In this document: one piece after another, positions 1 to 64,000 of the stretch
Numbering within the stretch: position 1 is the first letter of the stretch
Layout of the letters: the number at the start of each line of letters is the position of its first letter
Assembly: GCF_026651875.1 (NCBI RefSeq)
Contig: NZ_CP104067.1
Coordinates: 2,480,001 to 2,544,000, forward strand
Direction of reading: 5' to 3'
Length of the DNA stretch: 64,000 nucleotides
DNA from: Alicyclobacillus fastidiosus
GTDB lineage: Bacteria > Bacillota > Bacilli > Alicyclobacillales > Alicyclobacillaceae
Translations under genes and position numbers: made by a program
Notes under the pieces: generated by a model
The model's database searches: none
Seen by the model: the letters and a program-made list of their open reading frames with translations, nothing else
What the model was told of the DNA's origin: nothing

Positions 1-758
1 ATCCGGCAAGCATTGACAATCCCAATCCGCCTTCAGAGTTCATTGAATTTCCAGTATATGCAGTGTTGATTGACCATCCTGAGGGTAAAATCCTCTTTGA
101 TACTGGCTGTAATCCGGAGGGGATGGGAAAGAACGGCCGCTGGCCGGAAGGATTACAAAAACTTTTTCCTTCTTTTCAAGATGAGTCCTGTTACTTGATT
201 AATCGTCTAGAACAACTGAACACACGACCTGAAGACATCAAATATGTCGTTGCTTCTCACTTACATCTTGATCATGCAGGATGCCTCGAATTGTTTACAA
301 ATGCAACCATAATTGTGCACGACACTGAACTTTCAAACACAATGAAACAGTATGCCTTGACAAAAGATATGGGCGCGTATGTTTGGGCCGATGTAAATGC
401 TTGGATAAAGAACGATTTAAGATGGAAAATCGTCAAGCCTCATGAAGATGAGTTAAAGCTTGCAGAAGGGATTAAAATACTTAACTTCGGTCCCGGACAT
501 GCGTGGGGATTGCTGGGATTACATGTTGAGTTGCCTGGTGAAGGTGGCATCATTTTAGCTTCAGATGCAGTTTACTCGAGTGAAAATTATGGCCCTCCCG
601 TTAAATTGCCAGGAATTATCTACGACTCACTTGGCTATTTGAATGCAGTGGAGAAAATTAAAAAATACTCTGAAAGAACAAATTCACAAGTTTGGTTTGG
701 ACACGATTCCGAGCAATTCAGGAAGTTCATCAAATCAACAGAAGGTTTTTATGAGTAA
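1..758 (+). CDS. MBL-fold lactonase-like hydrolase (AhlD/AttM type), 5' end outside window
   Basis: Metallo-beta-lactamase-fold hydrolase of the N-acyl-homoserine-lactonase type, cytoplasmic. The reading frame is open from position 3, so the true start lies before the window. The zinc signature SHLHLDHAG is visible, followed by a downstream GPGHAWG histidine and an ASDAVY aspartate, the usual dinuclear-zinc ligands. It closely resembles the gene at 5212-6045 on the other strand: both carry the EFPVY, VLIDHPEGKILFDT and WFGHD blocks. It sits 107 bases before an aldehyde dehydrogenase and then an alcohol dehydrogenase, which suggests opening of a lactone made by oxidation of an alcohol or lactol. 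Quorum-signal degradation is possible, but the catabolic context makes it less likely. The substrate is unknown. Confidence 0.85.
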   Translation, partial: PASIDNPNPPSEFIEFPVYAVLIDHPEGKILFDTGCNPEGMGKNGRWPEGLQKLFPSFQDESCYLINRLEQLNTRPEDIKYVVASHLHLDHAGCLELFTNATIIVHDTELSNTMKQYALTKDMGAYVWADVNAWIKNDLRWKIVKPHEDELKLAEGIKILNFGPGHAWGLLGLHVELPGEGGIILASDAVYSSENYGPPVKLPGIIYDSLGYLNAVEKIKKYSERTNSQVWFGHDSEQFRKFIKSTEGFYE

Positions 759-865
759 TGCAAAGTCACATCAGATTAGTCCGTATAAGAGGGAGCAAAA
801 ACATCATGGGACTAAATTTTTCTATAGATTGATTCTTACCATGTAAAAAACGGGGGCACGCTGAC

Positions 866-2311
866 ATGATAGGGCTGGATAGATTGTGCTATGGATCTTT
901 TATTGATGGCGACGAAAGAAAAGAAGGAAGAACTGAACTAGAAGTATTTAATCCATACAACAATGAAGTTGTTGGAAGCATGTTCTGTGCAACTGCACAA
1001 GATGTGAAAGATGCGATCGATACTGCGCATCGTGTATTTCAAGATACTATGAAGACGCTGTCGGCGCATAAGCGATCAGATATTTTACGAAGAACTGCGG
1101 ACCTTTTAGAAGCAACAACTGAAAAGTTTGCTAGGATACTATCTTTGGAAGCTGGAAAACCGATTCGTGAAAGTAGAGGAGAGGTGGCTCGGGCTGTCCA
1201 AGTTCTACGATTTGCCTCAGAGGCAGCCAAGTCAGTTCATGGCGAACAAATTCCTATGGATAGTGCAGTAGGCGGAGAGTGTCAGATAGGAATTACGAAA
1301 CGCGTGCCCTTAGGTGTAGTTGTTGCTATTACACCATTTAACTTTCCATTAAATCTTGTACTTCATAAGGTTGCTCCAGCGATAGCAGCAGGTAATACAG
1401 TTGTATTGAAGCCAGCAGAAAAAACTCCTTTTTCACCAGTAATGCTATACCAATTATTCGAAGAAGCCGGATTGCCAAAAGGAGCACTCAATATTGTTAT
1501 GGGTCCTGGCCAAGAACTTGTAGAACCGCTGGTTACAAATCCAAAAGTTAAGAGGGTAACGTTTACTGGCAGTGGTACAGTCGGGTGGAAAATTAACGAT
1601 ATGGCAAAGCGGAAAAAAGTAACCCTGGAATTGGGGTCCAATGCACCCAATATCATTTTTGAAGATGCAGACTTGGATGTTTCTGTTAACGCTATTGTTA
1701 TGGGTGGTTTTTCCTATGCTGGTCAAACATGTGTGTCTGCTCAAAGAATATACGTACATGAAAATGTGTATGACCGGTTTGTAGAAAAACTCGTTGCGAA
1801 AGTAAAAGCGCTAAAAATAGGAGATCCACTTGATGAATCGACGGACGTCGGACCGATGATTACAGAAGACGCAGCACAACGAGCTGAATTGTGGATCAAA
1901 GAAGCTATCAGTCAAGGAGCGACCGTATTAACAGGGGGGAACCGCAACAATGCGATGCTGGAACCAACTGTGATGGAGAATGTGACTCCAGAAATGAAAG
2001 TTGTTTGCTTAGAGGTTTTTGCACCTATCGTTAGTGTAATGCCATTTTCTACAGAATCGGAAGTCATTACTTTTGCAAATGATACAGATTTAGGGTTGCA
2101 TGCAGGTGTGTTCACATCGGATATCAACAAGGCAATGCGTATAGCTGATGCAATTGAAACAGGTGGCGTTTGGATAAATGAAGTATCCACACGCCGCTAT
2201 GACCATATTCCGTACGGTGGTGTGAAAAATAGTGGAATTGGTAAAGAAGGGGTTAAGTATGCCATTGAGGAGATGACAGATACGAAGTTCATCGGTATAA
2301 AGCTGTATTGA
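866..2311 (+). CDS. NAD(P)-dependent aldehyde dehydrogenase
   Basis: Full-length member of the aldehyde dehydrogenase superfamily (481 aa), oxidising an aldehyde to a carboxylate. Visible motifs are the NAD-binding TPFNFPLN segment, the general base Glu about residue 255 in KVTLELGSNAP, and the catalytic Cys about residue 289 in GQTCVSAQR. The usual EVFGP motif reads EVFAP here. The N-terminal half (SLEAGKPIRESRGEV, ITKRVPLGVVVAITPFNFP) resembles the lactaldehyde and phosphonoacetaldehyde dehydrogenase branch rather than betaine-aldehyde dehydrogenases, but the substrate cannot be assigned. The ATG is preceded by a G-rich ribosome site. It lies between an MBL lactonase-like gene and a zinc alcohol dehydrogenase on the same strand, probably one operon. 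Confidence 0.9.
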   Translation: MIGLDRLCYGSFIDGDERKEGRTELEVFNPYNNEVVGSMFCATAQDVKDAIDTAHRVFQDTMKTLSAHKRSDILRRTADLLEATTEKFARILSLEAGKPIRESRGEVARAVQVLRFASEAAKSVHGEQIPMDSAVGGECQIGITKRVPLGVVVAITPFNFPLNLVLHKVAPAIAAGNTVVLKPAEKTPFSPVMLYQLFEEAGLPKGALNIVMGPGQELVEPLVTNPKVKRVTFTGSGTVGWKINDMAKRKKVTLELGSNAPNIIFEDADLDVSVNAIVMGGFSYAGQTCVSAQRIYVHENVYDRFVEKLVAKVKALKIGDPLDESTDVGPMITEDAAQRAELWIKEAISQGATVLTGGNRNNAMLEPTVMENVTPEMKVVCLEVFAPIVSVMPFSTESEVITFANDTDLGLHAGVFTSDINKAMRIADAIETGGVWINEVSTRRYDHIPYGGVKNSGIGKEGVKYAIEEMTDTKFIGIKLY

Positions 2312-2362
2312 GTATTTTCAAGATTTATAGATTGTCAAATTTACCAAAGGGAGCCGATAAAT

Positions 2363-3487
2363 ATGAAGGTCAAGTCAGCTGTACTACGTGTATCAGGAGC
2401 ATCTGCACCATATGCAGAAAGCAAACCAATTAAAATTGAAACGTTAGAGTTAGATTCCCCAGAGCGTGGAGAAGTCTTAATTCAAATTAAGGCAGCTAGT
2501 CTCTGTCATTCGGATTTGTCTGTAATAAATGGGAGTAGACCGCGTCCACTTCCCATGGCGCTAGGGCATGAAGCATCAGGTGTGGTGGTAGAAGTTGGAG
2601 AAGGCGTCAATGATCTAGAGCCAGGGGACCATATTGTATGTGTCTTTGTTCCTAGCTGCGGACACTGTGTGCCATGTAAGGAAGGACGCCCTGCCCTATG
2701 TGAACCAGGTGCAGAGGCGAATACAGCAGGAACATTAATCGGCGGAGGTATTCGATTGCACACAAATGATGAAGATGTAAATCATCATGTAGGTGTATCT
2801 GCTTTTTCGGAGTATGCAGTCGTATCTAGAAATTCTTTAATAAAGGTCGCCAAGGATATTCCATTTGAGAAGTTAGCGCTTTTTGGCTGTGCAGTTATTA
2901 CTGGAGTGGGTGCAGTCGTTAACACAGCAGATATCAAATTAGGCAGTACAGTTGCGGTTGTTGGGCTTGGGGGTGTTGGTTTAAGTGCACTTATTGGTTC
3001 GGTTTCCGCAGGTGCAAGCAGAATTGTTGCAGTAGACATCAGCGAAACAAAACTAAAACAAGCAAAAGAGTTAGGAGCAACGGATACATTTAACTCGAAA
3101 GATCCCGATGTTGTAAAGCTTATTCGTGAAGCAACAGGTGGTGGGCTTGATTACGTATTTGAAACTGCAGGAGTAGTGCCTGCTATGGAAGTTGCCTATG
3201 GGATTACAAAGCGAGGCGGAACAACAGTTACAACAGGACTACCCCATCCTCAACATCATTTTTCATTTCCATATGTTGGTTTAACGGCAGAAGAAAGAAC
3301 CTTAAAGGGTTCCTACGTTGGTAGTTGTGTTCCAGACAGAGATATCCCGAATTTTATTGATTTATTTAAACTTGGTCGTTTGCCGGTGGATAAATTGGTC
3401 GCCGATGTTATTTCCTTGGATGAAATTAATGAAGGTTTCGATAAGCTGGCAAAAGGAGATTCTTCAAGGATACTCATTAAGTTTTAA
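2363..3487 (+). CDS. Zinc-dependent alcohol dehydrogenase (MDR family)
   Basis: Medium-chain zinc alcohol dehydrogenase of 374 aa. Catalytic zinc ligands are visible as Cys48 (SLCHSD), His69-Glu70 (GHEASG) and Cys175 (ALFGCAV). The structural zinc is held by Cys99, Cys102, Cys105 and Cys113. The Rossmann glycine motif GLGGVG follows near residue 200. Length and the two zinc sites fit the class III-like branch of bacterial alcohol dehydrogenases. The ATG is preceded by AAAGGGAG. It closes the MBL, aldehyde dehydrogenase, alcohol dehydrogenase run and is followed by a strong hairpin. Likely job: oxidation of an alcohol to the aldehyde used by the neighbouring dehydrogenase. The actual alcohol is not known. 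Confidence 0.9.
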   Translation: MKVKSAVLRVSGASAPYAESKPIKIETLELDSPERGEVLIQIKAASLCHSDLSVINGSRPRPLPMALGHEASGVVVEVGEGVNDLEPGDHIVCVFVPSCGHCVPCKEGRPALCEPGAEANTAGTLIGGGIRLHTNDEDVNHHVGVSAFSEYAVVSRNSLIKVAKDIPFEKLALFGCAVITGVGAVVNTADIKLGSTVAVVGLGGVGLSALIGSVSAGASRIVAVDISETKLKQAKELGATDTFNSKDPDVVKLIREATGGGLDYVFETAGVVPAMEVAYGITKRGGTTVTTGLPHPQHHFSFPYVGLTAEERTLKGSYVGSCVPDRDIPNFIDLFKLGRLPVDKLVADVISLDEINEGFDKLAKGDSSRILIKF

Positions 3488-3504
3488 TTTTTAATGATTA
3501 ACCC

Positions 3505-3540
3505 AGTTTCGGTGCGACCGTACAAGATCGCACCGAAACT
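3505..3540 (+). terminator. Strong hairpin after the alcohol dehydrogenase
   Basis: A perfect 13-bp stem (3505-3517 with 3528-3540, arm AGTTTCGGTGCGA) closes a 10-base loop 18 bases after the stop codon. The following bases are AT-rich but lack a clean T run, so it is a probable rather than certain Rho-independent terminator for the first module. Confidence 0.65.
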
Positions 3541-3584
3541 GAAGTATCATATCTTAATTTTGTTCCCAAAAAGGAGGTTGCGAT

Positions 3585-4001
3585 ATGGAGACTAATTCAC
3601 TTGCCAGGCTCGAGTGAGTTCCAGTTTAGCCTTACAGTTACATGTGATTATATGTGAGTATTTAAAATATAGGATAACAGTACGCTCTGGACTTGAACAT
3701 TGAGGCCGTTGATTCGGTTCATCAGGAATTTCGTGTGCTGACTGAGTTTACGAGGGAGAGCAAAAAGGCAAAGCAGCTGGGTTTCACTGGTAGACTAGTC
3801 ATTCACCCGAATCAAATCGATATAGTAAATCGGATATTCGGCGCAAGTGACACCGATTTATTGCAGTCCAAACAGAATGTTGAGGCTTATCAAAAAGCAC
3901 TGTCAAACGGTGTCGGGGTCATTCAAGTCAATGGGCAGATGGTTGATTTACCTGTTTTCGAAAGAGCTAAACGGTTACTCAAACTTCTTGCCGAAGAGTA
4001 G
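3585..4001 (+). pseudogene. Remnant of a CitE/HpcH-type lyase gene
   Basis: A strong ribosome site (AAGGAGG) precedes an ATG at 3585 that opens only 10 codons (METNSLARLE) before a stop. In the same frame, from about 3684, the sequence reads like the C-terminal part of the citrate-lyase beta-subunit/HpcH aldolase family: AVDSVHQEFR, then AKQLGFTGRLVIHPNQIDIVN and a final helical segment ending at 4001. The TIM-barrel core with the Arg, Glu and Asp active-site residues is missing. The gene is therefore an internally deleted relic of a CoA-thioester lyase that once followed the alcohol-oxidising module. It is not expected to be functional. Confidence 0.7.
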
Positions 4002-4129
4002 GTTATTATGAACGAGGCTCGACTCTACGTCACAATTGAGTTGGTTAGTTGGCAATACTGGTATTTGTGAATACCAATGCCAATTAGACTTATATTGACT
4101 GAAGGCAGCAGGAGTAGGTTCCCCAATAA

Positions 4130-4588
<459 letters not shown>

Positions 4589-5211
4589 AGATATTTAACT
4601 GAGCAGGGGAGTTACTTCGAGTTGCACAAAGGGATGGTATTACTGATCGGGCATAACGTACGAATCTGACGGTGTAAGTTGTCCTCAAAAATGACGGGTA
4701 GGAGACCACCCACTGCCCGCATCATTTGAATTGGCTAATTCCAAATGGAGATCAAGTATGCTTTGTTTTTCATGAGTGCGAGCGGACATGGCACCATACT
4801 TGCGCTTGCCTTTCTCCAAACTTACCTCGTTCACGTTACGTTCACTGGCGTCTTTTCTCTCTATTGGCTAGTGTACTGCTTGCTCGTCTTTCGCTGGCCT
4901 TCCGAGCCTTGACCCACTCAGTCGAATCTAAGTGGTTCTGGTGCGAAAAAACCATAGGTGTTAATATTGGCCAATAAATCCTTGGGGGGAGGCTGGCATG
5001 TTATGGATCGTAAGATTGTAAACTGTGGCGCAAGGGATATCGAAACCAACCCCACTGCAGACTTAGTACCCAGCAGGTCAAAAGGAAGTTCTAAGACGAT
5101 TCATGATGACGTTTTGGGCCTATTTGATGGGGCCGCAAACTGCACGGCCCCGTAGATTCCATCTGGTTACGTGGGAATGTACTCTATGGTATCACCTAAA
5201 TGGTTACATTA
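4589..5211. other. Gene-free spacer between converging modules
   Basis: No intact gene is visible. It holds a degenerate transposase fragment at 4725-4927 on the minus strand and a short GC-rich hairpin at 5129-5151 (7-bp stem GGGGCCG/CGGCCCC). The hairpin could end transcription from either side but has no T run. Confidence 0.5.
4725..4927 (-). pseudogene. Degenerate C-terminal piece of an IS5/IS1182-type transposase
   Basis: Translation of the minus strand from 4927 gives IRLSGSRLGRPAKDEQ, one in-frame stop, then ERKDASERN and GKRKYGAMSARTHEKQS. The order matches the C-terminal block of the intact transposase at 56724-58208: IRLSGPKLGRPPK, ERNAVEGKFGEAKRNYGLGLIRARL, then a hydrophobic tail. 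Stops, substitutions and small gaps show it is dead. It marks an old insertion between the two catabolic modules. Confidence 0.5.
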
Positions 5212-6045
5212 TCATTCGTAAAAGCCCTCAGTCGATTTCCGAAGCGACGCAAACTGTGCGGCATCGTGTCCGAACCATACTTGTGAGTTGGTTTCCCGGG
5301 CGAGTCTTTGAATCCGCTCTACGGTGTTTGTAAAGCCGAGTGAATCATAGATGATGCCTGGGATGCGGACTGGTGGTCCGTAATTTGCTGCTGAGTAGAC
5401 CGCATCGGAGGCAAGAATAATGCCACCTTCTCCAGGCAGTTGAACGTGCAAGCCCAGCATGCCCCAGGCGTGCCCGCTGCCGAAGTTTAGAATTTTGATT
5501 CCGTCCACGAGTTGTAAATTATCTTCGTGGGGACGGATGGTTTTCCAGTGCAAATTGTTTTTTAACCAGGCATCGATGTCAGCCCAGATGTAGGCGCCTT
5601 CCTGTGCGTTATTCGCGTATGTGCGCAAGGCGCCGCTGAGTTCGTTCTCGTGCACAATAATCTGCGCATTGGTGAAAATTTCGAGGCATCCGGCGTGATC
5701 GAGATGGAGATGAGACGCGACGACATACCGGATGTCCTCGGGCCGAACCCTCATTTGTTCCAAGCGGTTGGGGAGGTAGCATTCTTCACTTGCAAGGTAG
5801 GGGAATAGATTCTGTGTCGCTTCGATCCAGCGGCCATTTTTCCCCATTCCGTTCGGGTTGCACGCGGTGTCGAAAAGGATTTTTCCTTCTGGGTGATCGA
5901 TGAGGACTGTATAAACAGGGAACTCGATATGTTCATTCGGTTTATTTGGTTCAGTGGAGCTCGCAATCACGGAACTGGCAATCATCAAGTTTTTGTCCAT
6001 TTTCATCGTTCCATTATCGAGAACGTATAGTTTCATCCCTGCCAA
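5212..6045 (-). CDS. MBL-fold lactonase-like hydrolase (AhlD/AttM type)
   Basis: Complete 277-aa metallo-beta-lactamase-fold hydrolase, paralogous to the partial gene at 1-758. The zinc signature SHLHLDHAG, the GSGHAWG histidine and the ASDAVYS aspartate are all present. The TTG start at 6045 is favoured over the ATG nine bases later because AAGGAGGG is six bases from the TTG. It is the last gene of a minus-strand operon: alcohol dehydrogenase, aldehyde dehydrogenase (38 bases upstream), this gene. The family includes N-acyl-homoserine lactonases and other lactonases. Given the context, opening a lactone formed by oxidation of an alcohol substrate is the more likely role, but this is inferred. 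Confidence 0.87.
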   Translation of the reverse strand: MAGMKLYVLDNGTMKMDKNLMIASSVIASSTEPNKPNEHIEFPVYTVLIDHPEGKILFDTACNPNGMGKNGRWIEATQNLFPYLASEECYLPNRLEQMRVRPEDIRYVVASHLHLDHAGCLEIFTNAQIIVHENELSGALRTYANNAQEGAYIWADIDAWLKNNLHWKTIRPHEDNLQLVDGIKILNFGSGHAWGMLGLHVQLPGEGGIILASDAVYSAANYGPPVRIPGIIYDSLGFTNTVERIQRLARETNSQVWFGHDAAQFASLRKSTEGFYE

Positions 6046-6082
6046 AAATATCCCTCCTTGTGTTTTCGGCTAGAAACATCAG

Positions 6083-7531
6083 TTATGGCTTAATTCTCAA
6101 GGCGATGTTCTTGAGTTGGGTATAGTGTTTTAGGGCCTCTAATCCCTTTTCCCGGCCAAAGCCGCTCTTTTTGTATCCGCCGAATGGCATTTCAATGCCG
6201 CCGCCGGCGCCGTAATTGTTGATAAATACTTGGCCGGATCGAACGCGGGAAGCGACGAAATGCGCCTTGTTGATATCGGTCGTCCAGACTGCAGTGACTA
6301 AGCCGTACTCCGTGTGATTCGCGAGGCTGACGGCTTCCTGGACACTTTCAAACGGGATGACGACTAGCACGGGACCAAATACTTCCTCCTGGGCTAAACG
6401 GCTGTCTGGGCGAACATTTGAAAATACCGTGGGTGCAAAGAAATAGCCTTTGGATAACGATCCGCCTGTTACCCGGTAACCACCTGTTACGGTTGTCACA
6501 TTTTCGTCCCGTGCAACCTGCATATAGGATTCAATCCTGTTCAATTGTTTTTCTGACACGATTGCAGCGAGATCGGGATCTTCGAGTCCGGGGCCAATAC
6601 GGAGTCGTTTCATACGTTCGACGATGAGCTCGACAAATTGCTTTTCTACTGACTTTTCAACGAGTAAACGCGAACCTGCAGAACAAGTTTGCCCACCGTT
6701 TTGGATGATGGACCGAACCACCCAATCTGCTGCTTCGCTTAAATCGGCATCCGCAAAGACGATATTTGGGGACTTGCCACCCAGTTCGAGTGTGATAGGT
6801 TTCACGTTCTCTGCAGCCATCTTCATGACGGCAATACCCGTTGGTACGGAACCTGTGAATGTGATCTGATCAATATCTGGATGCTTCGCGAGTGCTGCAC
6901 CAGCTTCTTGGCCGAAGCCTGTGACGACGTTGACGACGCCATCTGGTACTCCGGCTTCCTGTGCAATTTCAGCAAGGCACAACGCGGTAAGCGGGGTGTC
7001 TTCAGCTGGTTTGATGACAGCCGTGTTGCCGGTTGCCAAAGCCGGTGCAAGGCTTCGGGTAGCAATTTGGATGGGGTAATTCCACGGAACAATGTGCGCG
7101 GTAACCCCCATTGGCTCCCGAATCGTGTAATCGAGGATATCTGGGCGCACGGGAATGGTTTCACCAAGAATTTTATCGGCCACGCCACCGTAGTACTCGC
7201 AATAGCGCGCTGCCACCTCGACATCAGCGTAGGATTGCGAAAGTGGTTTACCCGCATCTCGTGTTTCAAGCTTAGCTAAATCGTCTTTTTTCTCACGAAT
7301 GAGTTGCGCCATGCGGAGCAAAATCCGGCCTCGCTCTGCAGGTAATATGTCACGCCACGCATCTTGCTCGAACGCATTTCTTGCAGCTTTTACGGCACGG
7401 TTAATATCCTCTTGGTTCCCTCTTTGAATCCATGCAGTTGGTTCGCCATTAGCTGGATCAACCGTGACAAATGTTTCCCCGGAAACACTGTTGACCCACT
7501 TACCGTCGATGAAGATTTGTTTCGTTTCCAA
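6083..7531 (-). CDS. NAD(P)-dependent aldehyde dehydrogenase (betaine-aldehyde-type)
   Basis: Full-length 482-aa aldehyde dehydrogenase. Visible features are the nucleotide-binding PWNYPI segment about residue 149, the general base Glu249 in [11 protein letters not shown], the nucleophile Cys283 in [11 protein letters not shown] and the EEVFGPVL motif. It belongs to the same superfamily as the gene at 866-2311 but to a different branch, closer to betaine-aldehyde and other broad-range dehydrogenases. The two modules therefore do not look like a recent duplication. It starts 10 bases after the stop of the zinc alcohol dehydrogenase and ends 38 bases before the lactonase-like gene, so the three are almost certainly co-transcribed. 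Confidence 0.92.
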
Positions 7532-7541
7532 TTGTTATCCC

Positions 7542-8630
7542 CTACTTTCCAACAACAATGGATGCGCGAGTTACCTTACGTTTTGCGGACTGATCCATCG
7601 CGTCGGCGATTTGGTCGAAGGAGAATTCCGCATCAAGCATGTCAGCGAATGGGTACTTGTTGATGTTCCTTTCCAGGAACTTCAGAGATTTGTTGAGATA
7701 CCATGGGTCGTAGCGAACAACTGGAATCACTTGAATAGATTTGCGGGTCATGAGACCAGGATCGAACGAAGTCATTTGTCCAGGAGAGATATTGCCAATA
7801 CTTACATATCGTCCGCCAGCACGTACGAGGTGGATACCCTCATTAAACGCTACTGTGACGCCTGTCAATTCCATTCCCACATTTGCGCCGATCCCGCCGG
7901 TAAGACTGCGAACAACCTCTGCCCGTCTCTCAGTGGTATCGTATTCGTTCATGTTAATGGTATAGTCGGCTCCAAAATCTTTCGCGTGACGCAGTCGTCC
8001 TTCTAATGCGTCGATGACGATGACGGTCGCACCGAGTTCTTTTGCCACGGCGCAAGCGTTCAGGCCAAGTCCACCCGCGCCTTGGATGACGACCGTTTCG
8101 CCGTAGCGGAGGTTGGCTTTTTCGAGACCAAAGTACACTTGTGACAGCGCGCAGTTCGCACTTGCCGCTGCTGCATCAGGGACGTTATCAGGTACCTTGT
8201 AAAAATATTGATCAGGGTGAATGTAGTAGTGACTTGCAAATGTACCGTGAAAGTGTGGAGCCTCTTCTGCTTCTTTAGACCAGTACTTGTATGCGTTTTC
8301 ACATAGGTGAAACTGCCCCTGTTGGCAAGGTGGGCATTTACGGCAGGTTAGATAATAGGCTGCGACAATCCGATCGCCAACCTGAACAGGGTTCCCAGCA
8401 AAATCACTGGTGACCCCTGCGCCTAGTTTTGCGATTCGCCCGATGGCTTCGTGTCCCATCACCCCAGATTTTTTGGTAGGATGATGGCCTTTCCAAATAT
8501 GAAGTTCCGAACCGCAGACATTGGTTCGTATGATTTCTGTGAGAACAGCTCCCGGGCCTGGATCAGGCAAATCATACTCCCGTAATGTCAGACTCCCTGG
8601 TTGCGACATGACAGCTACTTTTCCCTTCAT
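7542..8630 (-). CDS. Zinc-dependent alcohol dehydrogenase (MDR family)
   Basis: Zinc-binding medium-chain dehydrogenase of 362 aa. The ATG at 8630 is chosen because AGGGGGA lies seven bases upstream and the family N-terminus (MKGKVAVMSQPGSL) starts there; the open frame extends further upstream without homology. Catalytic zinc ligands are Cys39 (NVCGSELH) and His60-Glu61 (GHEAIG). Structural zinc cysteines are 96, 99, 102 and 110. A GAGGLG Rossmann motif follows. It resembles the threonine/sorbitol dehydrogenase branch more than its counterpart at 2363-3487. It is the promoter-proximal gene of the second module, with direct repeats upstream. Confidence 0.9.
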   Translation of the reverse strand: MKGKVAVMSQPGSLTLREYDLPDPGPGAVLTEIIRTNVCGSELHIWKGHHPTKKSGVMGHEAIGRIAKLGAGVTSDFAGNPVQVGDRIVAAYYLTCRKCPPCQQGQFHLCENAYKYWSKEAEEAPHFHGTFASHYYIHPDQYFYKVPDNVPDAAAASANCALSQVYFGLEKANLRYGETVVIQGAGGLGLNACAVAKELGATVIVIDALEGRLRHAKDFGADYTINMNEYDTTERRAEVVRSLTGGIGANVGMELTGVTVAFNEGIHLVRAGGRYVSIGNISPGQMTSFDPGLMTRKSIQVIPVVRYDPWYLNKSLKFLERNINKYPFADMLDAEFSFDQIADAMDQSAKRKVTRASIVVGK

Positions 8631-8754
8631 GATCGTATCCCCCTCTATCACAGTACAACTGGGTACACCGCAAATGAGAATTTTGCATCCATTTTGCTGG
8701 TACAGTTCATGGTATTTCGAGGTTCGGCGAGTTATGATCGAGTTCAAACAACAC

Positions 8755-8785
8755 ATTGACAGTTTGTCGCGTTTATATTGACAGT
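8755..8785 (-). promoter_or_regulatory. Paired direct repeats upstream of the second module
   Basis: The 9-mer ATTGACAGT occurs at 8755-8763 and again at 8777-8785, a period of 22 bases (about two helical turns), about 125 bases upstream of the alcohol dehydrogenase start. Spacing on one face of the helix suggests a regulator binding site. The regulator is not in view. Confidence 0.4.
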
Positions 8786-8789
8786 CTGC

Positions 8790-9640
8790 TAGTTGATGAT
8801 TAGCAATCGTTTCACAAAAAAGCAGTTTGAGGTGACGTAACCCACCATGAAAGACGATTGGCGGGTTGAGGACGAACTATTGTCCGATAAGGTGAAGAAC
8901 ATGTCGGGAAATCGGTTTGTTAAGGAGGAGACCGCCAATCGGTAATCCGATGTATCTGAATTAAAATCCTTCAGTTCGCTTGAATAATGTGAAACGAGAC
9001 AAAAGAGGGGTATCTCCAAAATAATATCGCCTAACGCACTCGGTACGCTAGTCATCACTCTAATGGTCCTATATATCAAACTTTACCGTGAAGCCCATGT
9101 TGGTGTTCACCATAAGGGAAGATGCGAACCGATAAGATACTTTTACTTTATTTCATGAGAATCTAAGGTCTGCAATGGCATTGAGAAAAGCAACTTCTTA
9201 TGTGGACATGAGTCATCAACTGGATTGTAGGGGGCTGGCTCACCAACCATCTACGATGACTTTTGGGACAGCGCATTTTAAGTTCATAAACTTGCTTTCT
9301 CTATTCTTGAGAAGGGGGCGATAACAGCGGAGCGCAACACTTCAACTGTATAAATACATACAACACGGTTTATCGCTTCATAGCGTTTTTCTTCAATTTC
9401 AAGTGGCGCAAGACAATAGGTATGATAACTTTATTGCTTTGTATTAATAAGCCTACAATGGTTTCGAATCTCCTGCTTCCCGGCTACTGTTCCTATATTG
9501 ATGGAGTTGAATGAGGCCCCTTTTTGTGTGCACAGTGTGTGCCTAACGGCCCAAACTGGTTAAATAAGAAAACGGCTCAAGTCATGAAAACCCGCGCCAT
9601 TACTAAATTCTTAGACACTCAAATATACTCAAAGAAACAC
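8790..9640. other. Region without a recognisable gene
   Basis: About 850 bases between the second module and the tRNA fragment. Reading all frames gives only short, compositionally random peptides. If the tRNA fragment is an att site, this stretch could be either host flank or an element end. No IS end, RNA gene or promoter could be supported. Confidence 0.4.
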
Positions 9641-9650
9641 AATCGGTGGA

Positions 9651-9708
<58 letters not shown>

Positions 9709-9715
9709 TAGAAAA

Positions 9716-9742
9716 AGTCCGCCAATGGTGCGGGCTTTTTTC
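9716..9742 (+). terminator. Rho-independent terminator of the tRNA-Ser fragment
   Basis: Stem 9716-9722 with 9730-9736 (AGTCCGC/GCGGGCT, one G-T pair), 7-base loop, followed by a run of T. It lies eight bases after the encoded CCA, where the native tRNA terminator would be, so the downstream side of the fragment is tRNA-derived. Confidence 0.75.
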
Positions 9743-9912
9743 GTTTCACCAACTTTTGTATAACGTTTGTATAGACCGCAATAAATGGCAGTCTCCGTGA
9801 TAGTTCGCCGGGACATTCGGTCTACAGCGCAGACGAGTTCGCCGCGACCCATCGGATACATATGGGTCACTCCAACGTTCTTCCGTAATCAACATTAGGG
9901 AGAAACGTAAAC

Positions 9913-11049
9913 ATGGACAAAAGACGAGACAAGACGGTTGTCAAACGTGAAAGGACACGTCGGGCATTAACCGTAGAGCAGCAGCAACAGATTCAGGATG
10001 CAGTGGCTACTTCGAGCGAACAGGCTATGCAGGAATTTCTCACCGCGAAAATATCCGAACGATCCTCTGACAGAACCATCAAAGATTATCGCCGGCACTT
10101 TCGGTATCTAATGAACTGGTTGGATTCGAAGCACCCGGGGATTAAATTAACGCAAATAACTCCAGCCATCTTGCGCGAGTATGTGACATGGATGAGTACT
10201 GAAAAGGAAAAATATGACGACCATCCACGGAGGATAAAACGATCCATTATCGGGCTGTCGCCTGTAACGGTAAATGTTCGCATACGAACGATGAAGGCGT
10301 TTTTCAATTGGTGTGAGCGAGAAGGGCATGTGGCCAAGTCGCCGGCCAAGGACATCAAGTTACAAAAGACAGATGAAGATCATATATCGGCTTTTCAGGA
10401 AAGACAAGTTAGGACGCCGCTGTCGGTAGTGGACCGTAGTTCGTTCGCTGGATTTAGAGACTACGTAATCATGGTGACGTTATTAGACACTGGACTTCGT
10501 ATCAGTGAACTTTTCTCACTAAAAGTGGATGATGTAGATTTTGAACAACTTACGCTGACGGTACCGTGGGAGAAAGCAAAGACGTGGAAGGATCGTACAG
10601 TGCCAATTTCAAAACAGACAGCCAGGCTGCTCGTGGAGTTAGTGCGCGAAAACAAAGATTTCGGGCCGCAAGCGAACTACTTGTTTTATTCGAGCTACGG
10701 GCACCCAATGACCGGAGACACTTTTGATGAGCGACGTCGGACGTACGGTAAGCAAGCTGGCATTGAAGGAGTACGTGTCTCGGCACACACATTTCGTCAT
10801 ACATTTGCGCTTCACTGGATAAAGGCCGGTGGCGATCCATTTTCGCTACAGAAGATGCTCGGTCACACGGATATGTCGATGGTTCGAAGATATGTCCGCT
10901 TAAGTGATACTGATGTGAAGGACAAGCATACCAGTTTTCACTCGTGCAGAAACTCTGGGCGAAGCGTTAGATCTCATGGAATATACTATGCCCTCGACAG
11001 AAATCTGTCAGGGCTTTTTGCTGCTTACGCGAAGTGCCTTGTTGCCTAA
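9913..11049 (+). CDS. Tyrosine recombinase/integrase
   Basis: Phage-type integrase related to XerC/XerD. An N-terminal SAM-like core-binding domain spans about residues 35-150 and the catalytic domain follows. Catalytic residues are visible: Arg196 (DTGLRISEL), His292 and Arg295 (HTFRHTF), His318 (GHTDMS) and Tyr327 (VRRYVRL). The last 35 or so residues look wrong for the family. Shifting frame by one base at the TTTT run near 10934 gives FSLVQKLWAKR and a stop at 10970, directly before a terminator. The native protein probably ended there, and the present tail is read-through after a one-base loss, or a sequencing error. The active site is intact. Its place beside the tRNA fragment suggests it integrated the island. 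Confidence 0.88.
   Translation: MDKRRDKTVVKRERTRRALTVEQQQQIQDAVATSSEQAMQEFLTAKISERSSDRTIKDYRRHFRYLMNWLDSKHPGIKLTQITPAILREYVTWMSTEKEKYDDHPRRIKRSIIGLSPVTVNVRIRTMKAFFNWCEREGHVAKSPAKDIKLQKTDEDHISAFQERQVRTPLSVVDRSSFAGFRDYVIMVTLLDTGLRISELFSLKVDDVDFEQLTLTVPWEKAKTWKDRTVPISKQTARLLVELVRENKDFGPQANYLFYSSYGHPMTGDTFDERRRTYGKQAGIEGVRVSAHTFRHTFALHWIKAGGDPFSLQKMLGHTDMSMVRRYVRLSDTDVKDKHTSFHSCRNSGRSVRSHGIYYALDRNLSGLFAAYAKCLVA
10990..11019 (+). terminator. Rho-independent terminator overlapping the integrase tail
   Basis: Stem GCCCTcGACAG (10990-11000) with CTGTCAGGGC (11005-11014), one bulge, AAAT loop, then five T. It lies inside the extended reading frame of the integrase but 20 bases after the stop codon expected in the alternative frame. 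This supports a frameshifted C-terminus. Confidence 0.75.
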
Positions 11050-11190
11050 TGATCCGTTTAACTCCATGAACAAATGACACAAAAAAGGTATTCCCCCCTC
11101 AAGTGGGAGGAGAAAGAAGAAAAATGTTGAATTTCGCAGTTATAGTTGATCGGGATTTTGTAGTCATTCAGCGAAGGATGGTAATGCAAT

Positions 11191-12130
11191 GTGATTCGAA
11201 CTAAGCACGGAACATACGATGGTGATAGTTGGGAAGAACACTGTCAGCTTCTTCTTAAAAAGAAATACGATTCAGAGGGATATCAGGAAATGGTTGCTCA
11301 TACAAAGGGGGACCATGGAATAGAGGGATTTACTCGTACCGGATTAGTTTTTCAGTGCTATTGCCCTGACGAAGAGTATGAGCCAGGAAAGCTTTATGAG
11401 GAACAAAAAGACAAAGTCACAAGGGATTTGAATAAGCTGCAAAAAATAAGGGTAACTAAAAGAATTTTTAGGACCGACCAAGATTAGACAATGGATATTT
11501 CTTACCCCCTTGATCACCAATAAAGAATTGATTAAACATTGTCAGACAAAGGCTCAGGAATACAGGGAGCTAACACATATGCAGGATCTGTTGGGTAGTG
11601 ACTTTGATGTTTTGGCTAAGGACGAAGGATATTTCATCCAAGAGCTCATTTGGGTCAAATTGTTTTTGAATGAAAAGCTAAGCGTTGCGGTAGAACCACC
11701 TGCAACATCTGATGTTGCGAACTGGAAACAGTGTGAATCACAAGCTATCCAAACACTTTATACAAAAATTAATCAGATTTTCGAGGGTCAGACCAACCAA
11801 GAAAACAAGACAAACACACTTGTAGACCGTATGGTAAAGGATTACATTTTGGGTGCGAAAGTAACAGAAAGTATTCAAAAGGACTTTCCGATTCTTTATG
11901 AGAAACAGATGAGTATAAAGTCATCAGTGGAATCAAGTCTAGAGGTAAATAGTTTGTTGACCGAATTGCCACCCTCACAGTTTTTGAGACAGACTATGGA
12001 TGATTATAGGGAAGCCCTCAAATCGGAGAAATTCGATTCAATATTTGAATTTGGTGTGGTTGAGGATCTGTGCAGGGAAGCTGTTTCTGATTGGTTGATT
12101 AGGTGCCCGCTGAATTTTGGAGGTGTGTAA
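11191..12130 (+). pseudogene. Frameshifted nuclease-like component of an ABC-three-component-type system
   Basis: Two reading pieces appear to be one gene. The first (11191-11487, GTG start) carries YDGDSWEEHCQLLLK and GDHGIEGFTRTGLVFQCY, which look like a restriction-endonuclease-type fold. The second is open from 11456 in another frame as KEFLGPTKIRQWIFLTPLITNKELIKH and continues to 12130. Joining them near 11452 gives a continuous protein of about 313 aa. The next two genes look like the middle component and ATPase of the same system. I recall this architecture from the ABC-three-component (ABC-3C) conflict systems described by Aravind and colleagues; the family match is from memory. Frameshifted, so probably inactive. 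Confidence 0.5.
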
Positions 12131-12132
12131 TC

Positions 12133-12618
12133 GTGGATTTTCCGTACGATCTTGTTAAGGAAGTGCACTTTGTACGAAGGAGAATTCCCCTTTCTGTGGA
12201 ACTGCGACCTATGCAGAAAATCGCCCAAATTTTGCTGGTTATACATTTCTCATCCTACAGGAACAAGTCAGCGTCAATATTAAAGCTGCAAATTTTTAAT
12301 TGGGCGTTTAAGTCACCCGAATTCGCAGCGTCTATCCATCGTCTGTTGCAGCTCAGCAATAAAACCGATTTTCCAATAATCCGATTTGATCCTGCTTTAA
12401 ATCGTGCGATTGGTCTGGCCCTAGCTGAAGACTACATCGTTATTCAAGAGAATACTGGTAAAATTTCTATCGGCTCTCAGGGTGAGACATTCTTGGCATC
12501 GTTGCTCGCAGAGGAAGAGTTATTACAATCTGAAAAACAATTTTTAGAAAGAATTGGAAAAGTTAGCGAAACAGCCATTGAGAATCTATTTAAAATGAGG
12601 TTTAAGATTAATGCATAA
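12133..12618 (+). CDS. Putative ABC-3C middle-component-like protein
   Basis: Small protein of about 161 aa. The GTG at 12133 is preferred because GGAGG lies nine bases upstream. It is mostly helical with a predicted winged-helix-like middle (FKSPEFAASIHRLL, then DPALNRAIGLALAEDYI and a beta-type ISIGSQGETF) and a charged C-terminal helix. The layout fits the middle component that links nuclease and ATPase subunits in ABC-3C systems, but no catalytic motif is visible. Its end overlaps the start of the ATPase-like fragment (ATG at 12611), typical of translational coupling. It looks intact although both partners are damaged. Confidence 0.45.
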   Translation: MDFPYDLVKEVHFVRRRIPLSVELRPMQKIAQILLVIHFSSYRNKSASILKLQIFNWAFKSPEFAASIHRLLQLSNKTDFPIIRFDPALNRAIGLALAEDYIVIQENTGKISIGSQGETFLASLLAEEELLQSEKQFLERIGKVSETAIENLFKMRFKINA

Positions 12619-12853
12619 GTTACGAATTGACGCCATCAAAATCACGATACATACACCCGAGAAGGTTTTTGGCACATTTATCACATTGTCTGACGGATTG
12701 AACATTCTTCGCGCCAAGAACTCCACAGGAAAAAGTTCAATTTAAAACTCTATATTATATGCATTAGGCGTTGAGGAATTACTTGGCGGTAGAAATGGAC
12801 ATTTAATGAAGACCGTCTTAAAAGATGAATTAGAGTACGAAGGAGTTCAATAA
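12611..12853 (+). pseudogene. N-terminal stub of an SMC/RecN-like AAA (ABC) ATPase
   Basis: The frame opens as MHKLRIDAIKITIHTPEKVFG and continues GLNILRAKNSTGKSSI, a Walker A of the SMC-like form seen in ABC-3C ATPases. It then meets a stop at 12743 and continues in the same frame as NSILYALGVEELLGGRNGH to 12853. Everything past this point (coiled coil, signature motif, Walker B) is missing. A following short open stretch (ending EYKPFLGHDPYIDGNIAFYREE near 12940) may be the tail of another lost gene joined by deletion. The gene is a dead remnant. Confidence 0.6.
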
Positions 12854-12944
12854 GACCAAGTTCATGTATGGTATGGAATATAAACCATTTTTAGGACACG
12901 ATCCTTACATAGATGGTAACATTGCATTCTATAGAGAGGAGTAG

Positions 12945-13202
12945 GTGAGTGCAGTGAAAGCTACGGGAATTGTCCGAAAAATAGACGAATTGGGTAGGGT
13001 TGTAATGCCAATGGAGCTACGTAGAACATTGGGTATTGATAATAGAGACTCAATGGGGATTTTTGTTGATGGTGACCGTATCATTCTCCGTAAGTATGAA
13101 TCCTCATGTACATTCTGTAATTCAGCTGACAACCTCACCACCTTCAAAGAAAAGCGTGTATGTGGTGATTGCTGTCGTGAACTGAAAGAAGCTTTAGTGT
13201 GA
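12945..13202 (+). CDS. AbrB/SpoVT-family transition-state-type regulator with C-terminal zinc-binding tail
   Basis: A SpoVT/AbrB swapped-hairpin DNA-binding domain occupies residues 4-50 (KATGIVRKIDELGRVVMPMELRRTLGI). A short tail carries Cys55-x2-Cys58 and Cys73-x2-Cys76, which could bind zinc. The GTG at 12945 sits about six bases after a GAGGAG ribosome site; a GTG at 12954 would match the usual MKATGIV start but is too far from that site. Length 85 aa is normal. Followed by a clear terminator. Probably regulates genes of the island; no operator was identified. Confidence 0.85.
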   Translation: MSAVKATGIVRKIDELGRVVMPMELRRTLGIDNRDSMGIFVDGDRIILRKYESSCTFCNSADNLTTFKEKRVCGDCCRELKEALV

Positions 13203-13220
13203 TCAATGGTATGTTTCTTT

Positions 13221-13248
13221 AAAGGGAAGCCGCAATGGGCTTCCCTTT
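13221..13248 (+). terminator. Hairpin terminator after the AbrB-type gene
   Basis: Perfect 11-bp stem AAAGGGAAGCC (13221-13231) with its complement at 13238-13248 and a 6-base loop. The 3' arm ends in TTT. It lies 18 bases after the stop codon. Confidence 0.75.
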
Positions 13249-13288
13249 GCAAACTCAATTACTTTGTGTTTCTTTCGTCGCCACGAAA

Positions 13289-13318
13289 TGACCGCCTAGA
13301 ATGTCTCTAAGGCGGTCA
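13289..13318. terminator. Second hairpin, possibly serving the minus-strand operon
   Basis: Nine-bp stem TGACCGCCT/AGGCGGTCA with a 12-base loop, between the AbrB-type gene and the end of the convergent minus-strand gene at 13397. On the minus strand the hairpin is followed by TTTCG, so it may end that operon. Confidence 0.45.
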
Positions 13319-13396
13319 TGGTGTTTAAGAAGTGTGTTTGTGCGTGCCTACTTGCTCTCACAAATGGATTCGTTAACTCAATAATTGTAAAAGCAG

Positions 13397-13720
13397 TTAT
13401 GTCACAATCCAAATGTGACCATCATTTAAACTATTCGTCAGGGCCGTTCGGAGGTCACCTACATTCGTGGCACCTTGATCAACCAATGCTACAGAAACCG
13501 TCTGCTTTGTATTCTTTCGATATTGAATCTCCACCTTAAAAGCCTGACCTATCTGCTTCGAATCAAGGTGAAAATTGTCCGATAAATAGATACTATCGGC
13601 TGTTCGCATAACGTCGGCAATATTCCCGATTTCAGAAATGATGTCATCTCGGATTTCCTTACGTAATGTTCCATTAGTGTTACCCATGTTCGTACCATGG
13701 TCGCCTTGTACAGTTGGCAT
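13397..13720 (-). CDS. Unrecognised 107-aa protein, second gene of a two-gene operon
   Basis: I do not recognise this protein. It has no signal peptide, membrane segment or catalytic motif. The N-terminal third is polar with glycine and asparagine (NMGNTNGTLRKEIRDD); the rest looks like an alpha/beta mix with a beta-rich middle (FKVEIQYRKNTKQTVSVALVDQG). It follows the 417-aa gene after 27 bases on the same strand, so the two are probably co-transcribed and may interact. The ribosome site (AAAGG about 13 bases upstream) is weak; translational coupling is possible. Confidence 0.55.
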   Translation of the reverse strand: MPTVQGDHGTNMGNTNGTLRKEIRDDIISEIGNIADVMRTADSIYLSDNFHLDSKQIGQAFKVEIQYRKNTKQTVSVALVDQGATNVGDLRTALTNSLNDGHIWIVT

Positions 13721-13747
13721 GTTAACGTCATACCTTTCTTCAGATTA

Positions 13748-15001
13748 CTAGTTTTCGTTATAGACAACTTTAGATGTCACACCAATAATTTGAGGACTCG
13801 CATTTTCTGGACTTGAAAACGTTATGGTCGTTGTGCCATCTCCGTTGTCTACCGGTTGAAGTGATGCGATAGTGTCGAACTTGAACCGGAATGAAAAGAA
13901 GTCGACCCAATCTAATCCAGCATCTGCATTGGCAGCAAATTGCTGCTTATAGGTCTGCTCGGATACCGTCAACTTAATCGTCGGGCGATACATAACTAGG
14001 ATTGTCTCAGGAATTAGGTGCAAACTTCCATTCACACCGAAGAAGCTGTCATTGGTAAGACCGACGATACCGTCAACAAGCTGAACATTAGGATTTACAT
14101 AGGCGGGGTAATACCACTTACCACGTGAAACTTGGTATCCTTGGAGTCCTTTCGCAGTAAATCGAAGGTTGTAGTTTACGTCAGCGATGATTCTTGAAGT
14201 ATTTACATGAGTCTCAACACTCGTCTCAAAGCAATCATGTTTGACTGTCGTCTCGTATACAGTTTTCCATGGGTACTTTATAACGGCATCTTTGTTGATC
14301 GTGATGTCAAAATCAAACTCATCGGTCCCGTATCCGTCCCATCGAGATTTATCACTAGCTAAATCCCCTAAAATGGTCACAGCGGGTACCTGTATCGCTT
14401 TTCCTCCTCTACTGATTGGCATTGTATCGGTACCTAGATTACTCAAAGCATCGCTCAATCCTGCGTCCATCGTTTTTAGAATTGCGGACATTTCGGAGTT
14501 CAGTTCGTCAATTTGACTAGCTAGTTCATTCATTTTGACTCCCCAAGAACTACCACCGAATGCGTAGGTCAACCATTCATCGAAGCTCTTTGCTGGCGTG
14601 CCATCTGACTTTGTATTGTTTGCTGCCCAAGAATAATAGTCCTTAGTTGCAGCATCCCTCAGAGTGATTTCTTGCGAACTTAAATCAGATACCTGGATCA
14701 ATTTCTTCTTATAAGCAGGATTATCCTGACCATCCTTAGGTTTAATTGATTTAATCAAAGTGGAGTATGAATTATCTAGGCTGTCGCCTGGTACATAAAA
14801 TCCCCCGAGATCGACCGGAACAGCATTAGCAATTCCATATGCATTAGCGTCAGTTCCGGTAATCCAACTTGCCCCTTGTGGGCCTTGACTAAATTGAAAC
14901 ACATATGCCCCATCTCCAGCGCTAACCAACCCTGGGTACTTGTTTGCAAGAGCGTCATACAAGTACTCATACTGACTTTTTTTCCCGAAATCATCTGCCA
15001 T
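13748..15001 (-). CDS. Unrecognised 417-aa protein, first gene of a two-gene operon
   Basis: No family recognised. The ATG has a good ribosome site (AAGGAGG, nine bases upstream). There is no signal peptide or membrane helix. Residues 1-110 are aromatic and glycine-rich (YEYLYDALANKYPGLVSAGDGAYVFQFSQGPQG). The middle has a helical segment around residues 155-195 (MNELASQIDELNSEMSAILKTM). The C-terminal half alternates hydrophobic and polar residues as in a beta-sandwich (DFDITINKDAVIKYPW, TILVMYRPTIKLTVSEQTY, GTTTITFS). This could be a secreted-by-lysis, toxin-like or structural protein, but nothing in the sequence decides it. It is coded on the minus strand of the integrase-borne island. Confidence 0.65.
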   Translation of the reverse strand: MADDFGKKSQYEYLYDALANKYPGLVSAGDGAYVFQFSQGPQGASWITGTDANAYGIANAVPVDLGGFYVPGDSLDNSYSTLIKSIKPKDGQDNPAYKKKLIQVSDLSSQEITLRDAATKDYYSWAANNTKSDGTPAKSFDEWLTYAFGGSSWGVKMNELASQIDELNSEMSAILKTMDAGLSDALSNLGTDTMPISRGGKAIQVPAVTILGDLASDKSRWDGYGTDEFDFDITINKDAVIKYPWKTVYETTVKHDCFETSVETHVNTSRIIADVNYNLRFTAKGLQGYQVSRGKWYYPAYVNPNVQLVDGIVGLTNDSFFGVNGSLHLIPETILVMYRPTIKLTVSEQTYKQQFAANADAGLDWVDFFSFRFKFDTIASLQPVDNGDGTTTITFSSPENASPQIIGVTSKVVYNEN

Positions 15002-15561
15002 GTTAAAATATCCTCCTTACAAACCCATGTACGAGCTGCTCATTCTTTTGGGATTTTTGAGCAACGTTTATGTTGTATTCGTGGTGGAAGCATAATAGTC
15101 CTAATATCAATGGACAATTGATCCAAGGTATTTTCGTTGGTGAGACGAATCGTGCTATCGCTTGCAACCGTCTTGTTGAGTACCATTCATGTATATACGT
15201 CATCCTTAATAGGCAGTATTGAATTAGAGGTTCATCCCAGGTAGAATGGATAATGATGGGAGTGGGAAAGTACACGCGTGGGAGGAACTCGGGTCTTTCG
15301 GTCTACAAACGTCATAAGTAGACAAGCCTGTCATAAGCGTGATGTAAGGGGAAGTAGTCAGTTTTTGCCTGTGGCTATTCGCCTAGCCGTTTTTGCTCCG
15401 CTCAAACGGTCGTCTGAATACCCTTCGGCCTGCTTGTTGGGGCCGCGCCCCAAACCCTGCCTGGTGGCTATCGCCCCCAGACCCCCATGTAAACAGAGAC
15501 ACCATCGAATCGAAAAAGATGATTCAATGGTGTCTCTGTTTAGGATGACTGTATCGGTGCT
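15002..15561. other. GC-rich, hairpin-bearing spacer of the island
   Basis: No gene is visible. Around 15360-15485 the sequence is GC-rich and rich in short inverted repeats, for example a 7-bp stem at 15437-15453 (TTGGGGC/GCCCCAA). The style resembles ends of conjugative or mobilisable elements. It is followed by a long inverted repeat at 15491-15541. Confidence 0.4.
15491..15541. repeat. Long inverted repeat (21-bp arms)
   Basis: Arms 15491-15511 and 15521-15541 pair over 21 positions with a single mismatch; the outer 15 bp (AAACAGAGACACCAT) are perfect and the loop is nine bases. No T run follows on either strand, so it may be a bidirectional terminator for the 15562 fragment or a structure of the mobile element. 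Confidence 0.6.
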
Positions 15562-15702
15562 TTAGTGTATGTACTTTTTAATTTCATCCCAGAAGTTTTC
15601 TCGTGTTCCGGCCATATAAAGGACAACTGATTGCGGTGTTCCTTCATCATCTTCAATAATCACATAAGCAATTTCGTAACTTTGTTGAACAAGACCATCG
15701 AT
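15562..15702 (-). pseudogene. C-terminal fragment of an unknown small protein
   Basis: The minus-strand frame reads GLVQQSYEIAYVIIEDDEG, then SVVLYMAGTRENFWDEIKKYIH and stop. It is cut upstream by a stop codon where the IS6 relic begins. Only about 46 residues remain. The acidic turn followed by a beta strand suggests a small alpha/beta protein; family unknown. Confidence 0.4.
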
Positions 15703-15875
15703 TCATCAAGAAGATCACGAACCCGATGCTTGAATTCAAATCGTTTCAAACTGCTGACAGAACACTTAAGGGAATTGAGGCCATGCACATACTGAGGAAA
15801 GGACAGGCTGAGATACTGTATTCACCCGTTTCCATCGGGGCGTTTATGGACCGCCTGTTTGCCCTATCTGCATAA
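15669..15875 (+). pseudogene. 3' end of an IS6-family transposase
   Basis: The plus-strand frame reads VEQDHRFIKKITNPML, FKSFQTADRTLKGIEAMH and ends with FMDRLFALSA and a stop at 15873-15875. This is the characteristic C-terminal block of IS6/IS26-type DDE transposases, including the catalytic Glu in GIEAMH. The upstream two thirds are missing, so it is a truncated relic at the edge of the island. Confidence 0.75.
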
Positions 15876-16308
15876 CCAAAATATGAGAGATGGATTGCTC
15901 TCTTTTTCTAGTAATCTTTGCACCAGAACCGTATAAATATATCTTTCATAAAATTCTGTTATATATTATTATCTTGTTAATTCCAGACTACTTGGTGATT
16001 GTTCTGACTGTGGGTTTAAGAAGAACAAGTTATGAACAAGTATAAGTTATTGCAGATGGACATAACTTTTCGCAAGACGTGAAAGCGGTTTCTCTGGTTC
16101 TTAGGATCGGCACCTTGACCGGGGAAAGGGGGTGATGGATAGCTTACATGTAACAAAACGTCGGTGAAATGATTAGAAAAGCGGATCAACAGGTGGTTGG
16201 CCGGAACCGACAAAATGTCGAATCTGGGTGTGTTCCCAAGCGTACGAACCGATGAAGGTCAAAAACGGTGGTGTGACTGAAACCGACTTTCAGGGAGGTC
16301 AAGTGAAG
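15876..16308 (+). other. Leader region of the peptide transporter operon
   Basis: No gene is supported. The 5' part is AT-rich and probably holds the promoter of the transporter operon. The stretch from 16228 to 16308 is open in frame with the binding-protein gene, but the lipoprotein signal peptide begins at 16309, so it is treated as leader. Confidence 0.4.
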
Positions 16309-18363
16309 ATGCGAAAAGCCAAAATTTCGGCGCTTGCGGCCGCAACTGTGTTCAGTGCAACCGCACTGACCGGCTGCTCACAAACCTCAGCAAGTCATGA
16401 CAACAAGACAGCGTCGCCAACCGCCGTTACCATTCCGTTGCCTACCACTCCAACCATCTCCACGCTCGATCCGTCGCAATGGGGAGCGCAGATCTTGATT
16501 GATCAAGGAACGGTTATGGAAGGTCTTTACGGGTACAGCCCAACCGGCAAGATTGTGCCTAAAATCGCAACGCACTATACGGTTTCCAAGGACGGTCTGG
16601 TATGGACGTTCTATCTGCGCCATAACGCTAAGTGGTCAAACGGCAAGCCTGTTACGGCAAACGACTTCTATTACGCGTGGATGCGTGTGGCCTCGCCTGA
16701 CAACACGACCGGCGCGGTGTGGGCCAGCGTGATGACTTATGTCAAAAACGTCGTGCAGTACCATGCAGGCAGTGTACCAGCCAGTCAGGTGGGCCTCAAG
16801 GTCATTAACCCGTACGAGATTCAACTCACATTAAGTGTGCCGCACAACATCCTGGGTGCTATGGTGATTTCAGGCTCAATGCCACTATATGCACCGTCCA
16901 TAAAAGCGCATCCGAACGATTGGTACCTACCGCAGAATTTTGTTGGCGACGGACCGTATATCATCAAATCTTTCATGCCGAATGGCAAGATTACGCTAGT
17001 TCGCAACCCCAATTACGTGGGCGCTCCTGGTGAGGTGAACGTTGGAAACGTCCAGATGATTAACGTCATCCCGGGACCCACTGTACCTGTTGAGGATTTT
17101 ATGGCCGACAGGCTGGACGCAGCCGTCATCCCTACCCCGTCCGACTACAGGTACGTAGTGACCCATCCTCAGCTCAAGGCGCAACTTCATTCGCAATCTG
17201 ATAACCAGGTAGAGTACTTGGAATGGGATAAATCGACGGAAGCCTCCCCGCTTGAGAAACTGCAGGTGCGGCAGGCAATTGCCATGGCGATTGACCGTGC
17301 GCCTATCGTCAATAATGTACTCAGTGGGATGGGCGGAATAACGAACGTTTTTGGTTTCCCGGGTTGGCCGACGTATTCGCTGCAAAAGCCGTTGCCGTAC
17401 GATGTTCAGAAGGCGCAGCAGCTTCTCGCTCAAGCAGGCTATCCAGGCGGCAAGGGAATGCCGACGCTTTACCTGTACACCCAAACGACGTCGGACAATC
17501 CGAACAGTGTGCCCATCGCGGAAGCTCTCGCAGAGGAGCTCAAGCAGAATCTGGACATCAATTTTAAAATTGTGCCCGAGGCCTCTACGATGTACGGAAA
17601 CATCGTATGGGGCGGCTTGAATCAAGGCATTCATCCAGGGTACGTGGTCGGCGGCGGAACCCCGAATTTCAGCGACGCCAACAGTTTGCCGATAGGCGCC
17701 AACCAAGAGGTGCTGTTTGCTGGAACAGTTGGACCGCTCGACTACCGCGTTCATGCTTCAAACTACTACTATCCCACGTACGATCCCGACGATGTAAAGG
17801 AGTTCGGAAACCCGGACAACCCGAATATGGGTGTCAAATGGTCGGATTGGCTACCCCTGCAAAAAGCTGCGGAGGCGGATATTAAATATCTGGATGCGTG
17901 GACCGCTAAGCAGCCAGCGGCATACCAAAAAGTGCTGGTTGCCTCCGGGCAAGCTACGAACGCGCAGCAATGGACGAACCTGATGAACGCCTGGAAACAG
18001 GCAAAGACCCCGGCCGACAAACATACGGCGTGGGTGAATGCATGGAAATTCGTCGGCGATTACAGCGCGGGCAACGGCGGAGCGAACATAGGACTCAACG
18101 GCCAGGTCTGGGACGACGAACATATGCCGCATGACGTTTACTTAGCCACGATGTGGAATGCCGAACTGAACGGAGCGATCTCCCAGAAGGCCGAGGATGA
18201 CCTGACGGCGAACATCGACAACTTCATGCTGCAGCAAGGGTATGGAATCCCGTTGTACTACTTTAAAACCTTCTATTTGGAGAAACCGGGCCTCACTGGC
18301 ATTGAGGCGAACCCATGGTCATGGGGAAACCTCTTCCAAATGCAGTATCTGCATACCAACTAA
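16309..18363 (+). CDS. Peptide ABC transporter substrate-binding lipoprotein (OppA/DppE type)
   Basis: Extracellular solute-binding protein of family 5, about 684 aa. The start at 16309 gives a clean lipoprotein signal: MRKAKIS, a hydrophobic stretch and the lipobox ALTGC with Cys23 for lipid attachment. GGGAGG lies ten bases upstream; an in-frame GTG at 16303 is an alternative. Typical family blocks are present (LDPSQW, GLYGYSPTGKIVPKIATHYTVSKDGLVWTFYLR, NGKPVTANDFYYAWMR, VGDGPYIIKSFMPNGKITLVRNPNY). At about 680 aa it is longer than most OppA proteins because of a C-terminal insertion (about residues 540-620). It heads a five-gene operon with two permeases and two ATPases. Confidence 0.93.
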   Translation: MRKAKISALAAATVFSATALTGCSQTSASHDNKTASPTAVTIPLPTTPTISTLDPSQWGAQILIDQGTVMEGLYGYSPTGKIVPKIATHYTVSKDGLVWTFYLRHNAKWSNGKPVTANDFYYAWMRVASPDNTTGAVWASVMTYVKNVVQYHAGSVPASQVGLKVINPYEIQLTLSVPHNILGAMVISGSMPLYAPSIKAHPNDWYLPQNFVGDGPYIIKSFMPNGKITLVRNPNYVGAPGEVNVGNVQMINVIPGPTVPVEDFMADRLDAAVIPTPSDYRYVVTHPQLKAQLHSQSDNQVEYLEWDKSTEASPLEKLQVRQAIAMAIDRAPIVNNVLSGMGGITNVFGFPGWPTYSLQKPLPYDVQKAQQLLAQAGYPGGKGMPTLYLYTQTTSDNPNSVPIAEALAEELKQNLDINFKIVPEASTMYGNIVWGGLNQGIHPGYVVGGGTPNFSDANSLPIGANQEVLFAGTVGPLDYRVHASNYYYPTYDPDDVKEFGNPDNPNMGVKWSDWLPLQKAAEADIKYLDAWTAKQPAAYQKVLVASGQATNAQQWTNLMNAWKQAKTPADKHTAWVNAWKFVGDYSAGNGGANIGLNGQVWDDEHMPHDVYLATMWNAELNGAISQKAEDDLTANIDNFMLQQGYGIPLYYFKTFYLEKPGLTGIEANPWSWGNLFQMQYLHTN

Positions 18364-18443
18364 CCATGTTCTGGTTCAGGGCCGTCGAATTCACGGTGCG
18401 TGGGCCCCGCGACCGTTCATTCTAAAGAAGGGGGATCCGGAAT

Positions 18444-19409
18444 ATGGGCCTGATGAGATTTCTGGTCAAACGCATCATTGCCCTTATTATCACCATCTCG
18501 CTCGTGCTCACCGTTGCTTATCTCTTGATGTACTACTCTCCGGGAAGTTTTTTTAATTCCGCCAACATCGGCGCGGGGATGGGTCAGCTGCAACTTCAGG
18601 ATCCAGCACTCTATCATCAATATATTAACCAATTTGAAAGCCGCTATGGGCTAGACCAGCCGGTATGGGAGCAGGTGGTGAAATACGTCTGGCACTCGCT
18701 CACCTTTAATTTCGGGAACTCGTTCGAAAACCCTTCGGTGACAATCTCCAGTCAGTTGGCGACAGCGTTGCCGATTAGCGCTGTGTTAGCTGTTGGTTCC
18801 GTCGTTCTTTCCATCATTGTCGGCATCCCGCTGGGCGTGCTGGCAGCTTTGAAACGCAACACGTGGATCGACTCTACCTTGACCACGCTGTCGGTGGCCG
18901 GTCAGGCTATTCCGTCGTTTGTGCTCGCCGTCTTGCTGGTGTTGCTGTTTGGTGTCTGGTTGCCAGGCGTCTTGCCGGTGAACGGGTGGGGAACGATCGG
19001 AGAAGCGGTGTTGCCAATCATTGCTCTTTCGGCCGCCAATATCGGCGTCGTCACGCGCTACACGCGCGGAAGCCTTATCGAAGGCTTGCGACAGGAGTAC
19101 ATCCGTACGGCGCAGGCCAAAGGGGTGCGGTACTGGCCCATCGTCTTTCGTCACGCGATGCGTAACTCGCTGACGGCACTTATCACCGTGATCGGCCCGG
19201 CATTTGCCTTCACGGTCGTCAGCACGGTGTGGGTTGAGCAGATCTTTTCGATTCCCGGCGTGGGCAACTTGCTCTCCACTGCTTTTTCGTCGAAGGATGT
19301 GCCCTTGTCTATTACGTCTGTGTTCATTCTTTGCCTGATGGTTATGGGGATGAATTTGATAGTGGACCTTCTTTATGGGTTGCTCGATCCGCGCGTTCAA
19401 CTCGAATAG
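18444..19409 (+). CDS. Peptide ABC transporter permease (OppB/DppB type)
   Basis: Inner permease subunit of 321 aa with six predicted membrane segments: the first at residues 7-30, the remainder from about residue 105 on. The EAA-loop signature is visible (EYIRTAQAKGVRYWPIVFRHAMRNSL), which contacts the ATPases. The ATG is preceded by GGGGGA eight bases upstream. It lies 80 bases after the binding-protein gene and 60 bases before the second permease. It forms the membrane channel together with the OppC-type subunit. Confidence 0.94.
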   Translation: MGLMRFLVKRIIALIITISLVLTVAYLLMYYSPGSFFNSANIGAGMGQLQLQDPALYHQYINQFESRYGLDQPVWEQVVKYVWHSLTFNFGNSFENPSVTISSQLATALPISAVLAVGSVVLSIIVGIPLGVLAALKRNTWIDSTLTTLSVAGQAIPSFVLAVLLVLLFGVWLPGVLPVNGWGTIGEAVLPIIALSAANIGVVTRYTRGSLIEGLRQEYIRTAQAKGVRYWPIVFRHAMRNSLTALITVIGPAFAFTVVSTVWVEQIFSIPGVGNLLSTAFSSKDVPLSITSVFILCLMVMGMNLIVDLLYGLLDPRVQLE

Positions 19410-19469
19410 AAAACACGGCTCACTACTCTAAAGAGACAATCGACATCGTGGAGAAAGGTGGTTACACAG

Positions 19470-20360
19470 TTGGCTGTTTTCATGACGACGGCAAATGCCT
19501 CCGTGCAGGCCACGAGGCGCCGCTCACAGCTCTCCCTAGCATGGCGCCGATACAGACGTAACTGGCTGGCAGTCGCAGGACTGGTATGGGTCATCCTGTT
19601 TATTATCATCGGGATCATCGGTCCCTGGATTGCGCCGCAAAACTATGCTCAAACGAATTTTCTCTACGCAAATCACCCTCCGTCTGCAAAATTCCCGTTT
19701 GGTACGGACGGGCTCGGCCATGACATGTTAAGTCAAATCTTGTGGAGCGTGCAAAATGCGCTGGAGATTGCGTTTGGCGCCACGCTGGTCAGCTTCATTA
19801 TCGGGACAGCGCTTGGGCTGTGGGCTGGCCTGCAGGGTGGTGTCGCCGACATGATCATCATGCGGTTGGTCGATTTTATGTTCGCGTTTCCCGCCTACTT
19901 TCTCAACTTGATTTTGGTTGTTAAATTCGGGCGCGGTATGTTGCCCATCCTGATGGCCATCGGCGTCACGGGCTGGGCCGGATATGCTCGTCTGATTCGC
20001 AGTCTCGTTCTCGGTATGAGAAACGGGGAGATGGTAGAGGCGGCAAGGGCGCTTGGCGCGACGCGAGCACACATTGCCCGTCGCTATCTGTTGCCGAATG
20101 TCGTCAGCAGCATGCTCGTGGCGCTCGCGTTCGGGATTCCTGGGGACCTGACAGTCATGGCTGGCTTGAGCGTGGTCGGCATGGGGTTGCTTCCGCCGCT
20201 TCCGAGTTTTGGAAATATGATCGCGCAAGCGGGAAGCAACGTACTGGGATACCCGTGGCTTCTGTACTTTCCAGCCGGAGTGTTCGCCATCACACTGCTG
20301 TCGTTCCTATTCGTGGCTGACGGGTTGCAGGAAGCACTCAACCCGAAAGGAGGATATTAA
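19470..20360 (+). CDS. Peptide ABC transporter permease (OppC/DppC type)
   Basis: Second permease of about 296 aa. The TTG at 19470 is favoured because GAGAAAGGTGG ends eight bases before it; a GTG at 19458 and an ATG at 19482 are in frame. The cytoplasmic N-terminal arm (RRRSQLSLAWRRYRRN) precedes the first membrane helix, as in OppC. The coupling loop reads EMVEAARALGATRAHIARRYLLPN. Its stop codon overlaps the ATG of the first ATPase gene, so the two are translationally coupled. Confidence 0.93.
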   Translation: MAVFMTTANASVQATRRRSQLSLAWRRYRRNWLAVAGLVWVILFIIIGIIGPWIAPQNYAQTNFLYANHPPSAKFPFGTDGLGHDMLSQILWSVQNALEIAFGATLVSFIIGTALGLWAGLQGGVADMIIMRLVDFMFAFPAYFLNLILVVKFGRGMLPILMAIGVTGWAGYARLIRSLVLGMRNGEMVEAARALGATRAHIARRYLLPNVVSSMLVALAFGIPGDLTVMAGLSVVGMGLLPPLPSFGNMIAQAGSNVLGYPWLLYFPAGVFAITLLSFLFVADGLQEALNPKGGY

Positions 20361-21346
20361 TGGCTGAGGACCTATTGACAGTAGAGAACCTGTACACGCA
20401 ATTCGAACGGACCGACGACACCGTATACGCGGTCAACGGTGTCAGCTTTTCGGTCGCACCCGGTGAGACGCTGGGCATCGTCGGTGAAAGTGGATCAGGA
20501 AAGTCGGTTTCGCTGTTGTCCGTGCTTGGCCTCTTGCGCGGTACTGGCCGGGTAATGTCCGGGACAGCCAAGTTTATGGGTACGAACCTTTTGAAACTGC
20601 GGCGCAGGCAATTGGAAGATATCCGTGGTCGGGATATTGGCGTGGTATTTCAGGACCCTATGAGCAGTCTGAACCCGACGATGCGGATTGGCGATCAAAT
20701 CATGGAAGCCATGCTCACCCATCAATACACCAACCGAAAGGGTGCGTTTGCGCGCACGCTGGATCTGCTAGAGGAAGTGGGGATTCCGGAGCCGAAGACG
20801 CGCTTTCGCAACTATCCGCATGAGTTTTCGGGTGGCATGCGGCAACGGGTGATGATCGCCATGGCAATTGCATGTGAGCCGCAATTGCTTATTGCTGACG
20901 AGCCGACGACAGCACTGGATGTGACTGTGCAGATGCAGATCCTGTCGCTCTTGCAGAAACTGCGGGATAAGCGGCGGATGAGCATCGTCATGATTACGCA
21001 CGATTTCGGCGTGGCGACGAATTTCTGCGATAGGATTATTGTTATGTACGCAGGCAAAGTGATGGAAAGCGCGTCGCTGGACGAATTTCTCAAACGGCCC
21101 GCCCATCCTTACACTATCGGTCTGAAGGCGTCGATCATCGAGGTTGGGCACCGGGATAAGGAACTTCGCCCGATTCCGGGAATGGCTGATACGTTGAACG
21201 AGGTACCGCAGAGTTGTCCCTACGCGGCTCGCTGCAGGTTTGCGCAGGATCGTTGCAGACAGGAACTTCCTGAACTGCGTCACGTAGGAGCGAACCACTA
21301 TGTTGCGTGTCACCGAGCTGAGGAGGTGATGGCAGATGTCGGATGA
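20360..21346 (+). CDS. Peptide ABC transporter ATPase (OppD/DppD type)
   Basis: ATP-binding subunit of 328 aa. Walker A is GESGSGKS near residue 41, the Q loop is VVFQDPMSSLNP, the ABC signature is FSGGMRQR, Walker B is LLIADEPTTALD and the switch histidine is in MITHDFG. The C-terminal oligopeptide-transporter extension carries CPYAARCRFAQDRC, whose cysteines could hold an iron-sulfur cluster as in other DppD/OppD proteins. Its start overlaps the preceding stop, and its end overlaps the next gene by 11 bases. Confidence 0.95.
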   Translation: MAEDLLTVENLYTQFERTDDTVYAVNGVSFSVAPGETLGIVGESGSGKSVSLLSVLGLLRGTGRVMSGTAKFMGTNLLKLRRRQLEDIRGRDIGVVFQDPMSSLNPTMRIGDQIMEAMLTHQYTNRKGAFARTLDLLEEVGIPEPKTRFRNYPHEFSGGMRQRVMIAMAIACEPQLLIADEPTTALDVTVQMQILSLLQKLRDKRRMSIVMITHDFGVATNFCDRIIVMYAGKVMESASLDEFLKRPAHPYTIGLKASIIEVGHRDKELRPIPGMADTLNEVPQSCPYAARCRFAQDRCRQELPELRHVGANHYVACHRAEEVMADVG

Positions 21347-22295
21347 GCCGTTGTTGCAGGTCGAAGGGGTATCGAAGCGATTTAAGGTGCGCGGTCGTAC
21401 ACTGCATGCGGTCGAGCGCGTATCATTTGAGCTTCGGGCTGGTCAGACGCTGGGATTGGTTGGAGAGAGCGGCTCGGGCAAATCAACGCTGGGCCGCATG
21501 GTATTGCGGTTGCTGGAGACGAACGAAGGCCGTGTGGTGTTTCAGGGACAGGATCTTGCGAAGCTGTCAGCAAAAGAGATGCGGGTACAGCGGCGGGATA
21601 TGCAGATTATTTTTCAGAACCCACTGGCTTCTCTGAGCTCCCGGATGACAGTTGCGGATGCGATAGAGGACGCGATGATCATCCAGAAGATAGGCGGGTC
21701 GGCGACGGAGCGCCGCAAGAGCGTCGACGAAGTGCTTGAGCGGGTCGGATTGCCGTTGTCAGCTGGCCAGGCCTATCCGTTCGAACTGTCGGGTGGACAG
21801 CAGCAGCGGGTGGGTATCGCCCGCGCACTGGCGTTGCGGCCAAAGCTAGTAGTCTGCGACGAGCCGATTTCCGCACTCGACGTCTCCGTTCAGATACAGA
21901 TCATCCAGTTGTTGCAGGACCTGCAACGGGAATTGAACATGGCCTACATCTTTATCTCCCACAATCTTGGGGTTGTGCAATTCCTCAGTGACACGGTGAT
22001 GGTGCTGTATCTCGGCGAGGTGGTCGAGCAGGCCGAGGCGCAGAAGTTGTTCGAAGCGCCGAAGCATCCGTACACGCGAGCATTGATAAACTCCATTCTC
22101 AAAGTGCCTGAGACGAGTGCAGACAAACGCCCCCTGGTTGCGCTGCCAGGTGAGATGCCGTCACCGTTTTCGCCGCCGTCTGGGTGTCCGTATCATCCGC
22201 GGTGTGCGCTGGCCACGGATCAGTGCAAGAGCGAGAAGCCGCTGTTGCGGCAGGTGTCGGCAGACCACTTAGCCGCCTGTCACTACGCCAATTGA
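21336..22295 (+). CDS. Peptide ABC transporter ATPase (OppF/DppF type)
   Basis: Second ATP-binding subunit of 319 aa. Visible motifs: Walker A GESGSGKST, Q loop IIFQNPLASLSS, signature LSGGQQQRVG, Walker B LVVCDEPISALD and H loop FISHNLG. The C-terminal oligo_HPY-type extension includes CPYHPRCALATDQC. It overlaps the OppD-type gene by 11 bases. Together the five genes encode a complete importer for peptides or peptide-like solutes; the substrate is not given by the sequence. Confidence 0.95.
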   Translation: MSDEPLLQVEGVSKRFKVRGRTLHAVERVSFELRAGQTLGLVGESGSGKSTLGRMVLRLLETNEGRVVFQGQDLAKLSAKEMRVQRRDMQIIFQNPLASLSSRMTVADAIEDAMIIQKIGGSATERRKSVDEVLERVGLPLSAGQAYPFELSGGQQQRVGIARALALRPKLVVCDEPISALDVSVQIQIIQLLQDLQRELNMAYIFISHNLGVVQFLSDTVMVLYLGEVVEQAEAQKLFEAPKHPYTRALINSILKVPETSADKRPLVALPGEMPSPFSPPSGCPYHPRCALATDQCKSEKPLLRQVSADHLAACHYAN

Positions 22296-22413
22296 GATAA
22301 TTAATAATAGGAATTAAATGATGGAACCGGAATAATCTACATGAGTAAATACTTCTTCTATTTAAATAAGCCCGAGCTGTGCCACGTGAAAATGAACTTG
22401 GGAGGAAGTAAAT

Positions 22414-23175
22414 ATGAACCTGACGTATGCTCAAAAGAAAGCGTTTTACGAGAATGGGTTTATCAAAATTCCAGGCGTCGTCCCGCAAATTATGGTGGAT
22501 TCAGCCTTGAAGGCTATTAACCATTCTATAGGTGAAGGTCTAAGCGCGGAAGACATGGTTATTATGCGTGCCCAGTCCTATTGCAAAGAGCTGGTTCACG
22601 AACCAGTTATCACTGACCTATTCAACAAAACAGCGGCTTGGGAACTTTCTGAGAGTCTGCTTGGTCAAGGTCATGTTCCGGCCGTTAGCGGCGGACAAAT
22701 CGCTTTGAGGTTTCCAGGCCTGCAAGACCCTCCACACAAACCGGGTAGTCATCTAGACGGCATGTACACTCCGACAAATGGAGTTCCTCAAGGTACAATT
22801 CAAAACTTCACGATGCTCGTCGGAGTCTACTTGAATTCTGTCCGACTAGAAAACGCCGGAAATTTAACAGTCTGGCCGGGGACACACCATACGTTCGAGG
22901 AATACTTTCGAGAACATGGTGCCGAGGCGCTGCTCGAAGGAATGCCAAAGGTCGACATGCCGGATCCAGTGCAAATCACGGTAGAGCCAGGCGATGTTGT
23001 ATTCGCACATTATCAGCTTGCGCACGGGACGGCTCCGAATATTTCGCCCAATGTACGTTATGCAATCTACTTTCGCTTGACGCATACCGACTTCGATCGC
23101 AGTCAATGGCAGGCTCCGATGCGCAATATTTGGATGCACTATCCTGGTATTCGAGAGTTACTTCTCGGATCGTGA
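22414..23175 (+). CDS. Phytanoyl-CoA dioxygenase (PhyH) family Fe(II)/2-oxoglutarate oxygenase
   Basis: Single-domain oxygenase of 253 aa with a double-stranded beta-helix fold. The iron triad is visible as His113 and Asp115 (SHLDGMY) and His204 (LAHGTAPN); the 2-oxoglutarate anchor is probably Arg215 (PNVRYAIYF). The ATG follows TTGGGAGG at good spacing. It sits 118 bases after the transporter operon on the same strand and ends at a strong terminator, so it may hydroxylate the imported compound. PhyH-type enzymes include phosphonate hydroxylases (PhnY, TmpA), but no PhnZ-type partner is present and the phn genes are 28 kb away. The specific substrate is unknown. Confidence 0.85.
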   Translation: MNLTYAQKKAFYENGFIKIPGVVPQIMVDSALKAINHSIGEGLSAEDMVIMRAQSYCKELVHEPVITDLFNKTAAWELSESLLGQGHVPAVSGGQIALRFPGLQDPPHKPGSHLDGMYTPTNGVPQGTIQNFTMLVGVYLNSVRLENAGNLTVWPGTHHTFEEYFREHGAEALLEGMPKVDMPDPVQITVEPGDVVFAHYQLAHGTAPNISPNVRYAIYFRLTHTDFDRSQWQAPMRNIWMHYPGIRELLLGS

Positions 23176-23215
23176 TGAACCGTCTTACCGTTGAGTACGT
23201 GGCATCTGACATAAC

Positions 23216-23262
23216 AAAACAGCCAACGCGCAGTACAATGTGTGCCGTGCGTTGGCTGTTTT
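23216..23262 (+). terminator. Strong terminator after the PhyH-family gene
   Basis: Perfect 14-bp stem AAAACAGCCAACGC (23216-23229) with 23249-23262 and a 19-base loop. The 3' arm ends in TTTT on the plus strand and the mirrored arm gives TTTT on the minus strand, so it can work in both directions. It closes the transporter and oxygenase unit. Confidence 0.85.
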
Positions 23263-23437
23263 CATGAAGCTGTTAAATTCCATTGTGGTAATTACTGTAT
23301 AGCAGCTAAATTATTAAAACACAACAACGATGAACATTGGACTTTTATAATATGCGAGATCACTGATTAAATCTGTGGAATTGTGCTCTAGTGTTGATTC
23401 AAACAGCCTCTTTAGGTTTTGCTGGTTTCTCTCAGTT

Positions 23438-23974
23438 TCACCCTATAGATTTTTCAAAGATAAAGATAACTTCCTTAGGAGCGTATTTACGCCACAATTC
23501 TTCTCTTCTTACATTCCCAACTTCGTAATCGTCGATAGAGATCCTTTCGTATTCCTCATAATGCAAACCTTTGGCAACGAGTTCAGTGGGTTTGAATCCG
23601 TTTTTCAAATAAAACTTCTCAACTGTCGGATCGTCCGCTGAACCTACAGCGATTTTCCTATAACCTCTTGTTTTAACTGCGCTTTCAAAGACACGTATCA
23701 TTCTTGATCCAATCCCGACTCTGGCATATCCTTTTGTTTCGTTTAAATCCACTGCGATCCCTTGCAAAGTAATCACCGATTCATCTTTTTTGGATGGATG
23801 TCCATAACATATGCCGATCAGTTCATCACCGTTGACTGCAACAAAGTACAAATCTGGATTTGCTGCGACTCTTTGTACAAATTCAGGAAATTTTTCCCTA
23901 TCCAAATACTCACTCTGAAAGGCGTGCGCTCTTTCATAATCGTGTTGCTCAATAGTTCTAACCTCGATCATCAT
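23438..23974 (-). CDS. GNAT-family N-acetyltransferase
   Basis: Acetyl-CoA-dependent N-acetyltransferase of about 178 aa. The start at 23974 (MMIEVRTIEQHDYERA) is chosen because GGAGG lies five bases upstream; the frame extends further but without homology. Acetyl-CoA-binding motif A is visible as ITLQGIAVDLNETKGYARVGIGSRMIRVFE, and the conserved C-terminal YLKNGF block follows. The acceptor is unknown. It is a stand-alone gene at the start of the patchwork region. Confidence 0.85.
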   Translation of the reverse strand: MMIEVRTIEQHDYERAHAFQSEYLDREKFPEFVQRVAANPDLYFVAVNGDELIGICYGHPSKKDESVITLQGIAVDLNETKGYARVGIGSRMIRVFESAVKTRGYRKIAVGSADDPTVEKFYLKNGFKPTELVAKGLHYEEYERISIDDYEVGNVRREELWRKYAPKEVIFIFEKSIG

Positions 23975-24054
23975 GACATCCTCCATTACGTCCAGCACTT
24001 GCAGCCCAACTAATAACGCTAATATAGTTCGTACTGCGCTATTCTGCCCCTTAG

Positions 24055-24333
24055 TCCAATAACGGCGATTACGAATCACTTGAACACCAATTTGCGGGCG
24101 ATAAGAAGAAAATTGAGCAATTCGTGAATACCTGCTCTCTTGGTGAATTTTTCTTGTTGGCTCGAAATGAGTCAGTGGACAACGACGCCATATTTGATGA
24201 GTTCTGTAAGGTCGTGCAGCACTTTTGGACTGAACGTGTCAAAGACCTTTTCCCCGAACGCAATATCGTTGTCGAAATCGGATGGGAAATTGTTGGAGAA
24301 AAAGGAATGGCTATCACAATGTATCAAGCTTAA
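24055..24333 (+). pseudogene. 5'-truncated gene of unknown function
   Basis: The frame is open from a stop at 24052-24054 with no usable start until a GTG at 24124, which lacks a ribosome site. The peptide (DKKKIEQFVNTCSLGEFFLLARNES, ending VVEIGWEIVGEKGMAITMYQA) has the composition of a real protein and appears to be the C-terminal part of a small alpha/beta protein. The N-terminus was probably lost by rearrangement next to the IS110 element. Family not recognised. Confidence 0.45.
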
Positions 24334-24442
24334 TTTTCTTCAGCTAGTCATAATGAACGACACCGGCTCCGTTTCGCACATCGTGGTTTACAGTGAAACT
24401 TGAGAGAACAGTGCAGAGCCACATACGAAGGGAGCCGATACT

Positions 24443-25369
24443 ATGAAGACTATCACAAAGTTTGTAGGTTTGGATGTATCCAAGGATAATATCGCAGTAG
24501 CGGTAGCAGACGAAGGTCGAGGGGAACCGAGATATATCGGAATGTTCCCTCATACGGTGGAAGCTGTAAGGAGTCTGGTAAATAGATTGGATTCAGATGA
24601 AGTCGAACTGGAGTTTTGTTACGAAGCTGGTCCAACAGGTTACGGGCTCTATCGACTACTGCGTGCAATGGAGATGCCGTGTACCGTTGTCGCACCTTCC
24701 CTCATTCCGGTTCGCCAAGGAGATCGAGTGAAGACAGACAAGCGAGATGCGTTGAGATTGGCACAATTGTTCAGGGCTGGAGAGTTGGTTGCAGTCTTTG
24801 TTCCAAATGAGGAAAACGAGTCATTACGGGATTTAGTGCGGGCACGGGAAGATGCGGTGGAAGACCGTACACGGGCAAGGCATCGGCTATCCAAGTTCCT
24901 ACTCAGACACAATCGGCGTCCTGAAACTAAGCTTAGTGCTTGGGGAGCTATGCATCGTCGGTGGTTGGACGGTCTAAAATGGACGGATCGTCGAGAAGAA
25001 GTGGTGTACCAGGAGTATTTGCATCATTTAGACGAAATTGAGGGACGTCTCAAACGTCTTGAGGCAGCTATACATTTGGAGGCAACGGAAAGCGAGAGAG
25101 CTCCAGTGATTCAGGCTTTGCAAACACTGAAGGGTGTTGCAGAGGTCATCGCAACCTCTTTGGTCGCTGAGGTTGGGGAGTTTCGTCGTTTCCATAATCC
25201 AAAGCAGTTAATGGCATATGCCGGACTGGTACCATCCGAGTATTCGAGTGGTGTATCTCGAAAGCAGGGTAGAATCACGAAGTCTGGGAATTCACATCTC
25301 AGACGGGTTCTAGGAGAGGCAGCATGGTGTTACCGATACAAACCGGCCATTAAAGGAAAGTGGTATTAA
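24443..25369 (+). pseudogene. IS110-family transposase, 5' part, interrupted by an IS3-type element
   Basis: Residues 1-304 carry the DEDD-type catalytic domain typical of IS110/IS1111: the first Asp in FVGLDVSKDN, the Glu in FCYEAGPTGY, and KTDKRDALRLA. The C-terminal domain (LKGVAEVIATSLVAEVGEFRRF) follows. The protein then runs into KGKWY and a stop where an IS3-type element has entered. The missing C-terminus continues in frame at 26670-26890. The gene is therefore split and inactive as it stands. Confidence 0.88.
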
Positions 25370-25440
25370 GTCAATAGAATGGACACCCCAAAACAGAGAA
25401 ATTATAAGTTTTAATATTCTGATATGATGCCTGTTATCGT

Positions 25441-26346
25441 TCAGCTTGCTGCAGCTCTTATAGCGTGGAAATATCTTCTTTCGAATTCAACCGGTGTTAG
25501 AAAACCGATTGATGAGTGAACTCGTTCCCGGTTATACCAGACCTCGATGTATTCGAAGATCCGCCGGATTGCCTGTTCCCTCGTTTTGAACTTTTCCAGA
25601 TAGACGAGCTCTCGCTTGATAATGCTGTGAAACGACTCGATGCACGCATTATCAAAACAGTTACCTTTGCGACTCATGCTACCGACCATCTTGTATTCTC
25701 GCAGCTTGTCCTGATAGTCATGAGAGGCATATTGGCTCCCACGATCCGAATGATGCAGCACGGTTTCTGTTGGGTCTTGGCGTTCGTATGCCTGCTCCAG
25801 TGCCCTGATGCACAGCTCTTTCGTCATCCGTGCTCCCGCACGCCAGCCCACAATCTTACGGCTATAAAGGTCCATTAGGCTAGCCAGGTAGACCCATCCT
25901 TCGTCCGTTGGGATGTAGGTGATGTCTGCCATGTACACCTGGTTGGGTCGCTCTGCTACAAACGTTTGATTCAGTACATTCTCCTGTACCGGATAATCGT
26001 GGTTCGAATACGTGGTCGCCTTGTACTTGCGAACGGTACGGCTCCTCAGTTGATTCTCTCGCATGATTTTGGCCACGGTCTTCTGCGCCACACGCTCGCC
26101 TTCCTGGCGCAGGATCTGCGTGATTTTAGGACTGCCATAAAGACGACGGGATTTCACGAATATCTGATGAATCCGCTTCGTTATTCGCTTCCGACGTTTG
26201 GCTCGCTTACTCTCAGGTCGTTCACGCCAGGCATAATACCCGCTCCGAGATACACCCAACACTTTGCACATCTTCTCAACTGAAAATTTGGAGCGGTGTC
26301 TGTGGATGAATTTATACCTTACTTCCGGTCGTTGGTGAAGATGCAC
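25441..26346 (-). CDS. IS3-family transposase orfB (DDE integrase domain)
   Basis: 301-aa integrase-like domain protein. It has the HTH_21 segment (HLHQRPEVRYKFIHRHRSKFSVEKMCKVLGVSRSGYYAW) and an rve catalytic core with the DDE residues in MADITYIPT, HSDRGSQYAS and the distal Glu of SFHSIIKRELV. It overlaps orfA by 28 bases in a different frame. In this family the active OrfAB protein is made by -1 frameshifting in the overlap. Both frames look intact, so this copy may be active. Confidence 0.92.
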   Translation of the reverse strand: MHLHQRPEVRYKFIHRHRSKFSVEKMCKVLGVSRSGYYAWRERPESKRAKRRKRITKRIHQIFVKSRRLYGSPKITQILRQEGERVAQKTVAKIMRENQLRSRTVRKYKATTYSNHDYPVQENVLNQTFVAERPNQVYMADITYIPTDEGWVYLASLMDLYSRKIVGWRAGARMTKELCIRALEQAYERQDPTETVLHHSDRGSQYASHDYQDKLREYKMVGSMSRKGNCFDNACIESFHSIIKRELVYLEKFKTREQAIRRIFEYIEVWYNRERVHSSIGFLTPVEFERRYFHAIRAAAS

Positions 26347-26615
26347 ATAGCTTTTTTTAGGATTGCATTCTCCTCTCGAAGATCACGTAGCTCTCGCTCT
26401 AAGTCACGAATTGTCTGAGCTTCTGACCTGAGGTTCCCACTCCCAACAAACGGGGCGGACGGATCCTCCTTATATTTCGACATCCAGCCATACAACGTCT
26501 TTTGTGATACGCCTAGCTCCCGAGCTACTTGGCTCGTCGTTTTCCCACTCTCCAAAGCCAATTGCACTGCATGAAGTTTGAATTCCTTGTCGTACTTCTG
26601 TGTCATGTGGCTCAC
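26319..26615 (-). CDS. IS3-family transposase orfA (helix-turn-helix, leucine zipper)
   Basis: 98-aa protein with the HTH_Tnp_1 motif (YDKEFKLHAVQLALESGKTTSQVARELGVSQKTLYGWMSKY) followed by a coiled-coil segment (RDLERELRDLREENAILKKAM). Its C-terminal end overlaps orfB by 28 bases, the usual position for programmed -1 frameshifting in IS3-family elements. Confidence 0.92.
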   Translation of the reverse strand: MSHMTQKYDKEFKLHAVQLALESGKTTSQVARELGVSQKTLYGWMSKYKEDPSAPFVGSGNLRSEAQTIRDLERELRDLREENAILKKAMCIFTNDRK

Positions 26616-26657
26616 CTCGAATCGCCTTATTCTTACATTCCCGATTCGTTGTGTCCA

Positions 26658-26890
26658 CTATTACAACCTAGCACCAAAAGATTCGAAAACGGCAAGAAGG
26701 GCAGAGTCCCAAGGTACAGGACATTGCTTGGCGAGCACAAGACAGACTTCATCGAAAGTATATGAAGATGGTATCTAGAGGTAAGCATCACAATGTAGCC
26801 GTCACTTCAGTAGCTAGAGAATTGCTGGGATTTATATGGGCCATCGCATGCGAGGCAGAGCGTCAGATGGAAACATCGACTGCAGTGTAA
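26658..26890 (+). pseudogene. IS110-family transposase, severed C-terminal part
   Basis: In the frame starting about 26670 the sequence reads KIRKRQEGQSPKVQDIAWRAQ, RLHRKYMKMVSRGKHHNVAVT and ARELLGFIWAIACEAE, the expected C-terminus of IS110 transposases. It completes the protein interrupted at 25369. The following bases to about 27180 have no gene and probably include the IS110 right end. Confidence 0.8.
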
Positions 26891-27208
26891 CTTTTGTGGG
26901 ATAGAACTGTAATAAAGAACGATTGTAGTTAGGGTTGAAGGTCGGGACTGAAGGCACAGGAATCCGGTACGGGGAAACCTCGTCCCCCTTTTGTGCAAGG
27001 TTCAGAACCTGACGCACGTGACTAGTCCGAGGCAGCCCCATGACGGAGGTACGAAATGTGGTAACCAACCCACGGATATCAGTGTGCCAACCGTCGACGA
27101 ACCTTGCCTTCGGTCCGGGCTTTTAACCCCATCACGACACGGGGCTTGACGGTGTCGTTCATATCAAAGGGCAGGAATGTTGAACAAGAGATAGACGGGA
27201 GGTATACC

Positions 27209-27538
27209 ATGACCGAAGATTTTTATTGCGATGAAGTATTAAGCGGAAAAACGTCTGTTGAAAAAGTATTTGAAACCCAAAATGTACTGGCATATCACCA
27301 TACACGTCCTTTTTATCCAGTACATATAGTCGTAATTCCGAAGCGACATATACCATCACTAATTACTTTAGAGGATGCAGACACCGACATCCTTCTTGAG
27401 TTGTTGAATGTCGTTAAAAGGGTTGCGATTCAGGTAACGAATGAACACGGGGCATGCAGGGTTTTAACCAATCTTGGAAAGTACCAGGATTCAAAGCATC
27501 TACACTGGCACGTCGCCTTTGGCGAACCCTTTCGATGA
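27209..27538 (+). CDS. HIT-family nucleotide-binding protein
   Basis: Histidine-triad protein of 109 aa, a nucleotide hydrolase or transferase of the HINT/Fhit fold. The catalytic triad is visible as His97-Leu-His99-Trp-His101 (SKHLHWHVAFG), with the family strand PVHIVVIPKRHIPS upstream. The ATG at 27209 has GGGAGG six bases upstream; the frame extends further without homology. It stands alone in the patchwork, followed closely by one of the recurrent palindromic repeats. Substrate unknown. Confidence 0.88.
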   Translation: MTEDFYCDEVLSGKTSVEKVFETQNVLAYHHTRPFYPVHIVVIPKRHIPSLITLEDADTDILLELLNVVKRVAIQVTNEHGACRVLTNLGKYQDSKHLHWHVAFGEPFR

Positions 27539-27544
27539 AAGTTG

Positions 27545-27572
27545 TTGAACTAAGGGACAGGATAGAACAGTA
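27545..27572 (+). repeat. Short copy of the recurrent palindrome-like repeat
   Basis: TTGAACTAA, then GGGACAG, then TAGAACAGTAT, located just after the HIT gene and before the kinase gene. It matches the arms and core of the other repeats at 29727, 34983 and 46995. Confidence 0.5.
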
Positions 27573-28127
27573 TGAGTGTATTAGCATATTTCGTAATATT
27601 TATATAAATCACTGGAATCATCGGGGGTGGAAGTGTGAAGAAATTTGTTTTGATATTCGGTCCACAAGCTGTCGGTAAAATGACAGTTGGACATGAACTC
27701 GAAAAGATAACGCAATTGAAGTTATTCCACAACCATATGACGATTGAACCGCTGTTTGCGATTTTCGGAGATGCAGAAGAAACATGGAGATTGTCGGGGG
27801 TATTCCGACGGCAGATATTTGAGGCAGCCGCTAAAAGCAATGTGGATGGGTTAATTTTTACCTATGTATGGGCATTTGACTTACAAAGCGACTGGGATTG
27901 GGTAGAAAATGTTTGTAAGATTTTCGAAGCCGAAGGTTCTGAAATTTATTTTGTGGAACTTGAAGCGGACTTACAAGAACGACTTGAGCGTAACAAGACT
28001 CCTCATCGCCTGGAACATAAGCCAACAAAGAGAAATATCGAATGGTCTGAAGCTCACCTCAAAGAGACGCTGGAACAGTATAGATTGAACTCGTACGATG
28101 GAGAAATCACCAGAAAAAACTATTTAA

Positions 28128-29642
28128 CTCAACTTTCGCAGGCCAAAACAGGGAGATATGCCTTGATATAGCTGGGTAAACCGTCGATCCACCGCTGTAG
28201 TTGACTGCGAATCAGTTTCGAGAGTCGTTTGCCTGCCTTCTTGGAAACATCATTTACAAGTTCAACCAATTGGCTCAATGCGATGGCCCAGTCCAGTTCG
28301 CTCACTTCGTCGCAGAGCATTAGAAATAGATTCCCCAATGCACGGTCGTCCGTGCTCTGGCGGTGCTGCCAAGCTAACAGAATATACCGTGAAAAGACAA
28401 TCGTCGTGTGGCTGATGAGCATGTCATAGGAACGTCCTTGAAACTCTTTCTGCAGACGCAGTAATGATTTTGTGCATTTGAAGAACACTTCAATGTCCCA
28501 TCGAATGCCGTAAATCTGTACGATTTTCTCGACCGTCAGCGTCGTATCTGTAGACAGGATAGCCAGCCATTCCTTCTTGTTGGTTCGGTGACGAACGAAC
28601 ACCATTTTGATCGGGATGCCTGGGCGCAGTTGAGTATGTATGGACCTTAAGATTCCTTTCTTCGTACTTTGAACGGGCGTAGCAGCGTAGTACAGCTCTT
28701 GCAAGGACAGGCACCGTCCGTCGAGTAAATATCGTTTGTTGTCCGCCTTGACCATTTCGATGACGTCCAGTCCCCTATCCAGCACGGCTTGAATCAACGG
28801 AGCGTGCGTGAACCAACTGTCCATCAATACGTACGAGGCATTCATTCCAGCAGACAGAGCACGGTCAATCATGGCAGGGATGATATCTGGGGCCGGGAGA
28901 AGTGATTCCATTCTGCGTTTGTATCCGTGAGTGCGTTTATCAATCGATTGACCCAAGCCTTGAATCTGCGACTTGACGGAACTGAGGAGAGAAAAGTCCA
29001 CTGGGACGAATGTATGACCGTCAGACCAGCCTAACGTCAACATGCGAAATCCCTTGTAGTAGCAATTCCGTGCATGGTCTTTGAATCGAGCCAAGAGTTC
29101 CACGCACTTACTCCTGTTCCGCTCATACATGGAGTCATCGACAACGAATACGCTGACACGCTTGTCAGATGTTAACGAACTGGTTTTGTTCACGGCCTCC
29201 ACACTGAGCAATAGGAGAAAGCGTCGCCATGCAAATCCGGCATGATTGAGAAAACGGTACACAGCATCCTTGCCAGGATATGATTCTGACTTTGCGCTAT
29301 CAAGAAATTGAAACCAGTTTCGATGATGGAAGATGAGCACAAACACAAGCTGGAATAGGTAGGAACACGCAACCCCAAACCTCTTGGTGATGCCAGCATT
29401 ACGCAGATGCTTAAGGACCTTTAGTTCTTGAAAGGCAGGACGAATTTCGACAGGCAATTGATTGTTGTTTTCCGTCTCATAACCTATCATATAGGAGAGC
29501 ACCTCTTCCGGTATGGTAGTGTTTGGTCGCATTTACTATACCAAAGGAAGTGGTGCTTTTGATTTGTCAACGTTAATATTCTAATCCGTTCAAGTCTTTA
29601 CGCACAAGGGCTAGCTACACATTTCACTCTGCGAAAGTTGAG
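28128..29642 (-). mobile_element. IS4-type insertion sequence with 14-bp inverted repeats and 7-bp target duplication
   Basis: Element of 1,515 bp. The ends are perfect inverted repeats CTCAACTTTCGCAG (28128-28141) and its complement (29629-29642). The target duplication TATTTAA lies at 28121-28127 and 29643-29649. A single transposase fills most of the element on the minus strand. Clean ends and an undegraded duplication point to a recent insertion. Confidence 0.9.
28129..29532 (-). CDS. IS4-family transposase
   Basis: DDE transposase of 467 aa. The first Asp is in VFVVDDSMYERN, the second in YVLMDSWFTHAP, and the distal Y-2-R-3-D-6-K-like block reads IYGIRWDIEVFFK with the catalytic Glu. 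The start codon lies near the right inverted repeat and the stop codon is inside the left repeat. The frame is undamaged, so the element may still be mobile. Confidence 0.92.
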   Translation of the reverse strand: MRPNTTIPEEVLSYMIGYETENNNQLPVEIRPAFQELKVLKHLRNAGITKRFGVACSYLFQLVFVLIFHHRNWFQFLDSAKSESYPGKDAVYRFLNHAGFAWRRFLLLLSVEAVNKTSSLTSDKRVSVFVVDDSMYERNRSKCVELLARFKDHARNCYYKGFRMLTLGWSDGHTFVPVDFSLLSSVKSQIQGLGQSIDKRTHGYKRRMESLLPAPDIIPAMIDRALSAGMNASYVLMDSWFTHAPLIQAVLDRGLDVIEMVKADNKRYLLDGRCLSLQELYYAATPVQSTKKGILRSIHTQLRPGIPIKMVFVRHRTNKKEWLAILSTDTTLTVEKIVQIYGIRWDIEVFFKCTKSLLRLQKEFQGRSYDMLISHTTIVFSRYILLAWQHRQSTDDRALGNLFLMLCDEVSELDWAIALSQLVELVNDVSKKAGKRLSKLIRSQLQRWIDGLPSYIKAYLPVLACES

Positions 29643-29726
29643 TATTTAAGAATAAACAATACGAATCTAAGTGCTCAGGAAGTTGCTCAAATGATTAAGG
29701 ATAGGTTCAATTTATAGAGATTCTTA

Positions 29727-29834
29727 TTGAGCTAAAGGAGGCATAAATCCCATAAGCACTGTTGCTTCAAACCGCATGAACATACATCGACTGATGGTCG
29801 GGTGTTACTGCACTACTGGGCAGGTTAGCGACAG
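29727..29834 (+). repeat. Long copy 1 of the recurrent repeat
   Basis: About 108 bp, beginning TTGAGCTAA ten bases after the kinase stop and ending GGGCAGGTTAGCGACAGA. The interior shares the blocks CCATAAGCACTGTTGCT, AACCGCATGAACATAC and ACTACTGGGCAG with copies at 33778 and 38437. The ends resemble the outer arms of the short copies, so the long form looks like the short one with a conserved insert of about 75 bp. Confidence 0.65.
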
Positions 29835-29867
29835 AAGCCCTCAGATCGTCTAGTAGGTCGGGCGAGT

Positions 29868-29919
29868 TTGACACGACACAGATTGGTGTCCTATAATGAA
29901 TCGGAAACCAATTGGTGTC
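29868..29919 (+). promoter_or_regulatory. Promoter and operator of the ArsR-SRPBCC gene
   Basis: A good sigma-A promoter: TTGACA at 29868-29873, 18-base spacer, TATAAT at 29892-29897. The 9-mer ATTGGTGTC occurs at 29882-29890 (inside the spacer) and 29911-29919, the second overlapping the perfect palindrome ACCAATTGGT (29907-29916). This layout fits autorepression by the ArsR-type domain encoded directly downstream. Confidence 0.7.
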
Positions 29920-29941
29920 ATATTAAAGGGGGAGGGTGGTT

Positions 29942-30673
29942 TTGCCTGATACAAGTGAAACACGAGACGTTTATTCTGCGGTAGCCGATCCAACCCGACG
30001 AAAACTAATTCGTCTGTTGGCAGATGCAAAAGAATTGCCTCTGCACGAGTTGACGGCTCAATTTCAAATGGGGCGTACGGCAGTTTCCAAACACTTGTCG
30101 GTCCTGAAGGATGCCCATCTGGTCTTGGATCGAAAAGTAGGACGGGAGACACGTTATAGGCTCAATCCTATTCCACTGCGAGAAATTCAAGATTGGGTAT
30201 CCTATTATCAACAATTCTGGACAAATAAAATGGTTGCCTTAAATCGCTTGTTAAAGGAGGAACAAAACATGGGAAAAGACGTGTCACTGGATTTTCAATT
30301 TAAGAGTGCAATCGATAAAGTATGGGTCGCCTTAACAGACTCGAATACTCTGGCGAAATGGATGCTTTTCCCGCAAAATGATTTCAAACCGATCGTGGGA
30401 CATAAATTTCAGTTTCGTACCGAACCGAACCAATGGTGGGATGGGATTGTAAATTGCGAGGTCCTCGAAGTGGGCGAGCCTCATCGGTTATCGTACACAT
30501 GGGTAAGTGGCGTGGAAAACACGACAGTGACATGGACTTTGAAACAAGACGCCGAAGGAACCACCCATGTGCATCTCGATCAAACTGGATTCAAGGAAGA
30601 GCAAGCATTCAGTGGGGCACTGTATGGTTGGCAGAGCATGGCTAACCAGCTCGAAAAAGTGTTGGCGGACTAA
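29942..30673 (+). CDS. ArsR-type repressor fused to an SRPBCC/AHSA1 ligand-binding domain
   Basis: Two-domain protein of about 243 aa. Residues 1-95 form an ArsR-type winged helix (VYSAVADPTRRKLIRLLAD, MGRTAVSKHLSVLKDAHLV). Residues 110-243 form an AHSA1/START-like cavity domain (MGKDVSLDFQFKSAIDKVWVALTDSNTLAKWMLF, GWQSMANQLEKVL). The TTG at 29942 is preferred because GGGGGAGG ends six bases upstream; a GTG at 29936 would overlap it. In many Bacillota these domains are separate neighbouring genes, so this is a fusion. No metal-binding cysteines are visible in the ArsR part, so a hydrophobic small molecule bound by the SRPBCC domain is the likely signal. Confidence 0.88.
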   Translation: MPDTSETRDVYSAVADPTRRKLIRLLADAKELPLHELTAQFQMGRTAVSKHLSVLKDAHLVLDRKVGRETRYRLNPIPLREIQDWVSYYQQFWTNKMVALNRLLKEEQNMGKDVSLDFQFKSAIDKVWVALTDSNTLAKWMLFPQNDFKPIVGHKFQFRTEPNQWWDGIVNCEVLEVGEPHRLSYTWVSGVENTTVTWTLKQDAEGTTHVHLDQTGFKEEQAFSGALYGWQSMANQLEKVLAD

Positions 30674-30750
30674 AAACTCGGGGTTCGATTTGCGTTCTAA
30701 GCATATAGGCATAACATTCTATTCGTACATGTCATGTACGTTCTTTGCAA

Positions 30751-30915
30751 ATGAACGAGGCTTGTGCCATACGAGTGCATGAGCATTTAAAGCAGCTGGA
30801 GCAAGCGGATATAGAACTTGAAAAGGAAATAGCGCGACGGGATCGGGCCGTTGTAGAAGCATATAAATGCCTTCAGGAAGCAGCGGCAGCAAGAAATGTG
30901 GATTCCTGTTATTAG
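30751..30915 (+). CDS. Small helical 54-aa open frame, uncertain
   Basis: ATG at 30751 with no clear ribosome site. The peptide (HLKQLEQADIELEKEIARRD, then AYKCLQEAAAARN) is strongly helical and heptad-like, so it could be a small coiled-coil protein or a fragment. It lies 30 bases before the 154-aa gene. Coding is doubtful. Confidence 0.3.
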   Translation: MNEACAIRVHEHLKQLEQADIELEKEIARRDRAVVEAYKCLQEAAAARNVDSCY

Positions 30916-30944
30916 GAAATAAAGAGATAAAAGGAGCCGTGGAA

Positions 30945-31409
30945 ATGTCCTATATCGTTGATTTTAAAAATGTGTCTACGGTTGGTTTAGAGTCTTCACC
31001 TTTAGCAGAAGCGCTTGCTGGTTTACGTGCTAATGAAGCCCGTTACTTTATGAACAAATACAAGCATGAATTTACGGTTGTACCAGCTGGCGAAAGCCGG
31101 GAGACACTTGATTATGTAAACCGAATTTTGAAAGAAGAACGTGATATTGAGTTTGCGGCCAAACCTTTAGAAACGTCGCGTTTTCAAGTGGAAAATATCA
31201 AATGGGCCTACGTCTTTTATGAGGATGGTCTTGAGGTCAACGTCATGTATACGGTTGATGACCCTAAGAAGCGGGCCGTTGGTTTTAAGCTTTCTGAGGG
31301 GATGGAGGTACCAAAGGAATTAGAAGGGAAGTTTAAGTTTGCTAGGCAGAAGTCTAAACTAGCTGGAACAATTCGGGGCTCATTTTTTGTAATTAAAGGA
31401 GAATATTAA
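30945..31409 (+). CDS. Conserved hypothetical protein, 154 aa
   Basis: The ATG at 30945 is preceded by AAAGGAG nine bases upstream; the frame extends upstream without support. The protein (MSYIVDFKNVSTVGLES, ANEARYFMNKYKHEFTVVPAGES, KFARQKSKLAGTIRGSFFVIKG) is soluble, mixed alpha/beta and highly charged. I believe similar proteins occur in Bacillus genomes and mobile elements, but I know no function for them. It stands alone between an ArsR-SRPBCC gene and IS debris. Confidence 0.65.
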   Translation: MSYIVDFKNVSTVGLESSPLAEALAGLRANEARYFMNKYKHEFTVVPAGESRETLDYVNRILKEERDIEFAAKPLETSRFQVENIKWAYVFYEDGLEVNVMYTVDDPKKRAVGFKLSEGMEVPKELEGKFKFARQKSKLAGTIRGSFFVIKGEY

Positions 31410-31562
31410 AGTAAGCGAGAGCGCATTGGAGGAATCCAGCCATTTTGTAGCCGCTCACGCTGTTTGTCGGTGGCTCGGTCACCGTTATTGGCGGAGCGGC
31501 TGTAGTGCCAATCTGCCAGCAGTATGAGCGTTCATCCGTCAGTCATTTCAGCCGTGAATCAA

Positions 31563-31791
31563 TCAGCCAACAGCCCCGCGTTGCCATTCCTGGTCATTGA
31601 GTACCCGCTGGATGTGCCCTTCCTCAATCGCTTCGCTGTCCCGTGCCGCCGCGTCATAGAGTGCCTGTGTGCAGAATTGGTTTACAAAACGAGGAATACC
31701 ACGGCTGGCGGTGTAAATCATTTGAATATTCTCCATCGCTATCCCGTCGGAACGGCATGTTCTGCCAGTTCCATTTTTCCATGGGCGTCAT
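31563..31791 (-). pseudogene. Internally deleted IS-associated AAA ATPase (TniB/ExeA-like)
   Basis: On the minus strand an N-terminal piece from ATG 31791 reads MTPMEKWNWQNMPFRRD. A second piece reads MENIQMIYTASRGIPRFVNQ and ends with HIQRVLNDQEWQRGAVG at 31563. These match the first and last parts of transposase-partner ATPases. The central Walker A and B region is missing, so the gene is an internal-deletion remnant. Confidence 0.55.
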
Positions 31792-31809
31792 TGCTCGGTG
31801 GCTTTCAAA

Positions 31810-31881
31810 TTAAGATCTATAGTACAAATGTTAGAAGGCATCATATTAAGATCTATAGTACAAATGTTAGAAGGCATCATA
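31810..31881. repeat. 36-bp perfect tandem duplication
   Basis: Two identical 36-bp units lie head to tail at 31810-31845 and 31846-31881, ending five bases before the IS copy that follows. The identity indicates a very recent slippage or insertion-associated event, or a sequencing or assembly artefact. Confidence 0.85.
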
Positions 31882-31884
31882 TTG

Positions 31885-33780
31885 GAATAGCCTCTCGGCA
31901 TTGGAGCGCAGAACAGTAAGATATATCGGAATGCCTTCCAAGAATCCACTGGAAAATCTGCGAGCAATGGTTTAAACCACCGTGTTCCTTGAAAAAGGGT
32001 ATAACAAACAGAGCGATGACGATCCGATTTTCAAAAAGTCATCGCTGGAGATGGTATGATTGGGGTATTTTCAGGCTGACAAGAGTATCGACGATAGGTC
32101 TAGATTACTCTCTTGGTACCAAGCGTCCATGTGTTGGCACATGGCAATGCCATAGATGCGGACGGTCCACATCATGGTGCTGCGATGCTTGGCAGCTTCG
32201 AGGAGAAAATCTTCCTTTGCTCGCTTGTTGCTACGCTCGCAGGTGGTTCTGCGTTTGTAGACATCGTTCCACTCGTTGCTGTTGCGGACGACGGGTGGGA
32301 ACAAGCGAGGATTGTGTTTGGTATATGTGTGTACGCATCTTCCGTAAGGTGAATCAGAACAGGGCGTATCACAAGTCACCACACCTTTGACGACGAGTGG
32401 ACAATAGTACTTTCGGCGACCGCGTGTGTAGTCGTAGCCACGATCTTTCATCTCCAGCCCCTTTTTACAAAACGGAACCCCAGTAGGGGAAAATGTGATG
32501 TCATCCTTGCGAACCCCTTGCTCCCCGTACTGCGCAGGTTTAAATCGATAAATGGCTTTACTTTCCGTGATAGAAGGTACTGGTAGATTGACAGTGCGTC
32601 GTGCGCGGCATCTAAAATGGCTTTGTCCCAGGTATATTCACGAAAGCGTTCGACGAACTCACGCGCACTGACTACCCAAGAGGTCGCATCATGGCGCGAA
32701 GCTCGTTGAAGTCTGGGGTAAAGTGGCAGGTCGTAAGGACTATCCGCAGCAACAAACGTGTAAAGGTGATAACCGAAGAAGTACCTGTTTCGATAACTGT
32801 CCCAGCCCATATCACAGTCGGGTTGGGAATAGATACGATAGCATCTGCATGGCTTGATACCGAGTTCACGACAGTTGCAAAGTCGTCGGCTACGAACTTG
32901 GGTAGCTGTTTGAAGCGGCATTCCATCACCTGCGATTGACAGTGCGTTCGTGTCGCCCAGTAAGCCTAGAGTGGCAGATACGGTAAGGAACTGCTGTTGA
33001 AAGAGCACAAGCAATCTGTCAAATGGCTGTGGCTTGGTGGCTGAGCGCTTTTGTAGCTGAGCCATGAGATTTGCGATTTTGCTATACGCTTTGGTTGGTG
33101 CCTTTTCTCCCTTTTTGCCACCTTTGACTTTCTTTCGATTGAGTCTGAGCTTGGGCGAAAGATTCGCGGAGGTATGAGACCACAGCCGCTTAAAGAAATG
33201 GTAGAAGGTACCGACACCAGGCGTTTTCCCGTACTCAAAGCCACTCAGGATGGCATACAGTGGGCAACGATGCAACTGATTGACCCACTCTGTAATCGAT
33301 GGTTCTCGACCTGCAACATGAGTAGATAGGAACGAAGTAAGTCGGCAGGGTCAATGGACCTTGGACCACGACACGAAAAAGCTCCTTCGAGTAAGCGAAA
33401 CGTGCAAGAGAGGTCGGTAATCCAGAACTTCTTAACAAGCGACCAGTCCTTTGCGACAAAGAGAAGCGACCCATTCCCGTAGTGAATACGAAGTTGTTGC
33501 TCAACGAACGACTGATACTGCTGATGAGACCGCACCATGGGTAACATAAAGCAACCCCAATTCCGATGAGATAGAGCGGTTAAGCCCTTCTCGGCGATTG
33601 TTGGGGTGATTCTAAAAAGTCAAGTATTATTTGGCGCACAGCGTATTTTCTTTTCATGGTGGTGTTGAATTTCCAATTTTGAATTGTCAAGTGGAACTGA
33701 CGAACATGGGGGCAAACGAAGATCCTCCAGGCACAGAACCGTTGAGGGTTCAGCGACAATCCAATACCGAGAGGCTATTG
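31885..33780 (-). mobile_element. Unassigned DDE insertion sequence, copy A (damaged)
   Basis: About 1.9 kb, over 90% identical by eye to copy B at 36543-38439. The terminal repeats are AATAGCCTCTCGGCATTGGA (31886-31905) and the complement at 33760-33780 with one change. The transposase on the minus strand has an extra one-base deletion near 33307 compared with copy B. Confidence 0.8.
32071..33547 (-). pseudogene. Transposase of copy A, inactivated by a one-base deletion
   Basis: Same protein as in copy B. From ATG 33547 the frame matches copy B until LLMLQV, then a missing C near 33307 shifts it. The true frame continues as 32448-33275, reaches the slippery heptamer (plus-strand positions 32538-32544) and passes to the -1 frame that ends at 32071. 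The heptamer and the frame relation are the same as in copy B. The extra deletion should abolish transposase synthesis. Confidence 0.8.
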
Positions 33781-33884
33781 GACAAACGGGGGCATAAGTC
33801 CCATAAGCACTGTTGCTGCAAACCGCATGAACATACAGCGACTGAGGACCAGGTGCTATTGCACTGGGCAGCTTAGCGACAGAT
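33778..33884 (+). repeat. Long copy 2 of the recurrent repeat
   Basis: It begins with the TTG shared with the end of IS copy A (TTGGACAAACGGGGGCATAA), continues with the same interior blocks as copy 1 and ends GGGCAGCTTAGCGACAGA. It directly precedes a small hypothetical gene. Confidence 0.65.
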
Positions 33885-33957
33885 GATTCCAATAAAAACG
33901 TGTTATTAAAGCACAATAAACTATGTATAAAAATTCCTTCGGAAAGGTTTGTGCTTT

Positions 33958-34179
33958 ATGTGGACGCTGAAGGTATATGTGAAGAGGGAATGTATCGAGA
34001 GCCATACCTATAAGTCGAAGGAAGAGGCAATCGCCAAAAAAGAAGAATTAATACAGAAGTATCACAATGTAGTTCTCCTCAAAGAAACCGTATTGAAAAC
34101 GGGAATTCAGACTGTAGATGCGTTTGTTTCATTTGCCGTTGCTACAGTTGAGGTGGTCCTCGGGTCTATATTTCGTTAG
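33958..34179 (+). CDS. Hypothetical protein, 73 aa
   Basis: The ATG at 33958 has GGAAAGG ten bases upstream. The peptide begins MWTLKVYVKRECIESHTYKS, continues with a charged helix (KEEAIAKKEELIQKYHN) and ends with a hydrophobic stretch (VDAFVSFAVATVEVVLGSIF) that could lie in or on the membrane. No family recognised. It follows long repeat copy 2, like the other single genes of this region. Confidence 0.5.
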   Translation: MWTLKVYVKRECIESHTYKSKEEAIAKKEELIQKYHNVVLLKETVLKTGIQTVDAFVSFAVATVEVVLGSIFR

Positions 34180-34439
34180 AAATGGTGACAACTTCAGAAA
34201 CGGTGGTATCCATAATAATTTATTCCGTTTCGGAGAACGAACATGAAACAAGCCCTTGTAGTCATTTTTGTTAGAATATTTACTCGCCCGATGTAATGTC
34301 GCTAACGAGTTATATCGAAGCGGTGCGCGAATGATTTGCATAAAAATGCATGGTTGGAAATACCGTCATTGATCAACTATGGGGCATAAGTGTGCAATAG
34401 CGATTATATTCGAATGAATCAGATACAGAGGTATAAATT

Positions 34440-34970
34440 GTGGGTGATAAAACGAAATTAGTCTTCTATGGAGCTATAAGTGTAGATGGATACATTGCAC
34501 GAGAGAATCATTCTTTGGATTGGCTGTTAGGAACAGAAGGCGAAGAGGATATTGGTTACTCAGATTTCTACGCTACTGTAGATATCATTTTAATGGGCAA
34601 AAAAACCTACGACGAAATTTTGATTCACATGCCCGATGAATTCCCGTATAAAGGCAAAGAGTGTTATGTATTTTCTCGTTCAACAACTGGAACTACGGAC
34701 TATGTAGAATTTATCAACGAAGATATTATAAGGTTCACGAAGTCACTGAAAGAGCACACTGGGAAGCGGATTTGGATTGTTGGTGGAGGAGAAGTCTTGT
34801 ACCCGCTTCTTCAAGAAAAACTTGTAGATGAATTTATCATTCAGATTGCTCCATCCATTATCGGCCGTGGGATTCCACTGTTCCTTCCAGGTGATCAAGA
34901 AAATCAATTGCGACTTATCGATGTGAAACAATACAAGCAAATGGCTGAGTTACATTATGAGCTAAAATAG
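34440..34970 (+). CDS. Dihydrofolate-reductase-like (RibD C-terminal domain) protein
   Basis: Protein of 176 aa with the DHFR/RibD_C fold: MGDKTKLVFYGAISVDGYIAREN at the N-terminus, IILMGKKTYDEI for cofactor contact and KRIWIVGGGEVLYPLLQ as the nucleotide-binding glycine segment. It resembles the YwjB/YyaP group found widely in Bacillota, whose physiological reductase activity is not established. It starts at GTG 34440. A short palindromic repeat follows 13 bases after the stop. Confidence 0.87.
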   Translation: MGDKTKLVFYGAISVDGYIARENHSLDWLLGTEGEEDIGYSDFYATVDIILMGKKTYDEILIHMPDEFPYKGKECYVFSRSTTGTTDYVEFINEDIIRFTKSLKEHTGKRIWIVGGGEVLYPLLQEKLVDEFIIQIAPSIIGRGIPLFLPGDQENQLRLIDVKQYKQMAELHYELK

Positions 34971-34982
34971 GGTGTGAAGATT

Positions 34983-35011
34983 TTGAACTAATGGGACTAG
35001 AACTGAATAAG
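34983..35011 (+). repeat. Short copy of the recurrent repeat
   Basis: TTGAACTAATGGGACTAG followed by AACTGAATAAG, directly after the DHFR-like gene. It has the same left arm as the copy after the HIT gene and the same right tail as those at 35073, 42072 and 43679. Confidence 0.5.
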
Positions 35012-35072
35012 CCCGTTGCATCAGCTATTGCATGGATATACGATCGGAGAATTTTACTCTTATTGCTCATTT

Positions 35073-35091
35073 GGTCAGGTTAACTGAATAA
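35073..35091 (+). repeat. Partial copy of the recurrent repeat
   Basis: GGTCAGGTTAACTGAATAA, matching only the right half of the consensus (GGGCAG, TTAG, TGAATAA). It lies about 60 bases downstream of the previous copy and before the convergent CGNR gene. Confidence 0.45.
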
Positions 35092-35138
35092 CCCCCCTTG
35101 AAGGATGCGATTCCTGTACGCAAACCAGCGGACATAGG

Positions 35139-35723
35139 TCACTCCCCTACAGTCGGTCGTTTTGCACGTTTCTCTTCATGACGGGCCACTTTTGCTCGGT
35201 TTCCACAGATTTTCATCGAGCACCATTTACGACGACCACTTGAATCCATAAACAACAGTACACAGTCCGGATTCGCACAGCGGCGAATGGTCAGTAATTC
35301 TTCGGAAGCCAATAATTTAAGTGCATCAAATGCAACAAGGGATAGAATGGCATCTGTTGAATCACCCACCGGAATGGGTACGAGACCTTCGGACAAAATT
35401 TTATACGACAAAGGCGCTCTTTGTATTAAGTCCTCTAAATGTACTTTCCATTTCTCCACCAGTGCGTTTCTGTCCGCCAATTTTTCAAATCCATTTCGTA
35501 AAAAACAACGCAATTTTCTCACGGCTTGCAACGTTTCCGGAGAATACCCAGTAGTTTGTATAGCAGCAAGGCTTCCTATTCCTTTCATGGAAACAAGCCA
35601 ATGGTTTAAATCGGATTCTGTAACAAGCAAATCGTGACGAACACCACGTCGTACAACCTCTGTATTTACGAGATCAATGGATGGATGTCCTGAAATAAGG
35701 GGAAATTCCTCACGTTCGGTCAT
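35139..35723 (-). CDS. CGNR zinc-finger (ABATE-domain) regulator
   Basis: Protein of 194 aa. An N-terminal stress-linked ABATE domain (FPLISGHPSIDLVNTEVVRRGVRHDLL) is followed by a C-terminal CGNR zinc finger with Cys pairs in RRCANPDCVLLFMDSSGRRKWCSMKICGNRAKVARH. The start at 35723 has GGGAGG upstream at good spacing. It is divergent from the NTF2-like gene at 35903, and two ACAGGTTAG repeats lie between them. Family members are transcription regulators, so it probably controls itself and that neighbour. Confidence 0.87.
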   Translation of the reverse strand: MTEREEFPLISGHPSIDLVNTEVVRRGVRHDLLVTESDLNHWLVSMKGIGSLAAIQTTGYSPETLQAVRKLRCFLRNGFEKLADRNALVEKWKVHLEDLIQRAPLSYKILSEGLVPIPVGDSTDAILSLVAFDALKLLASEELLTIRRCANPDCVLLFMDSSGRRKWCSMKICGNRAKVARHEEKRAKRPTVGE

Positions 35724-35765
35724 ATTTCTTCCTCCCGATAAAACTAACCACATTGTACACCTTTG

Positions 35766-35823
35766 ACAGGTTAGATAAAACCGCTTATGATACTAACCGT
35801 AAATATAAACAATAACAGGTTAG
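35766..35823. promoter_or_regulatory. Divergent promoter region with repeated ACAGGTTAG
   Basis: The 9-mer ACAGGTTAG occurs at 35766-35774 and 35815-35823 in direct orientation, 49 bases apart, with CTAACC in inverse orientation between them (35793-35798). The site lies between the CGNR regulator and the NTF2-like gene and is a likely operator for the CGNR protein. Confidence 0.5.
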
Positions 35824-35902
35824 TTGGTGGCGAAGAGATGAAACAGCAAGATTAAACCATCCTTTGCCTAATGGAGAATCGTTTTATACTGAGAGGAGAG
35901 TA

Positions 35903-36382
35903 ATGTTCATGCAGCGAGAATCTCGCAGGCCGTTTCCCCCGTTTGACGAATCAACAGCCCGGCAAAAGGTCCGCATGGCTGAGGACGCGTGGAATACCCG
36001 CGACCCTGAACGCGTAGCATTGGCTTATAGCATAGACAGTCAGTGGCGGAATCGGTCTGAATTTGTATCCGGCAGATCGGAAATTGTTGAGTTCCTGAAG
36101 AGGAAATGGAATAGGGAACTGGACTATCGCTTGATTAAGAGTCTATGGGCGTTCCACAACAACAGAATCGCCGTACGATTTGCGTACGAGTGGCACGATG
36201 ATTCGGGTAATTGGTTTCGCTCTTATGGAAATGAAAATTGGGAATTCAATGAATCCGGATTGATGGTACATCGTCATGCATCCATTAACGATTTGCCCAT
36301 CACTCAGGAGAATCGACTCTTTCATTGGGAACTTGGACCGCGCCCAAATGACATACCGGAGTTAGAGGAGTTTGGGCTATAA
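35903..36382 (+). CDS. DUF1348 / NTF2-like (SnoaL fold) family protein
   Basis: Protein of about 159 aa. The body ([71 protein letters not shown]) matches the DUF1348/COG3558 NTF2-like family known to me from proteobacteria and Bacillota. Length is typical. ATG 35903 or 35909 both follow GAGGAG. Function is unknown, although the cone-shaped fold often binds small hydrophobic molecules. It is divergent from a CGNR regulator. Confidence 0.82.
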
Positions 36383-36727
36383 ACGCCTACAAAACTCATA
36401 ATGGGCCGTTTTACGTGACAGAGTTACGTAGGGTAGTACGAGAGAATGGCAACTCAGAAAATAGAACCGATTCGCTACAATGCAGGTGTCAAGTAAATTG
36501 GGCACCTGCTATTTTGTTGGAATCTGCTACGAAGTCTACTTGCAATAGCCTCTCGGCATTGGAAAGCAGAAAAGCAAGAGAAAGCGGAATATCTTCCAAG
36601 AATCCACTGGAAAATTTGCGAGTAACGGTTGAAGCGGCGGTGTTCCTTGAAAAAGGTATAGCAAACAGAGCGATGACGGTCCGATTTTCAAAAAGTCATC
36701 GCTGGAGATGGTATGATTGGGGTATTC

Positions 36728-37201
36728 TTAGGCTGACAAGAGTAGCGAACTCAGGTCGAGCGTACTTTCTTGGAACCAAGCGTCCATGTGTTGGCACATG
36801 GCAATGCCATAGATGCGGACGGTCCACATCATGGTACTGCGATGCTTGGCAGCTTCGAGGAGAAAATCCTCTTTCGCTCGCTTGTTGCTACGCTCGCAGG
36901 TGGTTCTGCGTTTGTAGACATCGTTCCACTCGTTGCTGTTGCGGGCAACGGGTGGAAACAAGCGAGGATTGTGTTTGGTATATGTGTGTACGCATCTTCC
37001 GTAAGGCGAATCGGAACAGGGCGTATCACAAGTTACCACGCCTTTGACAACGAGCGGACAATAGTATTTTCGGCGACCGCGCGTGTAGTCGTAGCCACGA
37101 TCTTTCATCTCCAGCCCCTTTTTACAAAACGGAACCCCAGTAGGGGAAAATGTGATGTCATCCTTGCGAACCCCTTGCTCCCCGTACTGCGCAGGTTTAA
37201 A
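36728..37201 (-). CDS. Transposase C-terminal part, reached by -1 frameshift
   Basis: The minus-strand frame entered at the slippery heptamer (plus positions 37195-37201) reads PAQYGEQGVRKDDITFSPTG, VPFCKKGLEMKDRGYDY and TRGRRKYYCPLVVKG, then carries the distal catalytic Glu in TTCERSNKRAKEDFLLEAAKHR. It overlaps the first frame by nearly 100 bases. A short separate start at 37108 exists (ATGA overlap), but the sequence upstream of it in this frame is clearly coding-like, so frameshifting explains it better than reinitiation. The fused product would be about 492 aa. Confidence 0.75.
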   Translation of the reverse strand, partial: FKPAQYGEQGVRKDDITFSPTGVPFCKKGLEMKDRGYDYTRGRRKYYCPLVVKGVVTCDTPCSDSPYGRCVHTYTKHNPRLFPPVARNSNEWNDVYKRRTTCERSNKRAKEDFLLEAAKHRSTMMWTVRIYGIAMCQHMDAWFQESTLDLSSLLLSA

Positions 37202-38205
37202 TCGATAAATGGCTTTACTTTCCGTGATAGAAGGTACTGGTAGATTGGCAGTGCGTCGTGCGCGGCATCTAAAATGGCTTTGTCCCAGGTGTATTCACGA
37301 AAGCGTTCGACGAACTCACGAGCACTGACCACCCAAGAGGTCGCATCATGGCGCGAGGCTCGTTGAAGTCTGGGGTAAAGTGGCAGGTCGTAAGGACTAT
37401 CCGCAGCAACAAACGTGTAAAGGTGATAACCGAAGAAGTACCTGTTTCGATAACTGTCCCAGCCCATGTCACAGTCGGGTTGAGAATAGATACGATAGCA
37501 TCTGCATGGCACGATACCGAGTTCACGACAGTTACAAAGTCGCTTGTTACGAACTTGGGTAGCTGTTTGAAGCGGCATTCCGTCACCTGCGATTGACAGT
37601 GCGTTCGTGTCGCCCAGTAAGCCTAGAGTGGCAGATACGGTAAGGAACTGCTGTTGAAAGAGCACAAGCAATCTGTCAAATGGCTGTGGCTTGGTGGCTG
37701 AGCGCTTTTGTAGCTGAGCCATGAGATTTGCGATTTTGCTATACGCTTTGGTTGGTGCCTTTTCTCCCTTTTTGCCACCTTTGACTTTCTTTCGATTGAG
37801 TCTGAGCTTGGGCGAAAGATTCGCGGAGGTATGAGACCACAGCCGCTTAAAGAAATGGTAGAAGGTACCGACACCAGGCGTTTTCCCGTACTCAAAGCCA
37901 CTCAGGATGGCATACAGTGGGCAACGATGCAACTGATTGACCCACTCTGTAATGGATGGTTCTCCGACCTGCAACATGAGTAGATAGGAACGAAGTAAGT
38001 CGGCAGGGTCAATGGACCTTGGACCACGACACGGAAAAGCTCCTTCGAGTAAGCGAAACGTGCAAGAGAGGTCGGTAATCCAGAACTTCTTAACAAGCGA
38101 CCAGTCCTTTGCGACAAAGAGGAGCGTGCCATTGCCGTAGTGAATACGAAGTTGTTGCTCAACGAACGACTGATACTGCTGATGAGACCGCACCAAGGGT
38201 AACAT
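37105..38205 (-). CDS. Transposase N-terminal part (DDE family, frame 0)
   Basis: Frame 0 gives 366 aa from ATG 38205. The catalytic Asp residues are probably in SIAGDGMPLQ and in AILDAAHDALPIYQYLL. The coding quality is good until KPFIDLN at the heptamer T TTA AAC; the remaining 28 residues (LRSTGSKGF, then FVKRGWR) look like out-of-frame sequence. The complete DDE enzyme therefore needs the -1 frame. A possible stimulatory stem downstream pairs AGTAcGGGGA with TCCCCTACT. Family not assigned with confidence; it has a DDE_Tnp_1-like layout. Confidence 0.8.
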   Translation of the reverse strand: MLPLVRSHQQYQSFVEQQLRIHYGNGTLLFVAKDWSLVKKFWITDLSCTFRLLEGAFPCRGPRSIDPADLLRSYLLMLQVGEPSITEWVNQLHRCPLYAILSGFEYGKTPGVGTFYHFFKRLWSHTSANLSPKLRLNRKKVKGGKKGEKAPTKAYSKIANLMAQLQKRSATKPQPFDRLLVLFQQQFLTVSATLGLLGDTNALSIAGDGMPLQTATQVRNKRLCNCRELGIVPCRCYRIYSQPDCDMGWDSYRNRYFFGYHLYTFVAADSPYDLPLYPRLQRASRHDATSWVVSAREFVERFREYTWDKAILDAAHDALPIYQYLLSRKVKPFIDLNLRSTGSKGFARMTSHFPLLGFRFVKRGWR

Positions 38206-38436
38206 AACGCAACCCCCATTTCGATGAGATAGAGCTGTTAAGCCCTTCTCGGCGATTGTTGGGGTGATTCTAAAAAGTCAAGTATTATTTGGCGCACAGC
38301 GGATTTTCTTTTCATGGTGGTGTTGAATTTCCAATTTTGAATTGTCAAGTGGGGCTGACGAACATGGGGGCAAACGAAGAACCCTTCAACAACAGAACCG
38401 TTGATGGTTCAGCGAAAATCCAATGCCGAGAGGCTA

Positions 38437-38533
38437 TTGCACAAACGGGGGCATTAATCCCGTAAGCTCTGTTGCTTTAAACCGCATGAACATACAGCGA
38501 CTGAGGACCATGTGTTACTGTACTACTGGGCAG
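38437..38533 (+). repeat. Long copy 3 of the recurrent repeat, truncated by the group II intron
   Basis: It starts TTGCACAAACGGGGGCATTA at the right end of IS copy B and keeps the interior blocks of copies 1 and 2 up to ACTACTGGGCAG. The expected right arm (GGTTAGCGACAG) is absent; the group II intron begins about ten bases later. Confidence 0.6.
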
Positions 38534-39069
38534 AAGAGTTCAGTGCGCCATGAGGCGCTATGTATTGAAGCCGCAACAGTGCGGTTGGCGGGTACCTCAT
38601 CCCGCCAAGGCTAGGATGGCATGCGTTGGGTTTGAGCAAGCCCAGGGTGTGAAGCCCATCTAACAATGTACCCGTGAGGGAGAATCGACCTCCCAAGATG
38701 CGGGGCTAGCCTCGAAGAACTGCTATGGTCAGCGAAAGCGAAGCCATGTCTGAAGCGTGGTCAACTGCAACACTCGAAATCGTCGGATGATACGAGTGGT
38801 TGGAATGAGCGTGGCACCCTTGAACTTGGTGTCCCGACCCGGACTCTCCGGTGGTCAGGGTCAGTATAGAGGTGCAACTCCCTGAATCTTCCCCGCGTAT
38901 AGTGGCGACCTAAGGCAGCGAGACAACGCATAGCGAACGTGGGAACCGTTACATTCGTCCCAAACAGGATGGACAGCTACGTTGAAGTGAATGCAACGGG
39001 ACGGAGGAATCGTAGTAGTCCGAGATGGATAATGACCATTACATGGCGAAGGGTTCCAGTTTGAAGTAG

Positions 39070-40881
39070 GTGCGCGTGAGTAAAGTAGGGCTCCCCCATA
39101 AGGGAGTGATTGCGATTTCTACCATCACTCAATCCTCCGCACAGGAGAGAAAGAGATTCGAAACACAAGCGCGCCTTGCACGCAGGTCTTTGGCACAACG
39201 ACCATTCTCAAGACTGCATCACTTACTGAGATGGAATGTCTGGATTGATCTCTCCATTGCGAGAGTACTGAGAAACTCGGGTGCACAAACAGCCGGCGTA
39301 GACCACAAGACAAAATGGGATTATGCCACACAAGAGGCTTGGCAAAAGCTTCGGGAAGATGTGAAACAAGCACTCCGACTGTACGCATCGAGTCCAGTCC
39401 GGAGGGTGTACATCCCGAAGAGCCACAAGCCGCATGAAAAGAGGCCGCTTGGCATTCCAACCATTGTCGATCGCGTGGCCCAAGATGTTGTCCGCAGCAT
39501 TCTAGAGCCGATTTACGAAGGCAAACAGCATCCACACAGTTATGGGTTCCGACCATACCGTTGCACCCACCATGCCATTGAACGCATTCGCTTTCTCATC
39601 GGTCGGCACCGCTACTGCTGGGTGATTGAACTCGACATTAAAGGATTCTTCGACAACGTAGACCATGAAATCCTGCTAAGTATCTTACGACGGAACGTTC
39701 ACGACCGCCGTCTGATACGGGTCATCCGCAACATGCTCAAAGCAGGCCTCGTCTACGAGGGAGAATTTGAAGAGACAGAGCTCGGCACACCGCAGGGCGG
39801 CATTGTGAGCCCGTTGCTTGGGAATGTGTATCTGAATGAACTGGACGAATTCATTGCAAACAAATACGAATACCTGTCGCCTCGCGAACGACGAAAAGCG
39901 CAAATTCCCTGCTACATCGTGAGATACGCAGACGATGCAGTGATTCTCTGCAGGAGCAAAGAACACGCCGAGATACTGAAAGAAGAAGTTGCTCAGTTCT
40001 TAAATGAAAAACTTCGGCTTCAGCTGTCTGCAGAAAAGACACTGATAACTCATGCAGATGCCGGTCTTGATTTCCTCGGATTCAACATCCGACGATGGAA
40101 ACGGCAGGGGCAAGAGCGAGTACTCGTTAAACCGAGCCGTAAGTCAATTCAGCGATTCAAGCGAATGATGGCCAAAGATTCGCGGGCATTCTGGATGGCC
40201 CCAGGTCCGGCAGTTGTCGCCACGTTGAACCGAAAAATCCGAGGCTTCGCGGAGTACTTCCGACGAGGGAATTCAAAAGATACCTTTCTGACCCTCGACT
40301 CTTATCTGTGGTGGTTAGTGTTCCAACGACTCAAACAAAGAACAAGAGAGCCGCCGGGCGTTGTGGCTAGACGGAACCAACACCGCTACAACGAAGCCGC
40401 CAACCTTCCATACCACAGAAAATCCACAGCGAAACACTTTGGGTTCAAGGACAGCGATGGAAATGTACACATGCTCGATAAGTTTGGGTTCTACAAGATA
40501 GAGTATCCGGATAAATGCTCTCAAAGGAATCCATATGTTTCTGAAGACCGAGAATGGCTTGATGGGAACCGTAAACTTCGAGCAACGATGAAAGTCCAGC
40601 GAGCCAGATACATAGCGAGATTGTACGGACTACCGGAAAATTGGGTGTATTACCGGCAATCTGTGATGAATCGGCAGAATGAGCGATGCGCGGTGTGTGC
40701 TTGTAAACTGACGGCACGCAACGTATACGTTGATTATTGGCCCGGAATTGCAGGAGATGTGTGGGGTAATAAGGAATCCATACCAGACTACTTCGTAGCC
40801 TTATGTCTGCCCTGCCATAGGCGACAACAGCGGCGGCGAAACAGAATTGTCACGGGTCAGACCGAACCATGTGCAACCTAA
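39070..40881 (+). CDS. Group II intron reverse transcriptase/maturase (LtrA-like)
   Basis: Intron-encoded protein of about 600 aa. Reverse-transcriptase blocks are clear: KRPLGIPTIVDRVAQ, YGFRPYRCTHHAIE, ELDIKGFFDNVDH, GTPQGGIVSPLL and the catalytic YADD in CYIVRYADDAVILCRS. A maturase X domain follows (about residues 350-430). The C-terminal endonuclease-like zinc region has CAVCACKL and CLPCHRRQQ, but the usual paired histidines of HNH are replaced (NVYVDYWPG), so DNA cleavage may be impaired. The GTG at 39070 is the first in frame; another lies at 39076. It helps splice and mobilise the intron. Confidence 0.92.
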   Translation: MRVSKVGLPHKGVIAISTITQSSAQERKRFETQARLARRSLAQRPFSRLHHLLRWNVWIDLSIARVLRNSGAQTAGVDHKTKWDYATQEAWQKLREDVKQALRLYASSPVRRVYIPKSHKPHEKRPLGIPTIVDRVAQDVVRSILEPIYEGKQHPHSYGFRPYRCTHHAIERIRFLIGRHRYCWVIELDIKGFFDNVDHEILLSILRRNVHDRRLIRVIRNMLKAGLVYEGEFEETELGTPQGGIVSPLLGNVYLNELDEFIANKYEYLSPRERRKAQIPCYIVRYADDAVILCRSKEHAEILKEEVAQFLNEKLRLQLSAEKTLITHADAGLDFLGFNIRRWKRQGQERVLVKPSRKSIQRFKRMMAKDSRAFWMAPGPAVVATLNRKIRGFAEYFRRGNSKDTFLTLDSYLWWLVFQRLKQRTREPPGVVARRNQHRYNEAANLPYHRKSTAKHFGFKDSDGNVHMLDKFGFYKIEYPDKCSQRNPYVSEDREWLDGNRKLRATMKVQRARYIARLYGLPENWVYYRQSVMNRQNERCAVCACKLTARNVYVDYWPGIAGDVWGNKESIPDYFVALCLPCHRRQQRRRNRIVTGQTEPCAT

Positions 40882-40897
40882 GACTACTTCAAATGGA

Positions 40898-40931
40898 GAG
40901 CCGGATGCGTTGAAAGGCGCAAGTCCGGTTC
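40898..40931 (+). ncRNA. Group II intron catalytic domain V
   Basis: A 34-base hairpin that starts GAGCCGGATGC, has a GAAA-containing terminal loop and ends CCGGTTC, with the two-base bulge region CGC/GCG typical of domain V. Position 17 bases after the maturase stop is as expected. Required for splicing. Confidence 0.85.
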
Positions 40932-41083
40932 GGGGAAGGGCTCGGGCGTCCAACTACCTCCTGAAGGAGGTGGGTCGGCCCGGGCCTATTCTACATATGA
41001 TGTCTTTCTAAATGAGAAATAGAATTCAGTGTCGGGTCTTCGTCTGAATTGTATTTCAACTGGAATGTATTTAAACTGCAAAT

Positions 41084-41806
41084 CTAACTATTCGCCTGCA
41101 GTCTTTCCACCAAAGTTTGTGCAAATAGATGCGCATCCAATGGCCATCGAGCGGTAATTAAATTTCCATCTGTCAAACAAAATGGAATCCAAGGGGCCTT
41201 GCCATGTTGAAAATCTCCACTGGAGCAAAGCGAATTTTTCACCTCATCCTCAACATACTCAGGATAGGTCCTGTAATATTGACCCAGTTTCCATGATGTG
41301 AGGTAATAAGCCGTTCGCTCGAGTGTTTTCGTTAAAGCGGTGACTTTGCGACCATAGAGAATACTCTTTTCAGTTTTAGGATCTCTTGTCCGAGAAAGAA
41401 CAATTGTACCGTGGCAAATAGCAGCCACGAGCCGTTTCTGATTCATAAATGTCAGAACTTTATCTTGAAGCGTTCTGCTTTCAAGATACTGCTTCATGCC
41501 TTTTGCGTGGCCACCGGGAAGCATTAGTAAATCGTAGTCCATTGGTTGTATATCGTAATATGGAATTGGATTATTGAAGTGATAATTTTGCTCAAGTTTG
41601 CCATACGCCTCAATTGCTTCAGGCTTTGCCCCGAGTTTACCAAACAATACACCTTTCAAGAGCAATGGATCCGTTGTGCCGACTTTACCTGTTTCGGTGC
41701 TAAAAATAACCTCGAAACCACTCTCGATGAATTTTAGCCATGGAATGCTCACTTCGGTCGTATCAAAGTCTTGGTCAGGTATGGAGATTAGAATTCTCTT
41801 CGTCAC
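41084..41806 (-). CDS. DJ-1/PfpI superfamily protein (class I glutamine amidotransferase-like)
   Basis: About 240 aa. The nucleophile elbow is LVAAICHGTIVLS with the conserved Cys-His pair, and LLMLPGGHAKGMKQYL supplies the glycine-rich loop. The C-terminal NLITARWPLDAHLFAQTLVE matches the family end. The GTG at 41806 is preferred because GGAGGA lies about six bases upstream; the ATG two codons earlier is too close to that site. It resembles the large-insert Hsp31-like branch, which includes glyoxalase III or chaperone-like proteins. Actual activity unknown. Confidence 0.85.
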   Translation of the reverse strand: MTKRILISIPDQDFDTTEVSIPWLKFIESGFEVIFSTETGKVGTTDPLLLKGVLFGKLGAKPEAIEAYGKLEQNYHFNNPIPYYDIQPMDYDLLMLPGGHAKGMKQYLESRTLQDKVLTFMNQKRLVAAICHGTIVLSRTRDPKTEKSILYGRKVTALTKTLERTAYYLTSWKLGQYYRTYPEYVEDEVKNSLCSSGDFQHGKAPWIPFCLTDGNLITARWPLDAHLFAQTLVERLQANS

Positions 41807-42195
41807 GTACATTCCTCCTCCTCGCTACAACCATCCACAGTCACGGGAGTTGTGCATGGTATTCATGGTTTTCGGCCTCTAGGTCAATGCATTCACGATA
41901 CGACTAATTATAGAACAAGGAATGGAAACCGGGCTGGCGAATTGAAAACATTAGAGAATTATCTGCCTAATACCAATCGTTACTGACCTAACGAAGGCAA
42001 AAACTGAAGAAACAGTCTATCAGCGATTGTGTGAATGTTCAGTTCAACTATTCTGGTGTTGTTGTAGATCAGGGCAGTTTAGTTGAATAACAGAATGGGT
42101 CAAATACTGTACGACTCATGGTGATATACTTTGGGGGACACCCAAGACCGGACCACAATCATATCTAATAACTTATTTCGAAAGGATTGATACAA
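41807..42195. other. Spacer with a recurrent repeat before the DinB gene
   Basis: No gene is visible in about 390 bases. It contains the repeat arms at 42043-42090 and presumably divergent promoters for the DJ-1/PfpI and DinB genes, none clear enough to mark. Confidence 0.4.
42043..42090 (+). repeat. Recurrent repeat with separated arms
   Basis: TTCAACTA at 42043-42050 pairs with TAGTTGAA at 42080-42087. The right half reads GGGCAGTTTAGTTGAATAA (42072-42090), matching the consensus at the other sites. It lies about 100 bases upstream of the DinB-family gene. Confidence 0.5.
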
Positions 42196-42684
42196 ATGTC
42201 AGAAATTTTAGTGCGACAGTACGGATATATTCGCTCTACAAGAGAAATTCTATTAGCATTCTTGGAAGAGATACCACTTCAAAAATTATACGAAATTGTC
42301 CCTAACTTTGGACACGGAACCATCGTGCGAACTCATATCCACGTGGTTGATTGCTATCGGTATTGGCTCGGATCATTTGCATTTAATGAAAGGCGGGCGG
42401 ACTTTAGAGACACGCCGGACTATGAAATTGAACATTCGGACGTTAACAAGATTCGTGACAGATTTAAGGAAGTAGACGACATCGTGGAGAGGTTTTTGGA
42501 TGAATTTAACGAACGTTGGTCTGAAAATATCGAGAATGAGGTGGAATGGATGGATCAACCATTCACTGCAACTCCATTATTTCTCTTGACGCATACTGAG
42601 ACACATGAGTTTCATCATAAAGGTCAAATTGTTTCAATGGCACGGCACTTGGGATACACGCCGCCTATAACGGATCTTGATTAG
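42196..42684 (+). CDS. DinB/YfiT-family four-helix-bundle protein
   Basis: Protein of about 162 aa of the DinB superfamily, putative metal-dependent enzymes or thiol transferases. The three metal-binding histidines are probably one in RTHIHVVDCYRYWLG and two in HTETHEFHHKGQIVSMARHLGY, the conserved last-helix motif. The ATG at 42196 has AAAGGA upstream. It is a single gene between a recurrent repeat and a nucleotidyltransferase pseudogene. Substrate unknown. Confidence 0.83.
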   Translation: MSEILVRQYGYIRSTREILLAFLEEIPLQKLYEIVPNFGHGTIVRTHIHVVDCYRYWLGSFAFNERRADFRDTPDYEIEHSDVNKIRDRFKEVDDIVERFLDEFNERWSENIENEVEWMDQPFTATPLFLLTHTETHEFHHKGQIVSMARHLGYTPPITDLD

Positions 42685-42911
42685 CCCGCGCCAAGTAAGA
42701 CAAACTTTCAATAATCGCCTTGATCTTTTATTCAAGGCAATTTTCTTTCGTACTAGGTGATATAAAAATGCACCAAACCTGTAAAGTGGGTACCAAACAA
42801 GTGGGCAGGAGAGTGAGATATGACTTATACCACAATGATTTAGAATGTTACAGGATATTGTTGCTTTGTCTTTAAGCAGGTTCTTGAAATCTAAGACTCA
42901 GACGAGGATGT

Positions 42912-43641
42912 GTGAGTATGGTAGGGGACCTTGACCCACGAATTAAGAATCTGATTAGGGGTTTTCTGGAGTACGATGTTCCTCAACGCAATGGGCACCT
43001 TGAAACGGTAATTTTATGTGGCTCACATGCCACTGGACAGGCTACGTTAAGTAGCGACATCGACCTGTGTTATGTGGGTAGCTTTCCGACATTTAAACGC
43101 GAAAACATCGTGTTCCAAGGTAAGGATTTTGAACTTATGGTTGCCCCGTGGTCATGGTACGAAAATGTTGCCAGCGAACGTAAGTACGTAAACAACATCG
43201 GAACACCTATGGTTATGTTGGCGCAAGGGCGTTATGTATGGGGTAATTCTGACAAGTGGGTAGCCCTACAAAAAACTGGCACAGGCAACTTATAATGCTG
43301 GACCTGTCCAAGCGACTAATGAAGACATTCGCAAAATTCGATTTCATCTGACTAGCTTATGGGATGATTACTGTGATAAGGAAGGTCAGATCGAACGGCA
43401 ATTACTTGCTATGTATGTGATTCAAACTTGCATTGAGTCAATATTCGTATTGCGTCAATGGTGGGCTGTGAAACCTAAGTATCAGCTTGCGGACTTACGT
43501 TCCAAGGACGCCAGCCTATCTCACAAACTTGAGCAATGTATTCAAACTCTCGGGTTAGAACAGGAAGTGCTACGAGATTTCTGTTCTTATGTACTAGACC
43601 CTATAGGCGGTTGGCTTCGTGAGTCGTGGAAGACTGGATGA
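42912..43641 (+). pseudogene. Frameshifted nucleotidyltransferase gene
   Basis: N-terminal domain of the Pol-beta nucleotidyltransferase superfamily: ILCGSHATGQATLSSDIDLCYVG with the GS motif and DxD metal ligands. The frame ends at GTGNL, but reading one base later from the AAAAAA run near 43272 gives LAQATYNAGPVQATNEDIRKIRFHLTSLWDDYCDK and continues to 43641. The C-terminal part is a helical HEPN-like domain (QTCIESIFVLRQWWAVKPKYQL). One extra A in the run explains the break, so it is a recent pseudogene or a sequencing error. Similar proteins are MNT-type or aminoglycoside nucleotidyltransferase-like. Confidence 0.72.
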
Positions 43642-43678
43642 ATATGCGATTGCGCCGTATACAATGTGTGTTGCATAT

Positions 43679-43698
43679 GGGCAGTCTAGCTGAATAAG
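43679..43698 (+). repeat. Right half of the recurrent repeat
   Basis: GGGCAGTCTAGCTGAATAAG, preceded by TTGCATAT rather than a clear left arm, 37 bases after the nucleotidyltransferase remnant. Same core as the other copies. Confidence 0.45.
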
Positions 43699-43723
43699 TC
43701 CGTTCCATTTCCTCGTACTACAG

Positions 43724-44143
43724 TCATTTCAAAATAGGGACGTGGAAGACGACCATAAATGTAATGACAATGGGAATCGATATAGCAAAAGCCAATAACG
43801 GTCTTTTGTAATGAAGCCGTACCATAGGGAACATGATACAGTCGAACAAAACTGACCACCAGAATGTCCACCCGTGATAGTAATGGAAAAGTCCAATGAT
43901 GACCCAAAACAGCTCGATCGCAGCGTATAACAGCACCCACCATAAAACATGGATGATCTGTTTTCGAATCGAATGTTCAGGAAAGCGACTGAGGAATATA
44001 AGGACTGAGAGTGGTATCCCGATAAGTGTGACAATCAGTGAGTTTAATGTGTGGCTTGGTAACCAGAAATCACTAAAGACCCATATCGGATAATTAACCG
44101 TGAGAAACTCATATAACAGAGACACGCCGACCGCATAAAGCAT
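43724..44143 (-). CDS. Membrane protein, CBO0543-like family
   Basis: Hydrophobic protein of at least 139 aa with four or five membrane segments (YAVGVSLLYEFLTV, LIVTLIGIPLSVLIFL, IIHVLWWVLLYAAIELFWVIIGLFHYYH, PLLAFAISIPIVITFMVVF). Coding-like sequence continues upstream in frame to about 44215 (KWGWIFGTWKWGDWRHSRKYQST), where a stop occurs and no start is visible. The N-terminus may have been damaged or use an unusual start. I associate the pattern with the CBO0543 membrane family of spore formers; function unknown. Confidence 0.65.
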   Translation of the reverse strand: MLYAVGVSLLYEFLTVNYPIWVFSDFWLPSHTLNSLIVTLIGIPLSVLIFLSRFPEHSIRKQIIHVLWWVLLYAAIELFWVIIGLFHYYHGWTFWWSVLFDCIMFPMVRLHYKRPLLAFAISIPIVITFMVVFHVPILK

Positions 44144-44869
44144 TGTAGACTGGTACTTCCGCGAATGCCTCCAGTCACCCCATTTCCATGTACCAAAAAT
44201 CCAGCCCCATTTGCACTAAAAAGGTCAACATATATTATCCTCCGGCTTACATCTTGAAATGCCTTTACGATCAGTGTAACCCAATAAGCGCATAAGATTA
44301 TTGGGTTATGAATCTCGGAAGGATTATTCAAAGGGGGCGAATGTTAAGAAGCGGTGTCAATCAACATTGTATATATATGCGTAATTTTGTATTATTTTTT
44401 CATTGTGGTGACCATTTGAATGTGTAAGAGCGGGGACACATTCCAGACTAAGTACCGGAAGTTGTTCACTGACGAAAATCTCACTAATTCTGCGAAAAAC
44501 CTACCCGCGTTTCACAGAAGAACTCAGAGTATTGGGTTAAGGGTTGGAAAAGCACAAGAAGGTAATGGAACGATCCGCTGATTTTGTGTTAAGGCTGATG
44601 GGAATTGTGCTAATATTTGATTGTTTTTAGCTGAGTATAGAGGAGCTGAGTCTTGATGAGTCAGGTTGAGAAAATGGAAGGATTAGATCTTAGTCGGATT
44701 CACTAGCGTTGCATAAAGGAATTTATGGTTTGTCAAGTGCTTCGAGTTGTCAGAATGTATAGATGAAATGTTTGGAAGTTTCATGATTTAGACAACACCA
44801 ACATGAAAAAATCTCCTTAGAATGAGAAGTACAGGTAGTCCTGTCCAACTCTCTCTAAGGAGACCCACC
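44144..44869. other. Spacer with gene fragments before an IS4-type transposase
   Basis: Besides the N-terminal extension of the membrane gene (to about 44215), there is a 16-codon frame at 44656-44706 with a fair AGGAG site (MSQVEKMEGLDLSRIH), possibly the start of a gene cut off by the neighbouring IS. Nothing else is supported. Confidence 0.4.
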
Positions 44870-46114
44870 ATGGACAAGGATACCACGAAATCGGCGTTCC
44901 GGGAGTATGTTACCCCGCTGAATGTCAGTACCATATTGCAGGAATTAAACCGTCTCAAGATGGAGCGGTACGTTAAGAAGCTCGGTGTCATCTCATTCAT
45001 CCGGCTCGTCGTCTTCGCCCAGGTCAATCAAATCCCGTCACTGAAGGACATCAGTTTGGAGTTGGAAGCCAATGAATCCCTCCAGAAAGAACTGGCGCTA
45101 GACTCTATTAGTGCTTCCCAGTTGTCCAGGAAGTTGCGAGAAACGCCGTCATACTTTCTGGATTTCGTGTTCCGTGAATGTGTCGAGCAAATCACTCGCC
45201 AGGTCGGTGCAAAACGAGCGAACGAGAAAATGCGACGGATTAATCTGGTGGACTCATCGACCATTTCAATGTGTGTTTCACAGTATCCTTGGGCAGAGTT
45301 TCGCAGTACTAAAGCTGGTGTGAAACTGCACCTGCGTCTGGTATTTCTAGACGATCAAGTTGCGCCAGATAAGGCGATCCTCACGCCCGCCAAACCTGCG
45401 GACAAGACACAGATGGATGCGTTAGTGGTCGTAGAACCGAATGCGTTGAACGTCTTTGACCGTGGCTATGTGGATTACCGTAAGTTCGATACGTACTGTG
45501 CAAACGGAACGAAGTTTGTCACTCGGCTCAAAGATAATGCGGTCATTCACGAAGTCATTGAAGAGCGACAGGTACCGTCCGATTCACCGGTTACGAGAGA
45601 AGCATTGGTACGCTTGGGGAGTTATCCAAATTACGTGATGGAGCACACCCTGCGGTTGCTTGAAACCACGGACAATGAAGGCAAGCGCGTCGTGATACTG
45701 ACGAATGACATGACGATGGATGCAGAGCAAATCTGTGACGTGTACCGAAAGCGTTGGCAAATAGAGTTGTTCTTTAAATGGGTCAAGCAGCACCTGGTAC
45801 TCAAGCGCCTATACGGTCATAGTGAAAATGGCGTGTATAACCAACTGCTCATTGCACTGATTACGTACTGCCTGTTGATTCTCTTGCAAGCGAAGGTGTC
45901 CCACAGCGGCAAGCTACTTGAGGTTTACAAATGTCTACGTCTCTATTGGGACCGAGCCTTTTCTGAGTTTGTGAAGGCGTTGTACAAGAAACCAGGTCGA
46001 ACATCCAAGGGACGACGACGATGCAAGGTGGAAGACATCTTTGAGCAAACGGTGCAGCAGTACATAGAGCGTGAAACGGAGCATCTTGAGACCGTTATCT
46101 ACGACCTAATCTAA
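44870..46114 (+). CDS. IS4-family transposase
   Basis: DDE transposase of 414 aa. The ATG at 44870 has AAGGAGA six bases upstream. The catalytic residues are probably the Asp in RINLVDSSTISM, the Asp in LNVFDRGYVDY and the Glu in VYRKRWQIELFFKWVKQHLVLK (the YREK-type block). The IS ends could not be fixed by eye; the element probably spans about 44775-46140. It is unrelated in detail to the IS4-type element at 28128. Confidence 0.9.
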   Translation: MDKDTTKSAFREYVTPLNVSTILQELNRLKMERYVKKLGVISFIRLVVFAQVNQIPSLKDISLELEANESLQKELALDSISASQLSRKLRETPSYFLDFVFRECVEQITRQVGAKRANEKMRRINLVDSSTISMCVSQYPWAEFRSTKAGVKLHLRLVFLDDQVAPDKAILTPAKPADKTQMDALVVVEPNALNVFDRGYVDYRKFDTYCANGTKFVTRLKDNAVIHEVIEERQVPSDSPVTREALVRLGSYPNYVMEHTLRLLETTDNEGKRVVILTNDMTMDAEQICDVYRKRWQIELFFKWVKQHLVLKRLYGHSENGVYNQLLIALITYCLLILLQAKVSHSGKLLEVYKCLRLYWDRAFSEFVKALYKKPGRTSKGRRRCKVEDIFEQTVQQYIERETEHLETVIYDLI

Positions 46115-46236
46115 CATTCCTGATTATGGATATTCGGACTACCTGACATAGGGGTATTGACCTTTTAGACCATAAGCCACGGAAACAAAAAATCCGAGTA
46201 TTCAGTCCGTAACTTTGAACGGCAATTCACCCTCTC

Positions 46237-46944
46237 TTGACAGGCTCAGAGAAGTTTTATGCAACGTTAGTGAGTCGGATTGTGTTTATTGGTAGAACAT
46301 GGGATGAATATTTACTCATGTTCAATTTGACGAAAGAAGAGTTGATTGGACGTGATGTTTTAGACTGCCCAGCAGGTGCATGTTCATTCACTGCAAACGC
46401 CAATCAGTACAATATCAGTGCAACTGCAACGGATATCGCCTATTATCATCAAGTAGACGATCTGGAGCTAAAGGGATTTCAGGACATTGAACATACAATG
46501 CAGTCAATGGAACACGCAGCGAACAATTATAATTGGGACTTTTTCAAAAACATTGATGGGTTAAAGCGAGTTAGAACTAGAGCACTTACGGAATGTGTTT
46601 CAGATATGAAGAAGTTTGGGGCAAGTCGTTATGTTCCTTCAATACTACCTCAGTTGCCATTTCAAAACAAACAGTTCGACGTAACGTTGTCGGCACACTT
46701 CCTGTTCACTTACGCAGATAGACTTGACTATAACTTTCATATTCAAACCATGAAAGAACTGTTTAGGGTGACACGGGAGGAAATTCGAATTTTCCCAACG
46801 GTTGATATGGAATGTAAAAGATATGAGCACATGGATACACTTCTTGAATGGGTTATCAGTCAAGGATGGGCTGCAGTAGAAATTCAAGTTCCATACGAAT
46901 TTCAAAAGACCGCTAATACTATGCTGAAGCTGACAATAAAGTGA
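46237..46944 (+). CDS. Class I SAM-dependent methyltransferase-like protein, possibly 5'-truncated
   Basis: 235 aa. The SAM-binding region is LIGRDVLDCPAGACSFTANANQY (motif I) with TATDIAYYH (acidic end of strand 2), and later LPFQNKQFDVTLSAHFLFTYAD as motif IV. The only available starts are TTG 46237 and later codons; no ribosome site is visible and an in-frame stop lies just upstream. The IS4-type insertion next door may have removed the native start. Ends at a clear terminator. Substrate unknown. Confidence 0.75.
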   Translation: MTGSEKFYATLVSRIVFIGRTWDEYLLMFNLTKEELIGRDVLDCPAGACSFTANANQYNISATATDIAYYHQVDDLELKGFQDIEHTMQSMEHAANNYNWDFFKNIDGLKRVRTRALTECVSDMKKFGASRYVPSILPQLPFQNKQFDVTLSAHFLFTYADRLDYNFHIQTMKELFRVTREEIRIFPTVDMECKRYEHMDTLLEWVISQGWAAVEIQVPYEFQKTANTMLKLTIK

Positions 46945-46950
46945 AATCTA

Positions 46951-46981
46951 ATCCCTCTTGCAAGGCGCAAGGGGGATTTTT
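46951..46981 (+). terminator. Rho-independent terminator after the methyltransferase
   Basis: Stem ATCCCTCTTGC (46951-46961) with GCAAGGGGGAT (46966-46976), one G-T pair, 4-base loop, then TTTTT. It lies seven bases after the stop codon. Confidence 0.85.
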
Positions 46982-46994
46982 ATCACTTTCCATC

Positions 46995-47019
46995 TTGAAC
47001 AAGGGCAGATTAGTTCAAT
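46995..47019 (+). repeat. Short copy of the recurrent repeat
   Basis: TTGAACAAGGGCAGATTAG followed by TTCAAT. The arms TTGAAC (46995-47000) and GTTCAA pair around the GGGCAG core. It lies directly after the methyltransferase terminator. Confidence 0.5.
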
Positions 47020-47198
47020 CAAGGTGTACAAGGGTTACACCCTTTGGGTGCGCGTGGTTCGGGACCAAGTCATGGATTCTCAGAGGAACGAGAACGGTCT
47101 TGCCTCAGCCTACCAAGACCGTTCTCTCCAAATAGTGAATTTTTTAAAGAGACATTGATTTAAGGTACGCCATCGATATTGTTCCTACCGTTCCTAAA

Positions 47199-47963
47199 TC
47201 AATAATGAAAACCGAGCCCGCCATCTACCGCTAACGATTGGCCGGTAATTTGGCTCGCGTCGTCAGAAGCCAAGAACAAAACGCAAGGCGCAATGTCCTC
47301 CGGTGTCTGAATCCGACCAAGCGGAAGCTTTTCACCTTCAGTCTCGTACCAATTATTGGGCCTGCCGACCTGTTTCTGCACCTCCTTTTCACCCTCAGTC
47401 AGAACCCAACCAGGATGGACGCAGTTAACCCGTATCTTGTGCTTCGCCAATGAACGCGCGAGATTTACAGTTAAGGTGACAATGCCACCCTTTGAAGTGG
47501 AGTAGGCAAATAAGTCTGGTGTGCCGCCAAACGCATTCAGTGACCCGATGTTGATGATGGCGCCGCCGCCCCGTTCAATGATCTCAGGAATGGCAGCTCG
47601 ACACGCATGGTACACGCCTTTTAGATTGACTTCCATAATTTTATCCCACAATTCTGCCGTCGTGTTCTGGATGGTCGCTCGGGGAAAAATACCCGCGCTG
47701 TTGACCAGGATATCAAGACCGCCAAACGTGGTCTTAGCAAACCTGACAGCGTCAAGCAAATCTGCCTCCCGGCGAACGTCGACACGGACAAATTGCGAGG
47801 ACGCCCCGGCCCGCTTCCACTCCGTATCGGCCATCGCATCGACAGATAAATCAGCTATGACGACCGAGGCGCCATTCTCAACAAAGCGTTTCGCAATGGC
47901 TTTTCCAATCCCGCTCGCCCCACCCGTAACAAGGGCAACCTTGCCGGCAAAAGGATACTGCAT
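47199..47963 (-). CDS. Short-chain dehydrogenase/reductase (classical SDR)
   Basis: NAD(P)-dependent oxidoreductase of 254 aa. The cofactor motif TGGASGIG is near residue 14, NSAGIF is the NAG variant, and the catalytic Ser, Tyr and Lys are in INIGSLNAFGG and FAYSTSKGG. The C-terminal ITGQSLAVDGGLGFHY is typical of classical SDRs. The acidic residue after the second strand (VVIADLS) suggests a preference for NAD. It is divergent from the MFS transporter gene about 700 bases away. Substrate unknown. Confidence 0.92.
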   Translation of the reverse strand: MQYPFAGKVALVTGGASGIGKAIAKRFVENGASVVIADLSVDAMADTEWKRAGASSQFVRVDVRREADLLDAVRFAKTTFGGLDILVNSAGIFPRATIQNTTAELWDKIMEVNLKGVYHACRAAIPEIIERGGGAIINIGSLNAFGGTPDLFAYSTSKGGIVTLTVNLARSLAKHKIRVNCVHPGWVLTEGEKEVQKQVGRPNNWYETEGEKLPLGRIQTPEDIAPCVLFLASDDASQITGQSLAVDGGLGFHY

Positions 47964-48547
47964 ACACGCCCTCCCGTCTGCTTTTACCCAAGTTCACCGC
48001 ACCGGTTTCTCGACGATGAATTCGTTCTACAAAACAGCCCACACTCTGTTTTTCCTATTTTACAAAAATATCTCCCCTTATTACCATAATTAATTATGTG
48101 TGTTAGAAAACTTGAGATTTTGTTTTAAATCTTCAATCGCGCTGTCAAGGTAAAATGTGCGTTTGACTGTAGTTGATATAGTGTTCGGCCTAAATGTTCG
48201 TCCGTTTTTTAACAAATCAATAAAGACGAACTTGAAGGGGAACAACTTCCGATATTCGCCGAGATTGGTGGTCGTGTCCATCATAAGCTGATGGAACCTT
48301 TGGCGTCCTTTTCGGTAATTTTGTACTGACGGTGGCGAGAATCAGCTTAACCTTTAATGAGAACGATATATCCTTCACGCGGAAGCTTATCGAACAACGG
48401 ATAGAGTTTTCCGGGTCTGCACGGTCCAATCATGTTGTTGATAATTTTGGGAATACGGTAATCTTGTGACATTGACCACATGAGAAACTTTCCCTTTTGC
48501 TTAAATAGAGTAGGAATCAAATAGACTCTTTACATTCAGAAAATATC
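47964..48547. other. Spacer between SDR and MFS genes
   Basis: No secure gene. On the minus strand two short frames have some coding character: 48090-48284 (RKLFPFKFVFIDLL, YLDSAIEDLKQNL) and 48347-48472 (MSQDYRIPKIINNMIGP, EGYIVLIKG). Neither has a good ribosome site, and both may be gene remnants. Confidence 0.35.
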
Positions 48548-48568
48548 CCCTACATGTTGACAAGCTAA
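48548..48568 (+). promoter_or_regulatory. Putative shared operator (copy 1, MFS gene)
   Basis: Matches CCCnACATGTnnACAAGnTA, shared with 51136-51156 and 59753-59773. The centre TGTnnACA has the GT..AC symmetry of GntR-family operators. It lies 100 bases before the MFS start. A role as PhnF binding site is inferred. Confidence 0.55.
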
Positions 48569-48668
48569 ACTGCGTACTGACGAATGACATCACTTGACAC
48601 TCCCGCTGGTCAACAGAGTGCTAACTTTTGTGCATGTCATTCTAAAGGAATATAGGAGGAATCGGCTG

Positions 48669-50081
48669 ATGGCAACAATAGCACAGAATGTGCTGACCCA
48701 ACTCGACGATAGTCAAGTTCGTCGGCACCATGTCCGCTTGTTTTCACTAGCGGCGGTAGGGATTTTTGTAGACGGCTATGATCTCAATGTAATTAGTGCG
48801 GCTTTAATCAACCTCGTTCCAAGCCTGCATCCATCGAGCTTGGAAACAAGTTGGTTGAGTACATCTGCCTTAATTGGCACTGCGCTTGGTGCAGCCTTTC
48901 TGGGGCGTCTGACGGACGTGATCGGCCGCAAAAAAATGTTTGTCATTGATTTGATCTTCTTTGTCCTATTTGCCCTTGCGTCGGGATTCGCTCCGAACAT
49001 GATGTGGGTTATTATCTTCAGGTTCTTGCTCGGTATCGGCATTGGCGCAGATTATCCGATTGCGGCGAGTTATGTTTCCGAAATTATCCCTCGTCGCCGG
49101 CGCGGTGCGTTTTTGGCAGCGACAGTCGGAATGCTTAGTGTGGGATCAATTGTTGCTAACCTTGTGTCCATTTTTATCCTATCAGTAGATCACGGTCCCT
49201 CTGCATGGCGATTTATTTTGGCCTCCGGTGCAGTGCCAGCCTTGATTGCCATCATTATGAGAAGTGCCATGCCTGAGTCACCTCGTTGGCTTCTGGTAAA
49301 AAATCGCGAGCAAAGTGCAAGAAGTTCACTGCAACAAATCGGATTGGGTGACGTAGCTACCTTACCGGCACAGAATTTGAATCGAAAGTATCCATATTGG
49401 AAGCTGTTTTCACCTCAATTCGTTCGCATCACTATCCTCGTGACAATGTCCTGGTTGTTGTTTGACATTCTTGCTTACGGCGTTGGTATTTTCCAACCGA
49501 TATTATTGGAGGGTCTTGGATTCCATTCGGGTATCCCCGCACTGTTAGGTAACCTTGCTATCAACATGATTGGCTTTGCTGGCATGCTCTTAGCCATCGC
49601 AACTATTGAACGGGTGGGCCGCAAATGGCAGCAAATCATTGGGATGTTAGGAATGGGGCTTGGTTTGCTTCTGGTTGGAATCATGTCTGCACATGGAACA
49701 AAAGGGTTGCCTGTTGGGGCGTTACTCGCAGTTTTTGGGCTGTATAGTCTCAGTAATAACTGGGGACCGAGCGCAACCACGTATACATCTCCGGCTGAAC
49801 TTTATCCAACAGCTTTGCGGGCAGGTGGTCATGGCCTCGCAGCCATGTCAGGGAAAGTGGGAGCTGCCATCGGAACTTTCTTCTTACCTTTGGTGAAACA
49901 AGCGGTAGGTGTTTCGAACCTTATGTATCTACTCGCAGGAGTGGCGGTTCTTGGTGCAATTGTCTCTATTGTCTTTGGTGTCGAGACGAAAGGCGGACAA
50001 TCATTAGAAACGATTGAAGACAAAATCGTTGGCATCAGGGGAGAGTCGGTTAACCGTCAGCAAACCAACTTGCAACTCTAG
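48669..50081 (+). CDS. MFS transporter (sugar/aromatic-acid porter type)
   Basis: Twelve-helix major facilitator of 470 aa. The ATG at 48669 follows TAGGAGG at nine bases. The MFS signature between helices 2 and 3 reads GRLTDVIGRKKMF, and RRGAFLAATVGML and PESPRWLL match the sugar porter and aromatic acid:H+ symporter branches. The C-terminal half repeats the pattern (ERVGRKWQQ). It shares a 21-bp upstream motif with both phn operons, so it may import a phosphonate or export a product of phosphonate breakdown; this link is inferred from the motif only. Followed by a terminator at 50291. Confidence 0.9.
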   Translation: MATIAQNVLTQLDDSQVRRHHVRLFSLAAVGIFVDGYDLNVISAALINLVPSLHPSSLETSWLSTSALIGTALGAAFLGRLTDVIGRKKMFVIDLIFFVLFALASGFAPNMMWVIIFRFLLGIGIGADYPIAASYVSEIIPRRRRGAFLAATVGMLSVGSIVANLVSIFILSVDHGPSAWRFILASGAVPALIAIIMRSAMPESPRWLLVKNREQSARSSLQQIGLGDVATLPAQNLNRKYPYWKLFSPQFVRITILVTMSWLLFDILAYGVGIFQPILLEGLGFHSGIPALLGNLAINMIGFAGMLLAIATIERVGRKWQQIIGMLGMGLGLLLVGIMSAHGTKGLPVGALLAVFGLYSLSNNWGPSATTYTSPAELYPTALRAGGHGLAAMSGKVGAAIGTFFLPLVKQAVGVSNLMYLLAGVAVLGAIVSIVFGVETKGGQSLETIEDKIVGIRGESVNRQQTNLQL

Positions 50082-50290
50082 ACAAGGTATGTCTCGTCGT
50101 TTCATATTCCAATTCAGGACCTATGGGATGATGAACTTTCATGCTGAACAGGGATATTGAATCAGAAGATGTACGCTAACAATTAATTGAATATAGTTCG
50201 ACCGAATTGACATCTTAACGAAACACGTCACACGGGTTGCAATACTCCGCCTATTACATTCTACAGAGTATTAGCGGGCGCGGAGGTACG

Positions 50291-50318
50291 GGAGCAAGGA
50301 ACCATCCTTGCTCCTTTT
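50291..50318 (+). terminator. Rho-independent terminator downstream of the MFS gene
   Basis: Perfect 10-bp stem GGAGCAAGGA (50291-50300) with TCCTTGCTCC (50305-50314), ACCA loop, then TTTT. It lies 210 bases after the MFS stop; the intervening bases hold no gene. Confidence 0.85.
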
Positions 50319-50384
50319 ACGTTTAACGTGCCCGGAGGTCGCACAAAAAACAAAAGTGGAGTTTTCGACTTTACTCGGTCACAT

Positions 50385-50909
50385 TTACTTCATAAAATAA
50401 TCCCGTACTTCCTTCCAGTTATTTACCCTAGTGTATCCTGTTTCGTGGATATTGTGAGGAGCAGTAAATAAGAGTCCTTGCCCACAAAAACGCTTGAAAT
50501 GTCTCACATTGTCATCAATAAGATAATCCGCACGAATGATGCTTTTGTCACCACAAAAAACAAAGTTCATATCTGAAAGAAACGGGAAATGTTGTTTTAA
50601 CCACTCGTACTTCGCTGTAAATGAGGTTGGTACCTCCATAGCGGCGGTAGTTATAAAAACTTCGAAGTGTTCACTTAGTTCTCTAATAACGTCTTGACTG
50701 CCCTCTATAACTTTCAAATCACGGAAGAATGTTGGTTCTACTAAGTAATTGTTAATTTCATTGTTCAAGTGAGGGCGTAGCTCTCTTAATTTTTTACCGT
50801 GCAGATCGATAAGAGTAATGTTATCGTTGAAATCTCGATTATATAGTTGCAAGTGTTTGTCAACGATATCTGCAATTACTTCGTCCATATCTATGGCTAC
50901 TCTTTTCAT
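50385..50909 (-). CDS. 5'(3')-deoxyribonucleotidase (NT5C family, HAD superfamily)
   Basis: HAD-type phosphatase of 174 aa. The nucleophile motif is VAIDMDEVIAD with Asp7 and Asp9, motif II is the Thr in VFITTAAME, and the distal acidic motif is ADYLIDDNVRHF. The layout matches bacterial 5'(3')-deoxyribonucleotidases that dephosphorylate deoxynucleoside monophosphates. The start at 50909 has GAAGGAG at good spacing. Stand-alone gene, convergent with the MFS unit. Confidence 0.9.
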   Translation of the reverse strand: MKRVAIDMDEVIADIVDKHLQLYNRDFNDNITLIDLHGKKLRELRPHLNNEINNYLVEPTFFRDLKVIEGSQDVIRELSEHFEVFITTAAMEVPTSFTAKYEWLKQHFPFLSDMNFVFCGDKSIIRADYLIDDNVRHFKRFCGQGLLFTAPHNIHETGYTRVNNWKEVRDYFMK

Positions 50910-51075
50910 TTGCTCTCTCCTTCGGTTCCCTAATTTGGTACCCAATAAAGATGGTGTCCCCCCTTAATTCTTTAATATTTCCCTCAATTAAGGTATGTAT
51001 CAAGTTGCTCCAAAATCTTTCTTCAAAATGACACTACATGCGACTTTCCTTTATCGACATGCGAACCTGTTCCTT

Positions 51076-51090
51076 TGTAAACGGTTTACA
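51076..51090. promoter_or_regulatory. Perfect palindrome upstream of cluster 1
   Basis: TGTAAAC-G-GTTTACA, 7-bp arms around a single G. It resembles LacI/CcpA-type operators but has one base too many at the centre. It lies 45 bases upstream of the shared motif. Confidence 0.45.
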
Positions 51091-51135
51091 CAAACTTAAT
51101 TTACATGACCTGATTCAAAACAAAACATCAATACT

Positions 51136-51156
51136 CCCGACATGTTAACAAGTTAC
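51136..51156 (+). promoter_or_regulatory. Putative shared operator (copy 2, phnG1 operon)
   Basis: Second match to CCCnACATGTnnACAAGnTA; here the centre is TGTTAACA, a perfect 8-bp palindrome. It lies 244 bases upstream of phnG1. Confidence 0.55.
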
Positions 51157-51399
51157 TTTGTCCGTGGATAGCTCGGATTAGTTCAGTTCCAGAAAAAAGT
51201 GAGGCGATTAGCAACGTGGGAGCTGGCGGCATTGGTAGTGATTTGCAAAACAACACGCAGGTATTCGATTTCCACCATTCTACCACTATCGTGATCTTCT
51301 CTATCGTCCATTGGTCGAAATGTTCTCAAAGTTTCACGGTCTCTCGTAAGAGAAACGTTCGATAAACACTCGAGTTAATTTCATTGGCAGGTGGTAGGT

Positions 51400-51843
51400 A
51401 TGAAACGAAAACAAATGACCCGAATTTTGGTGGAAGGGGACAGAACTCTGTTGGAGCGGCTCGCGGCGCAGATCGAGGCCGCGCATGAGGTTCATGTGAA
51501 TCGTAAACCGGAAAACAGTCTCGTGATGATGAAGACGTTCGATCCTGTGGCCAGCCAACCGTTTTACCTCGGCGAAGTCATGGTGACGCAGTGCACCGTT
51601 ACGGTGAATGGGCATCGCGGTATCGGTGTCCTAATGGGTGACGAGCCCGACCGTGCTTACTACTTGGCCGTCGTGGATGCGGCTGTCAATGCAAGTATCC
51701 CAGAGAGCTTTTTGTGGGAGCCCGTGCTTCTTGAAGAGGAAAAGCGTGTAAACCGTCGTCAGTATGAAGAGTACGCGCGGGTCGAGAAGTCAAAAGTTCA
51801 GTTTGAGACTGGAGGAGCACTATGCAAAAAAGGGATAAGGTAA
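51400..51843 (+). CDS. phnG: PhnG, C-P lyase core subunit (cluster 1)
   Basis: 147-aa subunit of the carbon-phosphorus lyase core complex (PhnG2H2I2J2 in Escherichia coli). Together with PhnH and PhnI it supports transfer of the phosphonate to C1 of ribose triphosphate from ATP. The family blocks are present: LVMMKTFDPVASQPFYLGEVMVTQCTV and GIGVLMGDEPDRAYYLAVVDAAVNA. The ATG at 51400 follows AGGTGG. It overlaps phnH by 22 bases. The sequence is clearly divergent from the second PhnG at 60804. Confidence 0.92.
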   Translation: MKRKQMTRILVEGDRTLLERLAAQIEAAHEVHVNRKPENSLVMMKTFDPVASQPFYLGEVMVTQCTVTVNGHRGIGVLMGDEPDRAYYLAVVDAAVNASIPESFLWEPVLLEEEKRVNRRQYEEYARVEKSKVQFETGGALCKKGIR

Positions 51844-52487
51844 TGGACTATGATGCCGTACACGATACTCAACACGTCTATCGTCAACTGGTTGATGCCA
51901 TAGCTCGTCCGGGAAGAATTTGCTCCATTGAAACAGTATGTGGACGCCTTTCCGAGTTGGGAGAGAGGAACGCAGGGCTAGCGGCGTGTGCGCTCGCTCT
52001 CTTAGATCAAGAAGTCTGCTTCTCCGTGGTGGCAAATGAATCGTCGGCGAGCATATTGCGGGAGTTCCTTAGGTGGGAAACGTTCAGTCTCTCAGCAAAA
52101 ACAAGCGAAGCAGATTATGTGTTTTTCGAATGCGGGCAGATATCCGCAGTGAATGTACGAGAACTGATGGGCGCTCTCAAACGAGGAACGCTTTTGGATC
52201 CGCAGAAGAGTGCAACCGCGTTCCTGACAGTTGATGTTTTGGCTGAGACACTGGAGAAGGTGGATGAAGCGGCGAGTCTCTGTATGAGACTGCGAGGTCC
52301 AGGAATTGACGGTACGCGACACATCGCTGTAATTGGTATGGACTCAGAATGGATGTTTGCACGCGAAATGGTGAACGCGGAGTATCCGCTTGGTATCGAT
52401 ATGTTCCTTGTTTCAGAGGCAGGGCAAATCATCGGGTTGCCACGAACGACTATCGTCGAAATTGAATCCGTAGAGAAGGTGGTGTAA
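51822..52487 (+). CDS. phnH: PhnH, C-P lyase core subunit (cluster 1)
   Basis: 221-aa core subunit, fold related to PLP-dependent transferases without the cofactor. The characteristic N-terminal block is DTQHVYRQLVDAIARPGRI, then LDQEVCFSVV and the C-terminal LRGPGIDG, AREMVNAEYPLGIDMFLV. The ATG follows TGGAGGAG at good spacing and lies inside the end of phnG. phnI begins three bases after the stop codon. Confidence 0.93.
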   Translation: MQKRDKVMDYDAVHDTQHVYRQLVDAIARPGRICSIETVCGRLSELGERNAGLAACALALLDQEVCFSVVANESSASILREFLRWETFSLSAKTSEADYVFFECGQISAVNVRELMGALKRGTLLDPQKSATAFLTVDVLAETLEKVDEAASLCMRLRGPGIDGTRHIAVIGMDSEWMFAREMVNAEYPLGIDMFLVSEAGQIIGLPRTTIVEIESVEKVV

Positions 52488-52490
52488 CCC

Positions 52491-53642
52491 GTGGGTTATA
52501 CAACGGTCACAGGTGGTCAGGAGGCCATTGAAAAGTCGCACCAATTGGTCGATCTCTATCGCCTTGCCGATGCGAAATCTCCGATGCAAGTGGCTGAGAT
52601 CAAATCGCAATTGCAAGGCCTCGTCGACAAGGTCATCAGCGAGTCCGGCTTTTATGCGCCGTCTTATGCGGCACTCGCCATCAAACAAGGACAGGGAGAT
52701 CCGGCCGAAGCCGTTTTTCTCCTCTGTGCGTATCGCTCTACATTGCCGCGCAACTACTACTCTAGCACCGTTTACACCTCAGACATGCGAGTGATTCGGC
52801 GAATTTCATCTTCCTTTAAAGACATTCCGGGCGGTCAGATGCTCGGGCCGACCTACGACTACACGCATCGTTTGCTTCGGTTCGACCTCATGGATGAGAA
52901 CGACGAACAACTGAAATTCACCCTTGACCAAGTTCGTTCGGAAATTACTCAGCAGGGGGAAACACCAACATTCCGCAAGGTTGCGGACCTTCTCCGTGAA
53001 CAAGGGCTGATTGCACCGATTCAGTCACCGGAGGTGGAACGGGAACCGTTTGACGTAACACGACAAAAAGTACAGTTTCCGACGACAAGGCAGGCAAGGC
53101 TGCAACTGCTGGCCCGCGGGGAAACTGGCGCCATGACTGCATTCGCGTATAGCAGCATGCGTGGATTTGGTACAGTTCACCCGACAATCGGCGAATTGCG
53201 AGTCGGCTACCTGGCTGTCTCCATCCCCTATCCGTACGCAGTGGATGACGAGGATTCAATATATATCGGGGAAGTTTTAGTAACAGAGGTGGAGTCCATC
53301 AATTCTTTTAAAATGAGTGACCAAAAGGGAGAAGTGCAGTTTTCGCTCGGATATGGACTGTGTTTCGGTCAAAACGAAGTCAAGGCGATTTCGATGTCCA
53401 TTCTCGAGCGTTCGCTCGAAACTCCAGGTACCGGTCCTACGCATGATGAGGAGTTTATCCTGCTTCACATCAATAGTCCCGAATCAAACGGGTTCGTTTC
53501 GCACTTGAAGTTGCCGCATTACACAACATTCCAGGCGTCGTTGGATAGGATTCACAGCGTCAAAGACAGGTTCGAAAAGACGCTGGAGGACGAGGAAGGA
53601 GACGTAGACGGGATTGAACAAACCGAGGTTCCAATCGGATAA
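52491..53642 (+). CDS. phnI: PhnI, C-P lyase nucleosidase subunit (cluster 1)
   Basis: 383-aa PhnI. In the established pathway it catalyses displacement of adenine from MgATP by the phosphonate, with PhnG, PhnH and PhnL. Conserved stretches are GYTTVTGGQEAIEKSHQL, FYAPSYAALAIKQGQGDPAEAVFLL, RISSSFKDIPGGQMLGPTYDYTHRLL and GYGLCFGQNEVKAISMSILER. The GTG start at 52491 follows GGTGGTG. Its end overlaps phnJ by 29 bases. Slightly longer than the E. coli protein (354 aa). Confidence 0.94.
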   Translation: MGYTTVTGGQEAIEKSHQLVDLYRLADAKSPMQVAEIKSQLQGLVDKVISESGFYAPSYAALAIKQGQGDPAEAVFLLCAYRSTLPRNYYSSTVYTSDMRVIRRISSSFKDIPGGQMLGPTYDYTHRLLRFDLMDENDEQLKFTLDQVRSEITQQGETPTFRKVADLLREQGLIAPIQSPEVEREPFDVTRQKVQFPTTRQARLQLLARGETGAMTAFAYSSMRGFGTVHPTIGELRVGYLAVSIPYPYAVDDEDSIYIGEVLVTEVESINSFKMSDQKGEVQFSLGYGLCFGQNEVKAISMSILERSLETPGTGPTHDEEFILLHINSPESNGFVSHLKLPHYTTFQASLDRIHSVKDRFEKTLEDEEGDVDGIEQTEVPIG

Positions 53643-54504
53643 ATATCATTTCGCTTTTCTAGATGAGGCGTCAAAGCGTGAAATTCGCCGAGCTACGCTG
53701 AAGGCCATTTCCATTCCAGGCTATCAAGTTCCGTTTGCCTCACGAGAGATGCCTATTGGTCGGGGATGGGGAACAGGCGGCTTACAATTAACACTATCTC
53801 TGATTGGCCGGGAAGACACTGTGAAGGTCATTGACCAAGGAAATGATGAGAGTGTCAACGCTGTAAGCATTCGCAAGCTGATTGAAGAGACGAGCGGAAT
53901 CGCAACGACAACTGACACAACCAAAGCAACGCTGATTCAGACACGTCACAGGATTCCGGAAGAAGAACTTCGCGAAGACCAAATTCTCGTGTTCCAAGTA
54001 CCCCAGCCGGAACCACTGCGCAGAGTCGACGCGAAAGAAATGGGAACAAAGCGCAAACATTCGGAGATGGATTACAGCGGGATTTGGTTGACGCTATACG
54101 AGGATATCGTCCGATGGGGGGAGGTCACCATCGGTGCGGATTATCCATGTTTGGTTCACCATCGCTACTTATTCAATCCGAGTCCCATCCCGCGCTGGGA
54201 CACGCCGCGGCTCCATCAGAGCGGGACGTTGTACTTGTTCGGTGCTGGTCGTGAAAAGAAGATTTATGCGATTCCACCCTTTACGGATGTAACGCCTATG
54301 CAGTTTGACGATTACCCATTTCGGGTCGAGTCTTTCCCGGGTGCGTCATGCAAGTTTTGCGGAAGGGACGACGTATTCCTGAACGAGATATACGACAGTG
54401 TTACTGGCGATCGCCACTTTCAGTGTTCAGATATCTCCTTTTGTCTGAAGAATCGTTCCCCAAGGAGGACGTGTTGTGACTCGGACGGGCCATCAGCGCA
54501 CTAG
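53614..54504 (+). CDS. phnJ: PhnJ, radical-SAM C-P lyase (cluster 1)
   Basis: 296-aa catalytic subunit that cleaves the carbon-phosphorus bond of 5-phosphoribosyl-1-phosphonate to the hydrocarbon and the 1,2-cyclic phosphate. All four cysteines known for PhnJ are present with the expected spacing: Cys246-x2-Cys249-x21-Cys271-x5-Cys277. Other conserved blocks are IPGYQVPFASREMPIGRGWG, TRHRIPEE, LYEDIVRWGE and YLFGAGREK. The start is TTG 53614 inside phnI, comparable to the second copy. The last residues (NRSPRRTCCDSDGPSAH) are unusual and coincide with a possible deletion scar, but the active site is intact. Confidence 0.94.
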   Translation: MNKPRFQSDKYHFAFLDEASKREIRRATLKAISIPGYQVPFASREMPIGRGWGTGGLQLTLSLIGREDTVKVIDQGNDESVNAVSIRKLIEETSGIATTTDTTKATLIQTRHRIPEEELREDQILVFQVPQPEPLRRVDAKEMGTKRKHSEMDYSGIWLTLYEDIVRWGEVTIGADYPCLVHHRYLFNPSPIPRWDTPRLHQSGTLYLFGAGREKKIYAIPPFTDVTPMQFDDYPFRVESFPGASCKFCGRDDVFLNEIYDSVTGDRHFQCSDISFCLKNRSPRRTCCDSDGPSAH

Positions 54505-54547
54505 ATCGAGCTTCTCTTGGAGACACGGCAGGTGGGCGAACGCGTGA
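54476..54547 (+). other. Orphan ribosome site and 23-codon frame, possible scar of lost phnK/phnL
   Basis: AAGGAGG at 54462-54468 stands seven bases before GTG 54476, which opens only 23 codons (MTRTGHQRTRSSFSWRHGRW). In canonical operons phnK starts here. No ABC-type motif is found before the next gene at 54597, so phnK and phnL of this cluster seem to have been deleted. Confidence 0.45.
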
Positions 54548-54596
54548 CCTTTGTCGCCTTGCATTCATTTTCCATTAGAAAGGAAGAGAGAGACCA

Positions 54597-55238
54597 ATGT
54601 ATGAAGTAGCGAACCACAGTGTGGAAGACAACACAAAATTAGGACCGCAGCCACGCATACACAGGACGGCTCGAGTAGTGGAAAGCGAAATCGGGAGTTG
54701 GGCAGACATTGGGGCCGGAAGCAACATTTATCTATCGACGGTGGGCGACTACAGCTACACGGCTGGCGATGCGCAAATCGTATATACGGATGTTGGAAAA
54801 TTCTGTTCCGTCGCCTCGCATGTACGGCTTAACCCAGGGAATCATCCGATGTGGCGTGTTACGCAACACCATTTTACGTATCGACGACAAGCCTACGAAT
54901 TCGACACTCGCGACGATGAGGAATTTTTTGAGTGGAGAAAGGAACATCGCGTCATTATCAGACACGATGTTTGGATTGGGCATAACGCAACGGTGATGCC
55001 GGGTGTCAAGGTGGGGACGGGTGCGGTCATTGGCGCAGGCGCGGTGGTGACGAAAGACGTGGATCCCTACACTATCGTCGTGGGCGTACCTGCGAAACCG
55101 CTTCGTCCGCGCTTTCCGAAAGAAGTGGCCGACAGATTGCTTACTATCGCCTGGTGGGATTGGCCCAGAGATGTGTTGGAAGAGCGATTCAATGACTTTC
55201 TGAATCTCGAACTTTTTTTGGAGAAGTACTCGGTATGA
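54597..55238 (+). CDS. Hexapeptide-repeat transferase of phosphonate operons
   Basis: 213-aa left-handed beta-helix acyltransferase. Hexapeptide repeats run through IGSWADIGAGSNIYLSTVGDYSY and VWIGHNATVMPGVKVGTGAVIGAGAVVTKDV, with the loop His in NPGNHPMWRVTQHHFTY. It matches the hexapeptide-family phosphonate metabolism protein often found in phn operons, a candidate acetyltransferase for aminoalkylphosphonates, analogous in role to PhnO. The ATG follows AAGGAAGAGAG. It overlaps the next gene by four bases, so cluster 1 continues as one operon. Confidence 0.88.
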   Translation: MYEVANHSVEDNTKLGPQPRIHRTARVVESEIGSWADIGAGSNIYLSTVGDYSYTAGDAQIVYTDVGKFCSVASHVRLNPGNHPMWRVTQHHFTYRRQAYEFDTRDDEEFFEWRKEHRVIIRHDVWIGHNATVMPGVKVGTGAVIGAGAVVTKDVDPYTIVVGVPAKPLRPRFPKEVADRLLTIAWWDWPRDVLEERFNDFLNLELFLEKYSV

Positions 55239-56065
55239 GTGAAAGGTCACCGCTCCGTATCTTAACCATCAATACCTGGAAATGCGACGGGAACTATGAT
55301 CTGCGGATGCAGGCTCTCGCGAAACAAATTTCGTCCCTTGACCCGGATGTGATTACCCTTCAGGAGTCATTTCGCACGGTCGACGGGACGGTTGATACAG
55401 CGAAATCGTTGGCGAACGCTCTCGGTATGCACTGTCAGTTCGCCCAGGCGAGGCGAAAAACGCGCATGGTGAAAGCTCGGGTGGTCGAGAGCGACAGTGG
55501 ACTTGCAATGCTTTCGCGGGTACCTATTCAATCGACACATCGTCTTGTGTTGCCGACCGATTCTCCAAGCGAAGAGCGGGTGGCGCTCCTTGGCATCCTT
55601 GACTGGCACGGTGTAGTCGTGAACATTGCGAATGTACATTTCACGCATTTACCGGAGCGGATGCTAGTAAAGCGTGCGCAGTTAAGTGCCGTTCTTGATG
55701 CATGCTCCACTGACGCCGGAATCGATGTTCACGCAAATTTAATTTGCGGTGATTTCAATACACCGTTACATGAGTTACAAGAGTTACTTGCCGGTCGAAA
55801 CGAATGGACAATCCGGGATAGTTACGTGCTGGGCGGGGGCGAGTCGGAGCGTATCACCATACGCGGCATTGGCGCGGATTGGCCCGACGCGGTGTGCATT
55901 GATTATATTCTGCATGTCCAGAAGTCTACTGAGTCATCGACCGTCCGGTTCGAAGATTCTTCAATTGTATTGAACCAGCCTAACGGGAAAACGGGCGTAT
56001 TTCCAAGTGATCACTATGGTGTCATGACGACGATGCACTTCGTAAATGGAGGCGAAGCATTCTGA
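55235..56065 (+). CDS. Endonuclease/exonuclease/phosphatase (EEP) family protein in the phn operon
   Basis: 276-aa metal-dependent phosphoesterase of the DNase I-like fold. Visible catalytic elements: Asn in LTINTWKCDG, the metal Glu in VITLQESF, the His in NVHFTHLP, the GDFNTP motif and the terminal SDHYG with the Asp-His pair. It overlaps the transferase by four bases and touches phnM by one base, so it is translated as part of the C-P lyase operon. Its gene order suggests a role on phosphoribosyl intermediates, for example in place of PhnP (cyclic phosphate diesterase), which is not seen. That role is inferred only. Confidence 0.85.
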   Translation: MSERSPLRILTINTWKCDGNYDLRMQALAKQISSLDPDVITLQESFRTVDGTVDTAKSLANALGMHCQFAQARRKTRMVKARVVESDSGLAMLSRVPIQSTHRLVLPTDSPSEERVALLGILDWHGVVVNIANVHFTHLPERMLVKRAQLSAVLDACSTDAGIDVHANLICGDFNTPLHELQELLAGRNEWTIRDSYVLGGGESERITIRGIGADWPDAVCIDYILHVQKSTESSTVRFEDSSIVLNQPNGKTGVFPSDHYGVMTTMHFVNGGEAF

Positions 56066-56706
56066 TGGAGCATGAACATATCATCACAGGAAATATTGTG
56101 ACTCCTACAGGCATTATTGAGCACGGTGCAGTTATAGTTCGAGATGGAAAAATCGTCGACATCGACGAGTTGTCACGTTCTTTGAAAGCGCGTGTAGTAG
56201 AAGACGAGGCTGTCGAATGGGTGTTACCTGGTATGATTGACACGCACAGTGATGCCATCGAAACGGAAATGCAGCCACGGCCGGGTAGTCTCTTTCCCAT
56301 TGAGGTTTCATTTCACGAACTTGAGCGAAAACTGGCGGCACAGGGAATCACGACCATCTACCACGCATTAAGTATGCTCGCGGACCAGTCTAGCGACTGG
56401 GCTCGACAGAACGACACGGTGAAACGGCTGATTTTCGATATCCGTAAACTGTCTCGACAACATTCGCTCATCCGCCATCGTCTTCACCTGCGGTTCGAAA
56501 TCACGAATTTGACAGCCGTTCCTTATGTCGAAGAGTTGCTGAAATCAGAGAGTATCGAACAAGTATCGTTTATGGATCATTCACCAGGGCAAGGACAGTT
56601 TCGCAGCCTTGAGCATCAGAAAAAGTTGATTATGTCAAAGCATGCTTTGTCTGAAGAGCAGGCGGATCAGGTGTTGGCGAACCGTATGGGGCAACCAAAG
56701 GTAAAT

Positions 56707-58329
56707 AGGGCCTGCTGAACGATTTAATACACAGGCCCCATGATGCAAAAATCAACCTCAAAGAGTTCTCCAAACAAGAGCCAGAAAAGAAGCCGCAGCC
56801 TCTTTTCGAGGTTCATGACCAACAGTTGCAGGGCGATCACAGTCTCGCTCGTCTGACGAAGCCGTGCTCGAATCAAGCCAAGCCCATAGTTTCGCTTGGC
56901 TTCGCCAAATTTCCCTTCCACCGCGTTACGCTCACCCACGTCCTCGCGCTCTTGTTGCTTTTCTCCTGGCTCCACATGCTTTGGCGGACGACCAAGTTTC
57001 GGCCCGCTCAACCGGATTCCGTGTTCCTTGCAGTACCTGAGGTTCTCTCGCGTTCGATAGATTTTGTCCGCCAGAACGGCTTCCGGATAGCAACCGAAGC
57101 GCTCAACATACCGCTCTACGGATTCAATCAGGGTCGTTCCCTCATTGAAGCTATCCCAGCTTGTCTTCTCCATCATGGCGTATCCGTCCACAACACTGAT
57201 GGCGACCTTTGAACCGAACTCCACATTCGCTTTTGCTTTTCCACGTACAATGGGTCGAACGTCTGGCTGTGCGATGCTGACGATTCTGTCGTCAACCCGG
57301 TGGCTTCGCGTGCGATACATCTCTCGTTGTTGGCGATGCAACTCGCCAATAACCAAGAGATCGCGGTATTGTTTCCGCGAGAGGGTAGTAAGCGGTGTAT
57401 GTTCTGCCAGTTGTTCAATGAATCTCAAGTCCCTTGCCACATAGCGCAACTGTCGCCCAATAGCCTTACGAATCTCTGACCGGCTTGGCTTTCGGTTCTT
57501 TGCCGTTCGCAAGTAGTCACGACGCGCTTGGCGCCGCCGGTCTCTAGGTTTCTTCATGTAGCCGACATGTGACGCATGGAGTGTGTCGATGATGTCCTCC
57601 AACTTCTCACGCGCTGTGTTCAACAGTGTCAGGTCTGTCGGATACGCAATATCTGCAGGCGCGCAGGTTGCATCCAGAATAAGCTTCCCTTGATGCGCAC
57701 GTGGTTCTTGAGATTCTGCTTGTGGACGACCGTTTGCATCTTCCCCGGAGGAGGTTGGAGGATTGTCTTTGGGACCGTTGTCGTCTCCATCCTCTTCTTC
57801 CTCACGTGCTGCCTGCACAATCCACTCATTCACTTGGTTAATAGCATCAGGGCCAAGCCGCTTACGAAAGTATGTCAGCAGAGAAGGATCAAAAGGCGGT
57901 TCTTCCTGATATGCCTCAAGACCGAGGAAGTACTGCAGGTACGGGTTTTCCGTGATGTGTTGAACCAAGTGGCGGTCTGAAAAGCCTTCACGTTCCTGAA
58001 TGATGAGCGCACCAAGCGCCATTCTAACGGACATTGCGCGCCCGCCTCGAAGGTCCTTGCTAAAGTGTTTGCTGTATTCTTGTTCCACGCGTCGCCACGG
58101 GATGAGATAGGAGAGCTCAACCCAACGATTATCTTCTCTGAGTCGACCACCGAACGGTAGAAAGAAGTCGCCGGGGAGTATCTGTTGATCTTGATGATTC
58201 GCGTACATTGTCCGTCCTCCAAGTGCACGGTTTTTCGCACGTTCCGCTCAAAATCCATACACTTGTATTCGACAAAACACACCCGAAACCCTTGCTACTA
58301 CTGGGATTTCAATTCATTCAGCAGGCCCT
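56707..58329 (-). mobile_element. IS5/IS1182-type insertion sequence in phnM
   Basis: Element of 1,623 bp with perfect 13-bp inverted repeats AGGGCCTGCTGAA (56707-56719) and the complement (58317-58329). Target duplication AAAT at 56703-56706 and 58330-58333. The intact ends, intact transposase and clean duplication point to a recent event. Confidence 0.9.
56724..58208 (-). CDS. IS5/IS1182-type transposase (DUF772 plus DDE domain)
   Basis: 494-aa transposase. The N-terminal DUF772 region (RMALGALIIQEREGFSDRHLVQHITENPYLQYFLGL) is followed by an acidic linker (EEEDGDDNGPKDN) and the DDE core: LILDATCAPADIAYP, the second Asp in AVLADKIYRTRENL, and Glu in RNAVEGKFGEAKRNYGL. Undamaged. A decayed relative is found at 4725-4927. 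Confidence 0.92.
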   Translation of the reverse strand: MYANHQDQQILPGDFFLPFGGRLREDNRWVELSYLIPWRRVEQEYSKHFSKDLRGGRAMSVRMALGALIIQEREGFSDRHLVQHITENPYLQYFLGLEAYQEEPPFDPSLLTYFRKRLGPDAINQVNEWIVQAAREEEEDGDDNGPKDNPPTSSGEDANGRPQAESQEPRAHQGKLILDATCAPADIAYPTDLTLLNTAREKLEDIIDTLHASHVGYMKKPRDRRRQARRDYLRTAKNRKPSRSEIRKAIGRQLRYVARDLRFIEQLAEHTPLTTLSRKQYRDLLVIGELHRQQREMYRTRSHRVDDRIVSIAQPDVRPIVRGKAKANVEFGSKVAISVVDGYAMMEKTSWDSFNEGTTLIESVERYVERFGCYPEAVLADKIYRTRENLRYCKEHGIRLSGPKLGRPPKHVEPGEKQQEREDVGERNAVEGKFGEAKRNYGLGLIRARLRQTSETVIALQLLVMNLEKRLRLLFWLLFGELFEVDFCIMGPVY

Positions 58330-59058
58330 AAATATCGAAGAATTGGCACGCCTTGCCGCTGTGGCAAAGGACCACGGAATTCCGCTCGCCTCGCATGACG
58401 ATGACTCTATTGGAAAACTGGACCTGATGCGCAATTGGAACGTGGCGATCAGCGAGTTTCCGGTCGAACTCGGCGTCGCCATCGAGGCCAAACAGAGAGG
58501 ATTGGCCGTTGTAATGGGCGCACCGAACGTCGTGCTTGGCAAGTCGCACAGTAACAACGTGTCGGCCTTCGAAGCGATTTCGTACGGCGCAGTCGATATT
58601 TTATGTTCGGACTACTATCCTCCATCGATGCTACAGGCAGTCTTTTTTCTCTACCGAAGCGGCATATCTATGGTCGATGCCGTAAATCTTGTCTCGTTGA
58701 ATCCGGCAAAAGCCTTGCGTCTCGACGATTCGCTCGGCTCTATCGAGATTGGCAAAACAGCCGATTTGTTAAAAATCCGTGAGTATCGACAAATTCCAGC
58801 GATTCAGGAGGTCTACGTCGAAGGGAACTTAGTATGCCAGATGTCTTATCAGAAGCTCGCTATGGAGACGATTGGAAAGTGAGTAGTGGAGGTGACATTT
58901 AAGACCCGACACAGCCGAATCTAAGGTAATGTGATTCAGAATCTATAACAACAGACTGGGTTTCCGATCGTTGGTGTGGAATTGAGTTTCAACAGTACTA
59001 AAGGCAGTGTTGGACAATCGTGTGCCTCATCCAATTTTTCAATGAATGGGGAGTTTTG

Positions 59059-59682
59059 ATGAAAATCGGTTTCGCGGTGATTCCGAACGAGAGTCTGATT
59101 GATACCCTAATCTCTTTTCAAGTTGAAATGAACAGTACAATTGCTTTGGAGCCCAAGTTGGGGCACACGTACAATTTACCTCATATTACGCTGATTCAGG
59201 GAGATTTTAAGGACAGCCTTAAATATATTGATGTTTTGTACGACCTTCAGGATTACCTAGTCGGCTCAATGATAGAAACACTGGTTGCATCTGTCCAAGA
59301 AATCTTCTATCAGCCTGTGGGGTGGTATTTCGTACGTATCCAAAAAGAACCATGGCTAATCCACTTGCACAATCACCTATTCGACATAGTCAAAGACGAC
59401 ATGTTGCCAGGAGTCGTCAATCCAGATAAAGAGCGATGGTTCACGCCACTAGAGACACAGAACACTCGGAAATATGGGTACCGTTACATTGGAGAAGCTT
59501 ATTTACCTCACATTACACTCGGAAGAAATCCCGATCTCACGAAGTCAAAACTGATTTTTGAGATGAATCGAAGATGGGAAAGAGCAAATATTGCTTCACC
59601 ACAGTTGATGAGCCGATTAACCGTCTATGAAATGGGCGAAAACGGTGCCCATGCACAAACATTAGCAAGTCTCTTCATTTGA
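59059..59682 (+). CDS. 2H phosphoesterase-family (LigT-like) protein
   Basis: 207-aa protein with the two diagnostic H-x-T motifs of the 2H phosphoesterase superfamily: His42-x-Thr44 in NLPHITLIQG and His151-x-Thr153 in YLPHITLGRN. The ATG at 59059 follows GGGGAG at six bases. 2H enzymes act on 2',3'- or 1'',2''-cyclic phosphates, and a 2H-type protein (DUF1045) is known from phosphonate operons. Placed between two C-P lyase clusters, it is a candidate to open the ribosyl 1,2-cyclic phosphate made by PhnJ, although it may be an unrelated neighbour. Confidence 0.8.
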   Translation: MKIGFAVIPNESLIDTLISFQVEMNSTIALEPKLGHTYNLPHITLIQGDFKDSLKYIDVLYDLQDYLVGSMIETLVASVQEIFYQPVGWYFVRIQKEPWLIHLHNHLFDIVKDDMLPGVVNPDKERWFTPLETQNTRKYGYRYIGEAYLPHITLGRNPDLTKSKLIFEMNRRWERANIASPQLMSRLTVYEMGENGAHAQTLASLFI

Positions 59683-59752
59683 ACGTTATATATTTATTCC
59701 TTCGTAGAAGATTTCATAGAGTTTTACGAAACGTTTATCTTTCCTTCGCATA

Positions 59753-59773
59753 CCCAACATGTCGACAAGTTAC
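59753..59773 (+). promoter_or_regulatory. Putative shared operator (copy 3, phnF operon)
   Basis: Third match to CCCnACATGTnnACAAGnTA, 295 bases upstream of phnF. Sixteen of 21 positions are identical in all three copies. Confidence 0.55.
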
Positions 59774-59987
59774 CTTACTTACATAAGCAGAAAGTTAGTG
59801 AATGCCAAAGCATTGCTGCGGCTCAGGTAACGGCGATCGAAGACGACGTCAACTCACTGATTTAGGCTGGACAATGAGTATGGTGGAGGACGGATATAGT
59901 CGACGGAAACGGTGAGGCGCACCCAAGGTAGCCTAAACAAGCGAGTCGTCACATTGATTGTCTTCATTACGCCTCACTAATATTCGT

Positions 59988-60027
59988 CTAGAAAAGGGAG
60001 GAGTAGTAAACCGTCTCCCTTTTCTAG
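59988..60027 (+). promoter_or_regulatory. Hairpin in the phnF leader
   Basis: Perfect 13-bp stem CTAGAAAAGGGAG (59988-60000) with CTCCCTTTTCTAG (60015-60027) and a 14-base loop, 40 bases before the phnF start. It may be a terminator, an attenuator-like structure or an operator. A near-palindrome TCTAGATATCTAAA follows before the ribosome site. Confidence 0.5.
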
Positions 60028-60067
60028 GTGAGATGTTGTCTAGATATCTAAATAGGAGGTTCCGTAA

Positions 60068-60838
60068 GTGATTGAACGGAAAAGTGGGATGCCGTATTAC
60101 CTCCAAGTGGCGGATTACCTGATGGAGAAGATTGAAAGTCAGGAGTATCCAGTGGGTGAGAAAATTCCTTCTGAGTGGGAATTATCGAGGCTGTTTGACG
60201 TCAATCGACACACGGTTCGTCAGGCGGTAGCCAAGCTTGTAAGCATTGGGTTGGTCACCACCGTGAAAGGTCTTGGCTCCTACGTGAAATCCACACCTGT
60301 GATTCCGTATTATCTCTCACAGCAAACCCGCTTTACGGAGAATGTGGATAGTCTCGGGAAATCTCCGAAGAGCGAACTACTTGATTGGAGCAAGGGGTTA
60401 CCTACGGAACATGAACGGCAGCAACTGGCACTCGATCGCCAAGAGAAGGTTTACCGAATGGATATTCTTCGTTCCATCGATGGGACTCCGTATTCTATGT
60501 CGACGACAGTGCTTCCCGAAAAATTTGTTCCATCTCTGGACACACATTTAGATGACTTTAATTCTCTCTATCGCATTTTACAACAACAATATGGATTCCG
60601 GCCGATTCGTCTACGTTCGATCATCAAAGCGAAATCTTGCGTACCTATGGATGCTAGATACCTGCCCGAAGACGTTCCAATCATTTATGTTGAGAGTTTG
60701 GCGATTCACCCGATAACGAAAATGCCCGTAGAAATCGCCATAGGGCGTACACGCGGGGATATGAATGAGATGGTTGTTCAATTTGGAAATGGAGGAGAAC
60801 CGAGTGGATACGAGGCAACGAACAAAAATCCTGAGTGA
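60068..60838 (+). CDS. phnF: PhnF, GntR/HutC-family regulator of phosphonate genes
   Basis: 256-aa regulator. An N-terminal GntR winged helix (about residues 1-75: YYLQVADYLMEKIESQEYPVGEKIPSEWELSRLFDVNRHTVRQAVAKLVS) is followed by a UTRA effector domain (residues 95-240, ending IHPITKMPVEIAIGRTRGDMNEMVVQFG). The GTG at 60068 follows TAGGAGG. It overlaps phnG2 by 35 bases and is the first gene of cluster 2. PhnF proteins repress phn genes and respond to phosphate-related signals in other bacteria. The shared 21-bp motif is a candidate binding site. Confidence 0.92.
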   Translation: MIERKSGMPYYLQVADYLMEKIESQEYPVGEKIPSEWELSRLFDVNRHTVRQAVAKLVSIGLVTTVKGLGSYVKSTPVIPYYLSQQTRFTENVDSLGKSPKSELLDWSKGLPTEHERQQLALDRQEKVYRMDILRSIDGTPYSMSTTVLPEKFVPSLDTHLDDFNSLYRILQQQYGFRPIRLRSIIKAKSCVPMDARYLPEDVPIIYVESLAIHPITKMPVEIAIGRTRGDMNEMVVQFGNGGEPSGYEATNKNPE

Positions 60839-61250
60839 AATTTCACTTCGTGAACTTCAACCTTGGATGGTGCAAGTTAAGCGGATGGCAGACATTCAAG
60901 TGATTAAACCACCGCAGATGGGTTTAGTGATGATGCGAGCGAAGGAGAGCGTTGAGCAGGAAGTTTTCAACGCTGGTGAAGTTTTGGTGTCAGAGTGCGC
61001 TGTGATGGTGGACGGGCAACTCGGCTATGGTGTCATCACAGAGAAGGATTTAGAACGCGTACATGCGCTAGCGGTATTAGATGCCATCTTTCATGCGAAC
61101 AACTCCAAGTGGGAGGCGCTACAGAAGGAATTGGATGCGTGGCTCCTTGAGCAAGAAGGTCAGCAAGATGAGTCTTGGCGGCGCGATTTTGCGAAGATTC
61201 AACGTAGTTTGGTGAACTTCGATTTATTGGAAGAGGTGGATAACGACTAA
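60804..61250 (+). CDS. phnG: PhnG, C-P lyase core subunit (cluster 2)
   Basis: 148-aa PhnG. The GTG at 60804 is selected because GGAGGAG lies six bases upstream, inside the end of phnF. Family blocks: GLVMMRAKESVEQEVFNAGEVLVSECAVMV and GYGVITEKDLERVHALAVLDAIFHA. Its stop overlaps the phnH start by one base. It differs strongly from PhnG of cluster 1, indicating two anciently separated sets rather than a recent duplication. Confidence 0.92.
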   Translation: MDTRQRTKILSEISLRELQPWMVQVKRMADIQVIKPPQMGLVMMRAKESVEQEVFNAGEVLVSECAVMVDGQLGYGVITEKDLERVHALAVLDAIFHANNSKWEALQKELDAWLLEQEGQQDESWRRDFAKIQRSLVNFDLLEEVDND

Positions 61251-61864
61251 TGACGACACATTCATTACCTACGATATCGGAGCAGGAGAGCGCTACTCAG
61301 GAGTTGTTTCGCACCCTGTTGGACTGCATGTCGAGACCAGGGAAGATAGCGAAACTAGCTCCGTCAAATGGCGTCCTTGAAATCGACCTCACCCCCTATG
61401 TGGTGAGCGTAGCCTTGACCCTGCTCGATCAAGAAGTGACGTTCCAGATTGTTCATGATAAGGGGTCTAGTTCCTCGACGCTGCAAGTGTATACGATGGC
61501 AAGCTTGGCCCCACTAAACCAGTGCGATTTTGTGTTTATGCACGGGACTGATAGCGTGGATGTCTGCGGTTTGAAGCGAGGTGTCCTTGCCTATCCGGAT
61601 GAGAGTGCAACGGTGGTATGTTCTGTGAACCAATTGTCCGACTCGAAACTATATCAATCAGGAACAACCAAACTTACTCTCTCGGGACCAGGAATCAAGG
61701 ACCAGTGTCAGCTCTTTCTTGACGGCATCGACGAGCAGCTACTGTCACTGTGGCAGAGAGCCAACCAGGAATATCCACTTGGAATCGATTGGATTTTTGT
61801 TGACGAGATGGGGAACGTCTGTTGTATTCCACGCAGCACGCAGTTTGCATGGGAGGTGATGTGA
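61250..61864 (+). CDS. phnH: PhnH, C-P lyase core subunit (cluster 2)
   Basis: 204-aa PhnH. Conserved parts: ATQELFRTLLDCMSRPGKI, LDQEVTFQIV, the C-terminal LSGPGIKDQ and RANQEYPLGIDWIFVDEMGNVCCIPRST. Somewhat shorter than the cluster 1 protein. Starts on the last base of the phnG stop codon. phnI begins one base after the stop. Confidence 0.92.
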   Translation: MTTHSLPTISEQESATQELFRTLLDCMSRPGKIAKLAPSNGVLEIDLTPYVVSVALTLLDQEVTFQIVHDKGSSSSTLQVYTMASLAPLNQCDFVFMHGTDSVDVCGLKRGVLAYPDESATVVCSVNQLSDSKLYQSGTTKLTLSGPGIKDQCQLFLDGIDEQLLSLWQRANQEYPLGIDWIFVDEMGNVCCIPRSTQFAWEVM

Positions 61865-61865
61865 G

Positions 61866-62993
61866 GTGGCTTATGTTGCTGTACGAGGTGGACAACGTGC
61901 GATTGATGAAGCGGAGCAACTCACCAAGTACTATCGAGTAAAAAATGGGAGTTCACCCATTGAGGTCAAACAAATTCGAGATCAGATGCGGTTAGCTGTC
62001 GACCGTGTGATGAGCGAGGGCTCATTATATGCCCCGGATCTCGCTGCGATTGCCCTAAAACAGGCTGAGGGAGACACACTGGAAGCATCATTCTTATTGC
62101 GAGCGTTTCGTTCGACGCTCCCTAGAAACTTGTACTCGCTGCCGGTCGATACGACCCAGATTCGCATGATTCGGCGGGTTTCAGCGACGTTTAAAGACAT
62201 CCCTGGCGGACAGTTTCTCGGCCCAACGCGCGACTATACAAAGCGTCTAATCGAGTTTTCCTTGAGCGAGGAAAGCGAGGACGACGTGAAGGACTTTTTG
62301 GACTTGTACGTGGGCAGAGACAACGTACCAGATACTTTGCCGGAATTCCCGAGAGTTGTGGATTTACTACGAGCGGAGGGACTGTTGGAGAATCGCGGTT
62401 TGAACAAATCCGAACGGGTAGTGACGGACCCTGCTGCTGCCCCCGGACCTTCGGACGTCGGCGACATCACTCGCCAACCGATTCGCTTCCCAGCTTCCCG
62501 TGCCGTGCGTATGCAATCGTTAAGCCGGGGTGAGCAAGGGGCACTTCTCGCTTTGGCTTACTCCAGTGCACGTGGATATGGGTTTATTCACCCAACGTTG
62601 GGTGAACTTCGCGTCGGCTATGTGCCGGTAGAAGTGCCTCATCCGATTTATGAAAAGGAGACCATCACGGTTGGCTGGATTCTCGTGACAGAAGCTGAGA
62701 TCATCGCGCGAATGGAAGAACGGACGGAGGAGACTCGTGCTCAGTTTTCTTTGGGATATGGATTCTGCTTCGGACACAACGATGTGAAGGCGATGTCCAT
62801 GGCCACCTTGGATCGCGCGATGGTCTCAGAGGGCGCCGTGGCTCCAGCGGAAGATGAGGAATTTGTTCTCTATCACATTGATGGAATTGAATCGTCAGGA
62901 TTCGTGTCACATTGGAAGTTACCTCATTATGTCGATTTTCAAGCTGAAATGAACCGTGTGCAATCAATTCAAGAGAGGAGGGGAACGGAGTGA
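61866..62993 (+). CDS. phnI: PhnI, C-P lyase nucleosidase subunit (cluster 2)
   Basis: 375-aa PhnI with the blocks AYVAVRGGQRAIDEAEQL, LYAPDLAAIALKQAEGDTLEASFLLRAF, RVSATFKDIPGGQFLGPTRDYTKRLI and SLGYGFCFGHNDVKAMSMATLDRA. Starts at GTG 61866. Its stop overlaps the phnJ start by four bases. The middle (about residues 145-200) is the least conserved with respect to the cluster 1 protein. Confidence 0.94.
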   Translation: MAYVAVRGGQRAIDEAEQLTKYYRVKNGSSPIEVKQIRDQMRLAVDRVMSEGSLYAPDLAAIALKQAEGDTLEASFLLRAFRSTLPRNLYSLPVDTTQIRMIRRVSATFKDIPGGQFLGPTRDYTKRLIEFSLSEESEDDVKDFLDLYVGRDNVPDTLPEFPRVVDLLRAEGLLENRGLNKSERVVTDPAAAPGPSDVGDITRQPIRFPASRAVRMQSLSRGEQGALLALAYSSARGYGFIHPTLGELRVGYVPVEVPHPIYEKETITVGWILVTEAEIIARMEERTEETRAQFSLGYGFCFGHNDVKAMSMATLDRAMVSEGAVAPAEDEEFVLYHIDGIESSGFVSHWKLPHYVDFQAEMNRVQSIQERRGTE

Positions 62994-63865
62994 ACAGTAA
63001 CTATAACTTCGCTTTTCTGGATGAAGGTACGAAACGAGAAATCAGACGCAAGTTACTGAAGGCTGTTGCAATACCAGGCTACCAGGTACCGTTCGGATCT
63101 AGGGAATTGCCCATAGCGAGAGGATGGGGAACTGGTGGACTACAGATCACGTTTTCGGTTGTAGGCCAATCGGACGTCGTCAAGGTGATTGACCAAGGAG
63201 CGGATGACAGCGTCAACGCGTGTAATTTGCGCGACCTGATTGAGGTGACCACCGGCTGTTCTACAACCTCTGACACACTCGACGCTTCGATTGTACAAAC
63301 GCGCCATCGGATCCCGGAGGAACGTATGACGTCGGATCAAATTCTCGTGTTTCAAGTGCCGTATCCGGAGTCGCTACGCTTTGTGGAACCGAGCGAACGG
63401 GAGACGAGACGGATGCATGCGGAGGCGGATTACAGCAAACTTTGGGTATTTCTTTACGAAGACATTGTGCGCTGGGGTGAAATAACGCTGTCCCATCGGT
63501 ATCCGGTGATGGTAAACCATCGCTATATTATGGACCCGTCCCCAATTCCACGGTTTGACGTACCGAAGCTGCATCAAGCAGACACGCTCTTCTTGTTCGG
63601 CGCCGGTCGTGAAAAACGAATTTACGCTATACCCCCATACACGGATGTCCAACCGTTGCAGTTTCAGGATTATCCGTTTCATGTCGAGGACTTTCACGGC
63701 GCTAGCTGTGCAGAGTGTGGAAGCACGGACTCTTATCTCACCGAAGTTTATAATCGTACGAATGGGATTAAGCAGTATGTTTGTTCGGATACGAGCTATT
63801 GCATGAAACGGCAGGAGCAGCAAGCAGGCTCGGACGTCATTATCGGGAGGCACTGGCATGAATGA
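62990..63865 (+). CDS. phnJ: PhnJ, radical-SAM C-P lyase (cluster 2)
   Basis: 291-aa PhnJ. The iron-sulfur and catalytic cysteines are Cys240-x2-Cys243-x21-Cys265-x5-Cys271, identical in spacing to cluster 1 and to E. coli PhnJ. Conserved blocks: IPGYQVPFGSRELPIARGWG, TRHRIPEER, FLYEDIVRWGE and FLFGAGREKRIYAIPPYTDV. GTG start at 62990. By eye about two thirds of residues match the cluster 1 PhnJ. The C-terminus ends normally and overlaps the phnK start, unlike in cluster 1. Confidence 0.95.
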   Translation: MNSNYNFAFLDEGTKREIRRKLLKAVAIPGYQVPFGSRELPIARGWGTGGLQITFSVVGQSDVVKVIDQGADDSVNACNLRDLIEVTTGCSTTSDTLDASIVQTRHRIPEERMTSDQILVFQVPYPESLRFVEPSERETRRMHAEADYSKLWVFLYEDIVRWGEITLSHRYPVMVNHRYIMDPSPIPRFDVPKLHQADTLFLFGAGREKRIYAIPPYTDVQPLQFQDYPFHVEDFHGASCAECGSTDSYLTEVYNRTNGIKQYVCSDTSYCMKRQEQQAGSDVIIGRHWHE

Positions 63866-64000
63866 ATCGATGAAGCGAGGAGAGGTCTCCATAGTGGAAC
63901 AGCCCATGTTGGAGGTTCAAGGGCTTACGAAAATTCACGGCCCGGGTTGCCCGCATTGTATCAAGCTTACTGGTCCGGAGATGGGCGGTAATCGCTGTCC
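63858..64000 (+). CDS. phnK: PhnK, ABC-type C-P lyase subunit, N-terminal part (cut by window end)
   Basis: The ATG at 63858 follows GGGAGG and overlaps the phnJ stop. The visible 47 residues include MLEVQGLTKIHGPGCPHC and LTGPEMGGNRCP. The cysteine-bearing insertion before the P loop resembles the N-terminus of PhnK from several anaerobes and Bacillota. PhnK binds the PhnGHIJ core through PhnJ in the established complex. The ATP-binding motifs lie outside the window, so the call rests on position and this segment. Confidence 0.82.
   Translation, partial: MNESMKRGEVSIVEQPMLEVQGLTKIHGPGCPHCIKLTGPEMGGNRC

Follow-up and report, generated by a model that had tools for sequence, protein, structure and literature searches.

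The motif repeated in the phn region of this genome is best explained, with a probability of roughly 0.78, as the operator of the HutC-type GntR repressor PhnF joined to the pair of bases that opens the -10 element, within the regulatory scheme proposed below. The motif is real and specific to the phn region, and the sites, their specificity and conservation, the -10 register and the co-occurrence with phnF are all read from sequence. A broader proposition, to which we give about even odds, is that many Bacillota C-P lyase operons have a composite promoter in which a Pho box is followed by an unusual GT-N2-AC PhnF operator fused to the -10, reading phosphate starvation and phosphonate together, and that, in this lineage, PhnCDE has given way as phosphonate importer to an MFS carrier expressed from such a promoter.

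The window (the whole stretch of 64,000 nucleotides analysed) contains two C-P lyase operons, with phnG, phnH, phnI and phnJ recognized by Pfam in operon 1 and by similarity in operon 2, which continues past the window end with phnK, phnL and two phnM-like genes. The genes of the region are:

48669–50081, + strand: MFS transporter, candidate phosphonate importer (Pfam Sugar_tr, MFS_1)
50385–50945, - strand: NT5C-type 5'-nucleotidase, present in the sister genome too, where it lies beside phnF
51391–54504, + strand: operon 1 core, phnG1, phnH1, phnI1 and phnJ1 (Pfam scores above cut-off)
54597–56065, + strand: operon 1 hexapeptide acyltransferase (TIGR03308) and endonuclease/exonuclease/phosphatase-family protein
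56065–58882, + strand: phnM1, interrupted by a minus-strand transposase gene (56724–58208)
59020–59682, + strand: final gene of operon 1, without a Pfam or NCBIfam match, kept in the sister genome
60068–60838, + strand: PhnF-like regulator (GntR/UTRA), candidate repressor of the three promoters
60765–63865, + strand: operon 2 phnG2, phnH2, phnI2 and phnJ2 (open reading frames and similarity to operon 1 proteins)

A motif scan of the window located exact copies of CCCNACATGTNNACAAGNTA on the + strand at 48548, 51136 and 59753. As the preliminary description had stated, these precede the MFS gene, phnG1 and phnF, and the downstream products carry Sugar_tr/MFS_1, PhnG, and GntR plus UTRA domains, respectively. 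Allowing up to three mismatches still gave three matches in the window, compared with a mean of 0.49 after shuffling, and none of 100 shuffles reached three. The genome scan that the same description had suggested (6,035,649 bases) returned the three exact copies, all in the phn region, and none with one or two mismatches; at three mismatches there were 22 matches versus 56 for the pattern read backwards. The core ACWTGKYRACAAGNTANNNT has three perfect matches in the source genome (G000) and three in its sister (G004) and none with one mismatch in either, while matches with two mismatches numbered 26 and 22, fewer than the 53 and 42 obtained with the pattern reversed. The motif had been described as invariant at 16 of 21 positions: the 16 invariant letters hold, but the pattern has 20 letters and reaches 21 only when the next, variable base is counted. 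The CCC taken as part of the motif is kept at just one of the three sister sites (MFS), those at phnG1 and phnF being without it, and does not belong to the element.

The sister genome was the only one of 60 relatives searched in which phnG was found, and there the core lies at the orthologs of the same three genes. The two phn operons of the sister sit at 1.38 and 4.16 Mb, 2.8 Mb from one another, and the persistence of all three sites where the operons are unlinked gives good support to the single phosphonate regulon, MFS gene included, that had been proposed. The same proposal gains from the related sites before many other phn operons, from their co-occurrence with a PhnF-like gene and from the variation of the operator with the recognition helix.

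The conserved core, ACATGTYRACAAG, is a two-fold symmetric dyad, and the TA at the end of the motif marks the start of a -10 element (TAnnnT). The promoter elements are:

48529–48534, + strand: Pho-box-like hexamer TTTACA, 23 bp before the MFS dyad
48552–48565, + strand: putative operator dyad at the MFS promoter, ACATGTTGACAAGC (motif scan; same site at the MFS ortholog of the sister genome)
48566–48571, + strand: predicted -10 element TAAACT of the MFS promoter (TAnnnT register of 34/34 aligned sites)
51085–51105, + strand: two TTTACA hexamers (51085–51090 and 51100–51105) upstream of the phnG1 dyad
51140–51153, + strand: putative operator dyad at the phnG1 promoter, ACATGTTAACAAGT (motif scan)
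51154–51159, + strand: predicted -10 element TACTTT of the phnG1 promoter (TAnnnT register of aligned sites)
59723–59750, + strand: loose Pho-box-like repeats TTTACG / TTTATC / TTCGCA with 11-bp spacing, before the phnF dyad
59757–59770, + strand: putative operator dyad at the phnF promoter, ACATGTCGACAAGT (motif scan)
59771–59776, + strand: predicted -10 element TACCTT of the phnF promoter (TAnnnT register of aligned sites)

According to PMC4494728, operators of the GntR superfamily follow the palindrome NyGTNxACNy, and those of the HutC subfamily are mostly, although not all, palindromes with GT and AC four nucleotides apart (GT-N4-AC). The dyad fits the superfamily palindrome: ACATGTYRACAAGY pairs at six of seven positions, and a perfect palindrome, ACTTGTCAACAAGT, occurs in two other genomes (G467 and G483). 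The GntR-operator symmetry noted earlier at the motif centre holds at superfamily level, but the spacing, GT-N2-AC, is not that usual for HutC. Scanning the window for HutC-type GTMTAKAC sites gave none common to the three promoters. The gluconate operator of Bacillus subtilis GntR, ATACTTGTATACAAGTAT, has the same half-site and GT-N2-AC spacing as the dyad; that regulator belongs to the FadR subfamily and has another ligand, unlike the HutC-type PhnF here.

Conservation was assessed in 80 of at least 583 confirmed PhnJ relatives, of which nine were dropped (no phnG match or less than 80 bp upstream). A site with at most two mismatches to ACTTGGCRACAAGNTA was present upstream of phnG in 34 of the remaining 71 loci, compared with none for the backward control and a mean of 0.03 (maximum 1) for 40 permuted patterns on the same loci. 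Because these loci also supplied the ACTTGG consensus, the cleaner tests are columns outside the pattern and other genomes. Such columns are a T at +19, which completes the -10, and a T at -23, both present in 34/34 aligned sites; TTnAC-like repeats are seen there too, at positions -24 and -13. In an even sample across the phylum, 4 of 20 phnG loci had a site with at most one mismatch, two had three mismatches and 14 had four or more; the backward control gave none below four. The exact ACTTGG pattern occurred as eight sites in 7 of 398 genomes, versus four for the backward pattern; five of the eight lie near phn genes, and genomes with phnG carry it in 4/21 cases versus 3/377 for those without.

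The claim that a GntR/HutC regulator is coded after the third copy is borne out by the Pfam scores of its GntR (PF00392, 59.9, cut-off 27) and UTRA (PF07702, 74.6, cut-off 23.8) domains. The PhnF family TIGR02325 scores 140.6 bits, below the curated cut-off of 156.8, though it is the best family listed, and the best solved relatives by sequence are DasR and NagR/YvoA structures (9i0v, 4zs8, 2wv0, 4u0v). Among the 71 loci, a PhnF-like gene accompanies 31 of the 34 with a site versus 13 of the 37 without (Fisher p 1.4e-6, kinship ignored). Outside the discovery set, the five other genomes whose PhnF reaches 44% identity or more all carry the operator in some form at their phn operon, and the loci given for 22 more distant PhnF matches held no operator with at most one mismatch. 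In this second set, two loci lacking a site within 3.7 kb (L204 and L205) show one in wider stretches.

The form of the operator varies with the PhnF recognition helix. For each regulator, the whole locus was compared with ten templates and the top-scoring match taken as the operator, and three proteins other than the phnG-adjacent regulator (L079_19060, L234_9345 and L235_14418) were left out. Where P, T or S precedes the helix Arg and a site was found, the left half is TGG (32/32 regulators); with N before Arg it is TGT in eight of nine, the exception (L076) having the TGG form. Two regulators with N-His and the phnG-adjacent copy of G556 (N-Pro) go with TTAT in both halves, a change limited to a single operator form and a small number of genomes. 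Of the two PhnF-like copies in G556, the closer (44%) keeps Arg, which slightly weakens the preferred explanation, and Arg is also retained in G482 and G721, though one half-site there is already ATAAG. No dyad with at most two mismatches was found in the loci of the Bacillota regulators L053, L110 and L116.

Pho-box-like repeats with 11-bp spacing are clear across the 34 aligned sites. At the promoters studied here, TTnACA repeats are represented by three loose copies in phase at phnF, one hexamer at MFS, and two at phnG1 that are out of 11-bp phase with each other and with the dyad. As these repeats lie upstream, PhnF is probably not the sole regulator. In the scheme that we propose, a PhnF dimer would sit on the dyad RCWTGTYRACAWGY, between the upstream array and the -10, and would thereby block RNA polymerase. 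Transcription of the MFS gene, of operon 1 (phnGHIJ and accessory genes) and of operon 2 (phnF-GHIJKLM) would then need two signals, namely phosphate starvation, presumably relayed by a PhoP-type activator that binds the repeats upstream, and a ligand related to phosphonates, expected to occupy the PhnF UTRA domain and relieve repression. The third motif copy would place phnF under its own control.

The dyad itself is most likely the PhnF repressor site, and four other explanations were weighed. It is unlikely that another regulator binds the dyad while PhnF binds only a HutC-type site, TGTCTAGAT, near its own start codon. The usual GT-N4-AC spacing of HutC sites (PMC4494728) speaks for that arrangement, as does the HutC-like TGTCTAGATRTCTAA directly before phnF in the source genome (60037) and its sister, which may be an additional PhnF site or even the real one. 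Sites with at most two mismatches are absent from the loci of six proteobacterial PhnF proteins whose recognition helix (VNRHTxR) is nearly identical, and one locus (L077) has an exact site with no phnF within 20 kb. However, phnF and the dyad occur together, the form of the dyad changes with the PhnF recognition helix, and GTCTAGA, although present at the MFS stop codon, is not found in the stretches leading from the dyads to the start of MFS or phnG1.

That the motif is part of a Pho box read by PhoP only is very improbable, even though at the phnF promoter TTTACA-like 11-bp repeats run into it and the targets are phosphorus genes. TTTACA repeats also precede a pstS-like gene, and the pstS-like loci of both genomes, whose genes score below the TIGR02136 cut-off, have best dyad matrix scores of only 4.8 and 6.1 versus about 24.5 for real sites, on which ground a pure Pho box was rejected; moreover, the dyad is an inverted rather than a direct repeat and is near-invariant while the Pho-box-like repeats are loose. 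The TTGACA/TTAACA/TCGACA within the motif might be taken for the -35 of an ordinary promoter, and the MFS copy, TTGACA, matches the consensus, yet we hold this to be more doubtful still and rejected it: by eye there is no conserved -10 at 17 bp downstream, the sister MFS promoter has one extra base there, and TAnnnT follows the dyad directly in 34/34 sites. Chance or a recent duplication of upstream DNA would suit the similarity of the two genomes' upstream regions over tens of bases, but the three regions within one genome have only the core in common, with otherwise short matches of chance length, and distant genera carry the element too, leaving this account a negligible probability.

With PhnF preferred as the binder, membership of the MFS gene in the putative phosphonate regulon is well supported by its promoter. 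None of the best 25 of 44 NCBIfam families reaches its cut-off for the protein, the top one being the phosphate:H+ symporter TIGR00887 (191.8 vs 610.3). MFS matches at E<=1e-30 occur in 48/61 genomes; the sister ortholog is 95% identical and the others listed are at most 39% identical, so that among the 61 genomes only the two phn genomes have this MFS. The 80 phn loci (of at least 583 relatives) gave no MFS match at E<=1e-4. The PhnD domain PF12974 has two matches in the source genome and three in its sister, mostly weak and partial (27.6 to 42 bits, cut-off 27). Of three such proteins searched, two fit other binding-protein families as well as or better than PhnD (NMT1 73 bits, SBP_bac_3 151 bits), and the third fits every family only weakly (32 bits), compared with 222 bits for a true PhnD in G467; these candidates were rejected. 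The MFS carrier may replace the missing PhnCDE and is the likely phosphonate importer in genomes without a convincing PhnD.

PhnF of Mycobacterium smegmatis is likewise a GntR-family regulator of phosphorus genes; unlike here, it controls phnDCE phosphate uptake, and its operator, presumably TGGTATAGACCA, has GT-N4-AC spacing. The DasR regulon is concerned with amino sugars. So is that of NagR according to PMC4333415, in contrast to the phosphonate genes here. Repression by M. smegmatis PhnF works through two sequences near the promoter to which it binds (PMC7866108). In E. coli, a Pho box precedes the C-P lyase genes of phnC-P, and phnF belongs to the operon, a layout resembling the one proposed here, but that is a single operon with PhnCDE and no such dyad is described in the accessible portion of PMC10574752. 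The dyad operator is also not described in the available parts of PMC4494728, PMC7866108 and PMC4744853, and no earlier description was found in the open-access literature searched.

The three-copy motif becomes a testable promoter code for phosphonate use across a large part of Bacillota, one that predicts from sequence where transcription starts, where the operator lies and which genes join the regulon, and the MFS protein gains a pathway. The matched helix and operator variants offer a natural series for how GntR proteins read a spacing unusual for their subfamily.

The 21-bp motif noted in the preliminary description ahead of the MFS gene (48548), phnG1 (51136) and phnF (59753) was confirmed at all three places, with no further match at up to three mismatches within the window. 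A scan of the whole Alicyclobacillus fastidiosus genome (G000) returned the same picture, with three exact matches and no match at one or two mismatches; the core alone likewise gives three. The downstream genes are as described. They encode the MFS transporter, PhnG from the first C-P lyase operon, and the GntR/UTRA regulator, here called PhnF, at the head of the second. When the three upstream regions are aligned locally, the shared core is recovered and otherwise only short matches of chance length. The genes concerned are set out below.

Phosphonate genes and their neighbours in the window
50385-50945, minus strand: NT5C-type 5'-nucleotidase, beside the phn genes
51391-54504: C-P lyase core of operon 1
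55235-56065: endonuclease/exonuclease/phosphatase-family protein in operon 1, kept in G000 and the sister genome G004
56065-58882, plus strand: phnM1, split by the transposase gene
56724-58208, minus strand: DDE transposase gene
59020-59682: protein without family match in operon 1, kept in G000 and G004
60765-63865: C-P lyase core of operon 2, its PhnJ 61% identical to that of operon 1

Operon 1 lacks phnK and phnL and presumably uses those of operon 2, which runs past the window end with phnK- and phnL-like genes and two phnM-like genes. Because of these two further phnM-like genes, the pathway need not be lost despite the split phnM1, the G004 copy of which is a single open frame. The 5'-nucleotidase adjoins phnF in G004 and a GntR gene in a Ureibacillus locus (L088), and is possibly an accessory phosphatase of the phosphonate pathway.

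A search of the window's own genome and 60 relatives showed phnG in only two of the 61, G000 and G004, the latter a genome of the same genus whose two phn operons lie 2.8 Mb from each other. The core CATGTNNACAAG matches G004 14 times, the backward control 10 times. Three of the 14 matches precede phnG1, phnF and the MFS ortholog, and these are the only sites found there with the longer pattern ACWTGKYRACAAGNTANNNT at fewer than two mismatches. In G004 the CCC originally included in the motif reads CGC or TTG at two of three sites, and it was therefore dropped. The core that is left, RCWTGTYRACAWGY, is a dyad with six of seven base pairs symmetric and with GT and AC two bases apart. The general pattern ACWTGKYRACAAGNTANNNT gives three perfect matches in each genome and none with one mismatch, so that the regulon visible by this pattern comprises these three promoters; at two mismatches there are 26 matches in G000 and 22 in G004, versus 53 and 42 for the backward pattern.

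The element predates the genus. In 80 phn loci collected by PhnJ and scanned with the core, a related element, ACTTGGCRACAAGNTA, was found shortly upstream of phnG: at up to two mismatches and within 300 bp it occurs in 34 of 71 loci, versus none of 71 for the backward pattern, and with 40 permuted patterns the mean was 0.03 and the maximum 1. By record title the carriers are mostly Bacillota, with one Anaerolineaceae and one Spirochaetales MAG. In two Paenibacillus loci (L086, L099) the element lies further upstream of phnG, and in two further genomes (G467, G483) it precedes the whole operon, ahead of phnD (Pfam 222 bits in G467), an ABC ATPase, two permease-like ORFs, an acyltransferase, phnM, phnF and phnGHIJKL. 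It is not universal: of the 20 phnG loci outside G000 among 398 genomes sampled evenly from the phylum, four carry it. Two other Paenibacillus loci (L105, L064) carry a second operator form, ACTTGGCATCAAG, in addition to the site before phnG.

The candidate binder is PhnF. Of the 34 loci with the site, 31 contain a PhnF-like GntR gene, compared with 13 of the 37 without (Fisher p 1.4e-6, with relatedness ignored); where at least 3 kb of upstream sequence is available, the counts are 29 of 30 versus 12 of 32. The exceptions are L078 and L109, which have little sequence upstream of phnG, and L077, with no such gene in 20 kb. In G000, one of six candidates scored matches PhnF at E<=1e-22; the window's protein is below the TIGR02325 cut-off, a point against PhnF as the binder. 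Outside the discovery set, five further genomes encode a PhnF of 44% identity or more, and each has an operator form at its phn operon. The match is exact in G467 and G483, has one mismatch (an ATAAG half) in each of G482 and G721, and takes the ACTTATCGATAAG form in G556. No site at up to one mismatch was found at 22 more distant PhnF matches with loci given.

The operator form varies with the recognition helix of the regulator. Where P, T or S precedes the helix Arg, the left half is TGG in all 32 cases having a site (L110 and L116 are without one), and where N precedes it the half is TGT in eight of nine, L053 being without a site. Two N-His regulators from Sporolactobacillus accompany ACTTATCGATAAGT, in which the G of both half-sites is A. 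The operator of G556 is as in Sporolactobacillus (ACTTATCGATAAGT); its phnG-adjacent regulator is N-Pro, but another copy in that genome, with 44% identity to PhnF of the window, retains Arg, so that G556 may not follow the pattern. An Arg-G contact is expected in the GntR family (PMC4494728). In the FadR structure it is the Arg at this helix position that makes the contact. As regulator and promoter are inherited jointly, the covariation supports PhnF as the binder but does not prove it. A four-base gap between GT and AC is the rule for most HutC operators (PMC4494728). The dyad, in contrast, has the two-base spacing of the FadR subfamily. Also to be weighed against PhnF are six proteobacterial PhnF proteins with nearly the same helix, in whose loci no such site was found. 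A HutC-like TGTCTAGATRTCTAA lies directly before phnF in both G000 (window 60037-60052) and G004 (L051:15427), and might be a second site.

The columns outside the search pattern were analysed in 34 aligned sites. Position +19 is T in all 34, so that TA at +14/+15 opens a predicted -10 hexamer TAnnnT, as at all six sites of G000 (TAAACT, TACTTT, TACCTT) and G004 (TACACT, TACTTT, TACTCT). Upstream, TTnAC-like repeats are seen at -24, at -13 and, more weakly, at -35, and position -23 is T in 34 of 34. The PhoP box is an 11-bp direct repeat, and these repeats are likewise spaced. This places the dyad between the -10 and the presumed activator boxes, a position from which a bound protein would block RNA polymerase. 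Within G000 the match to a Pho box is fair at phnF, where three loose repeats are in phase, reduced to a single TTTACA at the MFS gene and out of phase in the TTTACA boxes at phnG1. The dyad was not found at pstS-like loci of G000 and G004, though TTTACA repeats are present there. Repressors of the PhnF type are already known, as is control of C-P lyase by the Pho system (PMC7866108 and PMC10574752, respectively); in the open-access text searched, no description was found of the operator or of its fusion with a Pho box and a -10.

Among the 25 NCBIfam families listed of 44, there is none whose cut-off the MFS protein reaches, the best being a phosphate:H+ symporter model (191.8 of 610.3 bits). 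No convincing PhnD was found in G000 or G004, where PF12974 matches are all at or below 42 bits and the three proteins checked resemble other binding proteins or score weakly. In the simplest reading, which judges the absence of PhnCDE from phnD sequences, the MFS protein is a candidate carrier standing in for that transporter.

Two further features were observed. The phnF 5' leader contains a strong hairpin (window 59985-60031, z -3.84) within a stretch of roughly 240 bp that, by eye, is absent from G004, and a group II intron reverse transcriptase/maturase (RVT_1 and GIIM) is encoded at window 39070-40881.
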